Below are positions 1-64,000 of a DNA stretch of 64,000 bases, piece by piece (within the stretch, counting starts at the first letter, position 1; each line of letters opens with the position of its first letter). Source of the DNA: Pseudooceanicola antarcticus. GTDB taxonomy: Bacteria; Pseudomonadota; Alphaproteobacteria; Rhodobacterales; Rhodobacteraceae. A program made the translations under genes and the position numbers. The DNA lies in contig NZ_OBEA01000003.1 of assembly GCF_900215355.1 (NCBI RefSeq), positions 434,001 through 498,000 of the forward strand. Reading direction: 5' to 3'. The notes beneath the pieces were generated by a model. The model saw only the letters and a list, made by a program, of their open reading frames with translations. It searched no databases and had not been told where the DNA came from.

Positions 1-1
1 T

Positions 2-334
2 GACGAGATGAACGCCAGCTCCGCCGGGCTGCCCGCCGGAGAGGATGAATTCGCCGCCGCCGGTCTGCAGAAGGCCGACTGCGAGACCATCGACTGCCCG
101 CGCGTGGCCGCCGCGCCAGCGGCGCTGGAATGCAGGCTCACCCAGATCGTCAAGCTTCTGGGAGAGAGCAACTACATGGTCCTAGGCGAGGTCACCGGGG
201 TGCATATCGACGAGGACTTCCTCGTCGACGGCATGTTCGACGTGACCAGGGCGCAAACCCTCTCGCGCCTGGGCTACCGTGACTACGCGGCGGTGCGCGA
301 GGTCTTCTCGCTCAACCGGCCCGGCCAGGGCTGA
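2..334 (+). CDS. Flavin reductase family protein, C-terminal part (5' end outside window)
   Basis: Only the last 110 residues are present; the reading frame is open from the window edge, so the true start lies upstream. The tail contains GESNYMVLGEVTGVHIDEDF, then a VTRAQTLSRLGYRDYAAV segment and a terminal FSLNRPG. This pattern is typical of the FMN-binding split-barrel flavin-reductase-like proteins common in Rhodobacteraceae. Members bind FMN and use NAD(P)H, often as the reductase partner of a monooxygenase, but no partner is visible here. The family call is fairly secure, the substrate unknown. A hairpin follows the stop at 342-374. Confidence 0.7.
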   Translation, partial: DEMNASSAGLPAGEDEFAAAGLQKADCETIDCPRVAAAPAALECRLTQIVKLLGESNYMVLGEVTGVHIDEDFLVDGMFDVTRAQTLSRLGYRDYAAVREVFSLNRPGQG

Positions 335-341
335 GCCTTTC

Positions 342-374
342 GCGGGACCGGGAAACATGTTACCCCGGTTCCGC
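342..374 (+). terminator. Hairpin after the flavin reductase gene
   Basis: GCGGGACCGGG (342-352) pairs with CCCGGTTCCGC (364-374) across an 11-nt loop, with one G-U pair. No clear T-run follows, so it may be a weak terminator or simply a 3'-end stabiliser. Confidence 0.4.
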
Positions 375-445
375 AACCAATGGAGGGAGCGATGGACCAG
401 CACCTTTGAAACCCTGAAATCCTCACGTGTTTTGAAGGAGGTCCC

Positions 446-1090
446 ATGCCTCATGCCCTTCCCGCGCCCGACGGCGCCTATCCCCTTGCCATGCCCGACG
501 GCACGCCGATCACCGGCACCGTCCTGCTGAAACCGCTGATCACCCATCCGAACTTCGAGGTGGGCGACTACAGCTACGCCTCTGACTTTGACCCGCCCGA
601 GGATTGGGCCGGGCGGCTGGCCCCCTATCTCTTCCCCTTCTCGAAAGAGCGGCTCAGGATCGGCCGCTTCTGCCAGATCGCCCATGGGGTGCGCTTCATC
701 ACCGCCTCGGCCAATCACCTGATGGAGGGGGTATCCACCTATCCCTTCCCGGTCTTCGACGGCACCGCCACCGAGGACTACCAGCCCGACCGCCGCGACA
801 CCGTGATCGGCCATGACGTCTGGCTGGGCCATGGCGCCATGGTCCTGCCGGGCGCGCGGATCGGCAATGGCGCGATCATCGGCGCCGGAGCGTTGGTGCG
901 CGGCGAGGTGCCCGACTATGCCGTGGTGGCCGGCAATCCGGGGCAGGTGGTGAAGATGCGCTTCCCGCCCGATCAGATCGCGAGGCTGCTCGATCTTGCC
1001 TGGTGGCACTGGCCCGAGGCCCGGATCATCGCTGCCCGCGCCGCGCTGGAGCATGGCGATGTCACGGCGCTAGAGGCTTTCGCGCCCTAG
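446..1090 (+). CDS. CatB-related O-acetyltransferase (xenobiotic acetyltransferase fold)
   Basis: 214 residues, close to the usual length of hexapeptide-repeat acetyltransferases of the CatB/Vat type, which move acetyl from acetyl-CoA to a hydroxyl of the acceptor. Signs of the family are FxIGRFCQIAHGVRF, the SANHLMEG segment carrying the likely catalytic His91, and the left-handed beta-helix run IGHDVWLGHGAMVLPGARIG near residues 125-145 followed by VVAGNPGQVVKMRF. An AAGGAGG ribosome site precedes the ATG. Its stop overlaps that of the convergent gene on the other strand (CTAG at 1087-1090). Chromosomal members often have unknown acceptors, so drug resistance should not be assumed. Confidence 0.8.
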   Translation: MPHALPAPDGAYPLAMPDGTPITGTVLLKPLITHPNFEVGDYSYASDFDPPEDWAGRLAPYLFPFSKERLRIGRFCQIAHGVRFITASANHLMEGVSTYPFPVFDGTATEDYQPDRRDTVIGHDVWLGHGAMVLPGARIGNGAIIGAGALVRGEVPDYAVVAGNPGQVVKMRFPPDQIARLLDLAWWHWPEARIIAARAALEHGDVTALEAFAP

Positions 1091-2004
1091 CGGCTGGCCT
1101 GGTCCTCGGCCAGCAGGGTCCGGATCAGCGCCTGCGCCTGTCCGGCCCCGCGTTGGTTGCCATCCTGCCCGGCCAGCACCTTGGCCGCCTTCCAGAAGGC
1201 CCAGCCCCGCCCCCGTGCCCAGGTCTCGGGATCAAGGGGCAAGGCCTCGCGGAAGGTCTGCCGGGCGGGGGCCTCGAAATGGGTCCAGGCCATCGCCAGG
1301 TCACAGGCCGGATCGCCATGGGTCAGGTTGCCCCAGTCGATCACCGCCGCCAGCCGCCCGTCGCGGGCCAGCATGTTCTCTGGCGTCAGGTCGCCATGGG
1401 TGAAGACGGGTCCGGCCGCGTGGCGAGAGGACAGCGCCCGCGCCCAGAGCGCCGCGCCTGCCTCCGTGTCGATGCGCCCCCGAAGCACCTCCAGGGCCGC
1501 CCGTGTTTCCTGGTCATAGACCGCCAGGTCGCCGCCCCGGTGGAAATTGACCGGGCCGGGCAACGGCAGCGCCACCCCTTCGGGTGGCTGGATGGCATGC
1601 AGCTGCCGCAGGAAGCGGGCCAGGTCCCGCGCCAGCGCTGCGTCATCGGATACCGAGGTCCTGGACACAGTTGTGCCCTCGATCCACTCGGAGATCAGCC
1701 AGGGCCAGGGATAGCCCCGCCCCCGAATGCCGAGCGCCACGACTTCGGGGATCTCGAGCTCCAGCTGCGGTGCCAGCAGCGGCAGCCAGAGCCGCTCGTG
1801 CTCGGGCAGATCGGCGTAGCGGCGGGCCGTGGGGAAACGCAGCAGCTTGGTCTCGCCCAGCCGGAAGGCGCGGTTGGTCCAGCCGCCGGGCAGGAGCGGG
1901 CGCAGGGGCTCCTCCCGCCACTCGGGGAACTGCTCGGCCAGCAGGCCGGCCACGAAATCCAGGGGCAGCTCGATCCGCCCGTCCTTGTCCGGGATAAACT
2001 TCAT
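1087..2004 (-). CDS. APH-fold aminoglycoside-phosphotransferase-family kinase
   Basis: 305 residues from the ATG at 2004, chosen because AGGAGGG lies just upstream; a longer frame to 2109 has no such site and adds a Cys/His-rich tail unlike the family. The protein kinase-like fold is shown by VFTHGDLTPENML (HGDxxxxN catalytic loop) and AVIDWGNLTHGDP (metal-binding Asp) in the C-terminal half, with GGWTNRAFRLG as the N-terminal nucleotide loop. The APH family phosphorylates small molecules or aminoglycosides. Chromosomal copies are often of unknown substrate. It converges on the CatB-like gene with overlapping stop codons. Confidence 0.75.
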   Translation of the reverse strand: MKFIPDKDGRIELPLDFVAGLLAEQFPEWREEPLRPLLPGGWTNRAFRLGETKLLRFPTARRYADLPEHERLWLPLLAPQLELEIPEVVALGIRGRGYPWPWLISEWIEGTTVSRTSVSDDAALARDLARFLRQLHAIQPPEGVALPLPGPVNFHRGGDLAVYDQETRAALEVLRGRIDTEAGAALWARALSSRHAAGPVFTHGDLTPENMLARDGRLAAVIDWGNLTHGDPACDLAMAWTHFEAPARQTFREALPLDPETWARGRGWAFWKAAKVLAGQDGNQRGAGQAQALIRTLLAEDQASR

Positions 2005-2103
2005 GCCCGCCCTCCTGCAGCCAGAATGACACATCCCGGTGACAGGGCGACGCGGCAGGGCCGTGAAGTGACAACCTGGCTGCCAGGTGTGGCGCGCAAG
2101 TCC

Positions 2104-2154
2104 CATCACCAGGCCTGAAATACTCCGGGGGGAGGCGCCGCAGGCGGCGGGGGG
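2104..2154. repeat. Dispersed intergenic repeat, copy A
   Basis: Contains the core CATCACCAGGCCTGAAATAC followed by TCCGGGGGG and a GC-rich dyad (GGCGCCGCAGGCGGC). The same core occurs at 10361-10390 (inverted), 10486-10517 and, shortened, at 62337-62391. All copies are outside genes. It runs straight into a tandem repeat at 2155. Confidence 0.75.
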
Positions 2155-2303
2155 CAGAGCCCCCCGCTACGTATGATTTGCCGCCTTCCGGCGGCCGTGG
2201 GGGCAGAGCCCCCCGCTACGTATGATTTGCCGCCTTCCGGCGGCCGTGGGGCAGAGCCCCCCGCTACCCATGATTTGCTGCCTTCCGATGGCGGGGCAGA
2301 GCC
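2155..2303. repeat. Degenerate tandem repeat, about 48-bp unit, three units plus a fourth start
   Basis: The unit starts CAGAGCCCCCCGCTACGTAT and continues through TTGCCGCCTTCCGGCGGCCG. Starts are at 2155, 2204, 2252 and 2297, giving periods of 49, 48 and 45; the last unit is degraded and incomplete. Each unit holds a short dyad (GCCGCCTTCCGGCGGC), so the transcript could fold as a row of hairpins. It lies between the convergent-side ends of the APH-like gene start and the sulP terminator. Confidence 0.8.
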
Positions 2304-2324
2304 TCATGACCCTCCCCGAAAGCA

Positions 2325-2360
2325 AAAGGGCCGGCGCGATTTCTCGCACCGGCCCCCTTT
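2325..2360 (-). terminator. Rho-independent terminator of sulP
   Basis: Read on the minus strand, GGGCCGGTGCGA pairs with TCGCGCCGGCCC across GAAA, followed by TTTTGCTTT. It sits 18 bp past the stop of the SulP transporter gene. Confidence 0.8.
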
Positions 2361-2377
2361 GCCCATCCCGAGGCAGC

Positions 2378-4012
2378 TTAGTGGCCGCCGAGGATGCCGG
2401 TGCGGACGTGGTAATCCACCGCCAGCTCGTAATCGGGGTCGTCGGAGCTGTCGACCATCAGGTGCCCGGCCTTCTTCAGCAACCTGTGGCAATCGCGGCT
2501 GAGGTGGCGCAGCTGGATGGTCTTGCCTTCGGCCTCGTACTTGGCGGCCACGGCCTCGATGGCCTGCAGGGCCGATTGGTCGACCACGCGGGAGCCCTCG
2601 AAGTCGATGATCACCAGGCCGGGATCGGTTTCCGGCTTGAAGAGCTCGATGAAGCCATCGGTCGAGCCGAAGAAGAGCGGGCCGTTGATCTTGTAGACCT
2701 TGGCACCTTCCGGTGTCTCGTTGGTGGTGGCATAGATCCGGCGCGCGTTGTTCCAGGCATAGGCCAGGGCCGAGACGATGACACCGGCGACCACGGCGGT
2801 GGCCAGGTCGGTCATCACGGTGACCACGGTCACCAGGATGATCACCACCGCATCGGTCAGCGGCACGCGGGTCAGGATCTTGAACGAGTTCCAGGCGAAG
2901 GTGCCGATGACGACCATGAACATCACGCCGACCAGCGCGGCCAGGGGGATCTGTTCGATCAGCGGTGCGGCGAAGAGGATGAAGATCAGCAGGAAGAGCG
3001 CGGCGACGATCCCGGCGATGCGGGTGCGGCCTCCGGACTTCACATTGATCATCGACTGGCCGATCATGGCGCAGCCGCCCATGCCGCCGAAGAAGCCGGT
3101 GATGATATTGGCCGTGCCCTGGGCCACGCATTCCTGGGAGGCGCCGCCCTTCTGGCCGGTCATCTCGCCGACCAGGTTCAGGGTCAGCAGGCTTTCGATC
3201 AAGCCGACGGCGGCCATGATGATGGCGTAGGGCAGGATGATCTGGAAGGTCTCCCAGGTCATCGGGACCATGGGGATGTGGAAGGGCGGAAGCGAGCCCT
3301 CGATGCCCGCCATGTCACCGACACGCGGCACGTCGAGGCCGAAGGCGATGACGATCACCGCGGTGATCAGGATGCCGGCCAGCGGCGCGGGGATCAGCTT
3401 GGTGACGCGGGGGATGAAGTGGATGACCGCCATGGTCAGCGCCACCAGGCCCAGCATCAGCATCAGCGGCCCGCCCGAGAGCCATTCGCCGCCAGAGGCG
3501 CCATGGCCTCCGGCGACAGTGGTGCCGGGGACCTTGAACTGGGACATCTGGGCCAGGAAGATCACGATCGCCAGGCCGTTGACGAAGCCCAGCATCACCG
3601 GGTGCGGCACCAGGCGGATGAACTTGCCCCACCTCATGACCCCGACGACCACCTGGATGAGGCCCATCAGGACCACGGCAGCAAAGAGGTACTCGACCCC
3701 ATGGGTCGCCACGAGGCTGACGATGACCACCGCGATGGCCCCCGTCGCGCCCGAGATCATGCCGGGACGGCCGCCGAGAACGGCGGTGACCAGGCCGATG
3801 ATGAAGGCGGCATAGAGGCCGACCAGCGGGTTGACGTTGGCCACGAAGGCGAAGGCCACGGCCTCGGGGACCAGGGCAAGGGCGACGGTCAGACCCGAGA
3901 GGATCTCGATCCGCAGCCGGTCCGGCGACAGGGCGTCGCTGGTGGTCGGCGCGAGGCGCAGATCGGGCAGGGTTATGCGGCCCGCAAAGGCCGCCAGGAT
4001 GGCTTTACGCAT
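2378..4012 (-). CDS. SulP/SLC26-family inorganic anion transporter with STAS domain
   Basis: 544 residues from the ATG at 4012 (AGGACG upstream); a longer frame to 4075 adds a basic, non-conserved tail. The N-terminal transport domain shows LSGLTVALALVPEAVAFAFV (the SulP signature, about residues 40-60), PHPVMLGFVNGLAIVIF and LNLVGEMTGQKGGASQECVAQG near 290-310. Ten or more hydrophobic segments follow one another up to about residue 415. A STAS domain occupies about 434-530 (PLFFGSTDGF, then DFEGSRVVDQSALQAI). SulP proteins move sulfate, bicarbonate or dicarboxylates across the inner membrane; the substrate cannot be told from sequence. It is divergent from mtnP. Confidence 0.9.
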   Translation of the reverse strand: MRKAILAAFAGRITLPDLRLAPTTSDALSPDRLRIEILSGLTVALALVPEAVAFAFVANVNPLVGLYAAFIIGLVTAVLGGRPGMISGATGAIAVVIVSLVATHGVEYLFAAVVLMGLIQVVVGVMRWGKFIRLVPHPVMLGFVNGLAIVIFLAQMSQFKVPGTTVAGGHGASGGEWLSGGPLMLMLGLVALTMAVIHFIPRVTKLIPAPLAGILITAVIVIAFGLDVPRVGDMAGIEGSLPPFHIPMVPMTWETFQIILPYAIIMAAVGLIESLLTLNLVGEMTGQKGGASQECVAQGTANIITGFFGGMGGCAMIGQSMINVKSGGRTRIAGIVAALFLLIFILFAAPLIEQIPLAALVGVMFMVVIGTFAWNSFKILTRVPLTDAVVIILVTVVTVMTDLATAVVAGVIVSALAYAWNNARRIYATTNETPEGAKVYKINGPLFFGSTDGFIELFKPETDPGLVIIDFEGSRVVDQSALQAIEAVAAKYEAEGKTIQLRHLSRDCHRLLKKAGHLMVDSSDDPDYELAVDYHVRTGILGGH

Positions 4013-4058
4013 GTTTCGTCCTGTATGGGATGGGCGTTTGAGGCCCCGGATAGCCTTT

Positions 4059-4117
4059 TTGCCGCGTTGCGGCAAGCTTGGGGCGCTGAAAAGGCAGGCG
4101 ATGTGACCCTCGGGTCA
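4059..4117. promoter_or_regulatory. Two short perfect dyads between sulP and mtnP
   Basis: TTGCCGC-GTT-GCGGCAA spans 4059-4075 and TGACCC-TC-GGGTCA spans 4104-4117. Both lie in the 169-bp region from which sulP (minus) and mtnP (plus) diverge, so one or both could be operators. No regulator is encoded next door and neither motif matches one I can name. Confidence 0.35.
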
Positions 4118-4181
4118 GGGCTGGCTTGCGGCGCGCGCGGGCAGGGGGCATGCTCGGTCCCGCTATCAACAGGAGGCGGCA

Positions 4182-5054
<873 letters not shown>

Positions 5055-5056
5055 GC

Positions 5057-5080
5057 AAGGTGGGATGTCGCCCACCTTAC
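5057..5080. repeat. Short palindromic hairpin between mtnP and apt
   Basis: AAGGTGGG pairs with CCCACCTT around 5059-5078 just past the mtnP stop. A second dyad, GGGTGGGTGCCAACCCACC, lies near 5123-5141. They resemble small palindromes scattered in many GC-rich genomes and may stabilise or attenuate the mtnP-apt transcript. Confidence 0.4.
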
Positions 5081-5223
5081 GGGCCCGGCAAGGGTCCAAC
5101 GCCATGGTGGGACCTGTGCGCCGGGTGGGTGCCAACCCACCTGCCGCCACCCGCTCCGCCCTTGCGCCCGAACCACGGCTCGGGCATCACCGGGGCGTTG
5201 CTGCGATTGCGAAGGAGAGCCTG

Positions 5224-5754
5224 ATGAAGGCCGTGAAGGACTACATCCGCACCATTCCGGACTTCCCCCACGAGGGCATCATGTTCCGCGATGTCACCAC
5301 GCTCTTCGGCGATCCGCGCGGGCTGCGGCTGGCGGTGGACCAGATGCTGCACCCATATGCGGGCCGCCGGATCGACAAGGTGGTGGGCCTCGAGGCGCGC
5401 GGCTTCATCCTGGGCGGTGCCATCGCGCACCAGCTGGGCCTTGGCTTCGTGCCGGTGCGCAAGAAGGGCAAGCTGCCCGCCGCCACCATCGGCGAGCGCT
5501 ACACGCTGGAATATGGCGAGGCCGAGGTCGAGATCCACGACGATGCCATCCAGCCGGGCGAGAGCGTCCTTCTGGTCGACGACCTGCTGGCCACCGGCGG
5601 TACCGCCGAGGCGGGCATCAAGCTGATCGAGCGCCTGGGCGGCCAGATCGCCTCTTGCGCCTTCCTCGTCGACCTGCCCGAGCTCGGCGGACGCAAGAAG
5701 CTGGAAGGCATGGGGATGGAGGTCTTCACCCTCTGCGAATTCGAGGGCCTCTGA
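5224..5754 (+). CDS. apt: Adenine phosphoribosyltransferase
   Basis: 176 residues from the ATG at 5224, preceded by AAGGAGAG; the frame stays open further upstream but that part has no family sequence. It makes AMP from adenine and PRPP. Family marks are [20 protein letters not shown] at the N terminus, [32 protein letters not shown] and the PRPP-binding loop [17 protein letters not shown] near residues 118-135. Placement after mtnP forms an adenine-salvage pair, with MTA cleavage followed by adenine reuse. Confidence 0.96.
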
Positions 5755-5862
5755 CCCCGAGGCCCTCAGCCGTCAATCCTTTGGCAAGGATTGCGCGCTA
5801 GGACATATCTGCCGGTCCTGGGAACCGGCCCTGCTTGCACGGGACCCGATGGACCCGTTTCA

Positions 5863-5890
5863 CGCCCTGCCTTCCCCCGGCAGGGCGTTT
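5863..5890 (+). terminator. Terminator after apt
   Basis: CGCCCTGCC pairs with GGCAGGGCG across TTCCCCC-type loop bases and is followed by TTTCCTGTTT, about 110 bp after the apt stop. A smaller hairpin, GCCGGTCCTGGGAACCGGC, precedes it at about 5811-5829. Confidence 0.7.
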
Positions 5891-5990
5891 CCTGTTTCCA
5901 ACAGGGACCTTGGCCGCCGAAAGCGCCAGCCATCCCGTGCCTTGCCGCCCGGTGGTCCGTTCGTCAGGCTGCGCGACCTTCGCAGGGCCG

Positions 5991-6455
5991 CTATTCCACC
6001 ACGAAGGCGCGGATGAGGACTTCCTCGAAGGGCCGGATGGGCTCGAGCGTGCCGATGAAGATGCGGTCGTTGAGCCAGCCGTAGGGCCCCATGGGGGCCT
6101 CGATGCAGATCCGCGAACGGCCATAGTCCAGAACGCCCGGCGCGGAATAGGTCAGCAGCGCATGGTTGCGGATCTCGATGCCGGTGCCGTCGTCGGTCTC
6201 AAGATGATAGATCGCCTCCAGCTCCTTGTTGCCATCGGGGCGCAGACGCTGCAGGTCGAACCCGCCGGGCAGCACCTTGCCGCCGAAGGGCCGCGCCGCG
6301 CCGGCCGGATCGAGGGTGCCTTCAAAATGACCGCCGGTGATCGGGATGATCAGCCTTTGGCCACTGGGGCCCGTGCCCTGGTCGCGCATCGGGCCCACGG
6401 TCACATGGGCCTGCCAGCAGGGCAGAAGTTTCGGCTGATCCGCGCGATAGGGCAT
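5991..6455 (-). CDS. DUF3237 family protein
   Basis: 154 residues from the ATG at 6455, preceded by AAGGAGA. The sequence fits DUF3237: VTVGPMRDQGTGPSGQRLIIPITGGHFEG near the N terminus, then LPGGFDLQRLRPDG, YHLETDDGTGIEIRN and a C-terminal GPYGWLNDRIFIGTLEP. The family forms a small beta-barrel-like fold with no established activity. It lies 75 bp beyond the downstream end of an FAD-linked dehydrogenase operon on the same strand and could be its last gene. Confidence 0.85.
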   Translation of the reverse strand: MPYRADQPKLLPCWQAHVTVGPMRDQGTGPSGQRLIIPITGGHFEGTLDPAGAARPFGGKVLPGGFDLQRLRPDGNKELEAIYHLETDDGTGIEIRNHALLTYSAPGVLDYGRSRICIEAPMGPYGWLNDRIFIGTLEPIRPFEEVLIRAFVVE

Positions 6456-6530
6456 GGGGGTCTCCTTCGGTAGCCCGGCAGGGGCCCTGCAACGGGGCGC
6501 TTGCAAGGTCGCGCCCGGGGGCGGGAGGCG

Positions 6531-7955
6531 TTAGCTCTCTGCCCGCAGCACCGCACCGGGGTTCATGATGCCATTGGGGTCGAAGAGCCGCTTGATGCCG
6601 CGCATCAGCTCAAGCTTCACCGGGTCGCCATAGCGCTCGAGATCGGCGACCTTCAGGCGACCCACCCCGTGCTCGGCCGAGAAACTGCCGCCGTAGCCCG
6701 CCACCAGGTCGTGGATCATCTCCATCACCGGGGCCTTGGCCGCCAGGTGATCGGCCCGCGCCTCTCCCTCGGGCGGGAAGACGTTGTAGTGCAGGTTGCC
6801 ATCGCCCAGATGGCCGAAGCAGTTCAGCCGGTAGGGGCCCATTTCGGCCAGTCTGGCGCGGCCCTCGTCGATGAACTCGGGCAGGGCCGACAGGGGCAGC
6901 GAGATATCATGAGAGGAAATCGCGCCGATGGCCCGGTTGGCCTCGGGGATCGCCTCGCGCAGCTGCCACAGGCCATCCGCCTGGGCCTCGGACTGGGCGA
7001 TGATGCCATCGCTGACCAGCTCGGCCTCGAAGGCGGCGGCGAAGAGCTCTTCCATCAGCGCCTCGGCATCGGCCTCGCCGAAGAGGCCGAACTCGATCAG
7101 CACCATCCACTCGGGCGCGGGATCGAAGGGGCGGCGGATGTCGGGCAGGGTGGCCTCGATGAAGCGCAGACCCATGCCCGAGATCAGCTCGAAGGCGGTG
7201 ATCTGCTCGCCTGCATGGACGCGCGCCAGCGAAAGCAGCTTCAGCGCGGCGGCAGGAGAGGGCGTGACCAGTAGCGCCGTGGCGCGCCGCGTCGGTCGGG
7301 CAAAGAGCTTCATCGCCGCGCCGGTGATCACGCCAAGGGTGCCCTCGGCGCCGATCATCAGGTCGCGCAGGTCATAGCCGGTGTTGTCCTTCCTGAGCCG
7401 CGTCAGGGTGTTCATCACCCGGCCATCGGGCAAGGCAACCTCCAGCCCCAGACAGAGCTCCCGCGTCGTGCCGTAGCGCAGCACGTTGGCGCCGCCCGCG
7501 TTGGTCGACAGGCTGCCGCCGATCCGCGCCGTGCCCTGGGCCCCGAAGCTGAGCGGGAAGAGCCGGTCATGCTCTGCCGCCGCTTGCTGGATCGCCTCGA
7601 CCGGCACCCCGGCGTCGACGGTGATCACGTTCTCTTCGGGCAGGATCTGGCGAATGCGGGTCATCCGCTCCAGCGACAGGACCAGGGGCGCGGGGCCCTC
7701 GGGCATGACCTGGCCGGCCACCAGCCCGGTGCCGCCGCCGTAGGGCACCACCGGCACCCGCGCGTCATTGGCCAGGGCCAGCACCTGCGCCACCTCCTGG
7801 GCCGAGCCCGGTGCCACCACCAGCCCGGCCTGACCCCGGTAAGAGCCGCGCAGCTCTTCGGTGTAGGGGGTCGTGTCGTCGCGGAAGGCGGCGGGGGGCA
7901 GGATCTCTCGCAGGCGGGCGGTCAGCGCGGCATCGAGGGCAGCAAGTTCGGGCAT
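6531..7955 (-). CDS. FAD-linked 2-hydroxyacid dehydrogenase (GlcD/D2HGDH/D-lactate dehydrogenase type)
   Basis: 474 residues. An FAD-binding (PCMH) domain at the N terminus shows VVPYGGGTGLVAGQ near residue 70 and RIGGSLSTNAGGANVLRYGTT near 145; the FAD-oxidase C-terminal domain shows NCFGHLGDGNLHYNVFPPEG and SAEHGVGRLK, with the His pairs that bind metal in this family. Enzymes of this group oxidise D-lactate, D-2-hydroxyglutarate or glycolate and pass electrons to a carrier. The exact substrate is not decidable here. It starts 3 bp after the ptsP stop, so it is probably translationally coupled to ptsP. Confidence 0.85.
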   Translation of the reverse strand: MPELAALDAALTARLREILPPAAFRDDTTPYTEELRGSYRGQAGLVVAPGSAQEVAQVLALANDARVPVVPYGGGTGLVAGQVMPEGPAPLVLSLERMTRIRQILPEENVITVDAGVPVEAIQQAAAEHDRLFPLSFGAQGTARIGGSLSTNAGGANVLRYGTTRELCLGLEVALPDGRVMNTLTRLRKDNTGYDLRDLMIGAEGTLGVITGAAMKLFARPTRRATALLVTPSPAAALKLLSLARVHAGEQITAFELISGMGLRFIEATLPDIRRPFDPAPEWMVLIEFGLFGEADAEALMEELFAAAFEAELVSDGIIAQSEAQADGLWQLREAIPEANRAIGAISSHDISLPLSALPEFIDEGRARLAEMGPYRLNCFGHLGDGNLHYNVFPPEGEARADHLAAKAPVMEMIHDLVAGYGGSFSAEHGVGRLKVADLERYGDPVKLELMRGIKRLFDPNGIMNPGAVLRAES

Positions 7956-7958
7956 TGG

Positions 7959-10202
7959 TCAGCTCATGTTGCGCAGGTGTTCCAGGACGGCACGGCGCAC
8001 GCTCTGTTCGCCGCTCACGGCGGCTTCCTCGATCACCTGCCGCACTGCGCCCAGGTCGACGCGCAGCAGCAGGGATTTCACCGGGCCGATGGAGGCGGGC
8101 CGCATCGACAGGGCGCGCAGGCCCATGGCGGCCAGGCAGACGGCCTCGAGCGGGCGCCCGGCGTCCTCGCCGCAGAAGCTGAGCGGCGTATTGGTCTCTT
8201 CGCAGCGCTCGACGATGCCCTGCAGGAAGGTCAGGAAGCTGACGTTGAGCGTGTCGTAGCGCTTGCGCACGCGCTCGTTCTCGCGGTCGGCGGCGAAGAA
8301 GAACTGCTTCAGGTCGTTGCCGCCGATGGAGAGGAACTGCACCTCTTCAAAGAAGCGCTTCGGCGCGAAGGCCAGGCTGGGGGTCTCGAGCATGGCGCCG
8401 ATTTCCAGGCTCTCGGGCAGGGCGTGGCCGAGGATGCGCTCGCGCTCGATGGCCTTGTCCATCTCGGCGCGGGCGGCACGGTATTCGTCGTATTGCGCCA
8501 CGAAGGGGAACATCACGGTCAGCGGCCGGCCATTGGCGGCGCGCAGCAGGGCCTGCAGCTGCATCCGCATGACACCGGGCTTGTCCAGGCCCACCCGGAT
8601 CGCCCGCCAGCCAAGCGCCGGGTTGGGTTCATCCGCCGGCTTCATGTAGCTCAGCACCTTGTCCGAGCCGATGTCGAGGGTGCGGAACACCACCCGCTTG
8701 CCGCCGGCGCTGTCCAGCACATGCTTGTAGATCGACGACAGCTCGGAGCGGGTCGGCATCTTGTTGCGGATCAGGAACTGAAGCTCGGTGCGGAAGAGCC
8801 CCACGCCCTCGGCGCCCGAGTTCTCGAGGCTGGGCAGATCGGCCATCAGGCCCGCGTTCATGGTCAGCGAGATCCGGGTGCCGCATTGGGTCACGGTCTC
8901 GACGTCGCGGATCGAGGCATAGCGCTCCTGCGCCTTGGCCTGCATGGCGATCTTGTCGCGGAAGGCGGTGACCACGGTATCCTCGGGGCGCAGGTGCGCC
9001 ACGCCCTGATCGCCATCGACCATGATGTGGTCGCCGTTCAGCGCCTCGTTGGTGATCTCGGGGGCGTTGATCACCAGCGGGATCGCCAGTGCCCGCGCCA
9101 CCACGGCGGCGTGGCTGCCGACCGAGCCCTGCTCCAGCACGATGCCGCGCAGGCTTCGGCCATAGTCCAGGAGTTCCGCCGGGCCGATGTTGCGCGCCAC
9201 CAGGATCGGGTCGGCGGGCATCTCGGCGCCGGTCTCCTTGCCCTGTCCGGTAAGGATGCGCAGCAAGCGGTTGCTGAGGTCGTCGAGGTCATGCAGCCGC
9301 TCGCGCAGGTACTGGTCAGAGGCCTGGGAAAGCCGCTGCCGCGCCTGGGTCTGTTCCTTCTCGACCGCCGCCTCGGCGGAAAGCCCGCGCGAGATGTCCT
9401 CTTCCATGCGCCGCATCCAGCCCTTGGAATTGGCGAACATCCGGTAGGCTTCCAGCACCTGCAGCTGCTCTGCGTCGCCGGTGGCGGCACCGGCCAGCAT
9501 CTGGTCGACCGAGACCCGCAGCTGTTCGACCGCCTCGTTGAGGCGCTGGCTTTCGCGCACCGGATCGTCGGCGATCGGGTTGGTGATGACGACGCGCGGC
9601 TCATGCAGCCAGACATGGCCCTCGGCGCTGCCTTCCTGGCCGGAGCTGCCCTTGAAGAGGCGCGGCTTGGTATGGCGCGCCGAAAGCGCCGCTTCCTCGC
9701 CGACGAAGGCGCCCAGCTCGGCCATCTCGGCCAGCACCATGGCGACCACTTCCAGCGCGTAGATCTCTTCCTCGTTGTACTTGCGCGAGTCCTTCGACTG
9801 CACGACCAGCACGCCCAGGGTCTCGCCCAGGCGCTGGATCGGCACACCGGCGAAGGCCGAGTAGATCTCTTCGCCGGTCTCGGGCATGTAGCGGAAGCCC
9901 TGTTCCTTGGGCGCATCGGCGGTGTTGACCTGCTTGCCGGTGCGCGCTACGCGGCCCACCAGGCCCTCGCCCAGGCGCATCCGCGTCTGGTGCACCGCCT
10001 CGGGCTTCAGGCCCTCGGTGGCGCAGAGCTCGAGCGTCTCGGCATCGCGGAACAGGTAGACCGAGCAGACCTCGGTATACATCGACGAGGCGATGAGCCG
10101 GGTGATCCGGTCAAGCCGCTGTTGGCCATGGCTGTCTTCGGCCATGACTTCGCGCAGACGGCCAAGCATCTTGCGGCTGTCGGTCTGAAATTCTTCGGCC
10201 AT
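7959..10202 (-). CDS. ptsP: Phosphoenolpyruvate-protein phosphotransferase PtsP (Enzyme I-Ntr)
   Basis: 747 residues, the usual length. An N-terminal GAF domain (about 20-165, with MYTEVCSVYLFRDAETLELCATEG) precedes the Enzyme I core. The phospho-acceptor is His364 in GSVGSHAAVVARAL, and the PEP-binding barrel shows GVGLFRTELQFL, VVFRTLDIGSDK, GAMLETPSLAF, IGGNDLKQF and the active-site Cys region PLSFCGEDAGRPLE. It starts the nitrogen-related PTS phosphorelay to NPr and EIIA-Ntr, which acts as regulator of potassium, nitrogen and stringent responses. GAF domains of this family sense glutamine. ptsP follows lysC on the same strand, an order seen in other Rhodobacterales. Confidence 0.95.
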   Translation of the reverse strand: MAEEFQTDSRKMLGRLREVMAEDSHGQQRLDRITRLIASSMYTEVCSVYLFRDAETLELCATEGLKPEAVHQTRMRLGEGLVGRVARTGKQVNTADAPKEQGFRYMPETGEEIYSAFAGVPIQRLGETLGVLVVQSKDSRKYNEEEIYALEVVAMVLAEMAELGAFVGEEAALSARHTKPRLFKGSSGQEGSAEGHVWLHEPRVVITNPIADDPVRESQRLNEAVEQLRVSVDQMLAGAATGDAEQLQVLEAYRMFANSKGWMRRMEEDISRGLSAEAAVEKEQTQARQRLSQASDQYLRERLHDLDDLSNRLLRILTGQGKETGAEMPADPILVARNIGPAELLDYGRSLRGIVLEQGSVGSHAAVVARALAIPLVINAPEITNEALNGDHIMVDGDQGVAHLRPEDTVVTAFRDKIAMQAKAQERYASIRDVETVTQCGTRISLTMNAGLMADLPSLENSGAEGVGLFRTELQFLIRNKMPTRSELSSIYKHVLDSAGGKRVVFRTLDIGSDKVLSYMKPADEPNPALGWRAIRVGLDKPGVMRMQLQALLRAANGRPLTVMFPFVAQYDEYRAARAEMDKAIERERILGHALPESLEIGAMLETPSLAFAPKRFFEEVQFLSIGGNDLKQFFFAADRENERVRKRYDTLNVSFLTFLQGIVERCEETNTPLSFCGEDAGRPLEAVCLAAMGLRALSMRPASIGPVKSLLLRVDLGAVRQVIEEAAVSGEQSVRRAVLEHLRNMS

Positions 10203-10360
10203 GCCCTAGAAGGTCCCTTCCCTGCGGGTCGATAGGAATAGATCACAGCGCGCCGGGAAGCAAAACACCTTTTAGGGTCGCAGGGTGTCGCGGGGGCGGG
10301 GGAACGCCGAGAGGAGGAGGGGGCTCTGCCCCCTCTTGGTCCCGTGCCGGGCCCAATTCA

Positions 10361-10390
10361 CCCCCGGAGTACTTCAGGCCTGGTGATGAG
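10361..10390 (-). repeat. Dispersed intergenic repeat, copy B
   Basis: Read on the minus strand: CTCATCACCAGGCCTGAAGT then ACTCCGGGGG, matching copy A at 27 of about 29 core positions. A GGGGCAGAGCCCC palindrome lies on its flank as in copy A. It faces copy C about 95 bp away, forming an inverted pair. Confidence 0.75.
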
Positions 10391-10485
10391 CTTGTCAGGT
10401 GACGAAAAGGCGCCCGCCTTCTCCGTGAAGGGCGTGCCACGGTCCTAGTGGGAAAGTAGGGTGCCTCTCCGGGTTCTGTCCCGCC

Positions 10486-10517
10486 TCATCACCAGGCTGG
10501 AAATACTCCCGCCGGAG
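10486..10517 (+). repeat. Dispersed intergenic repeat, copy C
   Basis: TCATCACCAGGCTGGAAATA then CTCCCGCCGG; one base is missing in the AGGCCTG centre and the G-run is interrupted, so this is a diverged copy of the element at 2104. Confidence 0.65.
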
Positions 10518-10584
10518 GCATCCGCCGCAGACTGAAGTGGCCAGCCTGCCGCTCTGGGCGGTTCTGGGACAGGGTAGCGGACAG

Positions 10585-10614
10585 GCAAAAGGGCGGAGCC
10601 CAAGGCCCCGCCCT
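10585..10614 (-). terminator. Rho-independent terminator of lysC
   Basis: On the minus strand AAAGGGCGGGGCC pairs with GGCTCCGCCCTTT across a TTGG loop and runs into TTTTGCC. It lies about 30 bp beyond the lysC stop. Confidence 0.8.
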
Positions 10615-10642
10615 TTCACCTTTTCCAACAGCCGGTGAGGGC

Positions 10643-11878
10643 TCAGGCCTTTTCCAGCTCGAAGGCGTCATGCAGCGCCTGCACGGCCAGCTCCATGTAC
10701 TTGCGTTCGATCAGCACCGAGATCTTGATCTCGGAGGTGGCGATGACCTTGATGTTGATGCCCTCGTCCGAGAGCACCTTGAACATCTTGGCGGCGACGC
10801 CCGACTGCGAGCGCATGCCGATGCCGACGGCCGAGACCTTGCAGACCTCGGTGTCGATGGCCAGTTCCTCGAAGGTCAGCTTGCCCGCATCGCGCGCCTC
10901 GCCCAGGGCCTTCTCGGCGCGTTTCACCTGGTCGATGGGGCAGGAGAAGGTCATGTCGGTCACGCCCTCCTCGCTGATGTTCTGGATGATCATGTCGACG
11001 TTGACGCCGGCATCCGACAGCGGTCCGAAGATCGAGGCGGCGATGCCGGGCTCGTCGGCGATGGTGACGAGGGTCATCTTCGCCTCTTCGCGCGAGGCGG
11101 CGATCCCGTTGACGACGTTGGATTCCATGATGTCCTCCTCGGCACAGATCAGGGTGCCGGCTGTGTCGGATTGTTCCTCGAAACTCGACAGAACCCGAAG
11201 CTTCACGTTGTAGCGCATGGCCAGCTCGACCGAGCGGGTCTGCAGCACCTTGGCCCCCAGCGAGGCCAGCTCCAGCATCTCCTCGAAGGCGATGCGGTCC
11301 AGCTTGCGGGCCTTCTGGCAGATCCGCGGGTCGGTGGTATAGACCCCGTCCACGTCGGTATAGATGTCGCAGCGCTCGGCGTCGAAGGCGGCGGCGAAGG
11401 CCACGGCGGTGGTGTCCGAGCCACCCCGGCCCAGGGTGGTGATCCGGCCCTCGGGCGAGATGCCCTGGAAGCCCGCGACCACGGCAACCTTCATGCCCTC
11501 GCCGAACTTGGCCATGATGTTTTCGGGCGGGATCTCCTCGATCCGTGCCGCGCCATGGGCCGAGTTGGTCTTCAGCGGCACCTGCCAGCCCTGCCAGGAC
11601 CGGGCGGGGATATCCATCTCCTGCAGGGTGAGGGCCATCAGGCCGGCGGTGACGTTTTCGCCCGACGAGACGACGGCGTCATATTCGCGCGCGTCGTACA
11701 TGGGAGAGGTCTCGCCGACCCAGCCGACCAGCTCATTGGTCTTGCCGGACATGGCCGAGACGATGACGATGACGTCATAGCCCTTGGCCACCTCCACGCC
11801 GACCCTCTTGGCGGCGCGGCGGATGCGGTCGAGATTGGCGACGGAGGTTCCGCCGAACTTCATTACGAGAACAGGCAT
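10643..11878 (-). CDS. lysC: Aspartate kinase
   Basis: 411 residues, matching the single-function, beta-type-length aspartokinases of bacteria. It phosphorylates aspartate, the first step toward lysine, threonine, methionine and diaminopimelate. Family marks are VMKFGGTSVAN at the N terminus, VVSSGENVTAGLMA, TTLGRGGSDTTAVAFAAA and TDVDGVYTTDPRI in the catalytic domain. Two ACT domains lie at about 265-335 (TLVTIADEPGIAASIFGPLSDAGVNVDMI) and 345-411 (VGIGMRSQSGVAAKMFKVLSDEGINI). They are the usual sites for feedback by lysine or threonine. It heads a run of minus-strand genes and has its own terminator. Confidence 0.96.
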   Translation of the reverse strand: MPVLVMKFGGTSVANLDRIRRAAKRVGVEVAKGYDVIVIVSAMSGKTNELVGWVGETSPMYDAREYDAVVSSGENVTAGLMALTLQEMDIPARSWQGWQVPLKTNSAHGAARIEEIPPENIMAKFGEGMKVAVVAGFQGISPEGRITTLGRGGSDTTAVAFAAAFDAERCDIYTDVDGVYTTDPRICQKARKLDRIAFEEMLELASLGAKVLQTRSVELAMRYNVKLRVLSSFEEQSDTAGTLICAEEDIMESNVVNGIAASREEAKMTLVTIADEPGIAASIFGPLSDAGVNVDMIIQNISEEGVTDMTFSCPIDQVKRAEKALGEARDAGKLTFEELAIDTEVCKVSAVGIGMRSQSGVAAKMFKVLSDEGINIKVIATSEIKISVLIERKYMELAVQALHDAFELEKA

Positions 11879-11999
11879 ATCGGCCCTTGACCCCGTTCCT
11901 GGGAGAATTGTCCGGGTGGTTTACGCATGGATTGCGCAGGGCGCAAGGCGGATCGCCTCGCCTGGGCCCTTGTTTTCGGGCGTCCCGCGCGGGGTGGGC

Positions 12000-12644
12000 T
12001 CAGAGCGGCAGGGCGCTGCCATCATAGCTTTCGAAACAGCCACTTGTGCCTGTCCCTAGCGCCTCGAAGCGTGCGATCAGCCCGGTGACCGAGGTTCGCG
12101 CGTCGATGTCGGCACCCGCGCCGCCCATGTCGGTCTGCACCCAGCCGGGGTGATAGGCGCCGACGGCGATTCCCTCGGGCTTGAGATCGACGGCGAGGTT
12201 GCGCGCCAGGTTCACCGCCGCCGCCTTGGAGGCGCGGTAGATATAGGAGCCCCCCGGTGCCCGTTGCTGGCTGCCCATGGCAGAGGCGATGATCGCGATC
12301 TTCGCCCCGGGCGCGGCGCGCAGCTGCGGCAGCAGGGCCTGCACGGTCAGGAAGGGGCCGGCCACGTTGACCTGCATCTGGCGGGCCCAGGTTTCGGCGG
12401 CGAAGCCGTCGTCGAGGTGCTGACCCTTGTCGAGGTAGAGGCCCGCGTTGCAGATCAGCAGGTCGACCGGAGAGGCGACCTTTGCCGCGAAATCGGCCAG
12501 TTGTGCGGTGTCGGTCACGTCCAGCGCCAGCAGGCCTTCGCCGCCGCGGGTCGAGGTGCCGGTAACGCTGTGGCCTGCGGCCTCGTACTGGGCCTTGAGT
12601 TCGGCGCCGATGCCGCGGCTGGCGCCTGTGATGACGATATGCAT
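12000..12644 (-). CDS. Short-chain dehydrogenase/reductase (SDR) family oxidoreductase
   Basis: 214 residues. A Rossmann nucleotide motif TGASRGIGAEL opens the protein, LLICNAGLYLDKG gives the NAG segment, and SASAMGSQQ...YRASKAAAVNLARN supplies the catalytic Ser, Tyr and Lys (YRASK). AYHPGWVQTDMGG follows. The early Arg after the glycine motif (TSTRGG) hints at NADP use. GAGGAC lies upstream of the ATG. The length and motif order fit the C-factor-like SDR subgroup, whose substrates are unknown. Confidence 0.85.
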   Translation of the reverse strand: MHIVITGASRGIGAELKAQYEAAGHSVTGTSTRGGEGLLALDVTDTAQLADFAAKVASPVDLLICNAGLYLDKGQHLDDGFAAETWARQMQVNVAGPFLTVQALLPQLRAAPGAKIAIIASAMGSQQRAPGGSYIYRASKAAAVNLARNLAVDLKPEGIAVGAYHPGWVQTDMGGAGADIDARTSVTGLIARFEALGTGTSGCFESYDGSALPL

Positions 12645-12816
12645 ATGGGTGTCCTCGCTCTTGGCAAAGGCTTAGCTTTGCGCGGGCGTCGGGGCAAGGT
12701 CGGCAGGGGAGCGAAAGCAGGCCGGATGAGGGCGCGGCGCAAGGCCTGCCTGGTCGAGACGGCCCATGCCCGTTTCGCCGAAGAGGCCTGGCGGGCCATG
12801 CCGGCGCGGGGAAATA

Positions 12817-12843
12817 GGGCCCCGACACAGGTCGGCGCCCTTT
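12817..12843. terminator. Hairpin between the DUF1178 gene and the SDR gene
   Basis: GGGCCCCGAC (12817-12826) pairs with GTCGGCGCCC (12831-12840) across ACAG with one mismatch. The minus-strand reading runs into TATTTCC, so it probably ends the DUF1178 transcript. Confidence 0.6.
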
Positions 12844-12868
12844 CTCATTCGGCTTTCCGCATCCGGGC

Positions 12869-13315
12869 TCAGTTGGTCTTGCGGCCCGGCGTGAAGGGCA
12901 GGGGCAGCACCGGCACGCCGTCTTCGATCAGGGCGCGGGCCTCTTCGGGCTTGGCCTCGCCGTAGATCGGGCGGTCGGGCTGGTCGCCGTCGTGGATCGC
13001 GCGGGCTTCCTTGGCGAAGTTGCCGCCGACATAGGTGGCGTTTGCCTCGACCTTGCGGCGCAGCTCGGCCAGAGCTGCTTCCGCCTCGGACTTCGGCGCG
13101 CTGAGCGCGCCCTTGGTGCCTGTGTCCGGCGCAGGCGCGGCGGCGTCGCGCGAGGGGCGCACGCGCGGCGCCATCAGCGCCTTTTCGACGTTGGTGCTGC
13201 CACAGACGGCGCAGGCCACATGGCCTGCCGCCAGGAGCTTGTCGAAGGCATCCGAGGATTGGAACCAGCTGTCGAAGCTGTGCCCCTCGGCGCATTTGAG
13301 ATCGAAATGTATCAT
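12869..13315 (-). CDS. DUF1178 family protein
   Basis: 148 residues if translation starts at the family-typical MIHFDLKCAEGHSFDSWF (ATG at 13315); an upstream in-frame ATG at 13348 would add MSSASLSGRDQ, and neither start has a strong ribosome site. The N-terminal half keeps the family pattern, including CAEGH and a later CAVCG pair that could bind zinc, and the C-terminal half shows YVGGNFAKEARAIHDGDQPDRPIYGEA. Function is unknown in the family. It sits 28 bp downstream of a Nudix hydrolase on the same strand if the longer start is used. Confidence 0.85.
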   Translation of the reverse strand: MIHFDLKCAEGHSFDSWFQSSDAFDKLLAAGHVACAVCGSTNVEKALMAPRVRPSRDAAAPAPDTGTKGALSAPKSEAEAALAELRRKVEANATYVGGNFAKEARAIHDGDQPDRPIYGEAKPEEARALIEDGVPVLPLPFTPGRKTN

Positions 13316-13376
13316 CTGATCGCGACCGCTGAGTGATGCAGAAGACATAATCGCTATTGCGAGGGATGCAAGCGGC

Positions 13377-13868
13377 CTAGAGCTTCAGGGCCCTGGCATC
13401 GAAGGTCTTCAGCAGCCGCGCCAGCTCGGGCTCAAGCACCCGCTTGGCGGCCTTCTTGCGCGAAAACCACTTGCGCTTGCGTTCTCCGGCCTCGGGGTAT
13501 TCGGCCTTCAGCAACGCCACGCGCACCGGGTAGATGATGCCGACGCAGGGCAGTTCCTCTCCGCTCTCCGAGGTCTTGAAGTAGGGGACGCGGCCAAGCG
13601 GCGTCTCGGCAACGCGACCTATGACACCAGCTTCCTCGTAGGCCTCCCGAAGGGCGGCTTGACCCGGGCTGCGGTTCTTCATCGGCCAGCCCTTGGGCAG
13701 GATCCAGCGCTTCGTCCCACGCGAGGTGATCAGCAGGATCTGCGGCTTGTCCTTGACGATCCGGTAGCAGAGCGCCGCGTATTGCGTCTGGACGAGTTTG
13801 TCGTCCAGGCCCGGAAACTTGAACTGAGTCTGCACCTGCGAGGTCACGTGGGTATGCCGCCTGGTCAT
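13377..13868 (-). CDS. Nudix hydrolase
   Basis: 163 residues. The Nudix box reads GWPMKNRSPGQAALREAYEE followed by AGV: the catalytic REAYEE is intact, but the Glu expected five residues after the first Gly is Arg. That variation is common in the alphaproteobacterial GWP subgroup. WILPKGWPM precedes it. The C-terminal part is rich in Lys and Arg (AGERKRKWFSRKKAAKR). The family hydrolyses nucleoside diphosphates linked to another group. The substrate here could be diadenosine or inositol polyphosphate-like, but this is only a guess. Confidence 0.85.
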   Translation of the reverse strand: MTRRHTHVTSQVQTQFKFPGLDDKLVQTQYAALCYRIVKDKPQILLITSRGTKRWILPKGWPMKNRSPGQAALREAYEEAGVIGRVAETPLGRVPYFKTSESGEELPCVGIIYPVRVALLKAEYPEAGERKRKWFSRKKAAKRVLEPELARLLKTFDARALKL

Positions 13869-14018
13869 CTGCTCGTGGGGGCCGTTCGGGCTGGGCGGAG
13901 CCTTGCTCCGCCGGGCGTCGGCCTCTGACTATGGCAGCAGGATAGCAAACGCGCGCGGCATTGTCCCAGCCTGCATTCAGCCGGTACGATGGAAGCGCGC
14001 GAAACGCCGGGAATTTGC

Positions 14019-14051
14019 TGTCGCGCTGCCACGCGTTGCGGCAGCGCGACA
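14019..14051 (-). terminator. Strong hairpin after betA
   Basis: TGTCGCGCTGCC (14019-14030) pairs perfectly with GGCAGCGCGACA (14040-14051) across a 9-nt loop, 14 bp past the betA stop. The T-run is poor, so termination may need Rho or the hairpin may only protect the 3' end. Confidence 0.55.
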
Positions 14052-14065
14052 CGCGCAACGGGCGT

Positions 14066-15727
14066 TCAGCGGTCGCTGTCCTGCCAGCGCGGGTTGATCC
14101 AGGGGCGCGCGTTCTCTTTCGGCAGCGGGGTGCGGCCCAGGATGTGATCGCTGGCCTTCTCGCCGACCAGGATCGACGGCCCGTTGAGGTTGCCATTGGT
14201 GATGCGCGGGAAGATCGAACTGTCGGCCAGCCGCAACCCCTCGACGCCGATGACGCGGCACTCGGGATCGACCACGGCCATGGGATCGTCGGCGCGTCCC
14301 ATGCGGGCGGTGCCGCAGGGATGGTAGGCGCTTTCGGCATGCTCGCGGATGTGCTGGTCCAGCTCCTCGTCGGTCTGCAGCTGGCTGCCGGGCAGGATCT
14401 CCTTGCCGCGGTAGGGATCGAAGGCCGCCTGGCCGAAGATCTCCCGCGTCAGGCGGATGCAGTGGCGGAAGTCTTCCCAGTCGCTCTCGGCGGACATGTA
14501 GTTGAAGAAGATCCGTGGCGCCTCGCGCGGGTCGGCCGACTTCAGTGTCACCGCGCCCCGGCTTTCCGAGCGCATCGGCCCCACATGGGCCTGGAAGCCA
14601 TGGCCCTCTGCCGCCGCCTGTCCGTCGTAGCGCACGGCAATGGGCAGGAAGTGGTACTGGATGTCGGGGTATTCCACGCCCGGTTTCGAGCGCAGGAAGG
14701 CGGCGCTTTCAAACTGGTTCGAGGCGCCGAGGCCCTTCTTGGTCAGCAGCCATTGCGCACCGGCGATGGCCTTGCCCCAGAGATTCCAGTGCTTGTAAAG
14801 CGTGATCGGCTGGGTGCTGGCCTGCTGGATGTAGAGCTCGAGGTGGTCCTGCAGGTTCTGGCCGACGCCGGGGCGGTCGGCGACGACCTCGATACCGTGC
14901 TCCTTCAGATGCGCGGCAGGCCCCACGCCCGAGAGCATAAGGATCTTGGGCGAGTTGATCGACGAGGCGGCGATGATCACCTCGCGCCGGGCCTTCACCA
15001 CCTCGATCCTGCCGCCGCGCTCGATTTCGACACCGGTGGCGCGGCCGTTCTCGATGATGACGCGGCGGGCGAAGCAGCGGATCATTTCGAGGTTCGGACG
15101 CTTCAGCGCCGGTTTCAGGTAGGCATTGGCCGTGGACCAGCGGCGGCCCTTCCAGACCGTCTGCTCCATCGGGCCGAAACCCTCCTGCTTTTCGCCGTTG
15201 TAATCCTCGGTCAGCTCGAAGCCCGCCTGGGCTCCGGCCTCGACGAAGGCGTGGAAGAGGGGGTTTTCGCGCGAGCCGCGGCTGACATGCAGCGGGCCGT
15301 TCTTGCCGCGCCAGTCGGGATCGCCGCCGTGGCCGCCGTCGTGCCAGTTCTCGGCGCGCTTGAAGTAGGGCAGCACGTCGGCATAGGACCAGCCCTGCGC
15401 GCCCTGTTCTTCCCAGTGGTCGTAGTCGCGGGCATGGCCGCGCACATAGACCATGCCGTTGATCGAAGAGGATCCGCCCACGACCTTGCCGCGCGGCGTC
15501 ACGAGCTGGCGACCGCCCAAGCCCGGCTCGGGCTCGGACATGAAGCCCCAGTCATAGCGCTTCATGTTCATCGGGTAGGAGAGCGCAGCAGGCATCTGGA
15601 TGAAGGGGCCGGCGTCGGTGCCGCCGAACTCCAGCACCAGCACCTTGTGCTTGCCGTCCTCGGAGAGGCGCGAGGCCATGACGGCCCCCGCCGAGCCGGA
15701 ACCGATGATGACGAAATCCGCTTCCAT
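14066..15727 (-). CDS. betA: Choline dehydrogenase
   Basis: 553 residues from the ATG at 15727 (GAGGATG upstream); a longer frame to 15769 lies inside betB. A GMC-family FAD enzyme that oxidises choline to betaine aldehyde at the inner membrane. [20 protein letters not shown] gives the FAD-binding fold, [21 protein letters not shown] and [13 protein letters not shown] are the two GMC signatures, and [12 protein letters not shown] plus [11 protein letters not shown] carry the active-site His and Asn. It is the last gene of the betI-betC-betB-betA operon and starts 10 bp after betB. Confidence 0.95.
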
Positions 15728-15737
15728 CAGCGCATCC

Positions 15738-17198
15738 TCAGAAGGCCGCGGCCACGTCGCCCATGGCAACGTAGACGGACTTGACCTGGCTGTAGTGCTC
15801 GATCGCGGCGCGCGCGTTCTCGCGGCCCACGCCCGACATCTTGACGCCGCCGAAGGGGGCCTCGACCGGGGTCAGGTTGTATTCGTTGATCCAGCAGGTG
15901 CCGGCCTGCAGCTGCGCCACCACGCGATGCGCGCGGGTGAAGTCCTTGGTGAAGAGACCGGCGGCAAGGCCGAACTCGGTGTCATTGGCGCGGGCCACGA
16001 CCTCGGCCTCGTCACCGAAGGTGAGGATCGACAGCACGGGGCCGAAGATCTCTTCGCGCGCGATGCGCATCTCGTCGGTGACATTGCCGAAGACCGTGGG
16101 CTCGATGTAGTAGCCCGCGCCCTCGGGGGCATGGCCGCCAAGCAGCAGCTCGGCGCCCTCGGCCTTGCCGATCTCGATATATTCCAGCACCTTTTGGCGC
16201 TGCACGTCGGTGATCATCGGGCCGATCTGGGTCTCGGGGTCCAGCGGGTCACCGATGATGGCCTTGCGGGTGCGCTCCAGCAGGCGTTCGGTGAATTCAT
16301 CCACGATGGCCTCATGCACGAAGACACGGGTGCCGTTGGAGCAGATCTGGCCGGTGGAATAGAAATTGGCGTTGATCGCCGCCGAGACGGCGTTCTCGAT
16401 GTCCGCATCCTCGAAAATGATCAGGGGGGACTTGCCGCCCAGCTCCATCGTCACGTGGCGCATGCCCTCGGCGGCGGCGGCATAGACCTTCTGGCCCGTC
16501 GGCACCGAGCCGGTGAGAGAGACCTTGGCCACGCGCGGGTCGCTGACCATCGAGGCCGCCGCATCGCCATAGCCGTTGACCACGTTGAAGAGACCCGCCG
16601 GCGCGCCGGCCTCGATGAAGATCTCGGCCAGTTTCAGGGCGCAGAGCGGCGTGACTTCAGAGGGCTTGAAGACCATGGCATTTCCGCAGGCCAGCGCAGG
16701 CGCGGCCTTCCAGCAGGCGATCTGGGTTGGGTAGTTCCAGGCACCGATGCCAAGGCAGACGCCAAGCGGCTCGCGGATCGTGTAGACGAAATCGCCGCCC
16801 AGAGGCACCGTCTCGCCGGTCAGGGTCGCGGTGAGGCCGCCATAGTATTCCAGCGCCTCGGCGCCCGAGGCGGCATCGGCCACCAGGGTTTCCTGGATCG
16901 GCTTGCCGGTGTCGATGCTTTCCAGCTCCGACAGCTCTTCGTTGCGCTCGCGCAGGATGGCGGCTGCGCGCGACAATACACGGCCACGGGCCACGGGGGC
17001 CAGGGCGGCCCATTCCTTCTGCGCGCGCGCGGCCGAGGCCAGGGCCTGTTCGACCACGGCGGGGGTGGCGGCGTGCAGCGTGGCGACGGTTTCGCCGGTG
17101 GCGGCATAGACGCAGGGGATCTCGCGGCCCGCGGTATCCTCGACATAGGCGCCGTCGATGAAATGGCTGCCCTTGGGCTGGACGTTCTTCATGGTCAT
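15738..17198 (-). CDS. betB: Betaine aldehyde dehydrogenase
   Basis: 486 residues. It oxidises betaine aldehyde to glycine betaine with NAD(P). Visible are [26 protein letters not shown], the catalytic Glu in MELGGKSP and the nucleophile Cys286 in [11 protein letters not shown], and C-terminal [16 protein letters not shown]. The first ATG (17198) overlaps the betC stop as ATGA. A second ATG two codons on (17192) has better spacing to the GGAG site, so translation may start there. It sits between betC and betA. Confidence 0.95.
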
Positions 17199-18736
17199 TC
17201 TCCGCGGGGGTAGCGCTGGTTTTCCTCCAGCACGTTCAGGTCCATGTGGTTGCGCATGTAGCGCTCAGAGGCCTTCTGCAGCGGCTCGAAGTCCCAAGGG
17301 AAATACTCCCCGTTGCGCAGGGCTTCGTAGACGATCAGCCGCCGGGCCTGGCTTTCGCGCACCTCGGCGTCGAAGCCGGCGAGGTCCCAGTAGGCCTCGA
17401 ACATCCTGGCGAACTCGGCTTCCACCTCCTGCGCGGCAGGATCGCCGGCGCGGTTCACCAGCTCTGCCGGGTCCTCGGCGAGGTTGTAGAGCAGCGGCGG
17501 GTCGAGCTCGCAGCGGATATACTTCCAGTCGCCCATGCGCAGGGCGACCAGCGGCGCATAGGAGGCCTCTGCGGCGTATTCCATCCGTACGGGCGTTTCG
17601 CGGGTGCCGCCCTGGCCCAGGGGCACGAGGCTTTCGCCGTCCGTCCAGGGCATGATCTCGGTAAGGTCGATACCCGCCAGATCGGCCAGTGTCGGCGTCA
17701 CGTCGATGGTCGAGACGGGCGTTTCCACCAGCCCCGGCTGCATCTGGGGCGCGGCCACCATCAGCGGCACGCGGGAAGAGCCCTCGAAAAAGCTCATCTT
17801 GAACCAGAGGCCCTTGTCGCCCAGCATGTCGCCGTGATCAGAAACGAAGAGCACGATGGTGTTCTCGGCCTGACGGGTGTTCTCCAGCGCCTCCAGGATC
17901 TCGCCGATCTTGTCGTCGAGGTAGGAGATATTGGCGAAATAGGCCCGGCGTGACCGCTTCACGTCCTCTTCGGTGATGTCGAAGTTGCGCCAGTCGTTGG
18001 CGTCGAAGATCCGCTTGGAGTGGTTGTCCAGCTCTTCGTAGGGCAGGGCGGGGGTGTCGGGCAGCAGGTGCTCGCACTCCTCGTAGAGGTCCCAGTACTT
18101 CTTCCGCGCCACATAGGGATCGTGGGGATGGGTGAAGGAGACGGTCATCATCCAGGGCCGATCATCCAGCCGGCGGCCCAGATGGCGCACCTTGGCGGTG
18201 GCCTGGAAGGCGACCTCGTCGTCGTATTCCATCTGGTTCGAGATCTCGGCCACGCCCGCGCCGGTGACCGACCCCATGTTGTGATACCACCAGTCGATGC
18301 GCTCGCCGGGCTTGCGGTAATCCGGGGTCCAGCCGAAATCGGCGGGGTAGATATCGGTGGTCAGGCGCTTCTCGAAGCCGTGCAGCTGGTCGGGGCCGAC
18401 GAAATGCATCTTGCCCGAAAGGAAGGTCTGGTAGCCTGCGCGGCGCAGATGGTGGGCATAGGTGGGGATGTCGCTGCCGAACTCAGCCGCGTTGTCATAG
18501 ACCTTGGTGCGACGCGGCAACTGGCCCGACATATAGGCCGCCCGGCCCGGCGCGCAGAGCGGCGAGCCGGTGTAGGAATTGGCAAAGCGGGTCGAGCGCG
18601 CGGCCAGTGCCTTCAGATTGGGCGCATGCAGCCAGTCTGCGGGGCCGTCGGGGAACAGCGTGCCGTTCAGCTGGTCGACCATGAGAATCAGGATATTCGG
18701 GCGCGAGGTCCCGGCGGGGGCCGCGGGTTCAGTCAC
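17195..18736 (-). CDS. betC: Choline-sulfatase
   Basis: 513 residues from a GTG at 18736, preceded by AAAGGA and overlapping the betI stop (GTGACTGA); a TTG five codons earlier is the alternative. It hydrolyses choline-O-sulfate to choline and sulfate, feeding BetA and BetB. The sulfatase formylglycine motif is CAPGR with Cys61 in [29 protein letters not shown] carries the first metal-binding Asp, and [20 protein letters not shown] the second metal site. The C-terminal [14 protein letters not shown] tail, found in choline-sulfatases, supports the specific call. Confidence 0.93.
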
Positions 18737-19319
18737 GGTCAGTCCTTTCAAGCCAGAGGGTCAGGTAGTCGGCGATGATCGCCTTGAGCGCATCCCGCCC
18801 GGGGACCGAATCCTGCAGGGCGGAGCGGATGTAGAAGCCGTCGATCAGGGCGGCGATTCCCTGCGCGATCTCTTTTGCGGTCTCTTCGGGGAAGATTTTC
18901 CTTAGGTCATGCAAAAGATTTGTCTGCAGCCGACCGGCATAGACATTCAGCAGTCGGCGGGTCTCGGCAGAGTGCAGGGCACGGACGTAGAAGTTCAGCC
19001 ATGCGGCCACGATGGCGCGCTCGAACTGGTTGGAATCGAACGAAGAGTCAGTGATCGCCTGAAGGCGCTCGACCGGAGTCTTCGCAAGTTTCAGGTTCCT
19101 CAGGACCGTTTCGCCATAGATTCGCATCACATGACGCATGGTCGCGAGAAAGATTTGTTCCTTTGATCCGAAGTAGTGATGTGCCAGCGCCGAGGACATG
19201 CCGGCGCGCTTCGCGATCTGGCTGACCGTCACGTCGAGCGTGCCGGCCTGGCCGATCTCGGCGATACAGGCTTCGATCAGAGCCTGTTTTCGCACCGGTT
19301 CCATTCCGATCTTCGGCAA
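18729..19319 (-). CDS. betI: TetR-family repressor of choline/betaine genes
   Basis: 196 residues from a TTG at 19319, chosen because GAGGAC lies nine bases upstream and the protein then begins MPKIGMEPVRKQALIEA as in known BetI proteins of about 195 residues. An in-frame extension upstream to 19562 would run into the divergent choX gene and lacks family sequence. The N-terminal HTH shows VTVSQIAKRAGMSSALAHHYFGSKEQIF. BetI represses the bet operon until choline binds. It heads betI-betC-betB-betA and is divergent from choX, with a dyad between them. Confidence 0.92.
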   Translation of the reverse strand: MPKIGMEPVRKQALIEACIAEIGQAGTLDVTVSQIAKRAGMSSALAHHYFGSKEQIFLATMRHVMRIYGETVLRNLKLAKTPVERLQAITDSSFDSNQFERAIVAAWLNFYVRALHSAETRRLLNVYAGRLQTNLLHDLRKIFPEETAKEIAQGIAALIDGFYIRSALQDSVPGRDALKAIIADYLTLWLERTDRD

Positions 19320-19365
19320 CTTGCTTGTCCTCGCGTCTAGATGCTTTACTTTTCGAACCACTTGC

Positions 19366-19393
19366 TTTTTGATTAACTCATCAATCAAGAAAA
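19366..19393. promoter_or_regulatory. Candidate BetI operator between betI and choX
   Basis: An AT-rich dyad, TTGATT (19369-19374) with AATCAA (19383-19388), extends outward to TTTT and GAAAAA. It lies in the 106-bp divergent region, 47 bp from the betI start and about 33 bp from the choX start, so one BetI-bound site could control both directions. No promoter elements are clear enough to name. Confidence 0.5.
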
Positions 19394-19425
19394 ACACAAC
19401 CCCAAGTCCAACGGAAGGAAACGAC

Positions 19426-20349
19426 ATGACCCGTTTCAACATGATGATGACCAGCGCGGCGGCTCTGGCACTCACCACGGGCGTCGCCATGGCAGATTGC
19501 GGCGACGTCAGCTTCTCGGATGTCGGCTGGACCGACATCACCACCACCACCTCGGCCACCAAGCAGGTGCTGGAAGCGCTCGGCTACGACGTCGACGTGA
19601 AGGTCCTTTCGGTGCCCGTGACCTTCAAGTCGCTGGAAAGCGATGACGTGGACATCTTCCTGGGCAACTGGATGCCCGCCCAGGCCGGCGCCATCGGCCC
19701 CTACCTGGACAGCGGCGAGATCGAGACCGTCGCCACCAACCTGGAAGGCACCAAGTACACCCTGGCCGTGCCCGCCTATACCTACGAGAAGGGCCTGCAG
19801 AGCTACGGCGATATCGCCAGCTTCCGCGACAGCCTGGACGAGAAGATCTACGGCATCGAGCCGGGCAACGAGGGCAACGCCTACCTCGTCTCGCTGGCCG
19901 AAGAGAACAAGCACGGCCTGGAAGGCTTCGAGGTCGTCGAGAGCTCCGAGCAGGGCATGCTGTCCATGGTGCGCCGCGCCGTCGACGACGAGGAAGACAT
20001 CGTCTTCCTGGGCTGGGAACCCCATCCCATGAACGCCAACTTCGACCTGAAGTACCTGCCCGGCGGCGAGGACTTCTTCGGCGGTGAAGGCACCGTGCAT
20101 ACCGTGACCCGCAAGGGCTACGTGGAAGAATGCCCGAACGTCGGCACCTTCCTGGGCAATCTGAAGTTCAGCCTGGCGATGGAAAACGAGATCATGGGCA
20201 AGATCCTCGACGATGGCGAGGATGCCGATGACGCCACCATGGCCTGGATGAAGGCCAACGGCGACGTCGTGATGTCCTGGCTCGAGGGCGTGACCACCGT
20301 TGACGGTGGCGACGCTTCCGCCGCGGTCTCCGAGGCCTTCGGTCTCTGA
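19426..20349 (+). CDS. choX: Choline ABC transporter, periplasmic substrate-binding protein
   Basis: 307 residues from the ATG at 19426 (GGAAGGAA upstream). A signal peptide, MTRFNMMMTSAAALALTTGVAMA, ends before DCGDVSF. The OpuAC-type fold is indicated by FSDVGWTDITTTTSATKQVL, LGNWMPAQAGAIGPYLDSG and GIEPGNEGNAYL, with aromatic residues (W, Y) that form the choline box in ChoX. VFLGWEPHPMNANFDLKYL is also typical. It binds choline, and more weakly acetylcholine, in the periplasm for ChoW/ChoV. A terminator-like hairpin separates it from choW, which would favour excess binding protein. Confidence 0.94.
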   Translation: MTRFNMMMTSAAALALTTGVAMADCGDVSFSDVGWTDITTTTSATKQVLEALGYDVDVKVLSVPVTFKSLESDDVDIFLGNWMPAQAGAIGPYLDSGEIETVATNLEGTKYTLAVPAYTYEKGLQSYGDIASFRDSLDEKIYGIEPGNEGNAYLVSLAEENKHGLEGFEVVESSEQGMLSMVRRAVDDEEDIVFLGWEPHPMNANFDLKYLPGGEDFFGGEGTVHTVTRKGYVEECPNVGTFLGNLKFSLAMENEIMGKILDDGEDADDATMAWMKANGDVVMSWLEGVTTVDGGDASAAVSEAFGL

Positions 20350-20359
20350 TCCACATGGA

Positions 20360-20391
20360 AGGCCCGGTCCCCGCGACCGGGCCTTTTCTTC
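20360..20391 (+). terminator. Hairpin between choX and choW
   Basis: AAGGCCCGGT pairs with ACCGGGCCTT across CCCCGCG and is followed by TTTCTTC. It looks like a partial terminator that lowers choWV expression relative to choX. Confidence 0.75.
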
Positions 20392-20455
20392 AGGGGCCGT
20401 CCCGCAGTGGTGACGGTCCCAGCTGAATTCCCCGGAATACGAAGGGAGGTCCGCC

Positions 20456-21292
20456 TTGGATTGGCTGACGGAAAACAAGATCCCCGTAGGGGACTGGGCC
20501 AGTGATTTCTTCGACTGGCTGAGGGACAATTTCGAGGGCATCGTCGATGTCATGGCCAATGGCGCCGAGAACCTGATCGACGGGTTGCTCTGGCTGCTGC
20601 AGGAGCCGCCCGAGCTGGTGGTGATCGCGGCCTTCGTGGCCCTGACATGGGCGCTGCAACGCAGCTGGAAGACCTGCCTCTTCGTGGCCCTGGGCTTCCT
20701 CTTCATCCTCAACCAGGATTACTGGGAAGAGACCACCGAGAGCCTCACGCTGGTGATCTCCTCCTGTATCGTCTGCATGGCCATAGGGGTTCCCATAGGC
20801 ATTGCCGCGGCGCACCGCCCGCGGCTCTACCAGGTCATGCAGCCGGTTCTGGACCTGATGCAGACCCTGCCCACCTTCGTCTACCTGATCCCCGCCATCG
20901 TCTTCTTCGGCATCGGCATGGTGCCCGGCCTGATCGCCACGGTGATCTTCGTCGTCCCCGCGCCGATCCGCCTGACCTACCTCGGCGTCTCTTCGACACC
21001 GAAGCCGCTGCTGGAAGCCTCGGAGGCCTTCGGCGGCACCAAGACCCAGACCCTGACCAAGGTCGAGCTGCCCTATGCGCTGCCGCAGATCATGGCCGGC
21101 CTCAATCAGACCATCATGCTGTCGCTGTCGATGGTCGTCGTCGCCGCTCTCGTGGGCGCGGATGGCCTTGGCGTGCCGGTGGTCCGGGCGCTGAATCAGG
21201 TGAATACCTCGCTTGGCTTCGAGAGCGGCTTCGTCATCGTCGTCGTTGCCATCATCCTTGACCGCATGCTGCGCATCGGAGGCCGCAAATGA
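20456..21292 (+). CDS. choW: Choline ABC transporter, permease
   Basis: 278 residues from a TTG at 20456, supported by GGGAGG six bases upstream and by the family N terminus MDWLTENKIPVGDWASDFFD. Membrane segments begin near residue 55. The ProW-type permease region shows GVPIGIAAAHRPRLYQVMQPVLDLMQTLPTFVYLIPAIVF and the EAA loop LEASEAFGGTKTQTLTKVELPYALPQIMAGLNQTIM that contacts the ATPase. It forms the inner-membrane channel of ChoXWV. Its stop overlaps the choV start (ATGA at 21289-21292). Confidence 0.94.
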   Translation: MDWLTENKIPVGDWASDFFDWLRDNFEGIVDVMANGAENLIDGLLWLLQEPPELVVIAAFVALTWALQRSWKTCLFVALGFLFILNQDYWEETTESLTLVISSCIVCMAIGVPIGIAAAHRPRLYQVMQPVLDLMQTLPTFVYLIPAIVFFGIGMVPGLIATVIFVVPAPIRLTYLGVSSTPKPLLEASEAFGGTKTQTLTKVELPYALPQIMAGLNQTIMLSLSMVVVAALVGADGLGVPVVRALNQVNTSLGFESGFVIVVVAIILDRMLRIGGRK

Positions 21293-22347
21293 GCGATCAA
21301 CAGAAACGGGCCGCCGTCGAATTCGACAATGTCTCGATCGTCTTCGGGGACTACCCCGGCAAGGCGCTGCCGATGATGGACGCGGGCAAGGACCGCTCCG
21401 AGATCCAGAAGGCCACCGGCCAGGTGCTGGGCGTCCACGATTGCTCGATCACCGTCGAAGAGGGCGAGATCCTCGTGCTGATGGGGCTCTCGGGCTCGGG
21501 CAAGTCGACCCTGCTGCGCGCCGTCAACGGGCTGAACCCCGTGGCCCGCGGCGAGGTGCGCGTGCATGCCAACGGCTGGAGCGCCTCGCCCACCAATTGC
21601 AGCAAGGACGACCTGCTGAAGCTGCGCCGCGAAAGCGTCGCCATGGTCTTCCAGCAATTCGGCCTGCTGCCCTGGCGCAACGTGCTGGACAACGTGGCCC
21701 TGGGGCTTGAGCTGTCGGGCATGACCCGCAAGGAACGCGACGAGAAGGCCCGTGCCCAGCTTGACCTGGTCGGCCTGACCGACTGGGCCGAGAACAAGGT
21801 GGGCGAGCTTTCGGGCGGCATGCAGCAGCGTGTCGGCCTGGCCCGCGCCTTTGCCACCGAAGCGCCGATCCTGCTGATGGACGAGCCCTTCTCGGCGCTT
21901 GATCCGCTGATCCGCACCCGTCTTCAGGACGAGCTGCTGGAGCTGCAGGAGAAGCTGAAGCGGACCATCATCTTCGTCAGCCACGACCTGGACGAGGCCT
22001 TCAAGCTGGGCAACCGCATCGCCATCATGGAGGGCGGGCGCATCGTGCAATGCGGCTCTCCGCAAGAGATCATCGCCAACCCGGCGAATGACTACGTGGA
22101 CGATTTCGTCACCCACATGAACCCGCTGAATGTCCTGCTGGCCGCCGATGTCATGTCGGCCGACAAGGCCGAGGGGGCCCAGGCCCATGTCTCTCCCGAG
22201 ACCCCGGTGGGTGAGGTCATCCGTGTCCTCACTGGCAAGGACGATGTCGTCGGCGTGCGGGACGATGCCGGCCTGGAGCTTGGCTCGATCACCAACCAGG
22301 ACATCATCTCGGCCCTGCATGCCAAGGCGCCCAACTCGGACGCCTGA
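21289..22347 (+). CDS. choV: Choline ABC transporter, ATP-binding protein
   Basis: 352 residues. Walker A is GLSGSGKST near residue 66, the Q-loop VFQQFGLLPWRNVLDN, the signature LSGGMQQRVGLARA and Walker B ILLMDEPFSALDP. The N terminus, with the GDYPGKALPMMDAGKDRSEI insertion before the Walker A domain, is typical of ChoV/ProV ATPases. A partial regulatory tail follows the ATPase core (VGEVIRVLTGKDDVVGV), resembling one CBS repeat. It energises choline uptake and is the last gene before a terminator. Confidence 0.94.
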   Translation: MSDQQKRAAVEFDNVSIVFGDYPGKALPMMDAGKDRSEIQKATGQVLGVHDCSITVEEGEILVLMGLSGSGKSTLLRAVNGLNPVARGEVRVHANGWSASPTNCSKDDLLKLRRESVAMVFQQFGLLPWRNVLDNVALGLELSGMTRKERDEKARAQLDLVGLTDWAENKVGELSGGMQQRVGLARAFATEAPILLMDEPFSALDPLIRTRLQDELLELQEKLKRTIIFVSHDLDEAFKLGNRIAIMEGGRIVQCGSPQEIIANPANDYVDDFVTHMNPLNVLLAADVMSADKAEGAQAHVSPETPVGEVIRVLTGKDDVVGVRDDAGLELGSITNQDIISALHAKAPNSDA

Positions 22348-22363
22348 CGGTTCCCTGACCCAG

Positions 22364-22400
22364 ACAAGAGGCCCGGCAAGTCAGCTTGCCGGGCCTCTTG
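22364..22400 (+). terminator. Rho-independent terminator of choXWV
   Basis: CAAGAGGCCCGGCAAG pairs with CTTGCCGGGCCTCTTG across TCAG, an almost perfect 16-bp stem, followed by CGTTTGTG. It closes the choline uptake operon. Confidence 0.85.
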
Positions 22401-22744
22401 CGTTTGTGCGGTGAGGAACCCGTCCACGCGCCGCCCCCCGGGCGGGGTCAAAGATTTGAAACGCATTCCTGAATGGCGCGGTGACTTTTCCGTTTTGCGG
22501 TTTGAATTGCCGTTCAACGGGAAACACCCATGGGTTGTATGGTGCTCGCGTGTTCCCCGTTCCCATGACTCATCAATAGATTGAATCCGGCATGAACTTT
22601 GCCGCAGAGACCATTTTTGGCCTTGGGAAGTCGTTCCCAACTGTTAGAGAGCTATTGACTGACAGGTCCAATTTGGTCGACTGGTCGCGCGGTGTTGGTG
22701 AATTTTTTTCCGGTGAATATATTTGACTACCAAGAGGACTTTCC
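22401..22744 (+). other. AT-richer control region in front of the PKS gene
   Basis: 344 bp with no gene. It is lower in GC than its neighbours and holds nested dyads: CCGTTCAACGG at 22510-22520, ACCCATGGGT at 22526-22535, and AACGGGAAACAC (22516-22527) against GTGTTCCCCGTT (22550-22561). These could bind a regulator. The promoter candidate at 22695-22723 is listed separately. Confidence 0.5.
22695..22723 (+). promoter_or_regulatory. Candidate sigma-70 promoter for the PKS operon
   Basis: TTGGTG, a 17-base spacer containing a T-run, then TATATT. Transcription would start near 22730, giving a leader of about 15 bases with AGAGGAC just before the ATG at 22745. Confidence 0.5.
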
Positions 22745-25700
22745 ATGAAACGCGCGGTTCCCGATCCTGAAGGTGCGGAGTTCGCCAACGCCCTTGCCAT
22801 TGTTGGTATGGCCTGCCGCTTGCCCGGCGGTAACGAAACCCCGGATGACTACTGGCAGTTCCTTCTCGACCGTAAGACCGGAATCCGCGAAGTGCCCGAA
22901 GATCGCTGGAATGCCGAGACCTATTACAGCGAGAATTCCGACGCCATCGCCTCGGCGACGACGAAATGGGCTGGATTCCTCGATGATATTCGCGGTTTCG
23001 ACGCGAAGTTCTTTGGTATTTCCCCGCGCGAGGCCGCGGCGATGGACCCGCAACAGCGGCTGCTGCTGCAATGCACCTACGAGGCGTTGCAGGATACGCA
23101 GCGCGCGGCTTCCGACTATTCCAGGGGCAAGACCGGGGTGTTCGTCGGGATCTCCCAGTCCGACTACCGCACCATCCAGGAACTGCGCCCGACCAACCCC
23201 GAGAATTTCGCCGGCACCGGCTATGCGCTCTGCATCAGCGCCAACCGGGTGTCGCACCGGCTGAACCTGAAGGGGCCCTCCTACGCGGTGGATACCGCCT
23301 GTTCCTCGTCGCTGGTGGCGCTGAACCAGGCCGTGCAGAACCTGCATTCGGGCGCCTGTGACGTGGCCGTGGTGGCCGGCGTCAACGTGCTGGCGCACCC
23401 CTCGTCCTTCATCGCCTTCTCGCGGGCGGGGATGCTGTCTTCGACCGGGCAGATCTCGACCTTCGACAACCGCGCCAACGGCTTCGTGCGCGGCGAGGCG
23501 GCGGGCGTGGTGGTGTTGAAACCCTACCACAAGTCGCTGGAGGACGGAGACCGCATCCACGCCCTGATCCATGCCTCGGCCTGCAATCAGGACGGCTTCA
23601 CCCCGACCATCACCGCGCCCGCGCAGGACAGCCAGATCGACATGCTTGAGGATCTCTTCACGCAGTCCGGTGTCGACAAGGCCTGGGTCGGCTATGTCGA
23701 GGCCCATGGCACCGGCACCCCCGTGGGTGATCCCATCGAGGCGGGCGCCATCGGCACCGTGATCGGCCAGCACAATGCCGAACGTCCGGTCTGGATCGGC
23801 TCGGGCAAGGCCAATGTCGGTCACGCCGAGGCGGCGGCCGGGATCTCGGGCCTGATCAAGGCCGTGCTCGCCGTGCGCAACGGCGTCGTGCCGCCGAACG
23901 TCAATTTCGACACTCCGAACCCCAATATCCCCTTCGATGCGCTGAACCTGAAGGTGCCGACCGCGGCCGAGCCCTTCCCCGAGGCCGGTGGCCTGCGCTT
24001 TGCGGTGGTCAACTCATTCGGCTTCGGCGGCACCAATGCCTCGACCCTGATTTCCTCGGTGCCCGCGCAGGCCGCCGTGCCGGTGATGCCCGTTGCCCGC
24101 AGGGGCGCGCAGGACTTCCCCTATTTCTTCCCGCTCTCGGGCCCCAGCCAGGAGGCCATCCTGGCCAATGCCGGGGACCTGCTGGCGCTGCTGAAGGACG
24201 AAGACAGCGCCCTGTCGCAGCTTTCGCTGGCCGAGCTGTCGGCGGCGCTTGGCAAGGACCGCGCCCATCTCACCTACCGCACCATGCTGCTCGCCCGCAG
24301 CCGCGACGAGCTGCTGGAGGCGCTGGAGCTGCTGGTGGAGAACGACGAAGAGAAGCTGTCGGAGGCGAAGACGGTGATCACGGGCCAGGCCCGCACCGAG
24401 ACCTCGCTGTGCTTCGTCTTTGCCGGGCAGGGCAGCCAGTGGTGGGCCATGGGGCGCCAGTTCATGGAGCATTCCCCCGTCTTCCGCGATGCGGTCGAGG
24501 CCTATGATGCGCATTTCAAGACGGTTGCCGGCTGGTCCCTGGTGGATGAGCTGCTGGCGGACGAGGCCTCTTCCCGCATTGACGACACCGCGGTGACCCA
24601 GCCTGCGCTCTTTGCCATCCAGGCGGGTCTGGGTGCGGTCTGGGAGAGCTTCGGCATCAAGCCCGACATGGTGGTGGGGCACTCGATCGGCGAGTCCGCG
24701 GCCTCCTACATCGCCGGGGGCCTGACGCTGGAAGGCGCGGCCAGCTTCCTTTCGAAGCGCGGCGTGGTACGTGATCAGCTGGGCCAGAAGGGCGCCATGG
24801 CCGCCGTTGGCCTCGCGCCCGAGGATATCGAGCCGCTGTTGCCGCCGAAGATCAACGTCGCCGCCGTCAACGGGCCGGGGTCCACCACGATCTCGGGCGA
24901 CTACGACACGTTGCATGCCTTCGTGGAGGAGTTCCAGGAAAGCCAGCCCGATACCTTCATCCGCATCCTCAAGGTCGATACCGCCTGGCACTCCTACCAG
25001 TTGGAAGCCGGGGAAGAATGGTTCCGACGCGAGGTGAAAGAGGTGTCGTGGCGGGTGCCGCAGATCCCCTTCATCTCGACCGTGACCGGCAAGCCGGAAA
25101 CAAAGTTCGACCTGGAATATGCCTGGCTGAACTTGCGCCGTCCGGTGATGTTCCAGCAGGGCATCGAGACCGCGCTGAAGATGGGGGCCACCACCTTCGT
25201 CGAGCTGGGGCCGCATTCGACCCTGATGGGCCCCACGAAGTCGACAGCGCTTGAGGCCGGTGCCAAGGTCGATGTCTTCCAGTCGCTGTCTCGCAAGGAA
25301 GCCGATTTCGACATCTTCGCCCGCACCGCCGCGCAGCTCTATGTCTCGGGCTACGCGCTGGACTGGGATGCGCTGGCCGGCGGGGCAGAGGCACCGCTGG
25401 CCCTGCCGCGCAATCACTGGATGCAGGAAAGCCTCTGGCAGGACAGCGAGGAAAGCCGCGCCGCCCTCTACGGCGCCCGCCCGCATCCCTTCCTGGGCCG
25501 CAAGTCCGCCGACGCGGGCAGCGCCTGGCGGATGGAGCTGAACACCAAGGCCTGGCCCTTCCTGAAGGACCACCGGATGCAGTCCGAGACGCTGTTCCCC
25601 GGCGCAGGCTACCTGGAAACCCTGGTGGCGCTCGGGGTCGAGCTGCACGGCGACAAGCCGTTGGAGCTGTCGGACACGGTGATCCACGAGGCGCTCTTCC

Positions 25701-28700
25701 TCGAAGAGGACCAGGACATGCTGGTCTCGGTCTCCTGGTCGCCGGACCGCAAGCGCGCCAAGCTCTTCTCGCGCCCGCGTGACAGCCGCGACGACTGGGT
25801 GCTGCGCTCGGAAGGCAAGATCCGCGTCACCGATGTGCCCGCCCCCGAGGCGATGCCCTTCGATCCCGCGACCACCGAGTTGCAGGAGGTCGATGCGGCG
25901 CTGGTCTATGACGTGGATTCCAGCCAGGGCTTCGTGAACTACGGCCCCGCCTTCCAGGTGATCGACCGCATCTGGGTCGGCGAGCACAGCGCCGTGGCGC
26001 GCATCAAGGCGCCCGAGGCGATCAAGGGCCAGACCGAGACCTTCTATATCCACCCCTCGCTGATGGATGGCTGCCTGCAGATGTGCGATCCGCGCATCTC
26101 GGCGGCGACGATCCACACGCCTCGCAAGCCCGGCGACATGGCCTATCTGCCCGTCGGCGCCCGCAAGCTGCGCTACTACGGCCGTCTGCCCGACGAGGTG
26201 ATCGCCCATGCGCACCGCGCCCGGAACCCGGTGACGGGCGAGATCGAGGCGCATTTCACCGTCACCGACGTCGATGGCCGCGTGCTGTTCCAGGCCGAGG
26301 GCCTGCTGACCCAGCCGCTGCCCACCAAGGCCGCGGCAGAGGCCACTGACGAGGTGCTGCCGAACTTCACCGTCGAGGGCCTTTCCGAGATCCGCGACGA
26401 GCCCGCGCTGGTCGACGATGCGCTTGGCACCTGGCTGGTGCTGGCCGAAAGCGCCGCCGATGTGGCCCCGCTGGTCTCCGAGATGACAGCCCTTGGCGCC
26501 GCGCCCGTGGTGCTGACCCGCGACGCACTGGGCGAAGAGCTGGTGCAGGCGGTCGAGGACCAGCACGGCGAGGCGCTGGAGCAGGCGCAGGTGAAGGGTA
26601 TCTTCTTTGCAGCCGCCCTCGGTGCCGCCGGTACCCCTGCCGATGCCGAACCCGCCGATCTCTATGCGCAGATCGAGCGCAACGTGATGGACCTGATCAC
26701 CATCGGCGACCTGATGGACTTCCACCGCACCAACGAGGTGGCCCTGCCGCGCATCGCGGTGCTGACCTCTGGGGCCTATCCCGACCCGGTGACCGGCAAG
26801 GCCGGTGCTGCCGGGCTGACCCAGACGCCGATTTCGGCGCTTGGCCGGGTTCTGGCCACCGAGACGCCGGAATACCACGTGCGGATGTTCGACCACGACG
26901 GCTCGGACGCCGCGGGGCTGGCGCTGCGCCTGCTGTCGGACACCCTCGAAACCGAGACGGTGATCCGCGAGGGCAAGACCTATGGCGCCCGGCTATTCGC
27001 CCGCGAGACGTCAGAGTTCGAGCCCAAGCTGGTCGATGTGCCTGCCAGCGACGAGACGGTCAACTTCCACGCCACCATGCGCCAGCCGGGCGTCATAGAT
27101 GACCTGGGCCTCTGGGAGCTGCCGCTGGAAGCGCTGGCCGACGACGCGGTGCGGGTGCGTATCTCTGCGGTCGGCATGAACTTCCGCGATGTCATGGCCG
27201 TCACCGGCCTGCTGCCGGAAGAGGCAGAGCCCGATCCCGCCTGGCAGCACCTGGGCCTGGAGTTCGGCGCCGTGGTCCATGCGGTCGGCAAGAACGTCAC
27301 CGGCCTGAAGCCGGGAGACCGGGTCATGGGCATGGGCCGCCGCTGCCTGCAGCGCTTCATGGACGTGGACCCCCGCGCCCTGACCGTGCTGCCCGAGCAT
27401 ATCAGCCTGGAGGAAGCCGCCACGATCCCCTCGGCCTTCGCCACGGCGCATTACGCGCTGAACCGCGTCGGTCGCATGCGCAAGGGCGAGAAGGTCTTCA
27501 TCCATGTCGCCACCGGCGGCGTCGGCATGGCCGGCATCCAGCTGTGCCAGGATGTCGGGACCGAGATCTTCGCCACCGCAGGCAGCCCCGCCAAGCGCGA
27601 GCTGCTGGCCGAGCTGGGCGCCCATCACATCATGGACAGCCGCAGCCTGAAATTCGCCGATGATGTCGAGCGGATCACCGAAGGGCGCGGCGTCGACGTG
27701 CTGCTGAACTCGCTGCCCGGCGAATATATCACCAAGGGTCTGGATATCGTCGCGCCCTATGGCCGCTACCTGGAAATCGGCAAGGTCGACGTCTATGCCG
27801 ACAGTGCCATCGGCATGAAGGCCCTGCGCAAGAACGTCTCGTTCTCCTGCCTCGATCTGGCGGCCATGGGCCAGGAGCGGCCCGAGCTGCTGGCAGAGCT
27901 GATGCAGGAGGTGGTCGAGATGTTCGCCGAGCGCCGCCTCAAGCCGCTGCCGGTGACGTCCTTCCCGATCAGCCAGATCGGCGATGCGGTCCGCTACATG
28001 TCGCAGGCGCGGCACGTGGGCAAGGTCGTCGTCTCGCTGGAGGAAGCCAGCTTCAAGATCCGCCGCGACATCTCGCGCCCCGTGGCGCTGTCGGGCGATG
28101 CCTCCTACCTGATCACCGGCGGCACCAAGGGCTTTGGCCTGACCATCGCCGACTGGATGAGCCGCGCCGGCGCCGGCAAGCTGGTGCTGACCTCGCGCGG
28201 GGGCAGCTTCCTGAAGGAAGACATGGACCGCGTGAAGGCGATGCAGGCGCGTGGCACCCAGGTCGAGGCGCTGGCGCTCGATGTCACTTCCGAGACCGAG
28301 ATGGAGGCCTATGTGGCGGCCGCCACGTCCGACGCCACCCACCCGCTGCGCGGCGTGGTCCATGGCGCGGCGGTGATCAAGGATGGCTTCCTCAACCAGC
28401 TGACGCCCGAGGTGATAACCGAGGTGCTTAGGCCCAAGGTCCTGGGCGGCTGGATCCTGCACCGGGCCTTCGAGAAGGCAGGCGTCGAGCCCGACTTCCT
28501 GATCGGCTTCTCCTCCATCGCCGAGATCATCGGCTCGGGCGGGCAGGGCAACTACGTGGCGGCCAACGCCTTCCTGACCGCGCTGGCGCGCTATCGGGAT
28601 GGCCTTGGCCTGAACGGGACGGCGATCAACTGGGGTGCCATGGCTGAATCGGGCTTCGTCGCCCGTTCCGACGGCATGGCCAGCTACCTGGAATCGGTGG

Positions 28701-30352
28701 GCCTGCACGGCCTCACCGATGAAGAGACCGACATGGGCATGGAGATCGCGGTCTCCCGCGATGTGGCGGGCTTCTGCTACTCCAAGGCCGACTGGGTGCA
28801 GATCGCTCGGGCCAATGCCGCGCTTGGCGGCAGCCCCCGCATCGCGCCGCTCCTGCAGAAGGACGGCTCGGGCGGTGGCGAGGTGCGGGCGCGACTGATG
28901 GCGCTCAGCGGCGACGAGCTGCGCGCCGAGGCCATCGAGTTCCTCAAGGACGAAGTGGCCAATGTGCTGAAGATCGACAAGGCCACGATCCAGCCCGACC
29001 GCCCGATGTCCGAGCTGGGCCTCGACTCGCTCTCGTCCTTCGAGCTGAAGATGCGCGTCGAGACGGCGCTTGATTTCACCATGCCGGTGTCGCGCTTCCT
29101 GGCCGCGCCCTCGATCGACGAATTCGCCAAGATCCTCGAAGAGGAGATCGCCGCGATGGTCGAGGCCGAGGCCAATGCCGCGAGCGCCGAAGAGGCGGGC
29201 GGCGAGGGCGAGGCCGAGGGGGCGGACGTGGCCCTTGGCTTCCAGGGGACGGATCACCAGGTGGACCTGCTGCGCAGCTCTCTGGCGCCGATGAGCTCGA
29301 CCTCCGGCAAGCTGTCGCTCTTCCATCACCGCACCGCCGGCATCTCGACCGACCGGGCGGCGGCAGAGGCGGCCATGGCGGTGCTCGCAGAGCGCCACCC
29401 GTTGCTGCGCCTGCGCGCAGAAGGGGCGGGCGAGGCGCTGGTGCTGCAACTCGACGGCGCGCCGCAGGTGCTGGAGGCGCTGCCCGAGGTGCCCGAGGTG
29501 CCCGATGTGGCCGCGGGCCAGCTGGTCGTGCTGGCGGTCGGCGCGGGCAAGGTCAGCCTGATGCTGCACCTGGCCGTGGGCGACGCGGCTTCTGCGGACC
29601 TGCTGCTGGCCGAGCTCTCCGCGCTGCTGCGGGGCGAAGAGCTGGCCATCCCCGCCGCACGTGACGAGATCGACGCGGCCCTGGCGGCCTGCCGCTACGA
29701 CGAAGAGAGCGCCGAGGGCAAGAACGACCGCGCCTTCTGGTGGTACGCCGTGAAGGCGGGCGCCGCCCCGGTGCCCTTCGCGCGCCGGGCTCGGGCGCTC
29801 TTGCCCCAGGGCATGGGCCGCGAGCGGGGCCGTACGCAGGTGTTGTCGCTGCCGCTGGACGGGGCGGATCTGTCGGAAGACCGCATCCTGCTGCGTTTCG
29901 CGCGCGGTCTGCGCGCCGCGACGGGCTCGTCCGGCAATGTGCTGGTCACCCGGATCGCGTCGGCACGGGAAGGGCTGGAGGGGACCCCGGCCATCGGGCC
30001 CTTCGAGCAGGCCCAGCCGGTGCTGGTGGAATGTGATCTGCCCGAGGCCCTGGCCGAGGCGCGCCTGAGGCGCGTGCTGGCCGCCGCCGCGGCGCATCGC
30101 CACTTCGGCAGCGCCGCCGCGGCGAAGGCCTTTGCCAAGAGCTTCCGCGACTGGAAGGTGCATCCCTTCCAGCTGGCGGTGACCACGGGCGAGGCGGCCT
30201 CGCGCGCGGTGCACGCAAGCCATGACCTGGTGCTGGAGATCGACGCCGAGGCAGGCGAGCTGCGGCTCGTGCGCGACCTCGACGTGGTGACCGAGGGCGA
30301 GGCCCGCGCGATCCTCGCGGCCTTCGAGACGGCGCTGGTGCCCGCCCAGTAG
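22745..30352 (+). CDS. Fully reducing type I polyketide synthase, KS-AT-DH-psiKR-ER-KR-ACP-C*
   Basis: 2535 residues, one complete module. KS is intact (Cys186 in DTACSSS, His321 in EAHGTGT, His360 in NVGHAEA). AT has Ser647 in GHSIGE and His749 in TAWHSY. DH has His943 in HRMQSETLFP (the usual Gly is Ser) and Asp1108 in LMDGCLQ. A structural KR half lies at about 1210-1440, ER at about 1445-1760 (ATGGVGMAG near 1591), KR at about 1785-2000 (TGGTKGFG, Ser1924, Tyr1937) and ACP with Ser2095 in LGLDSLSS. The last 370 residues look like a condensation domain whose HHxxxDG has become HLAVGDA (2275-2281). There is no thioesterase. One fully reducing module suggests iterative synthesis of a saturated, fatty-acid-like chain, as in Mas/Pks2 of mycobacteria. 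It heads an acyltransferase, sulfotransferase and export gene row. Confidence 0.93.
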   Translation: MKRAVPDPEGAEFANALAIVGMACRLPGGNETPDDYWQFLLDRKTGIREVPEDRWNAETYYSENSDAIASATTKWAGFLDDIRGFDAKFFGISPREAAAMDPQQRLLLQCTYEALQDTQRAASDYSRGKTGVFVGISQSDYRTIQELRPTNPENFAGTGYALCISANRVSHRLNLKGPSYAVDTACSSSLVALNQAVQNLHSGACDVAVVAGVNVLAHPSSFIAFSRAGMLSSTGQISTFDNRANGFVRGEAAGVVVLKPYHKSLEDGDRIHALIHASACNQDGFTPTITAPAQDSQIDMLEDLFTQSGVDKAWVGYVEAHGTGTPVGDPIEAGAIGTVIGQHNAERPVWIGSGKANVGHAEAAAGISGLIKAVLAVRNGVVPPNVNFDTPNPNIPFDALNLKVPTAAEPFPEAGGLRFAVVNSFGFGGTNASTLISSVPAQAAVPVMPVARRGAQDFPYFFPLSGPSQEAILANAGDLLALLKDEDSALSQLSLAELSAALGKDRAHLTYRTMLLARSRDELLEALELLVENDEEKLSEAKTVITGQARTETSLCFVFAGQGSQWWAMGRQFMEHSPVFRDAVEAYDAHFKTVAGWSLVDELLADEASSRIDDTAVTQPALFAIQAGLGAVWESFGIKPDMVVGHSIGESAASYIAGGLTLEGAASFLSKRGVVRDQLGQKGAMAAVGLAPEDIEPLLPPKINVAAVNGPGSTTISGDYDTLHAFVEEFQESQPDTFIRILKVDTAWHSYQLEAGEEWFRREVKEVSWRVPQIPFISTVTGKPETKFDLEYAWLNLRRPVMFQQGIETALKMGATTFVELGPHSTLMGPTKSTALEAGAKVDVFQSLSRKEADFDIFARTAAQLYVSGYALDWDALAGGAEAPLALPRNHWMQESLWQDSEESRAALYGARPHPFLGRKSADAGSAWRMELNTKAWPFLKDHRMQSETLFPGAGYLETLVALGVELHGDKPLELSDTVIHEALFLEEDQDMLVSVSWSPDRKRAKLFSRPRDSRDDWVLRSEGKIRVTDVPAPEAMPFDPATTELQEVDAALVYDVDSSQGFVNYGPAFQVIDRIWVGEHSAVARIKAPEAIKGQTETFYIHPSLMDGCLQMCDPRISAATIHTPRKPGDMAYLPVGARKLRYYGRLPDEVIAHAHRARNPVTGEIEAHFTVTDVDGRVLFQAEGLLTQPLPTKAAAEATDEVLPNFTVEGLSEIRDEPALVDDALGTWLVLAESAADVAPLVSEMTALGAAPVVLTRDALGEELVQAVEDQHGEALEQAQVKGIFFAAALGAAGTPADAEPADLYAQIERNVMDLITIGDLMDFHRTNEVALPRIAVLTSGAYPDPVTGKAGAAGLTQTPISALGRVLATETPEYHVRMFDHDGSDAAGLALRLLSDTLETETVIREGKTYGARLFARETSEFEPKLVDVPASDETVNFHATMRQPGVIDDLGLWELPLEALADDAVRVRISAVGMNFRDVMAVTGLLPEEAEPDPAWQHLGLEFGAVVHAVGKNVTGLKPGDRVMGMGRRCLQRFMDVDPRALTVLPEHISLEEAATIPSAFATAHYALNRVGRMRKGEKVFIHVATGGVGMAGIQLCQDVGTEIFATAGSPAKRELLAELGAHHIMDSRSLKFADDVERITEGRGVDVLLNSLPGEYITKGLDIVAPYGRYLEIGKVDVYADSAIGMKALRKNVSFSCLDLAAMGQERPELLAELMQEVVEMFAERRLKPLPVTSFPISQIGDAVRYMSQARHVGKVVVSLEEASFKIRRDISRPVALSGDASYLITGGTKGFGLTIADWMSRAGAGKLVLTSRGGSFLKEDMDRVKAMQARGTQVEALALDVTSETEMEAYVAAATSDATHPLRGVVHGAAVIKDGFLNQLTPEVITEVLRPKVLGGWILHRAFEKAGVEPDFLIGFSSIAEIIGSGGQGNYVAANAFLTALARYRDGLGLNGTAINWGAMAESGFVARSDGMASYLESVGLHGLTDEETDMGMEIAVSRDVAGFCYSKADWVQIARANAALGGSPRIAPLLQKDGSGGGEVRARLMALSGDELRAEAIEFLKDEVANVLKIDKATIQPDRPMSELGLDSLSSFELKMRVETALDFTMPVSRFLAAPSIDEFAKILEEEIAAMVEAEANAASAEEAGGEGEAEGADVALGFQGTDHQVDLLRSSLAPMSSTSGKLSLFHHRTAGISTDRAAAEAAMAVLAERHPLLRLRAEGAGEALVLQLDGAPQVLEALPEVPEVPDVAAGQLVVLAVGAGKVSLMLHLAVGDAASADLLLAELSALLRGEELAIPAARDEIDAALAACRYDEESAEGKNDRAFWWYAVKAGAAPVPFARRARALLPQGMGRERGRTQVLSLPLDGADLSEDRILLRFARGLRAATGSSGNVLVTRIASAREGLEGTPAIGPFEQAQPVLVECDLPEALAEARLRRVLAAAAAHRHFGSAAAAKAFAKSFRDWKVHPFQLAVTTGEAASRAVHASHDLVLEIDAEAGELRLVRDLDVVTEGEARAILAAFETALVPAQ

Positions 30353-30371
30353 GCTTTGCACGATGACGCTT

Positions 30372-30395
30372 TCCCGCCCGAGACGTCGGGCGGGA
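30372..30395 (+). promoter_or_regulatory. Perfect hairpin between the PKS and the acyltransferase gene
   Basis: TCCCGCCCGA pairs with TCGGGCGGGA across GACG, with no T-run. It sits in the 93-bp gap after the PKS stop and probably stabilises the 3' end of the PKS message or attenuates read-through, not a full terminator. Confidence 0.55.
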
Positions 30396-30445
30396 GGCAG
30401 GTTTGCCGGGGGCGTGGTCGCCCGGAGACAGGAAGACAAGTGACC

Positions 30446-31804
30446 ATGGACACTCTGACCCGCGCCGAGGCGCAACCTCTTGGCCTCTGGCAGCGCTACC
30501 AGATCCGACAATTGACCGACCCGGCCTGCACACCGACCGGAGCGTCCATCTGGCTATTGTCCTTCGCCATGCTGATCCGGCCCAAGGCTGACCGCAGGCG
30601 GCTTGGACGTGCCTTCCAGAAGCTGGTGCGCCGTCACGACGGGCTGCGGCTGCGCTTCGAGCAGGATGACAGCGGTTGGCACGGGGTGATGAACCCGGTC
30701 AGCGCCTATGGGCTGACCGAGGTCGAACTGGGCGAAGTGGATGACGAGACCTTCCGCGGCAAGCTCAACGAGGTTGCGCGAAAGCCCATGGATATCCGCT
30801 CGGAAAAGCTGGTCGAGCTGGTGCTGCTGAACTGCGGCAGCCGGGGCGACGCGGTGGTCTGGCGCATCCACCATGCGCTGACCGACGGTTTCGGGATGAT
30901 CGTGCTGGCCGAGGATCTGTTCAAGTACATGCTGGGTCTGCCCATCCTCAGCTCGGCGCTGTCGCACCGGGACTACATCCGGCAATGGCAGAGCCCGAAG
31001 GGCGCCCGCGCCGCCGAGGTCGAGGCCTATTGGGCCCGCGTTGCCGCCGATGCGCCGCCCGCCCCCGACGTGGGACGAAGGGCCCGTGGGCTAGAGCCGC
31101 TGCACCTGTCCAACGCTGTCCGCGAGAGCAGGGGCCTGAACGTGCGGATCTCGGCGCAAAGCGCCGAGGCGTTGCGTGCCCGCAGCGCCGAGACGGGGCT
31201 TTCGCTGCAGCATCTGTTCTTCGGTGGCTTCCTCGAGGCTGTCTGCCGCATCCATGGGCTTGACCGGATGATCTTCGACTTCTCGGCCATGCGCACCGAG
31301 CCGGCCCTGTCGAACTATTGCGGCGATCACACGCTTGATCCCTTCATCATCTACCGCCCCGACCATGGCTCCGACCCTTGGGACCGCGCCGCCCGGCTGC
31401 AACGCCAGTACTTGGAGGCCATGGCCCATCTGCCCGCCGATGCGGCCCGGCGCGGCAGCCGGCTTGAGCAGAAGATGATCGAGGCCGGTGTCTATCCGCG
31501 CCAGTTCGCCACCTATGTCCCGAGGGCCACCAGGCGGGAGGAGGGCTCGACCTTCAGGAACGCCTTCGCGGCGCGCGCGGGAGAGACCGTCAGCTTTGGG
31601 GCGCATAGCTTCACGCCGCTGGAGCTGGACCAGAATGTGCACAGTCTTAACGAGTTGCAGGTGATTGCCATGGATGATGTCGGCACGGCTGCTTTCGGTC
31701 TCGGCTGGGATGCCGATGCCTATGACACCGAAGACATAGAGACGCTGGCGGCCCGGATCTGCCAGATCCTGGACATCGACCTGATTGAACTGGTGCCAAG
31801 ATGA
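30446..31804 (+). CDS. Free-standing condensation-domain/PapA-like acyltransferase
   Basis: 452 residues from the ATG at 30446; an in-frame GTG at 30440 and TTG at 30356 are alternatives. The C-domain fold is indicated by AFQKLVRRHDGLRLRFEQ near the N terminus and the active site IHHALTDGFGM (His142, His143, Asp147), complete unlike that in the PKS. Later SNYCGDHTLDPFIIY matches the second half of the fold. WS/DGAT and PapA enzymes share this motif and transfer an acyl chain from ACP or CoA to an alcohol or amine. Next to a thioesterase-less PKS it probably releases the chain as an ester or amide. Its stop overlaps the sulfotransferase start (ATGA). Confidence 0.8.
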   Translation: MDTLTRAEAQPLGLWQRYQIRQLTDPACTPTGASIWLLSFAMLIRPKADRRRLGRAFQKLVRRHDGLRLRFEQDDSGWHGVMNPVSAYGLTEVELGEVDDETFRGKLNEVARKPMDIRSEKLVELVLLNCGSRGDAVVWRIHHALTDGFGMIVLAEDLFKYMLGLPILSSALSHRDYIRQWQSPKGARAAEVEAYWARVAADAPPAPDVGRRARGLEPLHLSNAVRESRGLNVRISAQSAEALRARSAETGLSLQHLFFGGFLEAVCRIHGLDRMIFDFSAMRTEPALSNYCGDHTLDPFIIYRPDHGSDPWDRAARLQRQYLEAMAHLPADAARRGSRLEQKMIEAGVYPRQFATYVPRATRREEGSTFRNAFAARAGETVSFGAHSFTPLELDQNVHSLNELQVIAMDDVGTAAFGLGWDADAYDTEDIETLAARICQILDIDLIELVPR

Positions 31805-32979
31805 CGCCTGCGAATTCCTCTGCCCGCCGCCGCGACGGCGACCTGGTGCAGGCCAATCCCCGAGACTACGGCTATTCGCCCAACATGCCACGCCTCTGGC
31901 ACGGGATGACCTTCCAGGCCTGGCGCGGGATGTCGCGCGGCCAATGGGTGAACCGGGACCTGATCCGTCCGGGGCTCTTTGCCTCGGTCACGGCCCTGAG
32001 CCTGGGCAATACGCTGATGGCGGCGCTCAGCGATCTGCTGTTCGGCCGGGCGCTGGAAAAGGTGAAGATCGAGCCCGATCCGGTCTTCGTGCTGGGTTTC
32101 TGGCGCTCGGGCACCACCTGGCTGCACCAGCTGCTGTCCAATGACCCGCGCTTCACCGCGCCGACCTCGCTGCAGGTCTTCATGCCCGAGACCTTCCTGG
32201 TGCTGAGCCGCGTGATGCGCCCACTGGAGAGGCTCTGGCTGCCGAAGAGCCGGCCCATGGATGCGGTGGCGCTGAAGGCCGATACCTCGGAGGAAGACGA
32301 GGTGGCGCTGGCGGTCTCCGGGGCGGCCTCGATCATGCGGGCGCTGTCCTATGGCAATCTGAACGATCCGCGGGTGACCTGGGATATCGACAGCCTGCCC
32401 GAGGCGGACCTTGACCATTGGCGCCGCACCTGGATGCGCTTCCTGACCAAGGTGCAGTACCGCGCCCCGTCCAAGCAACTGCTGCTGAAATCGCCCGGCC
32501 ACACGATGCGCATCCGAGAGGTGCTGCGTCAGTTCCCCAATGCCCGCTTCATCCATATCATCCGCGATCCCTACGCGGTGGCGGCCTCCTATCTGTTTTC
32601 CTCCGAGGCGATGACCGCGACGCAGACCGTGCTCAAGGTCATGCCCACCGAGGCAGAGCAACTGGATGGCGCGCTCAGGGTGCTGCCCGAGTTTCACCGG
32701 GCCTTCGAGGCGCAGAAGCACCTGATCCCCGAAGGCCGCTACACCCAGATCCGCTACGAGGCCCTGAGCAAAGACCCCAAGGCGGTGCTGTGCGGCGCCT
32801 ACGAGGACCTGGGTCTGGACAGCTTCGGCGATCTCGAGCCGGGGCTGGATCGCATGATCGAGGCGCGCCGGGGCTACAAGGCCGGCAGACCTGCGCTGGA
32901 CCCGGTTCTGGCCCGGCGCATCGAGACGGATTGGTACGAGTATTTCGAGCGTTACGGCTACCCGATACGAACAGAATAG
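31801..32979 (+). CDS. PAPS-dependent sulfotransferase family protein
   Basis: 392 residues. The phosphosulfate loop is GFWRSGTTWLHQLLSNDP at about 99-116, and the 3'-phosphate site is FIHIIRDPYAVAASYLFSS at about 249-267, matching the Sulfotransfer_3 group. The C terminus YEYFERYGYPI is usual there. It should move sulfate from PAPS to a hydroxyl or amino group of a small molecule or lipid. It is translationally coupled to the acyltransferase before it and followed by an exporter 9 bp on, so its substrate is probably the PKS product or the acceptor. A kinase for PAPS is not in the window. Confidence 0.85.
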   Translation: MTPANSSARRRDGDLVQANPRDYGYSPNMPRLWHGMTFQAWRGMSRGQWVNRDLIRPGLFASVTALSLGNTLMAALSDLLFGRALEKVKIEPDPVFVLGFWRSGTTWLHQLLSNDPRFTAPTSLQVFMPETFLVLSRVMRPLERLWLPKSRPMDAVALKADTSEEDEVALAVSGAASIMRALSYGNLNDPRVTWDIDSLPEADLDHWRRTWMRFLTKVQYRAPSKQLLLKSPGHTMRIREVLRQFPNARFIHIIRDPYAVAASYLFSSEAMTATQTVLKVMPTEAEQLDGALRVLPEFHRAFEAQKHLIPEGRYTQIRYEALSKDPKAVLCGAYEDLGLDSFGDLEPGLDRMIEARRGYKAGRPALDPVLARRIETDWYEYFERYGYPIRTE

Positions 32980-32988
32980 AAGATCTTG

Positions 32989-35274
32989 ATGACCATTTCC
33001 GACCGCATCGCGGCCCTCTTGTTGCGCCACCTTCGCAAGCTCTCTGCGCTTGTGCTGCTGATCGTTCTTGGCCTCGGGGCGGGGATTCCGGCGCTGACCT
33101 TCTCGGCCGACAACACCAGTTTCTTCGGCAAGCAGAACCAGGAAACCCGCGACCTGGAAGACCTTGGTGAATTCTACACCGGCTCCAGCGGCTTCCTGAT
33201 CATGGTCAAGCCGCCCGAGGGCGAGATGTTCTCTCTGAACACCCTCGAAGCCCTGAAGGAAATGACGGCGGATGTCTGGCAGGCCCCCTTCGCCCTGCGC
33301 GTGGATTCCCCGGCCAACTTCAACCACAGCCGTTCCGAGGGGGAGGACATCATCGTCGAGCCGTTGCTGGACGAATATGCCGAGGTCACCCCCGAGGTGG
33401 CGGAGCGTTTCCAGGAGGTCGTCTCGACCAGCCCCGAGATGCGCAACCGGCTGGTGGCGGCGGATCTGCAGGCCTATGGCATCTCGCTGAACACCGTGCT
33501 GTCGGATGACTTCGAGGCGCGCCGGGACGAGCTGCTGGCCTTCCTCGACCAGATGGAGGCCGATTGGGCCGAACGCTACCCCGGTTTCGAGATCCGCATG
33601 ACCGGCGATGTGCTGGGCGGGCTGACCCTGGCCCTGGCCGCGAAGCAGGACATCCTGACCCTTGTGCCCATGGCCTTCGTGCTGGTGATCGCGCTGCTGC
33701 TCTTCTTCCTGCGGGTGCCGCTGGCGGTGGGTGGTGCGGCGCTGGTGGTCCTGCTCAGCACCATCGGCACCTTCGGGTTCACCGGCTTCCTGGGGATCGA
33801 GCTGACGGCAGGCACGGCGATCAGTCCGATGGCGGTCATGGTGCTGACCGCGGCCTCCTGCATCCACCTGATCCTCAGCTGGTTCCGCGAGCTCGACCGG
33901 TCGGACCGTGCCACCGCCCTGCATCACGCGATATCCGAGAACCTGGCCCCGGTGCTGGTGACCACCGTCACCACCGCGATCGGCTTCCTGGCGCTGAACT
34001 TCGCCGAGGCGCCGCCGCTGCAGGACATGGGCAATATCGTCGCCTTCGGGCTGATGATCGGCATGATCGCGAATTTCACCCTGCTGCCGCTGGCCCTGCG
34101 CGCCAGCCGCGCCCGTGGCGGCGACCGGCTGCCCCTGCGCGAGGGGATGATGCGGGTGCTGGCCGACCTCGCCGTGCGCTACCGTCGCGGCTGGATCACC
34201 GGCTTCCTGGCGCTGATCCTGGTGGCGGGTCTCGGCATCGGGCGTATCGGCTATGATGACAGCCTGGTGCGCTATTTCGATGACCGCTTCGAGTTCCGCC
34301 AGGACTCCGACGAGATCCAGCAGCATCTCACCGGGCTCGACAACCTTCAGTTCTCGTTCACCGCGCCCGAGGGCGGCTCTGTCTTCGATCCCGACTTCCT
34401 ACGCGATATCGACCGTTTCACCACCTGGATCGAGACCCAGGACAACGTCGTCGGGGTCTCGAGCCTGACCCAGGTGATCAAGCGGCTCAACATGTCGATG
34501 AACGGCGACGCGCCGGCCTTCGACCGTATCGCGGACAGCCGCGAGGCCAATGCCCAGCTGATGATGTTCTACGAGCTCTCGCTGCCGGTCGGGCTGGACC
34601 TCAACTCGACCATCGACGTGGATCGGCAGCGCACCCGCGTGGTCGTGCTGATGCGTGCCGAACACAGCGAGGACGTGCGCGGGCTGGCCAAGGTGGCCGA
34701 GGCCTGGATGGCCCGGAACACGCCCGACACCCAGGCCCGCGCGGCGGGGATTTCCTACGCCTTCTCCACGGTCTCCGAGCGCAACAACTCGCAGATGCTG
34801 GTCGGGCTGGTTCTGGTCCTGGTGCTGGTTTCGCTGATCATGATGGCCACCCTGCGCAACGCGCGGATGGGGGTGATCAGCCTGGCGCCGAACGTCCTGC
34901 CGGCCATCTTCGCCTTCGGTCTCTGGGGGATCAGCTTCGGCGATGTGAACCTGGGATCAACCGTGGTCACGACCATGACATTCGGGATCGTGGTGGATGA
35001 CACGGTTCACTTCCTCATGCACTATCTGGACGGACGGAAGAGGGGCCGTTCCACAGTAGATGCCTTGCAGGAGACGTTCCGGGTCGTAGGGTCCGCCATT
35101 ATCGTGACCTCGATCTGTCTCGCCATCGGATTTCTCGTCATGGCGACCTCCGGCTTTGCAATCAACCAGCACCTCGGTGCGCTGACTGCCATCGTGATCG
35201 GCTTCGCCCTGCTGGCGGATCTGCTGTTTCTCCCCGCACTGCTCCTCAGCTTTGACAGGACGAAAGCAAAATGA
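32989..35274 (+). CDS. MMPL/RND-family lipid exporter
   Basis: 761 residues from the ATG at 32989 (a TTG lies one codon upstream). It has the RND repeat: a membrane helix at about 15-40, a periplasmic domain, five helices at about 220-375, then helix seven at about 400-425, a second periplasmic domain and five helices at about 610-755. Proton-relay Asp pair VVDDTVHFLMHY is in the second half; the first-half counterpart reads AASCIHLILSWF without acidic residues. The family moves hydrophobic molecules such as hopanoids or mycobacterial lipids to the periplasm or outer membrane. It overlaps the LolA-like gene by ATGA and is the obvious exporter for the PKS/sulfotransferase product. Confidence 0.88.
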   Translation: MTISDRIAALLLRHLRKLSALVLLIVLGLGAGIPALTFSADNTSFFGKQNQETRDLEDLGEFYTGSSGFLIMVKPPEGEMFSLNTLEALKEMTADVWQAPFALRVDSPANFNHSRSEGEDIIVEPLLDEYAEVTPEVAERFQEVVSTSPEMRNRLVAADLQAYGISLNTVLSDDFEARRDELLAFLDQMEADWAERYPGFEIRMTGDVLGGLTLALAAKQDILTLVPMAFVLVIALLLFFLRVPLAVGGAALVVLLSTIGTFGFTGFLGIELTAGTAISPMAVMVLTAASCIHLILSWFRELDRSDRATALHHAISENLAPVLVTTVTTAIGFLALNFAEAPPLQDMGNIVAFGLMIGMIANFTLLPLALRASRARGGDRLPLREGMMRVLADLAVRYRRGWITGFLALILVAGLGIGRIGYDDSLVRYFDDRFEFRQDSDEIQQHLTGLDNLQFSFTAPEGGSVFDPDFLRDIDRFTTWIETQDNVVGVSSLTQVIKRLNMSMNGDAPAFDRIADSREANAQLMMFYELSLPVGLDLNSTIDVDRQRTRVVVLMRAEHSEDVRGLAKVAEAWMARNTPDTQARAAGISYAFSTVSERNNSQMLVGLVLVLVLVSLIMMATLRNARMGVISLAPNVLPAIFAFGLWGISFGDVNLGSTVVTTMTFGIVVDDTVHFLMHYLDGRKRGRSTVDALQETFRVVGSAIIVTSICLAIGFLVMATSGFAINQHLGALTAIVIGFALLADLLFLPALLLSFDRTKAK

Positions 35275-36068
35275 CCAAGACCATGTTTACCGCGATTGCC
35301 GCGATTGTCGCGGCTCTCTTCATCGGGCTGGGCCCGGCCAGCGCAGAGACCACCCAGGAGAAGGGGCTGCGCATTGCCCAAAGCGTGGGCCAGGAGCCCG
35401 GTTTCCGCGATCAGGCGGCCGAGGGCGAGATGATCCTGACCACCAAGTCCGGCCAGACCAGTATCCGCCGCTTCGAGGCCCGCGCGGTCGAGACCTCTCC
35501 GGGCGAGACGCGCTCGGTGCTGACCTTCCTCTGGCCCGGCGATATCCGCAATACGACCCTGCTGACCCATTCCCATGCCGGCGGGCGCGACGACGACCAG
35601 TGGCTCTACCTGCCGGCCGTCTCGAAGGTGCGGCGGATCTCGTCTTCGGGTCGCTCGGGCTCTTTCGTGGGCAGCGAATTCGCCTATGAGGACATGAGCG
35701 ACCAGGACGTGGACAAGTACACCTACAACTGGGTTGCGGATGGCAGCTGTCCGGGTGGCGGTCGCTGCCATATCGTCGACCGTTTCCCCAGGGGCGCCTC
35801 GGCCTACAGCTACGAGCGCGTCTGGATCGAGCAATCGCGCAAGCTGATCCAGAAGGTCGAATACTACGATCGCCGCAAGGCGCATCTGAAGACCATGCTC
35901 ATTTCAGGCTACCGCAAGCACAACGGCAAGTATTGGCGTGCCGCGAAGATGGAAATGAGCAATCACCTCACTGGCAAGGGCACCACCCTGACCTGGGACG
36001 GCTTTACCTTCGACAGGGGGGTCAACCCCAACGACCTGACGGTCAGCGCCCTTCGCAAGGGCCTTTGA
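35271..36068 (+). CDS. Outer membrane lipoprotein-sorting (LolA-like) periplasmic protein
   Basis: 265 residues. A signal peptide (MTKTMFTAIAAIVAALFIGL, then GPASA) precedes ETTQEKGLRIAQSV. The body fits the LolA-like group with an open beta-barrel that carries lipids, seen in MILTTKSGQTSIRRFEARAV, DQWLYLPAVSKVRRISSS, SFVGSEFAYEDMS and KMEMSNHLTGKGTTLTWDGF. Members usually sit beside RND/MMPL exporters and are thought to ferry their lipid cargo across the periplasm. Here the start overlaps the exporter stop. A hairpin without T-run lies past the stop at 36088-36113. Confidence 0.85.
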   Translation: MTKTMFTAIAAIVAALFIGLGPASAETTQEKGLRIAQSVGQEPGFRDQAAEGEMILTTKSGQTSIRRFEARAVETSPGETRSVLTFLWPGDIRNTTLLTHSHAGGRDDDQWLYLPAVSKVRRISSSGRSGSFVGSEFAYEDMSDQDVDKYTYNWVADGSCPGGGRCHIVDRFPRGASAYSYERVWIEQSRKLIQKVEYYDRRKAHLKTMLISGYRKHNGKYWRAAKMEMSNHLTGKGTTLTWDGFTFDRGVNPNDLTVSALRKGL

Positions 36069-36320
36069 ACAAGCAGGCAAAGGGCGAATCGCTCTCCCTC
36101 GGGGGAGGGCGATCTGACCTGAAAACAGGCAATGTGGATCAGGCTGTCCGACAGAAACCCTGAATAAGAGGTAAACGGGGCCATTCACACAACCATAGCG
36201 TGGCTTTTGTGTCCTTGCCGCATCGGCCGCTCTGCGCAATTCGGGCAACATACGTTTTCGGATATTTGGTGTGGCGCCCGGTGATACTTCTCTAGCCAAT
36301 CAGCAATTGGAGTAATTTGA

Positions 36321-37730
36321 ATGTCGTATTTCTCGGGGGGGAAAACCGCAGCGATTTCCGCGGGGGCGATTTTTGCGGCACTGGTCGGACAGGCGCAGGC
36401 GCAAGAGGCGGATGTGAATGCGAGCGTTTCCTTCGGGGTTCGCTATTACACCGAAGACGGCCTCTATCCGGAGCAATCCGATGCCGGAGCCGAGGGCGCG
36501 TTTGAATTCAACATCAACGGCGCCAAGCCTATCGGTCCGGGTCAGCTGAACTTCGACATCGACGGCCTTGCCGATATTACGGGCACGCGCAACGTCCTGA
36601 ACCCGGCAGAGCTGAATTACACCCAGAGCTTCGGCAACTGGAGCGTTCTGGCAGGCTTCCACACCGAGAACTGGGGCGTGGCCGAAAGCCGCTCGGTGAT
36701 GAACGTCATGAACCCGACCAACAATGCTGATCCGATGATCGAGGATGTGCTGCTTGGCACGCCCATGGTCAACCTGAACTACACCAGCTCCATCGGTACC
36801 TTCAGCGCCTATGCGCTGACCGGCTTTATCGAGCCGATCTATGCCGAGGGCGACGACGCGCGGTTCCGTTCGCCGCTGGAATGGGATTCCAGCCGAGCCG
36901 AGTTCGAGGCCAGCAAGCGGGATCGCAACCTGGACCTGGCGCTGCGCTACGCTGGCTATTTCTCGGTCGGGGCGGGCTCGCTGGACATCCAGGCGACCTA
37001 CTTCAACGGCACCAGCCGCGAAGCGGTCGGCCTGCCGGGCTGCGTGGGCTCCTTCGGCACCGTGACCGAGGCGATCTGTAACCAGGCCAACGTGCTGATC
37101 CAGCAGGCCTATGAAGCCGGTCTCGACCTCGATCTGGACGGCCTGGATTTCGATGTCTCCAACATCGAGGACATCCTTGACCAGATCGACCCCGACCTGG
37201 CCGACGACCTTGTGGCGCTGCTCTCGACCGAGCCGGTGCTGGGCGCCGTGCCCTACTACCAGAAGGTCGAGCAGATCGGCCTGTCGACCGTCTATGCCCT
37301 CAACGACCTGCAGCTGCGCTTCGAGGCCTCGGTGCATGAGACCTCTACCGGCGGCTACTTCTCGGGCATGGTCGGCGGCGACTATACCTTCAACGGCTTC
37401 TTCGCCGGCAAGGGTGATCTGACCGTGGCGGCGGAATACCTCTACGACGACCGCTCGCCGGTGCAGCCGCTGACGATCTTCGAGAACGATGTCTTCCTGG
37501 GCTTCAACTACAAGTTCAACAACGCCAATGCCACCGAGCTGAAGATGGGTGTCTTCCACGATATCGACAGCAAGGCGCGGCTCTACACCATGGGCGTCAG
37601 CTCTCGTCTGACCGATGAAACCAGCATCGAGTTCAATGCCACCCACGTGGACACGCAGGGCTACAACGATCCGCTGGCCTTCATCGGCAATGACAGCTTC
37701 ATGGAGCTGAAGTTCACCAGCTACTTCTGA
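36321..37730 (+). CDS. Outer-membrane beta-barrel protein linked to the exporter
   Basis: 469 residues from the ATG at 36321 (GGAG eight bases upstream). A signal peptide ends at AQAQ before EADVNASVSFGVRY. The rest is a run of alternating, aromatic-girdled strands, and the last residue is Phe in KFTSYF, the C-terminal signal for barrel assembly. ENWGVAESRSVMNVMNPTNN recalls barrel proteins partnered with RND and LolA-like proteins (DUF1302-type), but I cannot assign the family firmly. A 252-bp gap separates it from the LolA-like gene, so it may have its own promoter. A terminator follows. Confidence 0.7.
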   Translation: MSYFSGGKTAAISAGAIFAALVGQAQAQEADVNASVSFGVRYYTEDGLYPEQSDAGAEGAFEFNINGAKPIGPGQLNFDIDGLADITGTRNVLNPAELNYTQSFGNWSVLAGFHTENWGVAESRSVMNVMNPTNNADPMIEDVLLGTPMVNLNYTSSIGTFSAYALTGFIEPIYAEGDDARFRSPLEWDSSRAEFEASKRDRNLDLALRYAGYFSVGAGSLDIQATYFNGTSREAVGLPGCVGSFGTVTEAICNQANVLIQQAYEAGLDLDLDGLDFDVSNIEDILDQIDPDLADDLVALLSTEPVLGAVPYYQKVEQIGLSTVYALNDLQLRFEASVHETSTGGYFSGMVGGDYTFNGFFAGKGDLTVAAEYLYDDRSPVQPLTIFENDVFLGFNYKFNNANATELKMGVFHDIDSKARLYTMGVSSRLTDETSIEFNATHVDTQGYNDPLAFIGNDSFMELKFTSYF

Positions 37731-37757
37731 TCGCCTCGCGGGATCTGAAAATCAGCG

Positions 37758-37784
37758 CCCCCGACCGAAAGGCCGGGGGTTTTT
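37758..37784 (+). terminator. Terminator after the beta-barrel gene
   Basis: CCCCCGACC pairs with GGCCGGGGG across GAAA with one mismatch and is followed by TTTTTCTTT, 28 bp past the stop. It closes the PKS-to-barrel gene row. Confidence 0.85.
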
Positions 37785-37812
37785 CTTTGCGCGCGGCGGG
37801 GCAGAGTCGCGG

Positions 37813-37860
37813 TTGACACTCCCCTCTGTCTCTGAGAGATACGTAATATCATAACGAAAT
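37813..37860 (+). promoter_or_regulatory. Promoter with Zur-like site before the zinc-type ABC operon
   Basis: TTGACA at 37813-37818 is a good -35 box. GTAATATCATAACGAAAT at 37843-37860 matches the recalled alphaproteobacterial Zur signal at GTAAT, T and ATAAC, with a poorer right edge. The site would cover the -10/start region and block transcription when zinc is plentiful. Confidence 0.5.
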
Positions 37861-37890
37861 TTGACGTCCCTCGCGGGCGCAGGGGATAAG

Positions 37891-38643
37891 ATGGACGGGG
37901 AAGACGCCGCGATGGCCGGGGGCACTTCGGGACAGGCTGAACAGGCGATCCGCCTGCGCGATCTGCAATTCTCTTGGTCCGGTCGCACCAGCTTCCGCAT
38001 GGAGGTGCCCGACCTGCGGGTCGCCCGCGGCGAGAAGGTCTTTCTGCTGGGCGAGAGTGGCAGCGGCAAGTCGACGCTGCTCAGCCTGATCTGCGGCATC
38101 AATGCCCCGCAACGCGGCACGGTCGAGGTCGATGGCACCGCGCTCGGCTCTCTTTCGGCGGCGGCCCGCGATCGCTTCCGCGCCGAGCGGATCGGCGTGA
38201 TCTTCCAGATGTTCAACCTGCTGCCCTATGCCTCGCCGCTTGAGAATATCCTGTTGCCCCTGAGCTTTGCCAAGGCGCGCCGGGCCAGGGTCGCCGACCC
38301 GCGGGCCGAGGCGCTGCGGCTGACCGCGGGGCTCGGGCTTGAGGCAGACCTGGTCTGCGGCGCCCGTGCCTCCGAGTTGAGCATCGGCCAGCAGCAGCGC
38401 GTTGCTGCCGCCCGCGCCCTGATCGGAGGTCCGGCGCTGATCGTTGCAGATGAGCCGACCTCGGCGCTGGATGCCGCCCGGCAGGGCGATTTCCTGGACC
38501 TGCTGATGCAGCAGACCGAGGCCGAGGGCGCCACACTGCTTATGGTCAGCCATGACGCAAGACTGGCCGAGCGCTTCGACCGGGTGATGGACCTGTCGCA
38601 GGTCGTGCTCACCTCCCGCGAGGGGCCTGGGGCCGGCGGCTGA
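37891..38643 (+). CDS. ABC transporter ATP-binding protein (MacB/LolD type, Zrg-like zinc system)
   Basis: 250 residues from the ATG at 37891 (AGGGG upstream); a TTG at 37861 is the longer alternative. Walker A LLGESGSGKST, Q-loop VIFQMFNLLPYASPLEN, signature ASELSIGQQQRVAAARAL and Walker B ALIVADEPTSALD are complete. It belongs to the LolD/MacB group that pairs with FtsX-type permeases, and the permease gene (39511) lies two genes on. Between them is a His-rich DUF2796 protein. The set resembles the Vibrio Zrg zinc-uptake system, so this ATPase probably powers metal uptake or release from the binding protein. Confidence 0.88.
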   Translation: MDGEDAAMAGGTSGQAEQAIRLRDLQFSWSGRTSFRMEVPDLRVARGEKVFLLGESGSGKSTLLSLICGINAPQRGTVEVDGTALGSLSAAARDRFRAERIGVIFQMFNLLPYASPLENILLPLSFAKARRARVADPRAEALRLTAGLGLEADLVCGARASELSIGQQQRVAAARALIGGPALIVADEPTSALDAARQGDFLDLLMQQTEAEGATLLMVSHDARLAERFDRVMDLSQVVLTSREGPGAGG

Positions 38644-38665
38644 CGACTCCGCAGGCGTCACTGAT

Positions 38666-38688
38666 GAAATGTTATACTGTATTCCAAA
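38666..38688 (+). promoter_or_regulatory. Zur-like site before the DUF2796 gene
   Basis: GAAATGTTATA (38666-38676) is identical to the left half of the classic gammaproteobacterial Zur box and close to the alphaproteobacterial one; the right half TGTATTCC is weaker. It sits 26 bp before the start of the His-rich protein, arguing for zinc control of a second promoter. Confidence 0.5.
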
Positions 38689-38713
38689 TCGCAATCCTGG
38701 AGAGGACAGCAAG

Positions 38714-39466
38714 ATGAAACGCATTGCAATGACCGCGCTGGCCGGGCTGGTTGCCCCGATGGCCATGGCCGACGAACAGCGCGAGCTGGGCGCGCATGTC
38801 CACGGTGTCTCGCAGCTTGAACTGGCTGTCGAGGGCGACCAGCTGACGCTGGCGCTGCGCGCCCCCGGCGCCGACATCACCGGCTTCGAGCATGCCGCCG
38901 AAAGTGCAGAGGACAAGGCCGCTGTCGCCGATGCGCTGGCGCTGCTTGCCCGGTCCGAGGCCATTTTCGCCTTCCCCGAAGCGGCCGGCTGTGTCCTGGT
39001 TGAGGCCAACGCCGAGCTGGAGGGCGAAGGCGCCCACGACCACGATGATCAAGATCACGAGGCACATGATCACGAGGCACATGATCACGACGAGCATGAC
39101 CACGACGAACATGCCCATGACGATCATGACTACGACGATCATGACCACGATGCGCATGAGCACGAAGATCACGACGATCATGGTCATGAGGGCCATGAGC
39201 ACGATGAGCATGGGCACGACGATCATGACGATCACGCCCATGACGACCACGACCATGACCACGGCGAAGAGGCGCATGCAGGGCATAGTGAGTTCCACGC
39301 CATGTACATGTATGAGTGCAGCGATGCCGGCGCGCTGACCGAGGTGGCCTTCCCCTTCTTCGACAGTTTTCCGAATGCCCGTGAGATCGAAGCGCAGTAC
39401 ATTACCGACAGCGGCGCCGGTGCCGCCGAGGTCGAGGCCGATGCCGCCGTGCTGAAGCTCGACTGA
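38714..39466 (+). CDS. DUF2796 His/Asp-rich periplasmic metal-binding protein (ZrgA-like)
   Basis: 250 residues from the ATG at 38714 (GGAGAGGA upstream). Signal peptide MKRIAMTALAGLVAPMAMA is followed by the DUF2796 opening ELGAHVHGVSQLELAVEGDQ. Residues about 105-190 are a low-complexity run of His, Asp and Glu (units such as HDHEAHDHDEHDH) able to bind many metal ions. The domain resumes with FHAMYMYECSDAGALTEVAF. ZrgA of Vibrio has the same DUF2796 plus His-rich design and serves zinc uptake. It is flanked by an ABC ATPase and an FtsX-type permease and preceded by a Zur-like site. Confidence 0.87.
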   Translation: MKRIAMTALAGLVAPMAMADEQRELGAHVHGVSQLELAVEGDQLTLALRAPGADITGFEHAAESAEDKAAVADALALLARSEAIFAFPEAAGCVLVEANAELEGEGAHDHDDQDHEAHDHEAHDHDEHDHDEHAHDDHDYDDHDHDAHEHEDHDDHGHEGHEHDEHGHDDHDDHAHDDHDHDHGEEAHAGHSEFHAMYMYECSDAGALTEVAFPFFDSFPNAREIEAQYITDSGAGAAEVEADAAVLKLD

Positions 39467-39510
39467 TATGCTCATGGCGCCGCCCCAGGCGGCGCCGACA
39501 GGAGACTGAC

Positions 39511-40764
39511 ATGCTGCTAACCGCCCTTGCCTGGCAATCGCTGCTCAGCCGCAAGATCACCGTCGGGCTGACGATCTTTGCCATCAGCCTGTCCGTGGCG
39601 CTCTTTCTCGGGGTCGAGAAGGTGCGCACCGGGGCCAAGGCGAGCTTCGCCGACACGATCTCGGATACCGACCTGATCCTGGGCGCGCGTTCGGGCGGGG
39701 TGCAGCTGTTGCTCTACTCGGTGTTCCGGGTCGGCAATGCCACCAACAATGTCACCTGGGAGAGCTACCAGGACATTGCCTCCCGGCCCGAGGTCGACTG
39801 GATCGTGCCGATTTCGCTGGGCGACAGCCACCGCGGGTTCCGCGTCATGGGCACCACCACGGATTTCTTCGACCGCTACAAGTATCGCGGCGGGCGCGGG
39901 CTGGAGATGGCCGAAGGCGCGCGTTTCGATGATCTCTTCGATGCGGTGGTCGGGGCCGATGTGGCGGCCGAGCTGGGCTACGAGACCGGACAGGAGGTCG
40001 TCGTCGCGCATGGCCTCGCCTCCTTCACCGAGCATGACGACAAGCCCTTCCGCATCTCCGGCGTGCTGGCGCGCACCGGCACCCCGGTCGACCGCACCGT
40101 CTTCGTCAGCCTGCGCGCCATCGAGGCGATCCATGTGGACTGGCGCAACGGGGCGCAGATCCCCGGACAGACGGTCGGCGCCGACGCGGTGCGCCAGATG
40201 GAGCTGACCCCCGGCGCCATCACCGCCGCGATGATCGGCACCAAGTCCCGCTTGCAGATTTTCGGCCTGCAGCGCTGGATCAACGAATATCCCGAAGAGC
40301 CCCTGCTGGCGATCCTGCCGGGGGTGACCCTGCAAGAGCTCTGGAGCCTGATCGGCGTGGCGGAAACGGCGCTGGTCGGCGTCTCGGCCATGGTGGTGGC
40401 GACGGCACTTCTTGGGATGGCGGCGATGATCTTCTCGGGCCTGGCCGAACGGCGGCGCGAGATGGCGATCCTGCGCGCAGTCGGCGCGCGCCCCTGGACC
40501 ATCCTCGGCCTGCTCTCGCTCGAGGCGCTGCTGATGGCGGGGCTCGGCGTCCTGCTGGGACTGGCGCTGCTCTATGGCGGGCTGCTTGCCGGGCGGGGCT
40601 GGATCGACCAGAGCTTCGGAATCTACCTGCGGATCGGCGCCCCGTCGCCGCGCGAATTGGCGGTGTTGGGCCTCGTGCTGCTCGCCGCGCTTCTTGTCAG
40701 CCTGATGCCCGCATGGCGCGCCTATCGCATGTCGTTGAGCGACGGTATGAGTATCAGGATCTGA
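39511..40764 (+). CDS. FtsX-like ABC transporter permease (Zrg-like zinc system)
   Basis: 417 residues. One N-terminal membrane helix (about 15-35) precedes a large periplasmic MacB-type domain containing SDTDLILGARSGGVQLLLYS, and three C-terminal helices lie at about 285-405. The FtsX core shows GLAERRREMAILRAVGARPWTILGLL. It is the membrane partner of the LolD-type ATPase at 37891 in the operon with the DUF2796 protein. FtsX-type pumps often act on envelope proteins, so it may help strip metal from the His-rich protein rather than form an ordinary channel. AGGAGACTGAC precedes the ATG. Confidence 0.87.
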   Translation: MLLTALAWQSLLSRKITVGLTIFAISLSVALFLGVEKVRTGAKASFADTISDTDLILGARSGGVQLLLYSVFRVGNATNNVTWESYQDIASRPEVDWIVPISLGDSHRGFRVMGTTTDFFDRYKYRGGRGLEMAEGARFDDLFDAVVGADVAAELGYETGQEVVVAHGLASFTEHDDKPFRISGVLARTGTPVDRTVFVSLRAIEAIHVDWRNGAQIPGQTVGADAVRQMELTPGAITAAMIGTKSRLQIFGLQRWINEYPEEPLLAILPGVTLQELWSLIGVAETALVGVSAMVVATALLGMAAMIFSGLAERRREMAILRAVGARPWTILGLLSLEALLMAGLGVLLGLALLYGGLLAGRGWIDQSFGIYLRIGAPSPRELAVLGLVLLAALLVSLMPAWRAYRMSLSDGMSIRI

Positions 40765-40891
40765 CAAGCGCGATCCGGCGGCGGCGGGGCCGGTCACTCC
40801 CCGTCCGCTGCCGGCTCGCGCCGGTTTCCCCCGCGCCCGCGCGCAGCTGCCATCCAGTGCCCGCCACGGGCTCCAGCCGATGAGGATCAAG

Positions 40892-41407
40892 ATGCTGACC
40901 ACCCGACGAGAGCTTCTGGCCGCGATGGCAGCCATCAGCCTGCCCCTGCCGCTGGCCGCCCGCGACGAGGTGATCGACCTGGAATGGTCGGACCTGATCC
41001 CGCAGGGCGATGGCGGCATGTCGCTGGACCGGCTGCGCCAGCTCGGCGTGGTCGAACACAACCAGCACGGAGAGCTCTCTTCCGGGTTCGAGCAGGAAGA
41101 GGCCGCCGCCGTCACCACCGAGTACAACGGCAAGATCGTCCGGCTGCCGGGTTTCATCGTGCCGCTGGACTTCGACGCCAAGGGGGTGACCGCCTTCATC
41201 CTGGCCCCCTTCGTCGGGGCCTGCATCCACGTGCCGCCGCCGCCTGCCAACCAGCTGGTCTTCGTCACCACCGACCGCCCCTACGAAAGCAAGGGCCTTT
41301 ACGATCCGGTCAATGTGACGGGGATGTTCGGCACCGCGGCCACGGGCACCCAACTGGCCCAGATCGGCTATGCGCTCTCTGCCGACGAGATCGTGCCCTT
41401 CGGCTGA
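40892..41407 (+). CDS. DUF3299 family periplasmic protein (Zrg-like operon)
   Basis: 171 residues from the ATG at 40892, favoured because AGGA lies six bases upstream; an ATG four codons earlier (40880) lacks one. A twin-arginine-like start (TTRRELLAAMAAISLPL) suggests export. The conserved core is VRLPGFIVPLDFDAKGVTAFILAPFVGACIHVPPPPANQ with one Cys, matching DUF3299. Family members occur downstream of DUF2796/ABC permease genes in Vibrio and Pseudomonas. Its role is unknown; metal or redox handling is a guess from context. Confidence 0.85.
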   Translation: MLTTRRELLAAMAAISLPLPLAARDEVIDLEWSDLIPQGDGGMSLDRLRQLGVVEHNQHGELSSGFEQEEAAAVTTEYNGKIVRLPGFIVPLDFDAKGVTAFILAPFVGACIHVPPPPANQLVFVTTDRPYESKGLYDPVNVTGMFGTAATGTQLAQIGYALSADEIVPFG

Positions 41408-41536
41408 GGCCTCGGGGCGTCGTGTTCAATTTTCTGCAACGAATGGGTGCGGCGGAGGCCTTTCCCGCCGTCGATTGAGAGTACGTTAAGGGATCGGAAC
41501 CTAGTCTGGCTGCGCCATCAGCCCAGGGAGTTCCCG

Positions 41537-42694
41537 ATGCGCCTCTTTTCGACGCTTGCCGCCGCCGCCCTTGCCCTGTTGCCCGCCAGCCTGGCCAGAG
41601 CAGAGCAGGGGATCACCGATACCTCTGTCACCTTTGCCCAGGTCGCGGCGCTCGACGGGCCGGCCTCTGCGCTTGGCCTTGGCATGATGGCGGGGATCGA
41701 GGCGGCCTTTGCCGAAGCCAATGCCGCCGGTGGCGTGCATGGGCGCAAGGTGAGGCTGGACGCTTTCGATGACGGCTACGAGCCCGACCGCTCGGCGGCG
41801 CATCTGCGCGCGCTGGTGGATGGGAATGCACATCTGGGGATCATCGGGCCGGTCGGCACGCCGACCTCCGCCGCCAGCCAGCCGGTCGCCACGGCGGCGC
41901 GGCTGCCCTACATCGGCCCCTTCACCGGGGCGGGCTTCCTGAGGGATGCAAGCCACGGAAACATCTTCAATATCCGCGCCACCTATGCCGCAGAGACAGA
42001 GGCCTGGATTGCCCATCTGGTGGATGGTCTTGGACTGACGGATATCGCAATTCTCTACCAGGACGACGGTTTCGGCCGCGTCGGGCTCGAGGGCGTCACG
42101 GCGGCCCTGGAAAAACGCGGCATGTCGCTGATCGGCCAGGGCACCTACACGCGCAACACGGTGGCGGTGAAATCCGCCCTGCTGGAGCTGCGCAAGGCCG
42201 ACCCCCAGGCGGTGGTCATGGTCGGCGCCTACAAGCCCGTGGCCGAGTTCATCAAGCTGTCGCGCAAGCTGAAGTTCGACCCGGTCTTCGTGAATATCTC
42301 CTTCGTCGGCTCCGAAGCCCTGGCCTCTGAGCTGGGGGCGGCGGGCGAGGGGGTGATCATCAGCCAGGTGGTGCCCTTCCCCTGGGATGACAGCCTGCCC
42401 CTGGTGGCGCGCTACCAGGCCGCCCTGGCCGCCCATTCCGACGCCGCACCGGGGTTCGTCACGCTGGAGGGCTACATGGTCGGCCGCGTCGCGCTGACCG
42501 CGCTCGAGGCCGCCGGGCGGGATCTCGACCGGGAGGGCTATCTTGCCGCCCTCGGCAGCCTGCGCGAAGTCGACCTGGACGGTGTCAGCCTGCAGTACGG
42601 CCCCGGTGACAACCAGGGTATGGACGAGGTCTTCCTGACCCGCATCAACGCTGACGGCGGCTTCGCGCCGCTGCGCGCTGGCGAGGGCAGCTGA
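41537..42694 (+). CDS. ABC-type amino-acid/branched-chain solute-binding protein (Peripla_BP_6), linked to a chemoreceptor
   Basis: 385 residues from the ATG at 41537 (AGGGAG upstream). Signal peptide MRLFSTLAAAALALLPASLA ends at RA before EQGITDTS. The Leu/Ile/Val-binding fold shows AFAEANAAGGVHGRKVRLDA, GIIGPVGTPTSAASQPVA, IAILYQDDGFGRVGLEGV and EGYMVGRVALTALEAAGRDL. No permease or ATPase gene is near; instead a chemoreceptor gene starts 42 bp on. It may therefore bind a solute and signal to that receptor, as in known SBP-chemoreceptor pairs. The ligand is unknown. Confidence 0.85.
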   Translation: MRLFSTLAAAALALLPASLARAEQGITDTSVTFAQVAALDGPASALGLGMMAGIEAAFAEANAAGGVHGRKVRLDAFDDGYEPDRSAAHLRALVDGNAHLGIIGPVGTPTSAASQPVATAARLPYIGPFTGAGFLRDASHGNIFNIRATYAAETEAWIAHLVDGLGLTDIAILYQDDGFGRVGLEGVTAALEKRGMSLIGQGTYTRNTVAVKSALLELRKADPQAVVMVGAYKPVAEFIKLSRKLKFDPVFVNISFVGSEALASELGAAGEGVIISQVVPFPWDDSLPLVARYQAALAAHSDAAPGFVTLEGYMVGRVALTALEAAGRDLDREGYLAALGSLREVDLDGVSLQYGPGDNQGMDEVFLTRINADGGFAPLRAGEGS

Positions 42695-42715
42695 GCCCCA
42701 CCCCTGGGGTGGGGC
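42695..42715 (+). promoter_or_regulatory. Intercistronic hairpin between the binding protein and the chemoreceptor
   Basis: GCCCCACCCC-T-GGGGTGGGGC is a perfect palindrome 1 bp after the stop codon. With no T-run it should attenuate rather than end transcription, so the binding protein would outnumber the receptor. Confidence 0.6.
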
Positions 42716-42736
42716 CCTCTGGCACATGGAGCGCAT

Positions 42737-45346
42737 ATGCTTGCAATTTTCAGACGTCTGACCGGGGGGATTGGCACCAAGATCACCTTCGTGCTGCTGG
42801 CCATTTCCCTGGCGGCCGGGTTCGGCGGAACCACGGCGCTGATGGTCTTCGACAAGATCTCGGGCGAGATGGACACGCTGACCGGCGACATGCTGAACCA
42901 GGTGCAACGCAGTGCCATCCTCATGCAGGCCGCCAATGGCACCCGCGACGTGGTGACCCGCACCCTTCTGGTCCAGACCGAAGACCAACTCGCGGAGCAG
43001 CGCAGCGCCATTGCAAAGGCCCTTGAGTTCCTGGACGAGAGCGTGAGGCAGGTCCCGGGCGAAACCCGGCAGGAGCTGCGCGCGGCCACTTCGGACGTGC
43101 GGCTGGCGCTGGAACAGCTCTCGGGCAGCCGTGCAGAGGAGTTCCGCCAGGAACGCGAGATCTCGCTGCTGATCGGCCAGCTGCAAAGCCGCAGCGAGGC
43201 CCTGCAGGGCAAGCTCGCCGAGCTGGCGGATGATGCCTATTTCAACCTCGTCATGGGTGGGGAAGAAACCATCGAGGTGGTCGACCGCACCCTTGCGGCG
43301 CTGGTGGACAGCGAATTCGCCGCCTTGCAGGCGGTGCTCACCACCCGTGCCGACCTCAACCTGCTGACCGGCGTGGCGTTGGCCTCGTCCGGGTCGGCGC
43401 GCGAGGGGACAGGGGCGATCCTGGCGGACCTCGGCAAGGGCGCCGCGGACCGGCTGGAGGCCCGGCTGGTCGAGCTGGAAGGGTTCGAGACGATCTCCCT
43501 CGATACCGACCGGCTGCGCGAGGCGTTGCAGGTCTTCCGCCAGGCCTCGGGCGGGCGCGGTTTGTCGGCCACGATGCGCGACCGGGTGCTTTCGGCCCGG
43601 CAGGAAACGGATGTCGAGCTCTCGTCCGCCGTCGATGACCTCTATTTCGAGCTGACCATTGCGGCTGAAGATGCCGCGGGCACCAATCGGGACACCATCC
43701 AGGGGCTGATGGACACGGAGTTCGGCTTCCTGATGCAGCTGCTGACGCTCAACTCGGCGGTCAGCGCGTTCAGTTCTGCGGCCATCGAGATCGTCAGCGG
43801 CACCGATCCGGAGGCGGTCAGCAGCGATGCGGCTGCCCTGATCGGCGCGGCGGGACGCCTGCAGGCGCTGCGCGATCTGGGCAATGGCAAGGTGGCCGAA
43901 GAGCTGGACGGGTTGACCGCCTTGGCAGACCCTTCCGGCGGGCTGGTCGCGGCTCAGGTGGCGGTGTTGCGTGCGCAGGAGCGCGCTGCCGCTGCCTCCG
44001 ACGCGGCGGTGGACAAGGTGCAGGCCATCGTCGACCGCGCCGCAGCGCTCACCGCGCAGAGCGAAGAAGAGATACGCGCGCTGGCCAGCGGCATCTCCGC
44101 CGAAGTCAGCGCCGCCTCGTCGCGGATGCGCGAGGTGGCGATGATCGTCGTGGCGGTGCTCGTGGCCTCCTTCTTCCTGACGTGGCTCTTCATCCTGCGT
44201 CCGCTCTGGCGGGTCAGCGGCACTACGGAACGGCTTGCCTCGGGCAACCTGAGCCCCGTCACCGGCTTCGAGCACATGGAGGGCGAGGTGGGCCGCATCG
44301 CCCGTGCGCTTGCCATCTTCCGCGATGGTCTGGTCGAGCGTCAGGAGGTTGCGAAGGCTGCCGAGGCCGAGCGCGAGGCGCACAGGGCCGCCCAGGAGGC
44401 CGCGGTTGCGAGCCTTGCAAAGGCGCTGGAGCGACTTTCTGCCGGGGACCTGACGGTGCGTATCACCACACCGATGAGTGCGGGCTACGAAAAGCTGCGC
44501 ACGGACTTCAACCAGGCGATGGAGACGCTGGAGGTCTCGATCAGCACCCTGTCGCAGAACGGCCAGTCCATTGCCGCCGCCAGCGCCGAGATCTCGAATG
44601 TCTCGCGCGAGTTGGCCTCGCGGTCGGAACAGACCGCTGGCACGCTGGCGGGCACCGCCACCGCCATCGACCGGCTCTCCAACTCGATCAGCGAGACCGC
44701 GCGCGCCTCAGGTGAGGCGCGGGATGCCGTGGGTCACGCCTGCCGCCGCGCCGACGACAGCGTCACGGTGGTGCGCCGCACCATCGAGGCGATGGAGGGG
44801 GTGAAGGATTCGGCCAGCAAGATCGAACAGATCATCGACCTGATGGAGGGGATCACCTTCCAGACCAGCCTGCTCGCCTTAAACGCCGGTGTCGAGGCCG
44901 CCCGCGCCGGAGAGGCCGGGCGGGGCTTCGCGGTGGTCGCCTCCGAGGTGCGCGCCCTGGCGCAGCGTTCCAAGGATGCGGCGGATGAGATCACCGGCCT
45001 CGTCCAGGCCAGCCGCAAGCAGGTCGATCAGGGCTTCGAGCTGGTCAACAGCACCCGCGAAACCATTGACGAGATCTCGACCTCTATCCTCAATGCCTCG
45101 GGGCTGATGTCGAATATCTCGGACCAGGTGGTTGAGCAGAGCTCCTCGCTGACCGAGATCAACGGCTCGATGTCCAGTCTCGACGAGGCGACGATGAAGA
45201 ACACCGCCATGCTGGAAGAGGTCTCTTCGGCCAATGTCTCGCTCAGTGAAGAGGCGCAGGGCATGTCCGTGGCCATCGGTCAATTCCGCCTGACCGATGC
45301 CGCGGCAGGGGCCGCGCCACCCCAGGCCAGGCGGGACGTGGCCTGA
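42737..45346 (+). CDS. Methyl-accepting chemotaxis protein
   Basis: 869 residues, longer than usual because of a 430-residue periplasmic region. The first helix is at about 12-35 and the second at about 468-489, followed by HAMP ([20 protein letters not shown]) and a second HAMP-like region ([16 protein letters not shown]). The highly conserved signalling tip is [41 protein letters not shown] near 710-750. No CheR-docking pentapeptide ends the protein. The periplasmic part is mostly helical with no PAS-like motif visible. The immediately upstream solute-binding protein is its probable ligand carrier. Confidence 0.93.
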
Positions 45347-45392
45347 ACATGGCCCTGCGCATGAGCCTGAACGGCCGCGCGGGGCCCGGGCC

Positions 45393-46181
45393 TCAGGCGG
45401 GCAGCTCGGGCGGGAGGCCACCCAGGTGCTGTGTCAGGCTGATCGCCGCATCGCGCACCTGGCTGCCGACCAGCTCGATCCGCTCCGGTGTCAGCCGCGC
45501 GGCGAGGCCCGAGATCGAGATGGCGCAGGCGGGCTCTCCGGTCGGTGACCAGACCACCGCCGCCACGCAGCGCAGGCCCTGAATGTGCTCTTCGTCATCC
45601 AGTGCGAAGCCCCTGCGGCGGATCTGGGCGATGTCCTTCAAAACGGCATCGAGCGTGGTCAGGCTGCGCGGTGTCATGGGGCGCAGGCCCGAGCGTTCGG
45701 CGAGGGCCGCGATCTCGTCATCCGGCCATGTTGCCAGAAGCGCCTTACCCATGCCCGAACAGAAGACCGGTGTATGGCCGCCGGGCGGAGAGATGGCGCG
45801 CACGATCTGGCGGCTCTCCACCTGGCTGACGGTCACCAGCCGGTCATTGTCGAGAATGCCAAGGTTCGCCGTCTCGTGGGTCTGGTCGCGCAGCCGCTTG
45901 AGGTAGGGCAGCGCCGGCGCGATGAAGCTGCGGCGGCGCCCATAGGCGTTTCCCACCGTGAAGGCGGCGCGGCCAACGTGCCAGGCAGAGGTTTCGGGGT
46001 CGCATTGGGCAAACCCCTGCGTTTCCAATGTTGTAAGCAACCTGTGGGTGGTCGAGAGCGCCAGCCCCGCCTGCCGCGCCAGCTCGCTGACCCTGAGGCC
46101 ATCGTCGGTCTGACCCAGGAGCACCAGCAGATCCAGCGCCCGCTTCACGGATTTCACGCCGTCGGAGGATGTGCCTGCCAT
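45393..46181 (-). CDS. IclR-family transcriptional regulator
   Basis: 262 residues from the ATG at 46181 (AGGAGCGA upstream). The N-terminal winged helix shows SVKRALDLLVLLGQTDDGLR and LARQAGLALSTTHRLLTTLETQGFA; the effector domain follows with TPVFCSGMGKALLATWPDDE and a GFALDDEEHIQGLRCVAAVV region that binds small acids in this family. IclR proteins control carboxylate or aromatic catabolism and often their own gene. A TTTCCAC-ATG-GTGGAAA dyad lies 27 bp before the start. No target operon is adjacent: the neighbours are a chemoreceptor and a hybrid kinase. Confidence 0.9.
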   Translation of the reverse strand: MAGTSSDGVKSVKRALDLLVLLGQTDDGLRVSELARQAGLALSTTHRLLTTLETQGFAQCDPETSAWHVGRAAFTVGNAYGRRRSFIAPALPYLKRLRDQTHETANLGILDNDRLVTVSQVESRQIVRAISPPGGHTPVFCSGMGKALLATWPDDEIAALAERSGLRPMTPRSLTTLDAVLKDIAQIRRRGFALDDEEHIQGLRCVAAVVWSPTGEPACAISISGLAARLTPERIELVGSQVRDAAISLTQHLGGLPPELPA

Positions 46182-46207
46182 GAAGTCGCTCCTGTCTCTG
46201 GGGTGGT

Positions 46208-46224
46208 TTCCACATGGTGGAAAG
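46208..46224 (-). promoter_or_regulatory. Candidate IclR operator
   Basis: TTTCCAC-ATG-GTGGAAA, perfect arms of seven bases, lies 27 bp upstream of the IclR start and fits the short inverted-repeat sites used by this family. Autoregulation is the likely role. Confidence 0.5.
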
Positions 46225-46447
46225 CTGATCTCGAATGCCCTTGTAAACACCTAGAACCTGCCCGCCGCGGAGTCCAAGGCGAAGGCGCTTTCAGGCGCGC
46301 CGCCTGTCCTGTCAGCCTCGGGAGAGTGCGGCTAGCCCGCCTAGTCCCGAGGTGACAGCCAAATTGCACCAAATCATATCCGTTTGAGACAGTGGGCAAC
46401 GGGTCAACTTTGTCCTACACAGGTAATTATTCTCAACGGATGGCTGC

Positions 46448-49400
46448 ATGACCGGGCTCAGTTTTCGCGTTCGAATTGTCCTTATTTCCCTGGCGGCGCT
46501 GATGTTTCTCGCCCCGGTCGGCGCGCGCGCACAGGTCGCGACAGAGACCCTGACCGTGCCATGGACCCCGTTACCGGGTCTCTACGAGCTGGATGACGAA
46601 GGCCGACCCTCGGGCTACTTCGCCGAGCTGGCCAAGGCCGTCACGGCCGAGGCCGGATATGCAGTGACCTTCCGCGAGTATCGGGATATACCCTCTTATT
46701 TCAGGGCCTTGGCAAGTGGAGAGGCGGATCTTCTGGCCGGTGTGGTCCAGCTTCCGGCACTTGGTGATGCGGTGCTCTACTCCGATCCGGTCGCGTCCTC
46801 GGGGGTTTATCTCTACCTGCGCGCTGATGCGCCGCAGGAGCTGAGTGCCGAGACGCTCTCGGGGCAGCGCATCGGGGCGATCAACCAGGTCGCGGGTTTC
46901 AACCTGGCCTCGCTGGGCGGACGCAACGAGGTCGTGCCCTATGCCACCCCGGCCAAGGTCTTTGGCGCGCTGTTGATGGGTGAGGTGAAGGGCGTGGTCA
47001 CGCTGCAGAAGGCCGCCCTGGATGCGCTTCAGCGCTCGGGCACGGACCATCTGGTGCGGGCCAGCGGTGGCCCGCTGCAGGTCTCGACCCATCATGTCGC
47101 CCTGCACGAAAGCCATGCCGACCTGATGCCAGGCATCAACAGCGCCATCGCAAGGCTCAAGGCGTCGGGCGAGATCGACCGGCTGAACGCCGAGTGGAAC
47201 ATGGTCAACCCCGACCCCGAACCCGATGTTCTGGTGGCCGGTATCACCCACTTCCCGCCTTACCAGGTGGTGCGCCCGGATGGCACGATCACCGGTTTCG
47301 GTGTCGAGGCGCTGAAGGATCTTGCTGCCAGGGCCGGGCTCAAGCTCAGCTTCCGTATCATTCCGAGCGAGGAATGGGCTCTTGGTCCGCGCAGTGGCGC
47401 CTATGACCTGCTGCCGCCGATCAGCGTGGATGCCGCGCGCCGGCAGCGGATGGATTTCACCACCGCGATCCAGCAGTCGCCCTATTCGATCTTCACCGCC
47501 AAGGGCCAGTCCGAGGGGGTCTCGGGCCTGGATGACCTGCTGGGCTACCGGGTGGGTGTCGCCGAGAGCAACGTGGCCCGTGCCGAGGCAGAGGCCCAAG
47601 GCTCGCTCGACCTGAAAAGCTTCGAGGACCCTGATGAGCTGCTGAGCGGGCTGCTGGAGGGAGAGGTGGACGCGATCCTCTACCCGACCATGACCGTGCG
47701 CCGGCTTGCCGCCGCCGGGGGCTTCCTGGACCAGATCGAGGAGGTTTCGCCGCCCTTCATCGTCACCGAACGGGCCATCGCCCTGCGGCGCGGCCTTGGC
47801 AATGTGCGCGAGCGCTTCAACGCGGTGGTGCCCGGCTACCTCAGCTCGGAAGAGTACCAGGCCCTGCGGCGGGAATGGCTGGACGAGCCGGACTTCTGGA
47901 CCGCCGAGCGCCGTCGGCTGCTGCGCTATGGCAGCGCGGCGGCGGTGCTTTTGGTGGTCGCGGCCTTCCTCGCGCAGAACATCCTGGCCCGCCGCAAGGC
48001 CGAGGGGCTGGCTGCCCAGACCCGCGCCGTGAACAACCGCCTCGGGGCGATCCTCAATGCCACGCGCAGTGGTATCCTGGGGCTCAACGCCGATGGCCAG
48101 GTCCACGTGGCCAACCCCGGTGCCCGCACCATGCTGGGCGAGCTTGAGCGCGATGTGCCGTTCAGCTGGCCCGAGGCGCTGGCCTTCGTCGACCCGCAGA
48201 GCCTGCAGGTGGTGCCGCCCGAGAAGAACCCGGTGAGCCGTGCGCTGTCCGGAGAGGTCCTGCGTGGCGAGACGGCGCTGCTGCGCCGCGAGGGCGGGCT
48301 GCTGTCGCCGCGTTACGTGCGGGTCTCTAGCGCGCCGGTGAAGGCGCAGGACGCAACCGATGTGACCACCGTGGTCATCCTCGACGACATCACCGAGCAA
48401 GAGAAGAACCGCCAGCAGATCGAACGCTCGTCGCGGCTGGATGCGCTTGGCCAGCTCACCGGCGGCGTGGCGCATGACTTCAACAATATCCTGGCGACCA
48501 TCGAATACGCGGTGCAACTGGTGAAGGCGGATGCCCCTGCGAAATCGCAGCCCTTCCTGGATACCGCCCAGGCCTCGGTCCGGCGTGGCGCCGAGCTGAC
48601 GCAGCGCCTGCTGGCTTTCGCCAAGCGCCAACCGGGGCTGGAAAGCTCGGTTCCCACCAGCGAGGTGCTGCGCGAATTCGAAGAGCTGGTCTCGCCCGCC
48701 ATCGAGAAATCCATCGACCTGAATTTCGCCCCGGACCCCGAGGACCCGCTGGTCTTCTGTGACACCAGCCAGCTCGAGAACGCCCTGCTGAACCTGGTGC
48801 TGAACAGCCGCGACGCGATCTCGACCTCGGGTATCGGCAACAGGATCTCGATCACGGTGCGCAGCATCTCGGAGGTGGACAGCGATTCCGCGCTCTACCA
48901 GGGCGACAAGGAAGAGGGCGAGCGGCTGCGCTACGTGGAGTTCTCGGTCACCGACAACGGCCCCGGCATGACCGATGAGGTCAAGCGGCGCGCCACTGAT
49001 CCCTTCTTCACCACCAAGGGGCAGAACTCGGGCACCGGCCTGGGGCTGTCGATGGTCTATGGCTTCGTCGAACAGGCTCAGGGCGAGATGCGGATCTATT
49101 CCGAACCCGGCCTTGGCACCACCGTCCGCCTGATCCTGCCGCGCGGCAACGAGCGTAACCTCCGCGAGGCGCCGATGGCCCGCGCCGAGCCGCCGAAGGG
49201 CTCCGGCCAGCGCATTCTGATCGTCGAGGACGAAGAGAGCCTGCTGGATATCGTCACGGAGGTGGTGCAGACGCTGAACTACCAGGTCATCCCGGCGCGT
49301 TCCGGGCGCGAGGCGCTGGACAAGGTCGACGCGGGCACCGAGTTCGACTTGCTGCTGACCGATGTGGTGATGCCCGGCGGCATCGGCGGCTTCGAGCTGG

Positions 49401-49600
49401 CCGCCGCGGTCCGCGAGAGGCTGCCCGGCAAGCCGGTGGTCTACATGACGGGTTATTCCGGCCTGCTTGAGCGCGACATGGGCAAGGTCGTGGCACCGAC
49501 GCTGCAGAAGCCCTGCGCCCCCGCAGAGCTGGGCATGGTGCTGAAGAAGACCCTCGGCGATCATGGCCAGGATCGGGACCACGGCCAGACCAAAGCCTAG
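46448..49600 (+). CDS. Hybrid sensor histidine kinase with tandem periplasmic binding domains (BvgS-like)
   Basis: 1050 residues. Signal peptide to about residue 28, then two SBP_bac_3-type Venus-flytrap domains (about 35-255, VPWTPLPGLYELDDEGRPSG, and about 260-490, GITHFPPYQVVRPDGTITG), a membrane helix at about 498-518 (AAAVLLVVAAFLAQNILA), a PAS-like segment, HisKA with His676 in GGVAHDFNNILATI, HATPase (NALLNLVLNSRDAIS, DNGPGMTDEV, GTGLGLSM) and a receiver with Asp972 in LLLTDVVMPGG. The layout matches BvgS/EvgS, which sense small ligands by paired flytraps. No HTH response regulator lies nearby, so its output partner is elsewhere. Confidence 0.92.
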   Translation: MTGLSFRVRIVLISLAALMFLAPVGARAQVATETLTVPWTPLPGLYELDDEGRPSGYFAELAKAVTAEAGYAVTFREYRDIPSYFRALASGEADLLAGVVQLPALGDAVLYSDPVASSGVYLYLRADAPQELSAETLSGQRIGAINQVAGFNLASLGGRNEVVPYATPAKVFGALLMGEVKGVVTLQKAALDALQRSGTDHLVRASGGPLQVSTHHVALHESHADLMPGINSAIARLKASGEIDRLNAEWNMVNPDPEPDVLVAGITHFPPYQVVRPDGTITGFGVEALKDLAARAGLKLSFRIIPSEEWALGPRSGAYDLLPPISVDAARRQRMDFTTAIQQSPYSIFTAKGQSEGVSGLDDLLGYRVGVAESNVARAEAEAQGSLDLKSFEDPDELLSGLLEGEVDAILYPTMTVRRLAAAGGFLDQIEEVSPPFIVTERAIALRRGLGNVRERFNAVVPGYLSSEEYQALRREWLDEPDFWTAERRRLLRYGSAAAVLLVVAAFLAQNILARRKAEGLAAQTRAVNNRLGAILNATRSGILGLNADGQVHVANPGARTMLGELERDVPFSWPEALAFVDPQSLQVVPPEKNPVSRALSGEVLRGETALLRREGGLLSPRYVRVSSAPVKAQDATDVTTVVILDDITEQEKNRQQIERSSRLDALGQLTGGVAHDFNNILATIEYAVQLVKADAPAKSQPFLDTAQASVRRGAELTQRLLAFAKRQPGLESSVPTSEVLREFEELVSPAIEKSIDLNFAPDPEDPLVFCDTSQLENALLNLVLNSRDAISTSGIGNRISITVRSISEVDSDSALYQGDKEEGERLRYVEFSVTDNGPGMTDEVKRRATDPFFTTKGQNSGTGLGLSMVYGFVEQAQGEMRIYSEPGLGTTVRLILPRGNERNLREAPMARAEPPKGSGQRILIVEDEESLLDIVTEVVQTLNYQVIPARSGREALDKVDAGTEFDLLLTDVVMPGGIGGFELAAAVRERLPGKPVVYMTGYSGLLERDMGKVVAPTLQKPCAPAELGMVLKKTLGDHGQDRDHGQTKA

Positions 49601-49646
49601 GACCAGGGCGCGGGACAGGGCTGGGACTCACCTGACGGAAAGCACA

Positions 49647-49670
49647 AAGGGCGGCCCAAGGGCCGCCCTT
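49647..49670. terminator. Bidirectional terminator between the hybrid kinase and the autotransporter
   Basis: AAGGGCGGCCC pairs with GGGCCGCCCTT across AA. The minus-strand reading continues TTTGTGCTTT, so it suits the autotransporter best while serving the convergent kinase gene. Confidence 0.75.
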
Positions 49671-49690
49671 CGCAATTCCGGGGCGCGGGA

Positions 49691-51997
49691 TCAGAAGCGC
49701 ATGCCGAAGCGCACGCCGCCTGCCATTTCGCCATCCTCGCCGAAGCGGGTTTCGAGCCGGGCCGACCAGGCCTCGGCGGCAGAGAAATCCGCGCCCAGGG
49801 TCAGCTCGGTTTCGCGCGCGCTGCCGTCCGCGCTGACGCTCTCGCCCATGAAGCTCATGGTCATGGCGTCGCCCTTTGCCTGCAGCACGCTGGCGCCAAG
49901 GTAGGGGCGGAGGCTGATGCCCCGGCCCAGCTCGACCTGCGTCGAGGCCTCGAGCTCGAGATAGGAGGTGGTCAGCGAACGCCCGGCGAAGCTGGCGCCC
50001 GCGAGGCTGGACAGGTTGAACCCATCGACCTGGTGCCGCGCAACGCCGGCACGTGCGGTCAGCCCGAGGCCGCTTGCGGCAAGGCTGCTCAGCTCGGTCG
50101 AGATCCCGATCACCCGCTCTCCAGCGGCGCCTAACTCGAGCCCGCCATCAACGTCGGAGAAGGTCGCCTCGGCGGTGCCTGCAAAGAGCGCGCCGCTCAG
50201 CGAAAGGCCACGGCCAAGGGAGAACGCGCCGCTGACACCGGCTTGCAGGCTGTCGCTTGCCATCTCGTGCATTCCGTCATGGGCCTGCGCCCCGGCACGG
50301 TTTGCCGTGAGGAAGACGCCGAAGCTGCCGAAGTCGCGCCCAATGGCGATCTGGCCCAGAGAGCTCTTGCTGTCGTCGTTGGAGCCGGCATCCATTCCGG
50401 TTGCGGCCCACCATCCTTCGCCCTCAGGCAGGCTGGTCACCATGCGACCGAGGCTCCGGGCAGCACCGCCGCGGATCATGTCGAGCCCGTTGAAGAAGCT
50501 TGCATCGGCCACGACGAGGGTATTGTCGGTATAGATGGCCAGTGGCGCGTTCAGGGTCACGTTCTCGAGGTCGCTGCCAAAGGTCAGCATGCCCGCGCTG
50601 GCGTCGGCGTTGACGATCAGCGTGTCATTGCCGGTGCCGAAGATCACATCGCCCCGGATGTCCAGGCTCGAGAGCACCAGCGTGTCATCTCCGGCGGCGA
50701 AGTTGATCGCCGTGCCGCCGGTGCCGATGATGGTGCCGGAGTTGGTCACGATGTCGGCGCCGCCGCCAAGGGAAATCGCCGTGAAGCCCTCGATGAGGCC
50801 CGCATTGTCGACCTGGATCGCGTTGGCCGACATCTGCGCGATGGCGCTTCCCGTGCTTTCGTTCAGGTTCTTGATGGTGCCGCTGTTGGTCACACGGCTT
50901 GTGCCGCTCAGGAGAACGGCGCTCATCGTAGAGCTCGCCTCGATCAGCCCCGAATTGACGATCTCGCTGGAGCCGGGCGTGAAGATCGCGGTGAAATTGC
51001 TGGGGGTGGTCTTGCGGATCGTGCCGTTGTTCACGATCACGCTGTCGTCGCCATTGGCCACGATCGTGAAGCCCTGGGTGTTCTGGATCAGGCCATCGTT
51101 CACCAGGTCCAGTCTGCCTGCGATCTGCAGGCCCGTGCTGTTGCCGCTTTGCGCAATGATCGCGCCGCTCCGGCCGTTGCGGACATAGGCATCTCCTCCG
51201 GAAGAGATTCCGATCATGCCGGGCGTGTTGATCAGGCCGTCATTGAGCAGGGTGAGATCGCCACTGGCCGAGATGCCATTCCCGTAGGTTTCCACCTCGA
51301 TGGCCCCGGTCGCGGTATTGATCAGTGTAAGATCGCCAGTGGAGCTGATCATTGAGGCGGGAGCGTAGTACGTTTTGATCGTGCCGCTGTTGATGATGGT
51401 TGAAGCCGCCCCGACGCCGATTGCCGCGTTCTCGGCGTCGATGACGCCCGTATTGGTCAGGGTGCTGTTCGCCCCAAGCAAGACGCCGACATATTGCCCG
51501 CCGATGGCCTGCAGCGTGCCCGCGTTGGTGACGGTGGCGTTGTCTCCCATGTCCAGAACACCGCCCACAGCCTTGCTGCCGCCGCCGATCACGGTGCCCG
51601 AGGCGGTGTTCTCGAAGCTGCTGTCGCTGCCCAGGACGAGGCCCTTGGAGTAATCCGTTGTGGACACCGTCATGGTGCCCGAGTTGGTCACATCCGATCC
51701 CACGCCCGCTTCCAGCAAGGACACGTCATCGCCCTGGGTCTCCATGAGGCCGCTGTTGAGAAGGGTCAGCCCCGCGCCGGCCAGGAAGCCATCCCCCGTG
51801 GGCTCGACAATCGAGCCGGTCACGGTGACGTTCAGGTCGTCGATGCCGCTGAAATCGACGCCGGTGCCGTTGCCCGCGCAGCTCACCGTATCGCCGTTGG
51901 AGGGGGTGGTGCTGTCGCAGGCCTGGGCCTGGGCGGCGCTTCCAAGAGCAAGCGAAGCCAGCGCAATAGCGGATACTCGTGTGAGTAGGTCTTTCAT
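49691..51997 (-). CDS. Autotransporter (type Va) with beta-helix passenger
   Basis: 768 residues. Signal peptide MKDLLTRVSAIALASLALGS to AAQAQA. The passenger (about 40-470) is made of short repeats of the NSGTI/NTGVI type (for example NSGTIKTYY, NSGLIEASS, NSGTIIGTGG), expected to coil into a beta helix. The C-terminal autotransporter barrel (about 510-768) ends in GGVRFGMRF, with the terminal Phe signal. No catalytic triad is evident, so an adhesin or other structural role is likelier than a protease. CGGGGAC precedes the ATG. GC-rich and isolated; convergent with the kinase gene. Confidence 0.88.
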   Translation of the reverse strand: MKDLLTRVSAIALASLALGSAAQAQACDSTTPSNGDTVSCAGNGTGVDFSGIDDLNVTVTGSIVEPTGDGFLAGAGLTLLNSGLMETQGDDVSLLEAGVGSDVTNSGTMTVSTTDYSKGLVLGSDSSFENTASGTVIGGGSKAVGGVLDMGDNATVTNAGTLQAIGGQYVGVLLGANSTLTNTGVIDAENAAIGVGAASTIINSGTIKTYYAPASMISSTGDLTLINTATGAIEVETYGNGISASGDLTLLNDGLINTPGMIGISSGGDAYVRNGRSGAIIAQSGNSTGLQIAGRLDLVNDGLIQNTQGFTIVANGDDSVIVNNGTIRKTTPSNFTAIFTPGSSEIVNSGLIEASSTMSAVLLSGTSRVTNSGTIKNLNESTGSAIAQMSANAIQVDNAGLIEGFTAISLGGGADIVTNSGTIIGTGGTAINFAAGDDTLVLSSLDIRGDVIFGTGNDTLIVNADASAGMLTFGSDLENVTLNAPLAIYTDNTLVVADASFFNGLDMIRGGAARSLGRMVTSLPEGEGWWAATGMDAGSNDDSKSSLGQIAIGRDFGSFGVFLTANRAGAQAHDGMHEMASDSLQAGVSGAFSLGRGLSLSGALFAGTAEATFSDVDGGLELGAAGERVIGISTELSSLAASGLGLTARAGVARHQVDGFNLSSLAGASFAGRSLTTSYLELEASTQVELGRGISLRPYLGASVLQAKGDAMTMSFMGESVSADGSARETELTLGADFSAAEAWSARLETRFGEDGEMAGGVRFGMRF

Positions 51998-52014
51998 GTT
52001 GTCCCCGTTCTTTG

Positions 52015-52028
52015 CATTCTATCGAATG
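52015..52028 (-). promoter_or_regulatory. Dyad before the autotransporter gene
   Basis: CATTC-TATC-GAATG lies 17-31 bp upstream of the start in a 258-bp intergenic stretch that is otherwise without recognisable elements. It could be an operator or a leader hairpin. Confidence 0.3.
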
Positions 52029-52255
52029 TCTTTGCGTTACATTCGGCAGCGTATTTAAAGAAACCGGGGCAGAAGTTGGGCGGTAATGGGGACTTTCAAG
52101 TTTTCACGCCGCAGGGCCGTTTCGATGCCGAAAGGTCACATTGTCTGTCCGTTCAATAGGAGGACTGGGCGCTTCGCGGGCTTTTGCCGATGCCTGGCAA
52201 GCACCAGGACTTGCGGGGCGCCCGACGGCTCCATCCGGCCAAGCAGGAGATCCAG

Positions 52256-53086
52256 ATGCCGTTGACCGATGACATGATCACAGCCTTCATCGAGGCCGTG
52301 CGCGAGGTCGCGCGGGACGAGATCCTGCCGCGTTTCCGCAATCTCTCGCCCTCGGCGGTCGAGGCCAAGACCGGGCCGATGGACCTGGTGACCGAGGCCG
52401 ATCGCGCCGCGGAGGCGCGGCTGACCGAGGTGGCCCGAGAGCTTCTGCCGGGCTGCCTGGTGGTGGGCGAGGAAGCGGTCGAGGAGGATGGCTCGATCCT
52501 GGAGGCCTTCCGCAGCGCAGAGCTGGCGGTGGTGATCGACCCGGTGGACGGGACCTGGAACTTCGCCAGCGGGGTGGCCTGCTTCGGAGTGATCCTGGCG
52601 GTGGTCGAGCGCGGCGAGACGATCTTCGGCCTGCTCTACGATCCGGTGATGGATGATTGGATCATGGCGACGAGGGGCGGCGGCGCCTGGTTCTGCCGCC
52701 CCGGACGGGCGCCGGAGCGGCTTTCGGGGCCCGCGCCGCTGCCGCGCGATCAGATCCATGCCTTCGTGCCGCTGAACCTCTACCCCAGGCCGCAGCGCGC
52801 CGCGATCGCGGCCCTGTCCGAAGATTATGGCCGCGCGCTGACCCTGCGCTGTTCGTGCCACGAATACCGGCTGATGGCGACGGGACATGCCGCGCTGATG
52901 ATCTCTCCCATGGTGAAACCCTGGGATCACGCGGCGGGGGTGTTGGTGGTTCAGGAATGCGGCGGCAAGGTCTGGTCGGGCGGGCAGCCCGGCTACAGCC
53001 CTGCCGCGCCGCGTTATCCGCTGGTGGTGGCCGGGCAGGACGGGCTCGGGGACGAGCCCGCCCGCTGGCAGGGGTTCACCCTCTAG
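52256..53086 (+). CDS. Inositol monophosphatase family protein (histidinol-phosphatase-like)
   Basis: 276 residues from the ATG at 52256 (AGGAGATCC upstream); a longer frame to 52184 lacks such a site. The metal-dependent phosphatase signature is complete: GEEA near residue 82, VIDPVDGTWNFASG at about 100-113 and KPWDHAAGVLVVQECGG at about 223-240. TKTGPMDLVTEADRAAE is the usual N-terminal lead. Members remove phosphate from inositol-1-phosphate, histidinol phosphate or PAP. The last is interesting beside a sulfotransferase cluster, but 20 kb apart makes that link speculative. It converges with the dipeptidase gene 1 bp away. Confidence 0.85.
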   Translation: MPLTDDMITAFIEAVREVARDEILPRFRNLSPSAVEAKTGPMDLVTEADRAAEARLTEVARELLPGCLVVGEEAVEEDGSILEAFRSAELAVVIDPVDGTWNFASGVACFGVILAVVERGETIFGLLYDPVMDDWIMATRGGGAWFCRPGRAPERLSGPAPLPRDQIHAFVPLNLYPRPQRAAIAALSEDYGRALTLRCSCHEYRLMATGHAALMISPMVKPWDHAAGVLVVQECGGKVWSGGQPGYSPAAPRYPLVVAGQDGLGDEPARWQGFTL

Positions 53087-53087
53087 C

Positions 53088-54458
53088 TCAGCTTCGGCCC
53101 AGGGTTTCCAGCAACTGGCAATAGGCGATCTGGCCGATGCGGAAGGCGTCGAGGCGGAAGAACTCGTCCGGCGCGTGCAGGTTCTCGTCGTCATGCGAGA
53201 AGCCGAACATGACCGCATGGACGCCGAGGGTTTCCAGCAGGGTGGTCATCACCGGGATCGAGCCGCCGGCGCGGGTGCGATAGGGGGCGCGGCCATAAAC
53301 ATCTTCCAGCACCTGGGTCGCCACCGCGGTGGCGTTGTGGCCCGAGGGCACGAGGAAGGGGTCGGCCCGGCCCGGATTACGGGTCACCCTGGCGGTGACG
53401 CCCGCGGGGCAATGGGCGGCAACATGGGCCTCGATCAGGTCATAGATCGTTTCGGGTGACTGGTTGGCGACCAGACGGCAGGTGATCTTGGCCGAAGCCT
53501 CGGCCGGCAGCACGGTCTTGGTGCCCGCGCCCTGCCAGCCGGAGCTGAGCCCGTTCACATCCAGCGTCGGTCGGCCCCAGAGCCGTTCCCGCGTCGAGAA
53601 TCCGGGCTCGCCCGAGGTGGCCGGGGCGCCGGTTTCGGCCAGGTAGTCGGCCTCGTCGAAGGGCACGCGGGCGATGGCCTCGCGCACCTCTGCCGAGAGC
53701 TCGACCACGTCGTCATAGAAGCCGTCGATGGTGATCGCCCCGTCGGGCGACTTCATCGAGGCGATGATCTGCGCCAGCGCGATGGCGGGATTGGCCACGC
53801 CGCCGCCATGCAGGCCCGAGTGCAGGTCGCCGCGCGGGCCCTGCACATGCACCTCGAGGCTGATCAGCCCCTTCAGCGCCTCGACGATCTGCGGCTGGCC
53901 CGGCGCCCATTGCAGGCCGTCGGCCGAGAAGATCATGTCGGCCTTCAGGCGGTCGGCATTGGCGCGCACGAAGGGCGGCAGGTCAGGAGAGCCGATCTCT
54001 TCCTGCCCCTCGAAGAAGAACTTCACGTTGACCGGCAGCTTGCCTTGGGTGGCCAGCATCGCCTCGACGGCCAGGATCGGCACCATCATGCCGCCCTTGT
54101 CGTCCGAGGCTCCGCGGCCCCAGACCTTGTTGTCGCGCACCTCGGGCTCGAAGGGCGGGGTGGTCCAGAGATCGAAGGGCTCCGCCGGCTGCACGTCGAA
54201 ATGGCCGTAGATCAGCACCGTCGGCTTGTCGGGCCCGGCCCCCATCCATTCTGCGCAGACCACGGGGTGGCCATCGGTGGGCAGCACCTCGGCGCCCTCG
54301 ATCCCGGCCCTTGCCAGCCGCTCGACGACCCACTCGGCGGCGCGCTGCACGTCGCCCGCGTTCTCGGGCTTGGCCGAGACCGAGGGGATGCGGACGAATT
54401 CCAGCAACTCCTCGACGAAACGCGGTTGCTGCACGTTGATGTATTCCTGCCAGGCCAT
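53088..54458 (-). CDS. M20-family dipeptidase
   Basis: 456 residues from the ATG at 54458 (AGGGAAGA upstream); the frame stays open for another 1.3 kb over the GSCFA gene, but that stretch is antisense and not part of the protein. Metal-binding motifs are GHFDVQPAEPFDLW, GRGASDDKGG, FFFEGQEEIGSPD and a C-terminal MFGFSHDDENLHAPDEFF. A dimerisation domain with LHSGLHGGGVANP sits between. Family members split dipeptides such as carnosine or remove N-terminal residues. Cytosolic, no signal peptide. Confidence 0.93.
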   Translation of the reverse strand: MAWQEYINVQQPRFVEELLEFVRIPSVSAKPENAGDVQRAAEWVVERLARAGIEGAEVLPTDGHPVVCAEWMGAGPDKPTVLIYGHFDVQPAEPFDLWTTPPFEPEVRDNKVWGRGASDDKGGMMVPILAVEAMLATQGKLPVNVKFFFEGQEEIGSPDLPPFVRANADRLKADMIFSADGLQWAPGQPQIVEALKGLISLEVHVQGPRGDLHSGLHGGGVANPAIALAQIIASMKSPDGAITIDGFYDDVVELSAEVREAIARVPFDEADYLAETGAPATSGEPGFSTRERLWGRPTLDVNGLSSGWQGAGTKTVLPAEASAKITCRLVANQSPETIYDLIEAHVAAHCPAGVTARVTRNPGRADPFLVPSGHNATAVATQVLEDVYGRAPYRTRAGGSIPVMTTLLETLGVHAVMFGFSHDDENLHAPDEFFRLDAFRIGQIAYCQLLETLGRS

Positions 54459-54604
54459 GGCGGTCTTCCCTGTTCTATTGCCGCGCCAGCTAAGACCGGC
54501 GGCGCGAAAAAGACCAGAGGGCGGGCGGGGCAGGGGGCGCCCCGTGGTGGCGTTGCCCGGAGGCTGGGAAAGGCCCATGAGGGCAGGGCCCCGGAAAGCA
54601 GGGC

Positions 54605-55561
54605 TCAGGCGACGCCTTCGATGGGGCCGGGCTGCACGTAGAGATCGGTCATATGGCCGATGATCCGGTCGACCACGGCGGGGCGCACATGCACGTTGTC
54701 CTCTCCGAAGCCCGAAAGGCCCAGGGACATCACCATCTCGTAGCTGGGGAAATAGTCGACTTCGGCGAACTGACGCGCGGCCTCTTCGGCGACCACGCGC
54801 AGGGTGGCCTTGGAGTAGGCGTTGCGCAGGGCTGCGTCGCCGCCCGCGAAGGTCACCTGCAGGGGCACCGGAGAGACGGTCAGCACCACGCAGCGGTTGC
54901 CGCCATCGACCAGGCGGTCCAGCAGCTCCAGCACCATGTCGCGGCATTCGCCGACCTCGAGCTGACGGAAGCTGAAACGCTCGGGCTCGGCGTTCAGGAT
55001 CTTCCGCGTCGGCGCCTCGTTCAGGTAGGTGCCGGTGAAACGGTCGTACCAGCTTTCGATCAGCCCCAGGGTGACCACCACCGTGGTGGCCTGCGCCAGG
55101 CCCCTTGCGTAGAGGTCGCGGATCTCGGCGCGGCGCGCGAAGGCGCGTTCGGGACCGACGGGACGGGAGCCGGTGGCCAGCAGGCAGTCGATCACCTGCT
55201 CGCCCTGGGCATAGAGCCCGTCGCCAGTCTCGCCGGTCTCGATGTCGCGCAGGCATTGCAGCATGGTACCGGGGTTGTACTGGTTCAACATGCGGTTCGG
55301 GCGCCCCGGTGCCTCTTCCTGGGGGGCAGAGAAGGCGGCCGTGGGCACCTGCAGCCCGCGCGCCACCAGCGCATCTTCCACGTTGCGGGCGAAACATGAG
55401 CCGATGGTGAAGACCTGGTCCCCCGGTGCAAGGGCAAAGCCCGGCGTCACCTCGGGCATCAGCATCTGCCCGGCATAGCGGCGGTCCTTGCGGTCGGGGA
55501 AGCGCCGTGCCCCGTTGCGCAAGGTCTGGCCGAACGCCGTCAGCCCATCCAGCTCCTGCAT
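54605..55561 (-). CDS. GSCFA domain protein
   Basis: 318 residues. The defining motif is FTIGSCFARNVEDALVARG at about 51-69, followed by NQYNPGTMLQCLRDIETGE, TVVVTLGLIESWYDRFTGTY and VLTVSPVPLQVTFAGGD. The last resembles the SGNH-hydrolase block V region. The family is thought to act on cell-surface glycans or acyl groups, but no activity is proven for it as far as I know. It sits alone, between the dipeptidase and a plus-strand methyltransferase. Confidence 0.88.
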   Translation of the reverse strand: MQELDGLTAFGQTLRNGARRFPDRKDRRYAGQMLMPEVTPGFALAPGDQVFTIGSCFARNVEDALVARGLQVPTAAFSAPQEEAPGRPNRMLNQYNPGTMLQCLRDIETGETGDGLYAQGEQVIDCLLATGSRPVGPERAFARRAEIRDLYARGLAQATTVVVTLGLIESWYDRFTGTYLNEAPTRKILNAEPERFSFRQLEVGECRDMVLELLDRLVDGGNRCVVLTVSPVPLQVTFAGGDAALRNAYSKATLRVVAEEAARQFAEVDYFPSYEMVMSLGLSGFGEDNVHVRPAVVDRIIGHMTDLYVQPGPIEGVA

Positions 55562-55787
55562 GTCCCCTCCGGTTCCTGTGCGCCATGACTCGGGGGACAG
55601 GATGGGGCAGGCCGGTTAAGATCCCTTGAACTTCGCGCCGGTCCCGAGGGCAAATTGCGACCCGCCGCAGCCCGCAAATCCATCGCATGCCCGGCAATCG
55701 GCGAATGCGGACTATCGCGCCGTTGCCGACCGGGTTTCTCTGTGGCACAAGACTCGCCAAGAGGATTCTGAACGAACGAGTTTAGTT

Positions 55788-56441
55788 ATGACCGACTATG
55801 CCGCCCGCCGCACGATGATGGTCGATGCGCAGGTTCGCCCCTCCGATGTCACGAAGTTTCCGATCATCGAGGCGATGCTTTCCACCCCGCGCGAGCTTTT
55901 CGTGCCCCAGGAGCGGCAGGAAGCCGCCTACCTCGGCGAGAATGTCCCGCTCGGCGGCGCCCGTGTGCTGCTCGAGCCGCGCACCTTCGCCAAGATGCTC
56001 GACGCCGTCGACGTGCAGCCCGAGGACCTGGTGCTGGATCTGGGCGCCGCCCAGGGCTACTCCGCCGCGGTCCTGGCGCGCATGGCCGCTGCCGTGGTCG
56101 CGGTCGAGGAAGACACCGAGCTCTCTGCCGACAGCCAGCAGGTCCTCAGCGATCTTGGCGCCGACAACGTGATCCTGCACGAAGGCAAGCTGGCCGAGGG
56201 CGCGCCGGAACATGGCCCCTACGACGTGGTGATCATCGAAGGCGCGGTCGAGCACCTGCCCGAAGCGATCACCGATCAGCTGAAGGAAGGCGGCCGCATC
56301 GTGGCGCTCTTTGCCGAGGGTCACCTGGGTGTCGTCCGCGTCGGCTACAAGATCGACGGCCGCGTCAACTGGCGCTTTTCCTTCAATGCCGGCGCCCCGG
56401 TCGTGCCGGGCTTCGAGCGACACGCAGCCTTCACCCTGTAA
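55788..56441 (+). CDS. Protein-L-isoaspartate O-methyltransferase family protein
   Basis: 217 residues from the ATG at 55788; upstream frame lacks a ribosome site. The PCMT fold is indicated by [24 protein letters not shown] near the N terminus, [21 protein letters not shown] (the SAM-binding loop, usually EIGTGSGY in canonical PCMT) and [19 protein letters not shown]. The altered SAM loop and the missing PCMT-specific tail make true isoaspartate repair less certain. Rhodobacterales keep such a gene directly before tolC, as here (72 bp). Confidence 0.8.
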
Positions 56442-56513
56442 GCCCTCTCGGGGCCGGGCGTTGGCTACGGACAAGAAACGTGCCGGCCCGGCCGGCGAGA
56501 CGAGGAAGACAGG

Positions 56514-57932
56514 ATGATGGACCAGAAAGCAGCGCCGGCGCGCCGTGGCCTTGCGTCGAAACTGAAGACCCTGCTGGCGGGGGCGGTCTGCGCCGCCGCC
56601 GTGGCCCTGCCCTCTGGCGCCTGGGCCGAGAGCCTGGGTCAGGCCCTGGCCGATGCCTATCGCAACAGCGGCCTTCTGGAACAGAACCGCCTGGTGCTGA
56701 AGGCTGCCGACGAAGATGCCGCCCAGGCCCTGGCCGCGCTGCGCCCGGTGCTGGCCTGGTCGACCTCGGCGCGTCATCAGTATGGTGACTTCAGCGGTTC
56801 GGCCAACAGCGCCTCCATCGGCCTGAACCTGACCCACACGCTTTACGACTTCGGTGTCGGCAAGCTTTCTGTCGAGGCTGCCAAGGAAACCGTCCTGGTC
56901 ACCCGTCAGCAGCTTCTGTCCATCGAGCAGCAGATCCTGCTGCGTGCCGTCTCTTCCTACATGGAAGTGCGCCGGGCCCTGCAGACCGTGCAACTGCGCC
57001 GTGCCAACGTCCGCCTGCTGAGCCAGGAGCTTCAGGCCGCGCAGGACCGGTTCGACGTGGGCGAAGTCACCCGCACCGATGTTTCGCAGGCCGAAGCCGC
57101 CCTGGCCGCCGCCCGTGCCGGTCTGACCTCTGCCGAAGGCTCGCTGATCCAGGCGCAGCTGGAATATGAGGCCGCCGTGGGCCGCAAGCCCGGCGACCTG
57201 GCCCCGCCCGCCCGCCTGGGCAAGGTGCCGGCCTCGGTCACCGAAGCGGTGAACATCGCGCTGCAGAACCACCCCGCGATGGATGTTGCCCGTCGCCAGG
57301 TCACCCTGGCCGAGCTGACCCTGGCCCAGGCCGATGCGGTGGTGAAGCCCTCGCTGGACCTCACTGCCGGCTACCAGCTGAACCGCGACCTGGATGGGGA
57401 TTTCACCGCCAAGGGCGGCTCCATCGGTCTGTCTATGTCCGGTCCGATCTACTCGGGCGGGGCGGTGGCTTCTGGTCGTCGCCAGGCGGTCATTCGGCGC
57501 GACGCGCAGCTTGCCAACCTGCGGGTGGTGAGCTCGGACGTGCAGCTTTCGGTCGGCAACGCCTTCTCGGCGGTGCAGATCGCCCGCTCCGCCTCTGCCG
57601 CCAGCGCCGAACAGGTGCGCGCCGCGGAAGTGGCCTTCGATGGGGTCCGCGAAGAGGCCAGCCTCGGCTCGCGCACCACGCTGGACGTGCTGACCCAGGA
57701 ACAGGCGCTGCTGGATGCCCGCGTCTCTTACCTGTCGGCACAGGTGGACGAGGTGCTGGCCCGCTACTCGCTGCTGTCCACCATGGGTCTGCTGACGGCC
57801 GAGAACCTCGGCCTCGCGGTCGAGATCTATGATCCGGCGGCCTATTACAACATGGTCAAGAATGCGCCTGCGGCGATCTCGGCCCAGGGTCGCAAGCTCG
57901 ATTCCGCTTTGCGCGCGATCGGCAAAGAGTAA
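56514..57932 (+). CDS. tolC: TolC-family outer membrane channel protein
   Basis: 472 residues from the ATG at 56514 (AGGAAGACAGG upstream; a second ATG follows immediately). A signal peptide ends near AWAESLGQALADAYRNSGLL, which is the normal TolC opening. Two repeats of long coiled helices follow, with RFDVGEVTRTDVSQAEAALA near 200 and EASLGSRTTLDVLTQEQALL near 385, the duplicated helical-barrel motif. TolC is the outer-membrane exit duct for type I secretion and RND efflux pumps. Encoded just downstream of a PCMT-like methyltransferase gene on the same strand. Confidence 0.92.
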   Translation: MMDQKAAPARRGLASKLKTLLAGAVCAAAVALPSGAWAESLGQALADAYRNSGLLEQNRLVLKAADEDAAQALAALRPVLAWSTSARHQYGDFSGSANSASIGLNLTHTLYDFGVGKLSVEAAKETVLVTRQQLLSIEQQILLRAVSSYMEVRRALQTVQLRRANVRLLSQELQAAQDRFDVGEVTRTDVSQAEAALAAARAGLTSAEGSLIQAQLEYEAAVGRKPGDLAPPARLGKVPASVTEAVNIALQNHPAMDVARRQVTLAELTLAQADAVVKPSLDLTAGYQLNRDLDGDFTAKGGSIGLSMSGPIYSGGAVASGRRQAVIRRDAQLANLRVVSSDVQLSVGNAFSAVQIARSASAASAEQVRAAEVAFDGVREEASLGSRTTLDVLTQEQALLDARVSYLSAQVDEVLARYSLLSTMGLLTAENLGLAVEIYDPAAYYNMVKNAPAAISAQGRKLDSALRAIGKE

Positions 57933-57957
57933 AACTCCGCCTATCCATTGTGAAAAA

Positions 57958-57986
57958 GCCCGCTCCAAGCTACTCTTGGAGCGGGC
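57958..57986 (-). terminator. Hairpin with minus-strand T-run between tolC and the PopZ-like gene
   Basis: GCCCGCTCCAAG pairs perfectly with CTTGGAGCGGGC across CTACT. The T-run (TTTTTC) follows on the minus strand only, so it would stop leftward antisense transcription across the PopZ-like gene, while for tolC it offers just a stem. Confidence 0.65.
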
Positions 57987-58003
57987 AGAAACGGTACGAG
58001 CAG

Positions 58004-59164
58004 ATGAGTGACCCGGTAACGAATATCCAGATCGAGGACGTCCTGGCCTCTATCCGACGGCTGGTGTCCGAGGAAGTGCGCGCCCAGACGCAGGGCGAGA
58101 CTGACGAGCCGCCTGCCGCCGACCCCGCCCCGGAAGCCAAGGCCGAGAAGCTGATCCTGGCGCCGCACCTGCGTGTTGCCGGCAGCGATGAACCCGCCGA
58201 CGAGGCCCGTATCGCCGGTGAGGCCATGCAGGATGCCCCGGCGGAGGATCCCTTTGCCGAGGCCCCCTTTACCGAAGTCACTGCCGAAGAGGCCGCCGCC
58301 TTCCAGGAGGACGCCGAGATCTTTCATGGCTTCGGCACCACGGCACCGCAGGATGAGGCCGGTGCAGAGGTGTCTGCCGCTGACCCGTTTGCCTTCGAGA
58401 CCACGCCCGAGATCGTGGACGAGATCGAGGACGAAGTTCAGGATGCTGCGCCCCTGAATGATTTCGACGCCGTTCTGCGGTCGCTCGAGATGGGTGCGGC
58501 GGAACCCGAGGACGAGGATTTCGCCAGCTACGGCGATGGTGCCGCAGAGGCGCTGGCCTCGGCGCATCACGGCGTCACCGATGATTGGGCCTCGGACGAC
58601 AGCGCTGACGAGGCCCCCGAGGCGGAAGAGGCCCGTTTCGACGATCTCGACGCCGTGCTGAGCTCTCTGAACTTCGACCCCGAGCCCAAGGTCAGCGCCT
58701 CTGCCCGCGTGGCGCGCGCCGAGATCGAGGATGCCGAGATCCTGGATGGCGAAGCCGAGAGCGACAGCGAAGAACGCATGTACCTCAGCCCCGAGGCGCC
58801 AGCGCCGGAGGAATCCCCCGAGGCGGACCTTCATGAAGAGACCGCAGGGGCGGGCGAGGAAAGCCCCCTTTATGCCGGGCAGACCCATGCCGCGCCGACC
58901 TCGGGCGAGGCACAGGACCCGCTGCCCGAGGAGCCGGAAGAGATTCTCTCCTTCGAGGACGAGCTGGCACCGAGCGAAGAGGACGCCGCCACGGGCGAGG
59001 AGCCCGAGGGGCTGCTGCTGGACGAACAGATCCTGCGCGACATGGTCTCTGAGATCGTGCGGCAAGAGCTGCAGGGCGCCCTGGGCGAACGCATCACGCG
59101 CAATGTCCGCAAGCTGGTCCGACGTGAGATCCAGCGCGCGCTGCAAAGCCAGGATTACATCTAG
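58004..59164 (+). CDS. Acidic PopZ-like (DUF2497-related) protein
   Basis: 386 residues from the ATG at 58004. The N terminus MSDPVTNIQIEDVLASIRRL and the C-terminal LLLDEQILRDMVSEIVRQELQ with LVRREIQRAL resemble the two ends of PopZ, the polar scaffold of alphaproteobacteria (an EILASIRRI start and a helical tail used for self-assembly). About 310 residues between are acidic, Pro/Ala/Glu-rich and low in order, as in PopZ. The likeness is by eye, so the function is inferred. Its stop is 3 bp from the cobQ stop on the other strand. Confidence 0.6.
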   Translation: MSDPVTNIQIEDVLASIRRLVSEEVRAQTQGETDEPPAADPAPEAKAEKLILAPHLRVAGSDEPADEARIAGEAMQDAPAEDPFAEAPFTEVTAEEAAAFQEDAEIFHGFGTTAPQDEAGAEVSAADPFAFETTPEIVDEIEDEVQDAAPLNDFDAVLRSLEMGAAEPEDEDFASYGDGAAEALASAHHGVTDDWASDDSADEAPEAEEARFDDLDAVLSSLNFDPEPKVSASARVARAEIEDAEILDGEAESDSEERMYLSPEAPAPEESPEADLHEETAGAGEESPLYAGQTHAAPTSGEAQDPLPEEPEEILSFEDELAPSEEDAATGEEPEGLLLDEQILRDMVSEIVRQELQGALGERITRNVRKLVRREIQRALQSQDYI

Positions 59165-59167
59165 GCC

Positions 59168-60640
59168 CTAGTCGGACCCGACGGGGATCTCCTGCGCCAG
59201 TGACCAGATCAGGTCCAGGTCCAGGTGCCGTTCCATGTGATCGGCCAGCGCATCCAGCGTGTCATCCACCTGTGCCTCGTAGCCGGGGGTCGAGCTTGCC
59301 CCCAGTTCCGCCAGGTAGGCCGCCCGGAAGCGATCCGAGGCGAAGAGCCCATGCAGGTAGCAGCCGCGCACCCGTCCATTGGCCGAGGCGGCGCCCTCGG
59401 GGCGGCCATCCAGGTCCAGCCAGGCGCGTTCGCAATCCGGGCCCTCGGTCCGGCCCAGGTGAATCTCGTAGCCCGACAGGGCGGCACCGCTGGCCTTGTG
59501 CACCGCCTGGCCCAGACCCAGCCGCTTTTCCTCGGTCAGCTCGGTGCTGACCGCCAGATGGCCCAGCCCGGGGACCGAGCCCTTGCGGCCCTCGATTCCC
59601 AGCGGGTCAGAGACGGTTTTGCCCAACATCTGGTAGCCGCCGCAGAGGCCCAGCACGTGACCGCCGCGCCGGACATGCGCGGCCAGGTCGATATCCCAGC
59701 CCTCGGCGCGGAAGGCTTCGAGATCGGCGAGGGTGGACTTCGAGCCGGGCAGCAGCACCAGCGTGGCATCGCCCGGAAGGGCGCGCCCCTGGGGCACGAT
59801 CTCGACTGTCACGCCGGGTTCGGCGTTGAGCGGGTCCAGGTCGTCGAAATTGGCGATCCGGGGCAGGCGGGGCACCACGACCTTCACCGTGCCATCGCGG
59901 GCGGGGCCGGAGCGGTCGAGATCCATGATGTCCTCGGCCGGCAGCTTCCAGGCGCCGTCGAACCAGGGCAGCACGCCGACACCGGGCCAGCCGGTGCGGC
60001 GGCGGATCTCTTCATAGCCCTCGTCGAAGAGGCTGGGGTCACCGCGGAACTTGTTGACCAGGAAGGCGCGGATCAGGGCGCGGTCGTTCTCGGGCAGGAT
60101 CTCGGCGGTACCAAGCAGCTGCGCGATGACGCCGCCCCGGTCGATATCCCCGGCGAGGATGACCGAGAGGCCTGCGGCTTCGGCAAAGCCCATGTTGGCG
60201 ATGTCACCGCGTCGCAGGTTGACCTCTGCCGGGCTGCCGGCGCCCTCGACGATCACCAGGTCCCGGCCCTCGGCGATGCGGTGGTAGCTCTCGAGCACCC
60301 GCGCCAGGAGCTGTGGCTTCAGCTTGCTGTATTCCCGCGCCGCAGCGGTGGCAAAGCGTTGTCCCTGAACGATAACCTGGGAGCCGATGTCGGTCTCGGG
60401 CTTCAGCAGGACGGGGTTCATATGCACCGAAGAGGGCATCCGGCAGGCGAGCGCCTGCAGCGCCTGGGCGCGGCCGATCTCTCCGCCATCTTCTGTGACG
60501 GCGGCATTGTTGGACATGTTCTGCGGCTTGAAGGGGGCGACCTTCAGCCCGCGCCGGGTGAAGGCCCGCGCCAGACCCGCGACCAACATCGACTTGCCGA
60601 CATTGGAGCCGGTGCCCTGGATCATGATCGCCCTGGTCAT
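59168..60640 (-). CDS. cobQ: Cobyric acid synthase
   Basis: 490 residues. It amidates adenosylcobyrinate a,c-diamide at four positions with glutamine and ATP in cobalamin synthesis. The N-terminal [20 protein letters not shown] is the P-loop of the DTBS/CobQ fold, [21 protein letters not shown] is conserved, and the C-terminal glutaminase domain has Cys333 in [24 protein letters not shown] and [12 protein letters not shown] follow. No other cob gene and no cobalamin riboswitch are seen next to it. It is convergent with the PopZ-like gene. Confidence 0.95.
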
Positions 60641-60666
60641 CTGATCTGCCCCTCCGGAAACGAAAA

Positions 60667-60688
60667 ACGCGCCCCTTCTGGGGCGCGT
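60667..60688 (-). terminator. Terminator after the small conserved gene
   Basis: ACGCGCCCC pairs with GGGGCGCGT across a 4-nt loop; on the minus strand it is followed by TTTTTCGTTT. It separates the 106-residue gene from cobQ. Confidence 0.85.
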
Positions 60689-60720
60689 CTTTACGCTGAT
60701 TTTACCAGCAAATCAATGGA

Positions 60721-61041
60721 TTAGGCGGCTTCCGCCTGCTCCGCGGCGTGGCGACGTTCGCTTTCCTCGCGCGACAGCGCGACAGAGGTACGAACACCCT
60801 TGGAGACGAACTCCATCAGGCCACCGACCACGCGTTCGTTGGGGTCGATACCGGCACAGGACAGCACTTCGCGACCATCGCGCGAGCGCGCCCAGCGAGC
60901 AATCTGCTCGGGGCCGTTACCATACTTCTTGTCGTCGGCGATGGCATCGTCGAGAGCGGCAAGCACCACGGCAGCAAAAAGCTTGCGTGCGCGATTGCCC
61001 TGTTCGTTATTGAAGGCGGTGCCATCAACGAAATCTTTCAT
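60721..61041 (-). CDS. Small conserved Rhodobacterales protein (DUF6280-like)
   Basis: 106 residues, beginning MKDFVDGTAFNNEQGNRARK. The sequence is hydrophilic, mainly helical, with an AAVVLAALDDAIADDKKYGN core, a REVLSCAGIDPNERVV turn with one Cys and a C-terminal SREESERRHAAEQAEAA tail. I recall the same protein in related genomes as DUF6280; no function is known. It is divergent from efp with its own terminator, so it is probably an independent gene. Confidence 0.75.
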   Translation of the reverse strand: MKDFVDGTAFNNEQGNRARKLFAAVVLAALDDAIADDKKYGNGPEQIARWARSRDGREVLSCAGIDPNERVVGGLMEFVSKGVRTSVALSREESERRHAAEQAEAA

Positions 61042-61195
61042 GATCCGTCCTTGCTTATTGCTCTTGTGTTTCGGGCGTGCCGCCCCTTATGACGAAAAAG
61101 AGACGATTCGGATAGCGCAATCGCGCATCCCTGCTATGCTTTCCAAGCATGGCTTCGGGCACCCTTTTGAACCGCTCAGTCGCCTTGTGCAAAGC

Positions 61196-61224
61196 TTGTC
61201 ACGAGCTCGAGGGCCATATATAGG
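61196..61224 (+). promoter_or_regulatory. Candidate efp promoter
   Basis: TTGTCA, then TATATA after 15 bases or TATAGG after 17. It lies 40-68 bp upstream of the efp start in the 222-bp divergent region, and no other promoter-like pair is as good there. Confidence 0.45.
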
Positions 61225-61263
61225 CTGCCTCTGAATTGGATCAACCAGCGCAGGCTATCCCCG

Positions 61264-61827
61264 ATGCCCAAGATCAACGGTAATGAAATCCGCCCCGGCT
61301 TCGTGCTGGAGCACAACGGCGGTCTCTGGGCCGCGGTGAAGGTCGACCACGTCAAGCCCGGCAAGGGCGGCGCCTTTGCCCAGGTCGAGATGAAGAACCT
61401 CCGCAACGGTTCCAAGCTCAACGAGCGTTTCCGCAGCGCCGACAAGGTCGAGCGCGTGCGCCTCGAGCAGAAGGACATGCAGTTCCTCTTCGAGAGCGAC
61501 GGCATGCTGAACTTCATGGATGTCGAGACCTTCGACCAGGTGGATCTGCCCGCGGACCTGCTGGGCGACCGTCGTCCCTTCCTGCAGGATGGCATGACCA
61601 TCGTGGTGGAATTCTATGAATCCGAAGCACTTAACGCGACGGTCCCCCAGAAGGTGACCTGCAAGATCGTCGAGACCGAGCCGGTGGTGAAGGGTCAGAC
61701 CGCAGCCAACTCGTTCAAGCCGGCGATCCTCGACAACGGCGTCAAGGTCATGGTGCCGCCCTTCGTCGGCCAGGACGAGGACATCGTGGTCAACACCGAG
61801 ACCATGGAATACTCCGAACGCGCCTGA
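61264..61827 (+). CDS. efp: Elongation factor P
   Basis: 187 residues. EF-P enters the ribosomal E site to rescue polyproline stalling. Three beta-barrel domains are evident: N-terminal [20 protein letters not shown] with Lys34 in VKPGKGGAF at the tip, central [20 protein letters not shown], and C-terminal [20 protein letters not shown] with [20 protein letters not shown]. Lys34 is the residue lysylated by EpmA in other bacteria; epmA and epmB are not in the window. A terminator follows at 61883. Confidence 0.96.
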
Positions 61828-61882
61828 GCCGCGTCGGATGCGCCGAGGGGACTGCCCGCGGCGATGCCAAGCAATAGAGAGG

Positions 61883-61910
61883 GGGCCGTGCCGGAAGGTG
61901 CGGCCCTTCT
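61883..61910 (+). terminator. Terminator after efp
   Basis: GGGCCGTGCC pairs with GGTGCGGCCC across GGAA (two G-U pairs), then TTCTGCC. Confidence 0.65.
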
Positions 61911-62105
61911 GCCATGTTGGGCCCGGCCGGGCCAGATTCGCCGCATCAGCCTGAGGGCGGCGGTGCGGCAGAAGCGGGCCGGTGACGTCGCGTCTGCCGG
62001 AGCCCGCCACTCCTTGAGAAAATTGCATGGCTCGGGACGGTGCCTTGCCCGACCAAAGATCGCCTGAGATCGCGTTACCAGAGCGCGCGCTTCGGCAGCG
62101 CCAAC

Positions 62106-62160
62106 GTCGGTATCGTGTCGGTATTCCGTCGGTATCACGTCGGTTGATCTGCGGTATTCG
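62106..62160 (+). repeat. Five in-phase copies of an 11-bp repeat
   Basis: GTCGGTAT starts at 62106, 62117 and 62128; a variant GTCGGTTG starts at 62139 and TGCGGTAT at 62150. All five starts are exactly 11 bases apart, about one helical turn, so the copies face the same side of the DNA. They are direct, not inverted. Confidence 0.8.
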
Positions 62161-62336
62161 AGCCTGTTGCCCAAATTTCGTGCAAGAAGCCGTGGCCCGG
62201 ATGCAACATCCCGTTGCTTGCCGTGGGGCCAGGCGAACCGGGCAGGGGGGCTTTGCCCCCCGTCTCCGTGTCGGAGACTCCCTCCAGCATGTTTACCGCA
62301 AACTGAAAGGCAGGGCGCGCGCTCCCTCCCCATCCG

Positions 62337-62391
62337 ACGGCCTGAAATACTGCGGGGGAGTCCGCGCAGCGGACGGGGGCAGCGCCCCCCC
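62337..62391 (+). repeat. Dispersed intergenic repeat, copy D
   Basis: GGCCTGAAATACTGCGGGGG followed by a CCGCGCAGCGG dyad and GGGGGCAGCGCCCCCC. It shares the CCTGAAATACT and G-run core and palindromic tail with copies A to C but lacks CATCACCA. It abuts the stop of the kinase-like gene, for which the palindrome may act as a 3' hairpin. Confidence 0.65.
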
Positions 62392-63204
62392 TCAGCCCAG
62401 ACGGTCGAGCAGATCCTCCACCATGCCGCGATAGCCCATGCCGAAGAGGCGCAGATGCACCAGCGCGGGCCAGAGCTGGTAGATCGCGCGGCGCTCTTCC
62501 CAGCCGGGGGCAAGGGCGCCGTAGGCCTCCGCGAAACCCGGTCCGGGTCTGCCGAAGAGATGCAGCATGGCAAGATCCACCTCCGGGTCGCCCAGGTAGC
62601 AGGCCGGGTCGATCAGGTGGACCCGGTCGCCGGGGCCGAAAAGCAGGTTGCCGGTCCAGAGATCCCCATGCAGCAGCGCAGGGCCGGGGCGGGCCGGCAG
62701 GAACTGCGGCAGGCGGGTGCAGAGCGCCTCGATCCGCTGGCGCAGATCGCCGGGCAGGGGACGGCTGGCGGGCAGCAGCCGGGCGCGGGCCCAGAAGTCG
62801 GGCCAGTCCGTGGCGGCGGGGTCTGCGCCTGCGGGGATCGGCAAGGCGCCGAAGGCGTAGTCCTCGTGCCAGCCGTAGCGAGAGAGCGGCGCGGGGGCGG
62901 CGTGCAGCAGGCGCAGCGCCTCTCCCAGCCGGGTCCAGCCCTGCGGGCCGGGGCGGGTCTCTTCCAGCGCCTCCAGCAGCAACAGGCCGGGGCGCGCCTC
63001 GTGGACCTGGGGCACCGGCGCGCCTGCCTGCGCAAGTGCCTGCAGCATGCGGCCTTCCTGCTCTGCCAGGGCAGAGAGCTTGGCCACCCGCCGACGGCCA
63101 TCGGCAAAGGTGACGGCGAAGACTTCGGACAGATCCCCGCCATGCAGCGCGCGGGCCTCGGCCAGGGGCGCGCCGATCCGGTCGGAAAGCGCCCCGAGCC
63201 CCAT
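62392..63204 (-). CDS. Fructosamine kinase/phosphotransferase family protein
   Basis: 270 residues from the ATG at 63204 (AGGACTGA upstream, 2 bp after the previous stop); a longer frame to 63543 is antisense-like overlap on the YgfZ gene. The kinase loop is LLHGDLWTGNLLFGPGDRV near 190-208, and LIDPACYLGDPEVDLAMLHL carries the metal-binding Asp and the FN3K-type ending. The family phosphorylates fructosamines and related glycated amines, helping repair glycated proteins. It is translationally coupled to the YgfZ-like gene. Confidence 0.87.
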   Translation of the reverse strand: MGLGALSDRIGAPLAEARALHGGDLSEVFAVTFADGRRRVAKLSALAEQEGRMLQALAQAGAPVPQVHEARPGLLLLEALEETRPGPQGWTRLGEALRLLHAAPAPLSRYGWHEDYAFGALPIPAGADPAATDWPDFWARARLLPASRPLPGDLRQRIEALCTRLPQFLPARPGPALLHGDLWTGNLLFGPGDRVHLIDPACYLGDPEVDLAMLHLFGRPGPGFAEAYGALAPGWEERRAIYQLWPALVHLRLFGMGYRGMVEDLLDRLG

Positions 63205-63206
63205 GC

Positions 63207-63953
63207 TCAGTCCTGCGGCAGCGGCGCGACCCTGGCCTCGCCCGCCGTCATCGGCTCGGTGGCGCGGTCGAAACGCAGGTAGGCGATGCCCCGGCCTCCG
63301 GCCTGGGTGTAGAGGGTGCCGGCGGCCTTGCCCCCGGCCTCGATGGCGGTGCCGACGGGGGCCTGACCCGAGACCTCGACCGCGACAAGGCCCTTCCTGA
63401 GCTCGGTCTTGTGCTTCATCCGCGCCGTGACCTCCTGGCCCACGTAGCAGCCTTTGCGGAAGTCGACGCCGTGCAGGCGCTCGAAGCCGGCTTCCAGGAT
63501 GAAGGTGTCGGGGGTCAGCTCGACCCCCGTCTCGGGGATGCAATGGCGGGTGCGGATCGCATCCCAGTCGCTGCCGTCGTCGCCCTCGGTCTCGCCATAG
63601 AGACGCCAGCCGAGCGCGGGGTGGCGCGGGTCGGTGACCGCACCCTCGGGGGCCTCGCCGGTGCCGCGTTGCAGCTTCAGCCCGCTGTCCGAGATCGTCA
63701 CCGCAGAGCGCAGCTTGTACATGCTCAGCCGCTGCACCAGCGCATCGGCCAGGGTTTCAGAGACATCCAGCAGCACGTCCTCGCCATCCTGCAGCAGCAG
63801 GAAATCGGCCAGGTACTTGCCCTGCGGCGTCAGCAGCGCGGCATAGACCGGCCCCTCGGAGAGGCGGCGGACATCATTGGTAACGAGGTTCTGCAGAAAA
63901 TCGACGGTATCGGCGCCGGAGAGGCGCAGGATCCTGCGGTGGGTTTCGCTCAT
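63207..63953 (-). CDS. YgfZ/GcvT-domain folate-binding protein
   Basis: 248 residues, complete. The signature KGCYVGQEVTARMKHKTELR lies at about 180-200, and RLSGADTVDFLQNLVTNDV opens the GcvT-like fold. YgfZ-type proteins bind folate and support assembly or repair of iron-sulfur enzymes such as MiaB. The gene heads a two-gene operon with the fructosamine-kinase-like gene 2 bp on (TGAGCATG). GGGAG precedes the ATG. Confidence 0.9.
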   Translation of the reverse strand: MSETHRRILRLSGADTVDFLQNLVTNDVRRLSEGPVYAALLTPQGKYLADFLLLQDGEDVLLDVSETLADALVQRLSMYKLRSAVTISDSGLKLQRGTGEAPEGAVTDPRHPALGWRLYGETEGDDGSDWDAIRTRHCIPETGVELTPDTFILEAGFERLHGVDFRKGCYVGQEVTARMKHKTELRKGLVAVEVSGQAPVGTAIEAGGKAAGTLYTQAGGRGIAYLRFDRATEPMTAGEARVAPLPQD

Positions 63954-64000
63954 CAGGGACTCCCGGATCGTGTTGGCCTCCCTTATAGCTGCGCTGAGAT

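Follow-up and report, generated by a model that had tools for sequence, protein, structure and literature searches.

The window analysed here is a 64,000-nucleotide stretch of contig NZ_OBEA01000003.1 from Pseudooceanicola antarcticus. At positions 22745..37730, it carries six genes on the forward (+) strand that encode, in this order, a polyketide synthase (PKS), an acyltransferase, a sulfotransferase, an MMPL transporter, a LolA-like protein and a putative barrel protein. All six ORFs were confirmed with their coordinates and common strand, as given in the initial annotation of this DNA, and show a coding-type GC3. The four tight junctions counted in that annotation are reduced to three when the acyltransferase start is placed at ATG 30446, which results in junctions of 93, -4, 9, -4 and 252 bp. 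This codon is probably the true start rather than TTG 30356, from which the ORF is listed, because homologues begin close to ATG 30446 in the alignment. Co-transcription of the genes is only predicted, because a promoter scan found 1 site versus 1.8 in shuffled sequences and the barrel gene is separated from the LolA gene by 252 bp. A Pfam domain search of the six genes revealed no acceptor-making gene, no FAAL/FadD loader and no thioesterase within the operon. A description of the operon was not found in the literature searched, which lay largely outside subscription papers.

Domains and motifs of the encoded proteins

The first gene (22745..30352, +) encodes a highly reducing type I PKS of 2535 aa with the Pfam domain order KS-AT-DH-ER-KR-ACP and the motifs TACSSS (KS, position 184), GHSIG (AT, 645) and LGLDSL (ACP, 2091). 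The specificity motif of the AT domain is DTAWHSYQ, which we take to match neither of the textbook forms for branched and straight chains. Near-full-length relatives with 48-88% identity are encoded in five of ten other genomes (G239, G296, G299, G301, G302). The C-terminus of the PKS, absent from the initial annotation, is predicted to form a degenerate condensation-like domain of about 385 aa (29180..30352, +) with a decayed HH motif. This tail aligns with the stand-alone acyltransferase at an hhalign probability of 97.4% over 360 columns. Its AlphaFold model is of middling confidence (mean pLDDT 64.7), and each of the 50 Foldseek matches listed is to a condensation, epimerization or related domain of an NRPS or PKS, with a probability of 1.00 yet a TM of about 0.3.

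The acyltransferase (30446..31804, +) contains the motif HHALTDG and matches the Condensation family PF00668 with 86 bits (cut-off 30.6). The HHxxxD motif is present in all 11 acyltransferase sequences examined, including the one encoded here, and is followed by G or A. Two features expected of a chain-releasing condensation domain, the fold above the Pfam cut-off and HHxxxDG, were found in this protein. All 49 PDB matches of its profile are condensation-type chains of NRPSs or PKSs, among them 6cgo (E 3.1e-16), and none is named PapA. The single PapA-type model among five matches is PRK09294, a phthiocerol dimycocerosyl transferase (15.4 bits vs 539), and PapA1 and PapA2 models are not among the matches listed. 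By sequence, the protein is a stand-alone condensation domain (HHxxxDG) that is not closely related to PapA, and its original designation as PapA-like was abandoned.

The start of the sulfotransferase gene (31801..32979, +) lies within the end of the acyltransferase gene, with an overlap of 4 bp that is seen in four of six clusters examined. The protein belongs to the PAPS-type Sulfotransfer_3 family (PF13469, 113 bits, cut-off 27) and has an RSGTTWLH motif in the alignment. The Pfam matches are confined to Sulfotransfer_3, _1 and _4, although Stf0 forms a Pfam family of its own, and no entry named Stf0 is among the eight PDB matches of the profile, although the structure of Stf0 has been solved. 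By these matches, the enzyme is not Stf0-like. The top two PDB matches are named just as uncharacterized proteins; they are followed in third place by 4gox, named polyketide synthase, and in fourth by 4gbm, the CurM sulfotransferase. An APS kinase for PAPS supply is encoded in the host genome and in 11 of 12 genomes overall. This trait does not discriminate, because it was found in the cluster-free genome G192 and not in P. marinus G298. Searches with the sulfotransferase yielded 15 plasmid records at E 1e-30, all below 34% identity and none in Rhodobacterales, and three stretches of viral contigs that fit the patterns, of which none is a relative.

The remaining genes encode parts of a putative exporter. 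The MMPL/HAE3-like RND inner-membrane transporter (32989..35274, +; ORF listed from TTG 32986) matches PF03176 with 96 bits (cut-off 20.5), and its best NCBIfam model by E-value is HAE3 TIGR00921 with 144.5 bits, under the cut-off of 351.9. Its gene overlaps by 4 bp with that of a LolA_like periplasmic carrier-fold protein (35271..36068, +; PF17131, about 175 bits, cut-off 30), which has a Sec-type signal by inspection and sequence matches to 3bk5, 9tp6 and 4z48 in the PDB. The last gene (36321..37730, +) encodes a protein without a Pfam match, with a signal peptide by inspection and a C-terminal Phe that is invariant in 9 of 9 rows. Its model is of low confidence (mean pLDDT 51) and consists mainly of beta strands. 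In a structure search, the majority of the 50 PDB matches listed are named outer-membrane porins. This low-confidence model suggests a porin-like outer-membrane beta-barrel.

Conservation, natural variants and gene histories

Homologues of all six genes are found together in eight other genomes at 26-91% protein identity. Six of these have the exact order, one is cut by a contig end, and in Aestuariivita the acyltransferase gene is moved. The expectation that the set is conserved beyond its own genome was thereby borne out, and the clustering exceeds chance because all six homologues sit together in these genomes. The dN/dS values range from 0.18 to 0.35 across the six genes in comparison with cluster L010. 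Gene order, domains, catalytic motifs and purifying selection are direct observations, as are the module variants described below. The comparison supports a conserved unit in which an assembly line is combined with enzymes for acyl transfer and sulfation and with predicted parts for export from the inner to the outer membrane.

Natural variants divide the operon into modules. In two Pseudooceanicola marinus genomes, the PKS and acyltransferase genes are absent, while those for the sulfotransferase, MMPL, LolA and barrel proteins are intact and under purifying selection (sulfotransferase dN/dS 0.16). The junction in P. marinus is similar to the upstream end of the choV-PKS region and to the sulfotransferase start; otherwise, only short chance-level matches to PKS or acyltransferase remnants were found there. 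The split represents a later loss, because P. marinus is nested within the six-gene clade in the gene trees. In the alphaproteobacterium G392, PKS and acyltransferase are fused in one chain of 3,113 aa, and no sulfotransferase is encoded in the 20-kb stretch read around it. This fusion suggests that the two proteins act together and supports a possible action of the acyltransferase on the ACP-bound chain of its own PKS. An empty-site comparison with G192, which belongs to the same genus, gave no match at E 1e-30 for the downstream flank gene.

A further variant is located on Sulfitobacter plasmids, in which the PKS gene lies directly beside those for MMPL and LolA. Like the operon, the cluster on pDSM109990_a (NZ_CP085145.1) encodes a PKS with tail, condensation acyltransferases (two), MMPL, LolA and a barrel homologue. 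Unlike the operon, the plasmid cluster has a Mur-ligase-type protein of 1021 aa and galE, and a sulfotransferase was not found in it. The cluster stretch was read in NZ_CP085145.1 and NZ_CP085168.1, and NZ_CP085169.1 is represented by search matches.

With P. marinus set aside, the six gene trees agree save for one swap between Aestuariivita and the MAG Bpl_10, which are placed by the PKS and acyltransferase trees (support 0.95 and 1.00) opposite to the four other trees (0.65, 0.99, 0.73 and 0.80). Because of this difference, the two halves of the operon may have partly separate histories. Of 20 LolA loci retrieved from Alphaproteobacteria, 11 also have MMPL, LolA and barrel genes as a set but none of the other three genes. 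A second PKS frame of about 2,500-2,600 aa is present in G000, G296, G297 and G298, and other cluster genomes have second-PKS fragments or frames of different length. The idea that a second PKS supplies the chain in every cluster genome was therefore rejected.

Proposed pathway and alternative readings

On balance, we lean towards a pathway in which the operon makes an amphiphilic lipid that is placed in or beyond the outer membrane. For this product, we infer chain structure, acceptor and sulfation site as well as the docking role of the tail and the direction and end point of transport. Synthesis would start with the iterative, fully reducing PKS, which would build a long, mostly saturated acyl chain on its own ACP. 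The stand-alone acyltransferase, for which the inactive condensation-like tail of the PKS is perhaps a docking partner, would then release the chain by transferring it to an acceptor, either an alcohol or an amine. Transfer of sulfate from PAPS to the acceptor or core by the sulfotransferase would provide a charged head. Subsequently, the product would be extracted from the inner membrane by the HAE3/MMPL-like RND pump and ferried over the periplasm by the LolA-like protein, and the porin-like barrel would receive it at the outer membrane.

Sulfation of the acceptor or core is more likely than that of the polyketide chain, because P. marinus keeps a sulfotransferase under purifying selection without PKS and acyltransferase. 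The sulfotransferase substrate thus need not be the polyketide, and since the exporter is also kept there, both may serve another substrate too. The sulfated polyketide proposed at first was therefore too strong a term. It is unlikely that the enzyme acts, in a CurM-like manner, on a hydroxyl of the PKS chain and that a true sulfated polyketide is then transferred by the acyltransferase. The matches to 4gox and 4gbm and the recurrent 4-bp overlap of the sulfotransferase and acyltransferase genes favour such chain sulfation, but free chain hydroxyls are not assured in the presence of both ER and KR, and the sulfotransferase of P. marinus persists without a PKS. In addition, CurM-type decarboxylation needs a thioesterase, which is absent from the operon.

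A chance neighbourhood of two units, PKS/acyltransferase on the one hand and sulfotransferase with RND, LolA and barrel proteins for another envelope lipid on the other, is rather unlikely, although several variants fit it: P. marinus has the second unit only, the fusion in G392 lacks a sulfotransferase in the stretch read, MMPL-LolA-barrel loci occur alone, the acyltransferase gene is moved in Aestuariivita, and the PKS and acyltransferase trees share a branching difference. However, nine genomes, including that of P. antarcticus, keep all six genes together, and the split in P. marinus is a later loss from this state. Furthermore, the exporter is tied to the PKS by their direct adjacency on the Sulfitobacter plasmids, where no sulfotransferase was found. 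A link to choline sulfate metabolism through the neighbouring genes is scarcely credible. A choline sulfatase gene and genes for the oxidation and uptake of choline do lie at 14066-22347, choV also precedes the cluster in L010, and the whole choline set does so in L011 and L012. Yet no choX, choW or betC homologue was found around the clusters L007/L008, L013, L015 (only about 0.9 kb upstream), L017 and L183/L184, the flanks of which gave generic ABC ATPase matches only (28-35%). These flanks rule out a general choline link.

Relationship to known lipid assembly and export systems

The cluster had originally been described as sulfolipid-like. This holds for the kinds of parts and for the conserved unit but not for kinship with the parts of M. 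tuberculosis sulfolipid-1 (Pks2, PapA1/PapA2, Stf0, MmpL8, FadD23), which likewise include a reducing PKS, an acyltransferase, a sulfotransferase and an MMPL-type pump. Accordingly, a close Gram-negative version of sulfolipid-1, i.e. an acylated trehalose sulfate, is highly improbable. Among NCBIfam models, the Pks2 model NF041183 fits the PKS best, but the score of 1159.5 bits is below the cut-off of 2400. The transporter likewise stays below the cut-off of the MMPL-family RND model TIGR00833 (98 bits vs 874.7), and the acyltransferase and sulfotransferase showed no sequence relationship to PapA and Stf0 in the domain and PDB searches. Moreover, a scan of the operon and ten flanking ORFs detected neither a FadD23-like loader or other FadD nor trehalose genes. 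Judged by its predicted proteins, the operon would work like sulfolipid-1 assembly but does not belong to that system. Trehalose is sulfated first by Stf0 during sulfolipid-1 synthesis (PMC9989471), which would match core rather than chain sulfation here. Unlike the sulfolipid-1 genes, the operon is contiguous, contains the condensation-like PKS tail, the LolA-like carrier and the barrel, and lacks FadD23, Sap/Chp1 and a trehalose gene.

The enacyloxin PKS is a modular PKS for an antibiotic. As summarized in PDB entry 6cgo, a condensation domain mediates chain release from this PKS, which resembles the function proposed for the acyltransferase, whereas the PKS of the operon is a single reducing module that ends in an inactive condensation-like domain.

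The putative exporter resembles AmeABCD of Castellaniella defragrans, which comprises an HAE3-affiliated RND pump, a LolA-superfamily periplasmic protein and an outer-membrane protein encoded together (PMC6394551). Here too, a LolA-superfamily partner adjoins the HAE3-like pump, and the set includes an outer-membrane barrel according to the low-confidence model. In contrast, AmeB and AmeA are DUF1329 and DUF1302 proteins, and their counterparts are the PF17131 protein and the barrel without a Pfam match. The fourth periplasmic protein, AmeC, has no counterpart, as the LolA gene is the only one called between MMPL and barrel, and Ame serves monoterpene tolerance rather than a biosynthetic operon (PMC6394551). 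In Thalassolituus oleivorans, MMPL and LolA-like domains are combined in TOL_3187, the level of which is raised on C28 alkane; the authors suggest that it places a porin letting alkanes through (PMC6304351). The domains and the adjoining predicted porin are shared with the operon, but the MMPL and LolA proteins encoded here are separate.

Tentatively, and with somewhat less confidence than the pathway itself, these loci may point to polyketide lipids of the outer membrane that form an undescribed class in marine Roseobacter-type bacteria. In this class, the PKS with tail and the condensation acyltransferase would make and release the lipid tail, an interchangeable sulfotransferase or Mur-type ligase would set the head group, and the RND/LolA/barrel system would deliver the product to the surface. 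If so, an undescribed polyketide lipid decorates the surface of the host bacteria, and the system is a Gram-negative counterpart of mycobacterial MmpL lipid export, extended by periplasmic and outer-membrane steps. A compact genetic system would then encode, side by side, the synthesis of the lipid, the chemistry of its head group and the three steps of its export, and the hand-over of lipids from MMPL/HAE3 pumps to the outer membrane would become testable in a non-pathogen. The steps of the proposed pathway are already separated by a natural deletion in P. marinus and a natural swap in Sulfitobacter.

Gene content and domain architecture

The six open reading frames (ORFs) of the initial annotation were recovered at 22745..37730, all on the plus strand and with a codon composition of the coding type. 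Pfam assignments were obtained for five of them, the exception being the putative barrel, which has no match in Pfam. An AlphaFold model of this protein, built on nine alignment rows, has a mean pLDDT of 50.9 and a predominance of beta strands; its Foldseek matches are mainly outer-membrane porins (TM about 0.24-0.52), and the C-terminal Phe is invariant in 9/9 rows. The acyltransferase ORF begins with TTG at 30356, while the starts of aligned homologs cluster near ATG 30446, and with the latter start the junctions in gene order measure 93, -4, 9, -4, and 252 bp.

The polyketide synthase (PKS) has the Pfam domain order KS-AT-DH-ER-KR-ACP and continues for about 385 residues past the ACP into a tail domain that was absent from the initial annotation. 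In hhalign this tail pairs with the stand-alone acyltransferase at 97.4% across 360 columns, and the tail model (pLDDT 64.7) matches condensation-fold domains in Foldseek with a probability of 1.00 but a TM near 0.3. In the alignment the HHxxxDG motif is decayed in the tail; HHxxxD is kept in all 11 stand-alone acyltransferases examined, the window copy included.

Elsewhere in this genome (L109, G000:C12:377000-396999) lies the gene of another reducing PKS, about 2510 aa long. Its neighbors encode a class I/II aminotransferase-fold enzyme that may be oxoamine synthase-like, a UDP-galactopyranose mutase, and several GT2 enzymes, one with a galactofuranosyltransferase-type N-terminus. This is perhaps a glycosylated amino-lipid locus, and the ORF order of L110 in Pseudooceanicola marinus looks similar.

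Distribution and gene order

At E 1e-60 or better, the sulfotransferase is found in 4 of 295 genomes of the same family, its own included, all four of which carry the six-gene set. A wider scan covered a collection described as holding one genome per species for 84,980 species; of 348 relatives of the sulfotransferase, the best 80 were kept for examination. LolA and barrel homologs lie nearby in the same 8 of these 80 loci (L009-L015 and L017), as judged with profiles derived partly from those loci; all eight titles name Rhodobacteraceae or Oceanicola, Pseudooceanicola, and Aestuariivita. Gene content is complete in L009, L010, L013, L014, L015, and L017, and L010, L013, L015, and L017 have the order of the window. 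In L009 (Oceanicola sp. S124), the PKS is interrupted by a contig end and the acyltransferase (2036-3299, G295:C237) is split into three frames, which may be a draft error or decay. In L014 (Aestuariivita boseongensis), the acyltransferase lies after the barrel in inverted orientation, and the PKS is divided over two contigs. With two further sets in order, in genomes G239 (L007) and G839 (L183), the total is nine genomes including that of the window, and the proposed conservation is borne out by homologs of the six genes lying together in eight others. Protein identity to the window ranges from 26% (acyltransferase, L007) to 91% (PKS part, L009).

Matches to PKS, MMPL, or condensation sequences, in most cases weak or partial, occur in 14 of the remaining 72 loci and include two NRPS-like genes beside a sulfotransferase. 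The sulfotransferase that directly follows a multi-condensation NRPS-like frame in L057 (3-10975) and L083 (2-9196), on contigs of Melioribacteraceae and Bacteroidota, belongs to the same family. L016 has the sulfotransferase alone of the six genes (10001-11119, 44% identical to that of the window) and belongs to the same MAG, SP126, as the full cluster L017. Acyltransferase-profile searches found at least 2 of 385 genomes in the class (its own and G392) and at least 2 of 398 in the phylum (its own and G839), which are lower bounds because at most four candidates were scored per genome.

The operon adjoins genes for a choline sulfatase, an aldehyde dehydrogenase, a GMC oxidoreductase, and a choline/betaine-type ABC transporter (14066-22347). 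These lie beside it only in the nearest relatives, which share the site, and no choX, choW, or betC homologs were found in the stretches around five other clusters. On the 3' side of the barrel (37861-40764) are an ABC ATPase, a 267-aa ORF on the opposite strand with no Pfam match, and a MacB/FtsX permease; this set recurs in L009 and was not observed to follow the barrel in L010, L011, or L012.

Natural variants of the cluster

Two P. marinus genomes encode the sulfotransferase, MMPL, LolA, and barrel proteins directly behind choV, and the PKS and acyltransferase are absent there. No acyltransferase match was obtained anywhere in these genomes at E 1e-8, and apart from matches of single-domain size the PKS search returned only a different PKS (33-36%). 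P. marinus is nested within the six-gene clade in four trees (FastTree support 0.83-1.00), so that the PKS/acyltransferase loss is derived. Between the two genomes, dN/dS by simple Nei-Gojobori is 0.16 for the sulfotransferase, 0.075 for MMPL, and 0.066 for both LolA and the barrel; these low values despite the loss argue that the sulfotransferase and exporter are useful without the cluster PKS. By the same method, window versus L010 gives 0.18 (PKS), 0.35 (acyltransferase), 0.28 (sulfotransferase), 0.18 (MMPL), 0.20 (LolA), and 0.26 (barrel).

LolA has relatives in 47 of 289 genomes of the class, its own counted. Among 20 of the 60 places outside its own genome, drawn from the better-scoring ones, MMPL was found in 15, the barrel in 13, and all three in 11, and sulfotransferase and acyltransferase in none. 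The sole PKS match (28 bits) is a 240-aa reductase-like ORF, and the upstream genes are TetR regulators in 3/3 tested. Judged from these neighborhoods, MMPL, LolA, and barrel appear to be a general export module that the six-gene operon joins to a PKS pathway.

A sister cluster (L181/L186) on a plasmid of Sulfitobacter dubius (NZ_CP085145.1, 122000-172611) encodes two condensation acyltransferases, a Mur-ligase-type protein, a PKS with tail, MMPL, LolA, galE, and a barrel homolog (350 bits), and the plasmid of a second strain has the identical arrangement through MMPL. Neither the stretches read nor a plasmid search at E 1e-30 yielded a sulfotransferase. The Mur-ligase-type protein has 1021 aa, with a MurF-like C-terminal part and no Pfam match in the first 600 or so residues. 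In G392, outside the family, PKS, tail, and acyltransferase are fused into a protein of 3,113 aa with no sulfotransferase within the 20 kb read. At a distance of about 50 kb in the same contig, L185 (10016-14657, G392:C16) contains a related sulfotransferase (E 4.4e-60) and, close to it, an 884-aa ORF that matches MMPL weakly.

One pathway or two separable units

In the proposed pathway, the PKS would synthesize a chain that the acyltransferase would release, as in enacyloxin (6cgo), a head group would be sulfated, and an HAE3-like pump, LolA-like carrier, and barrel would export the product. These three resemble the Ame set (PMC6394551). Sulfation of the head or core is favored because the sulfotransferase outlives the PKS in P. 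marinus and because Sulfitobacter has another likely head-modifying enzyme in its place. For sulfolipid-1, sulfation of trehalose by Stf0 precedes acylation, according to PMC9989471, and core sulfation would parallel this step. The operon parts, however, do not qualify as sulfolipid-1 components in comparisons with Pfam, NCBIfam, and PDB entries. The literature searched, with incomplete coverage, apparently holds no published description of the six-gene operon.

A rival reading has two separable units, the PKS/acyltransferase pair and the sulfotransferase with its exporter, instead of one pathway. The four-gene sets of P. marinus also fit this rival, as does a conflict among the trees. The sulfotransferase, MMPL, LolA, and barrel trees (cluster genomes included, G839 left out) have one topology in common; the PKS and acyltransferase trees agree with each other and, relative to the other four, exchange Aestuariivita and MAG Bpl_10. 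This exchange speaks for partly separate histories of the two halves and counts against the single lipid pathway. Support for the PKS/acyltransferase grouping is 0.95 and 1.00, and that for the alternative grouping in the other four trees is 0.65, 0.99, 0.73, and 0.80.
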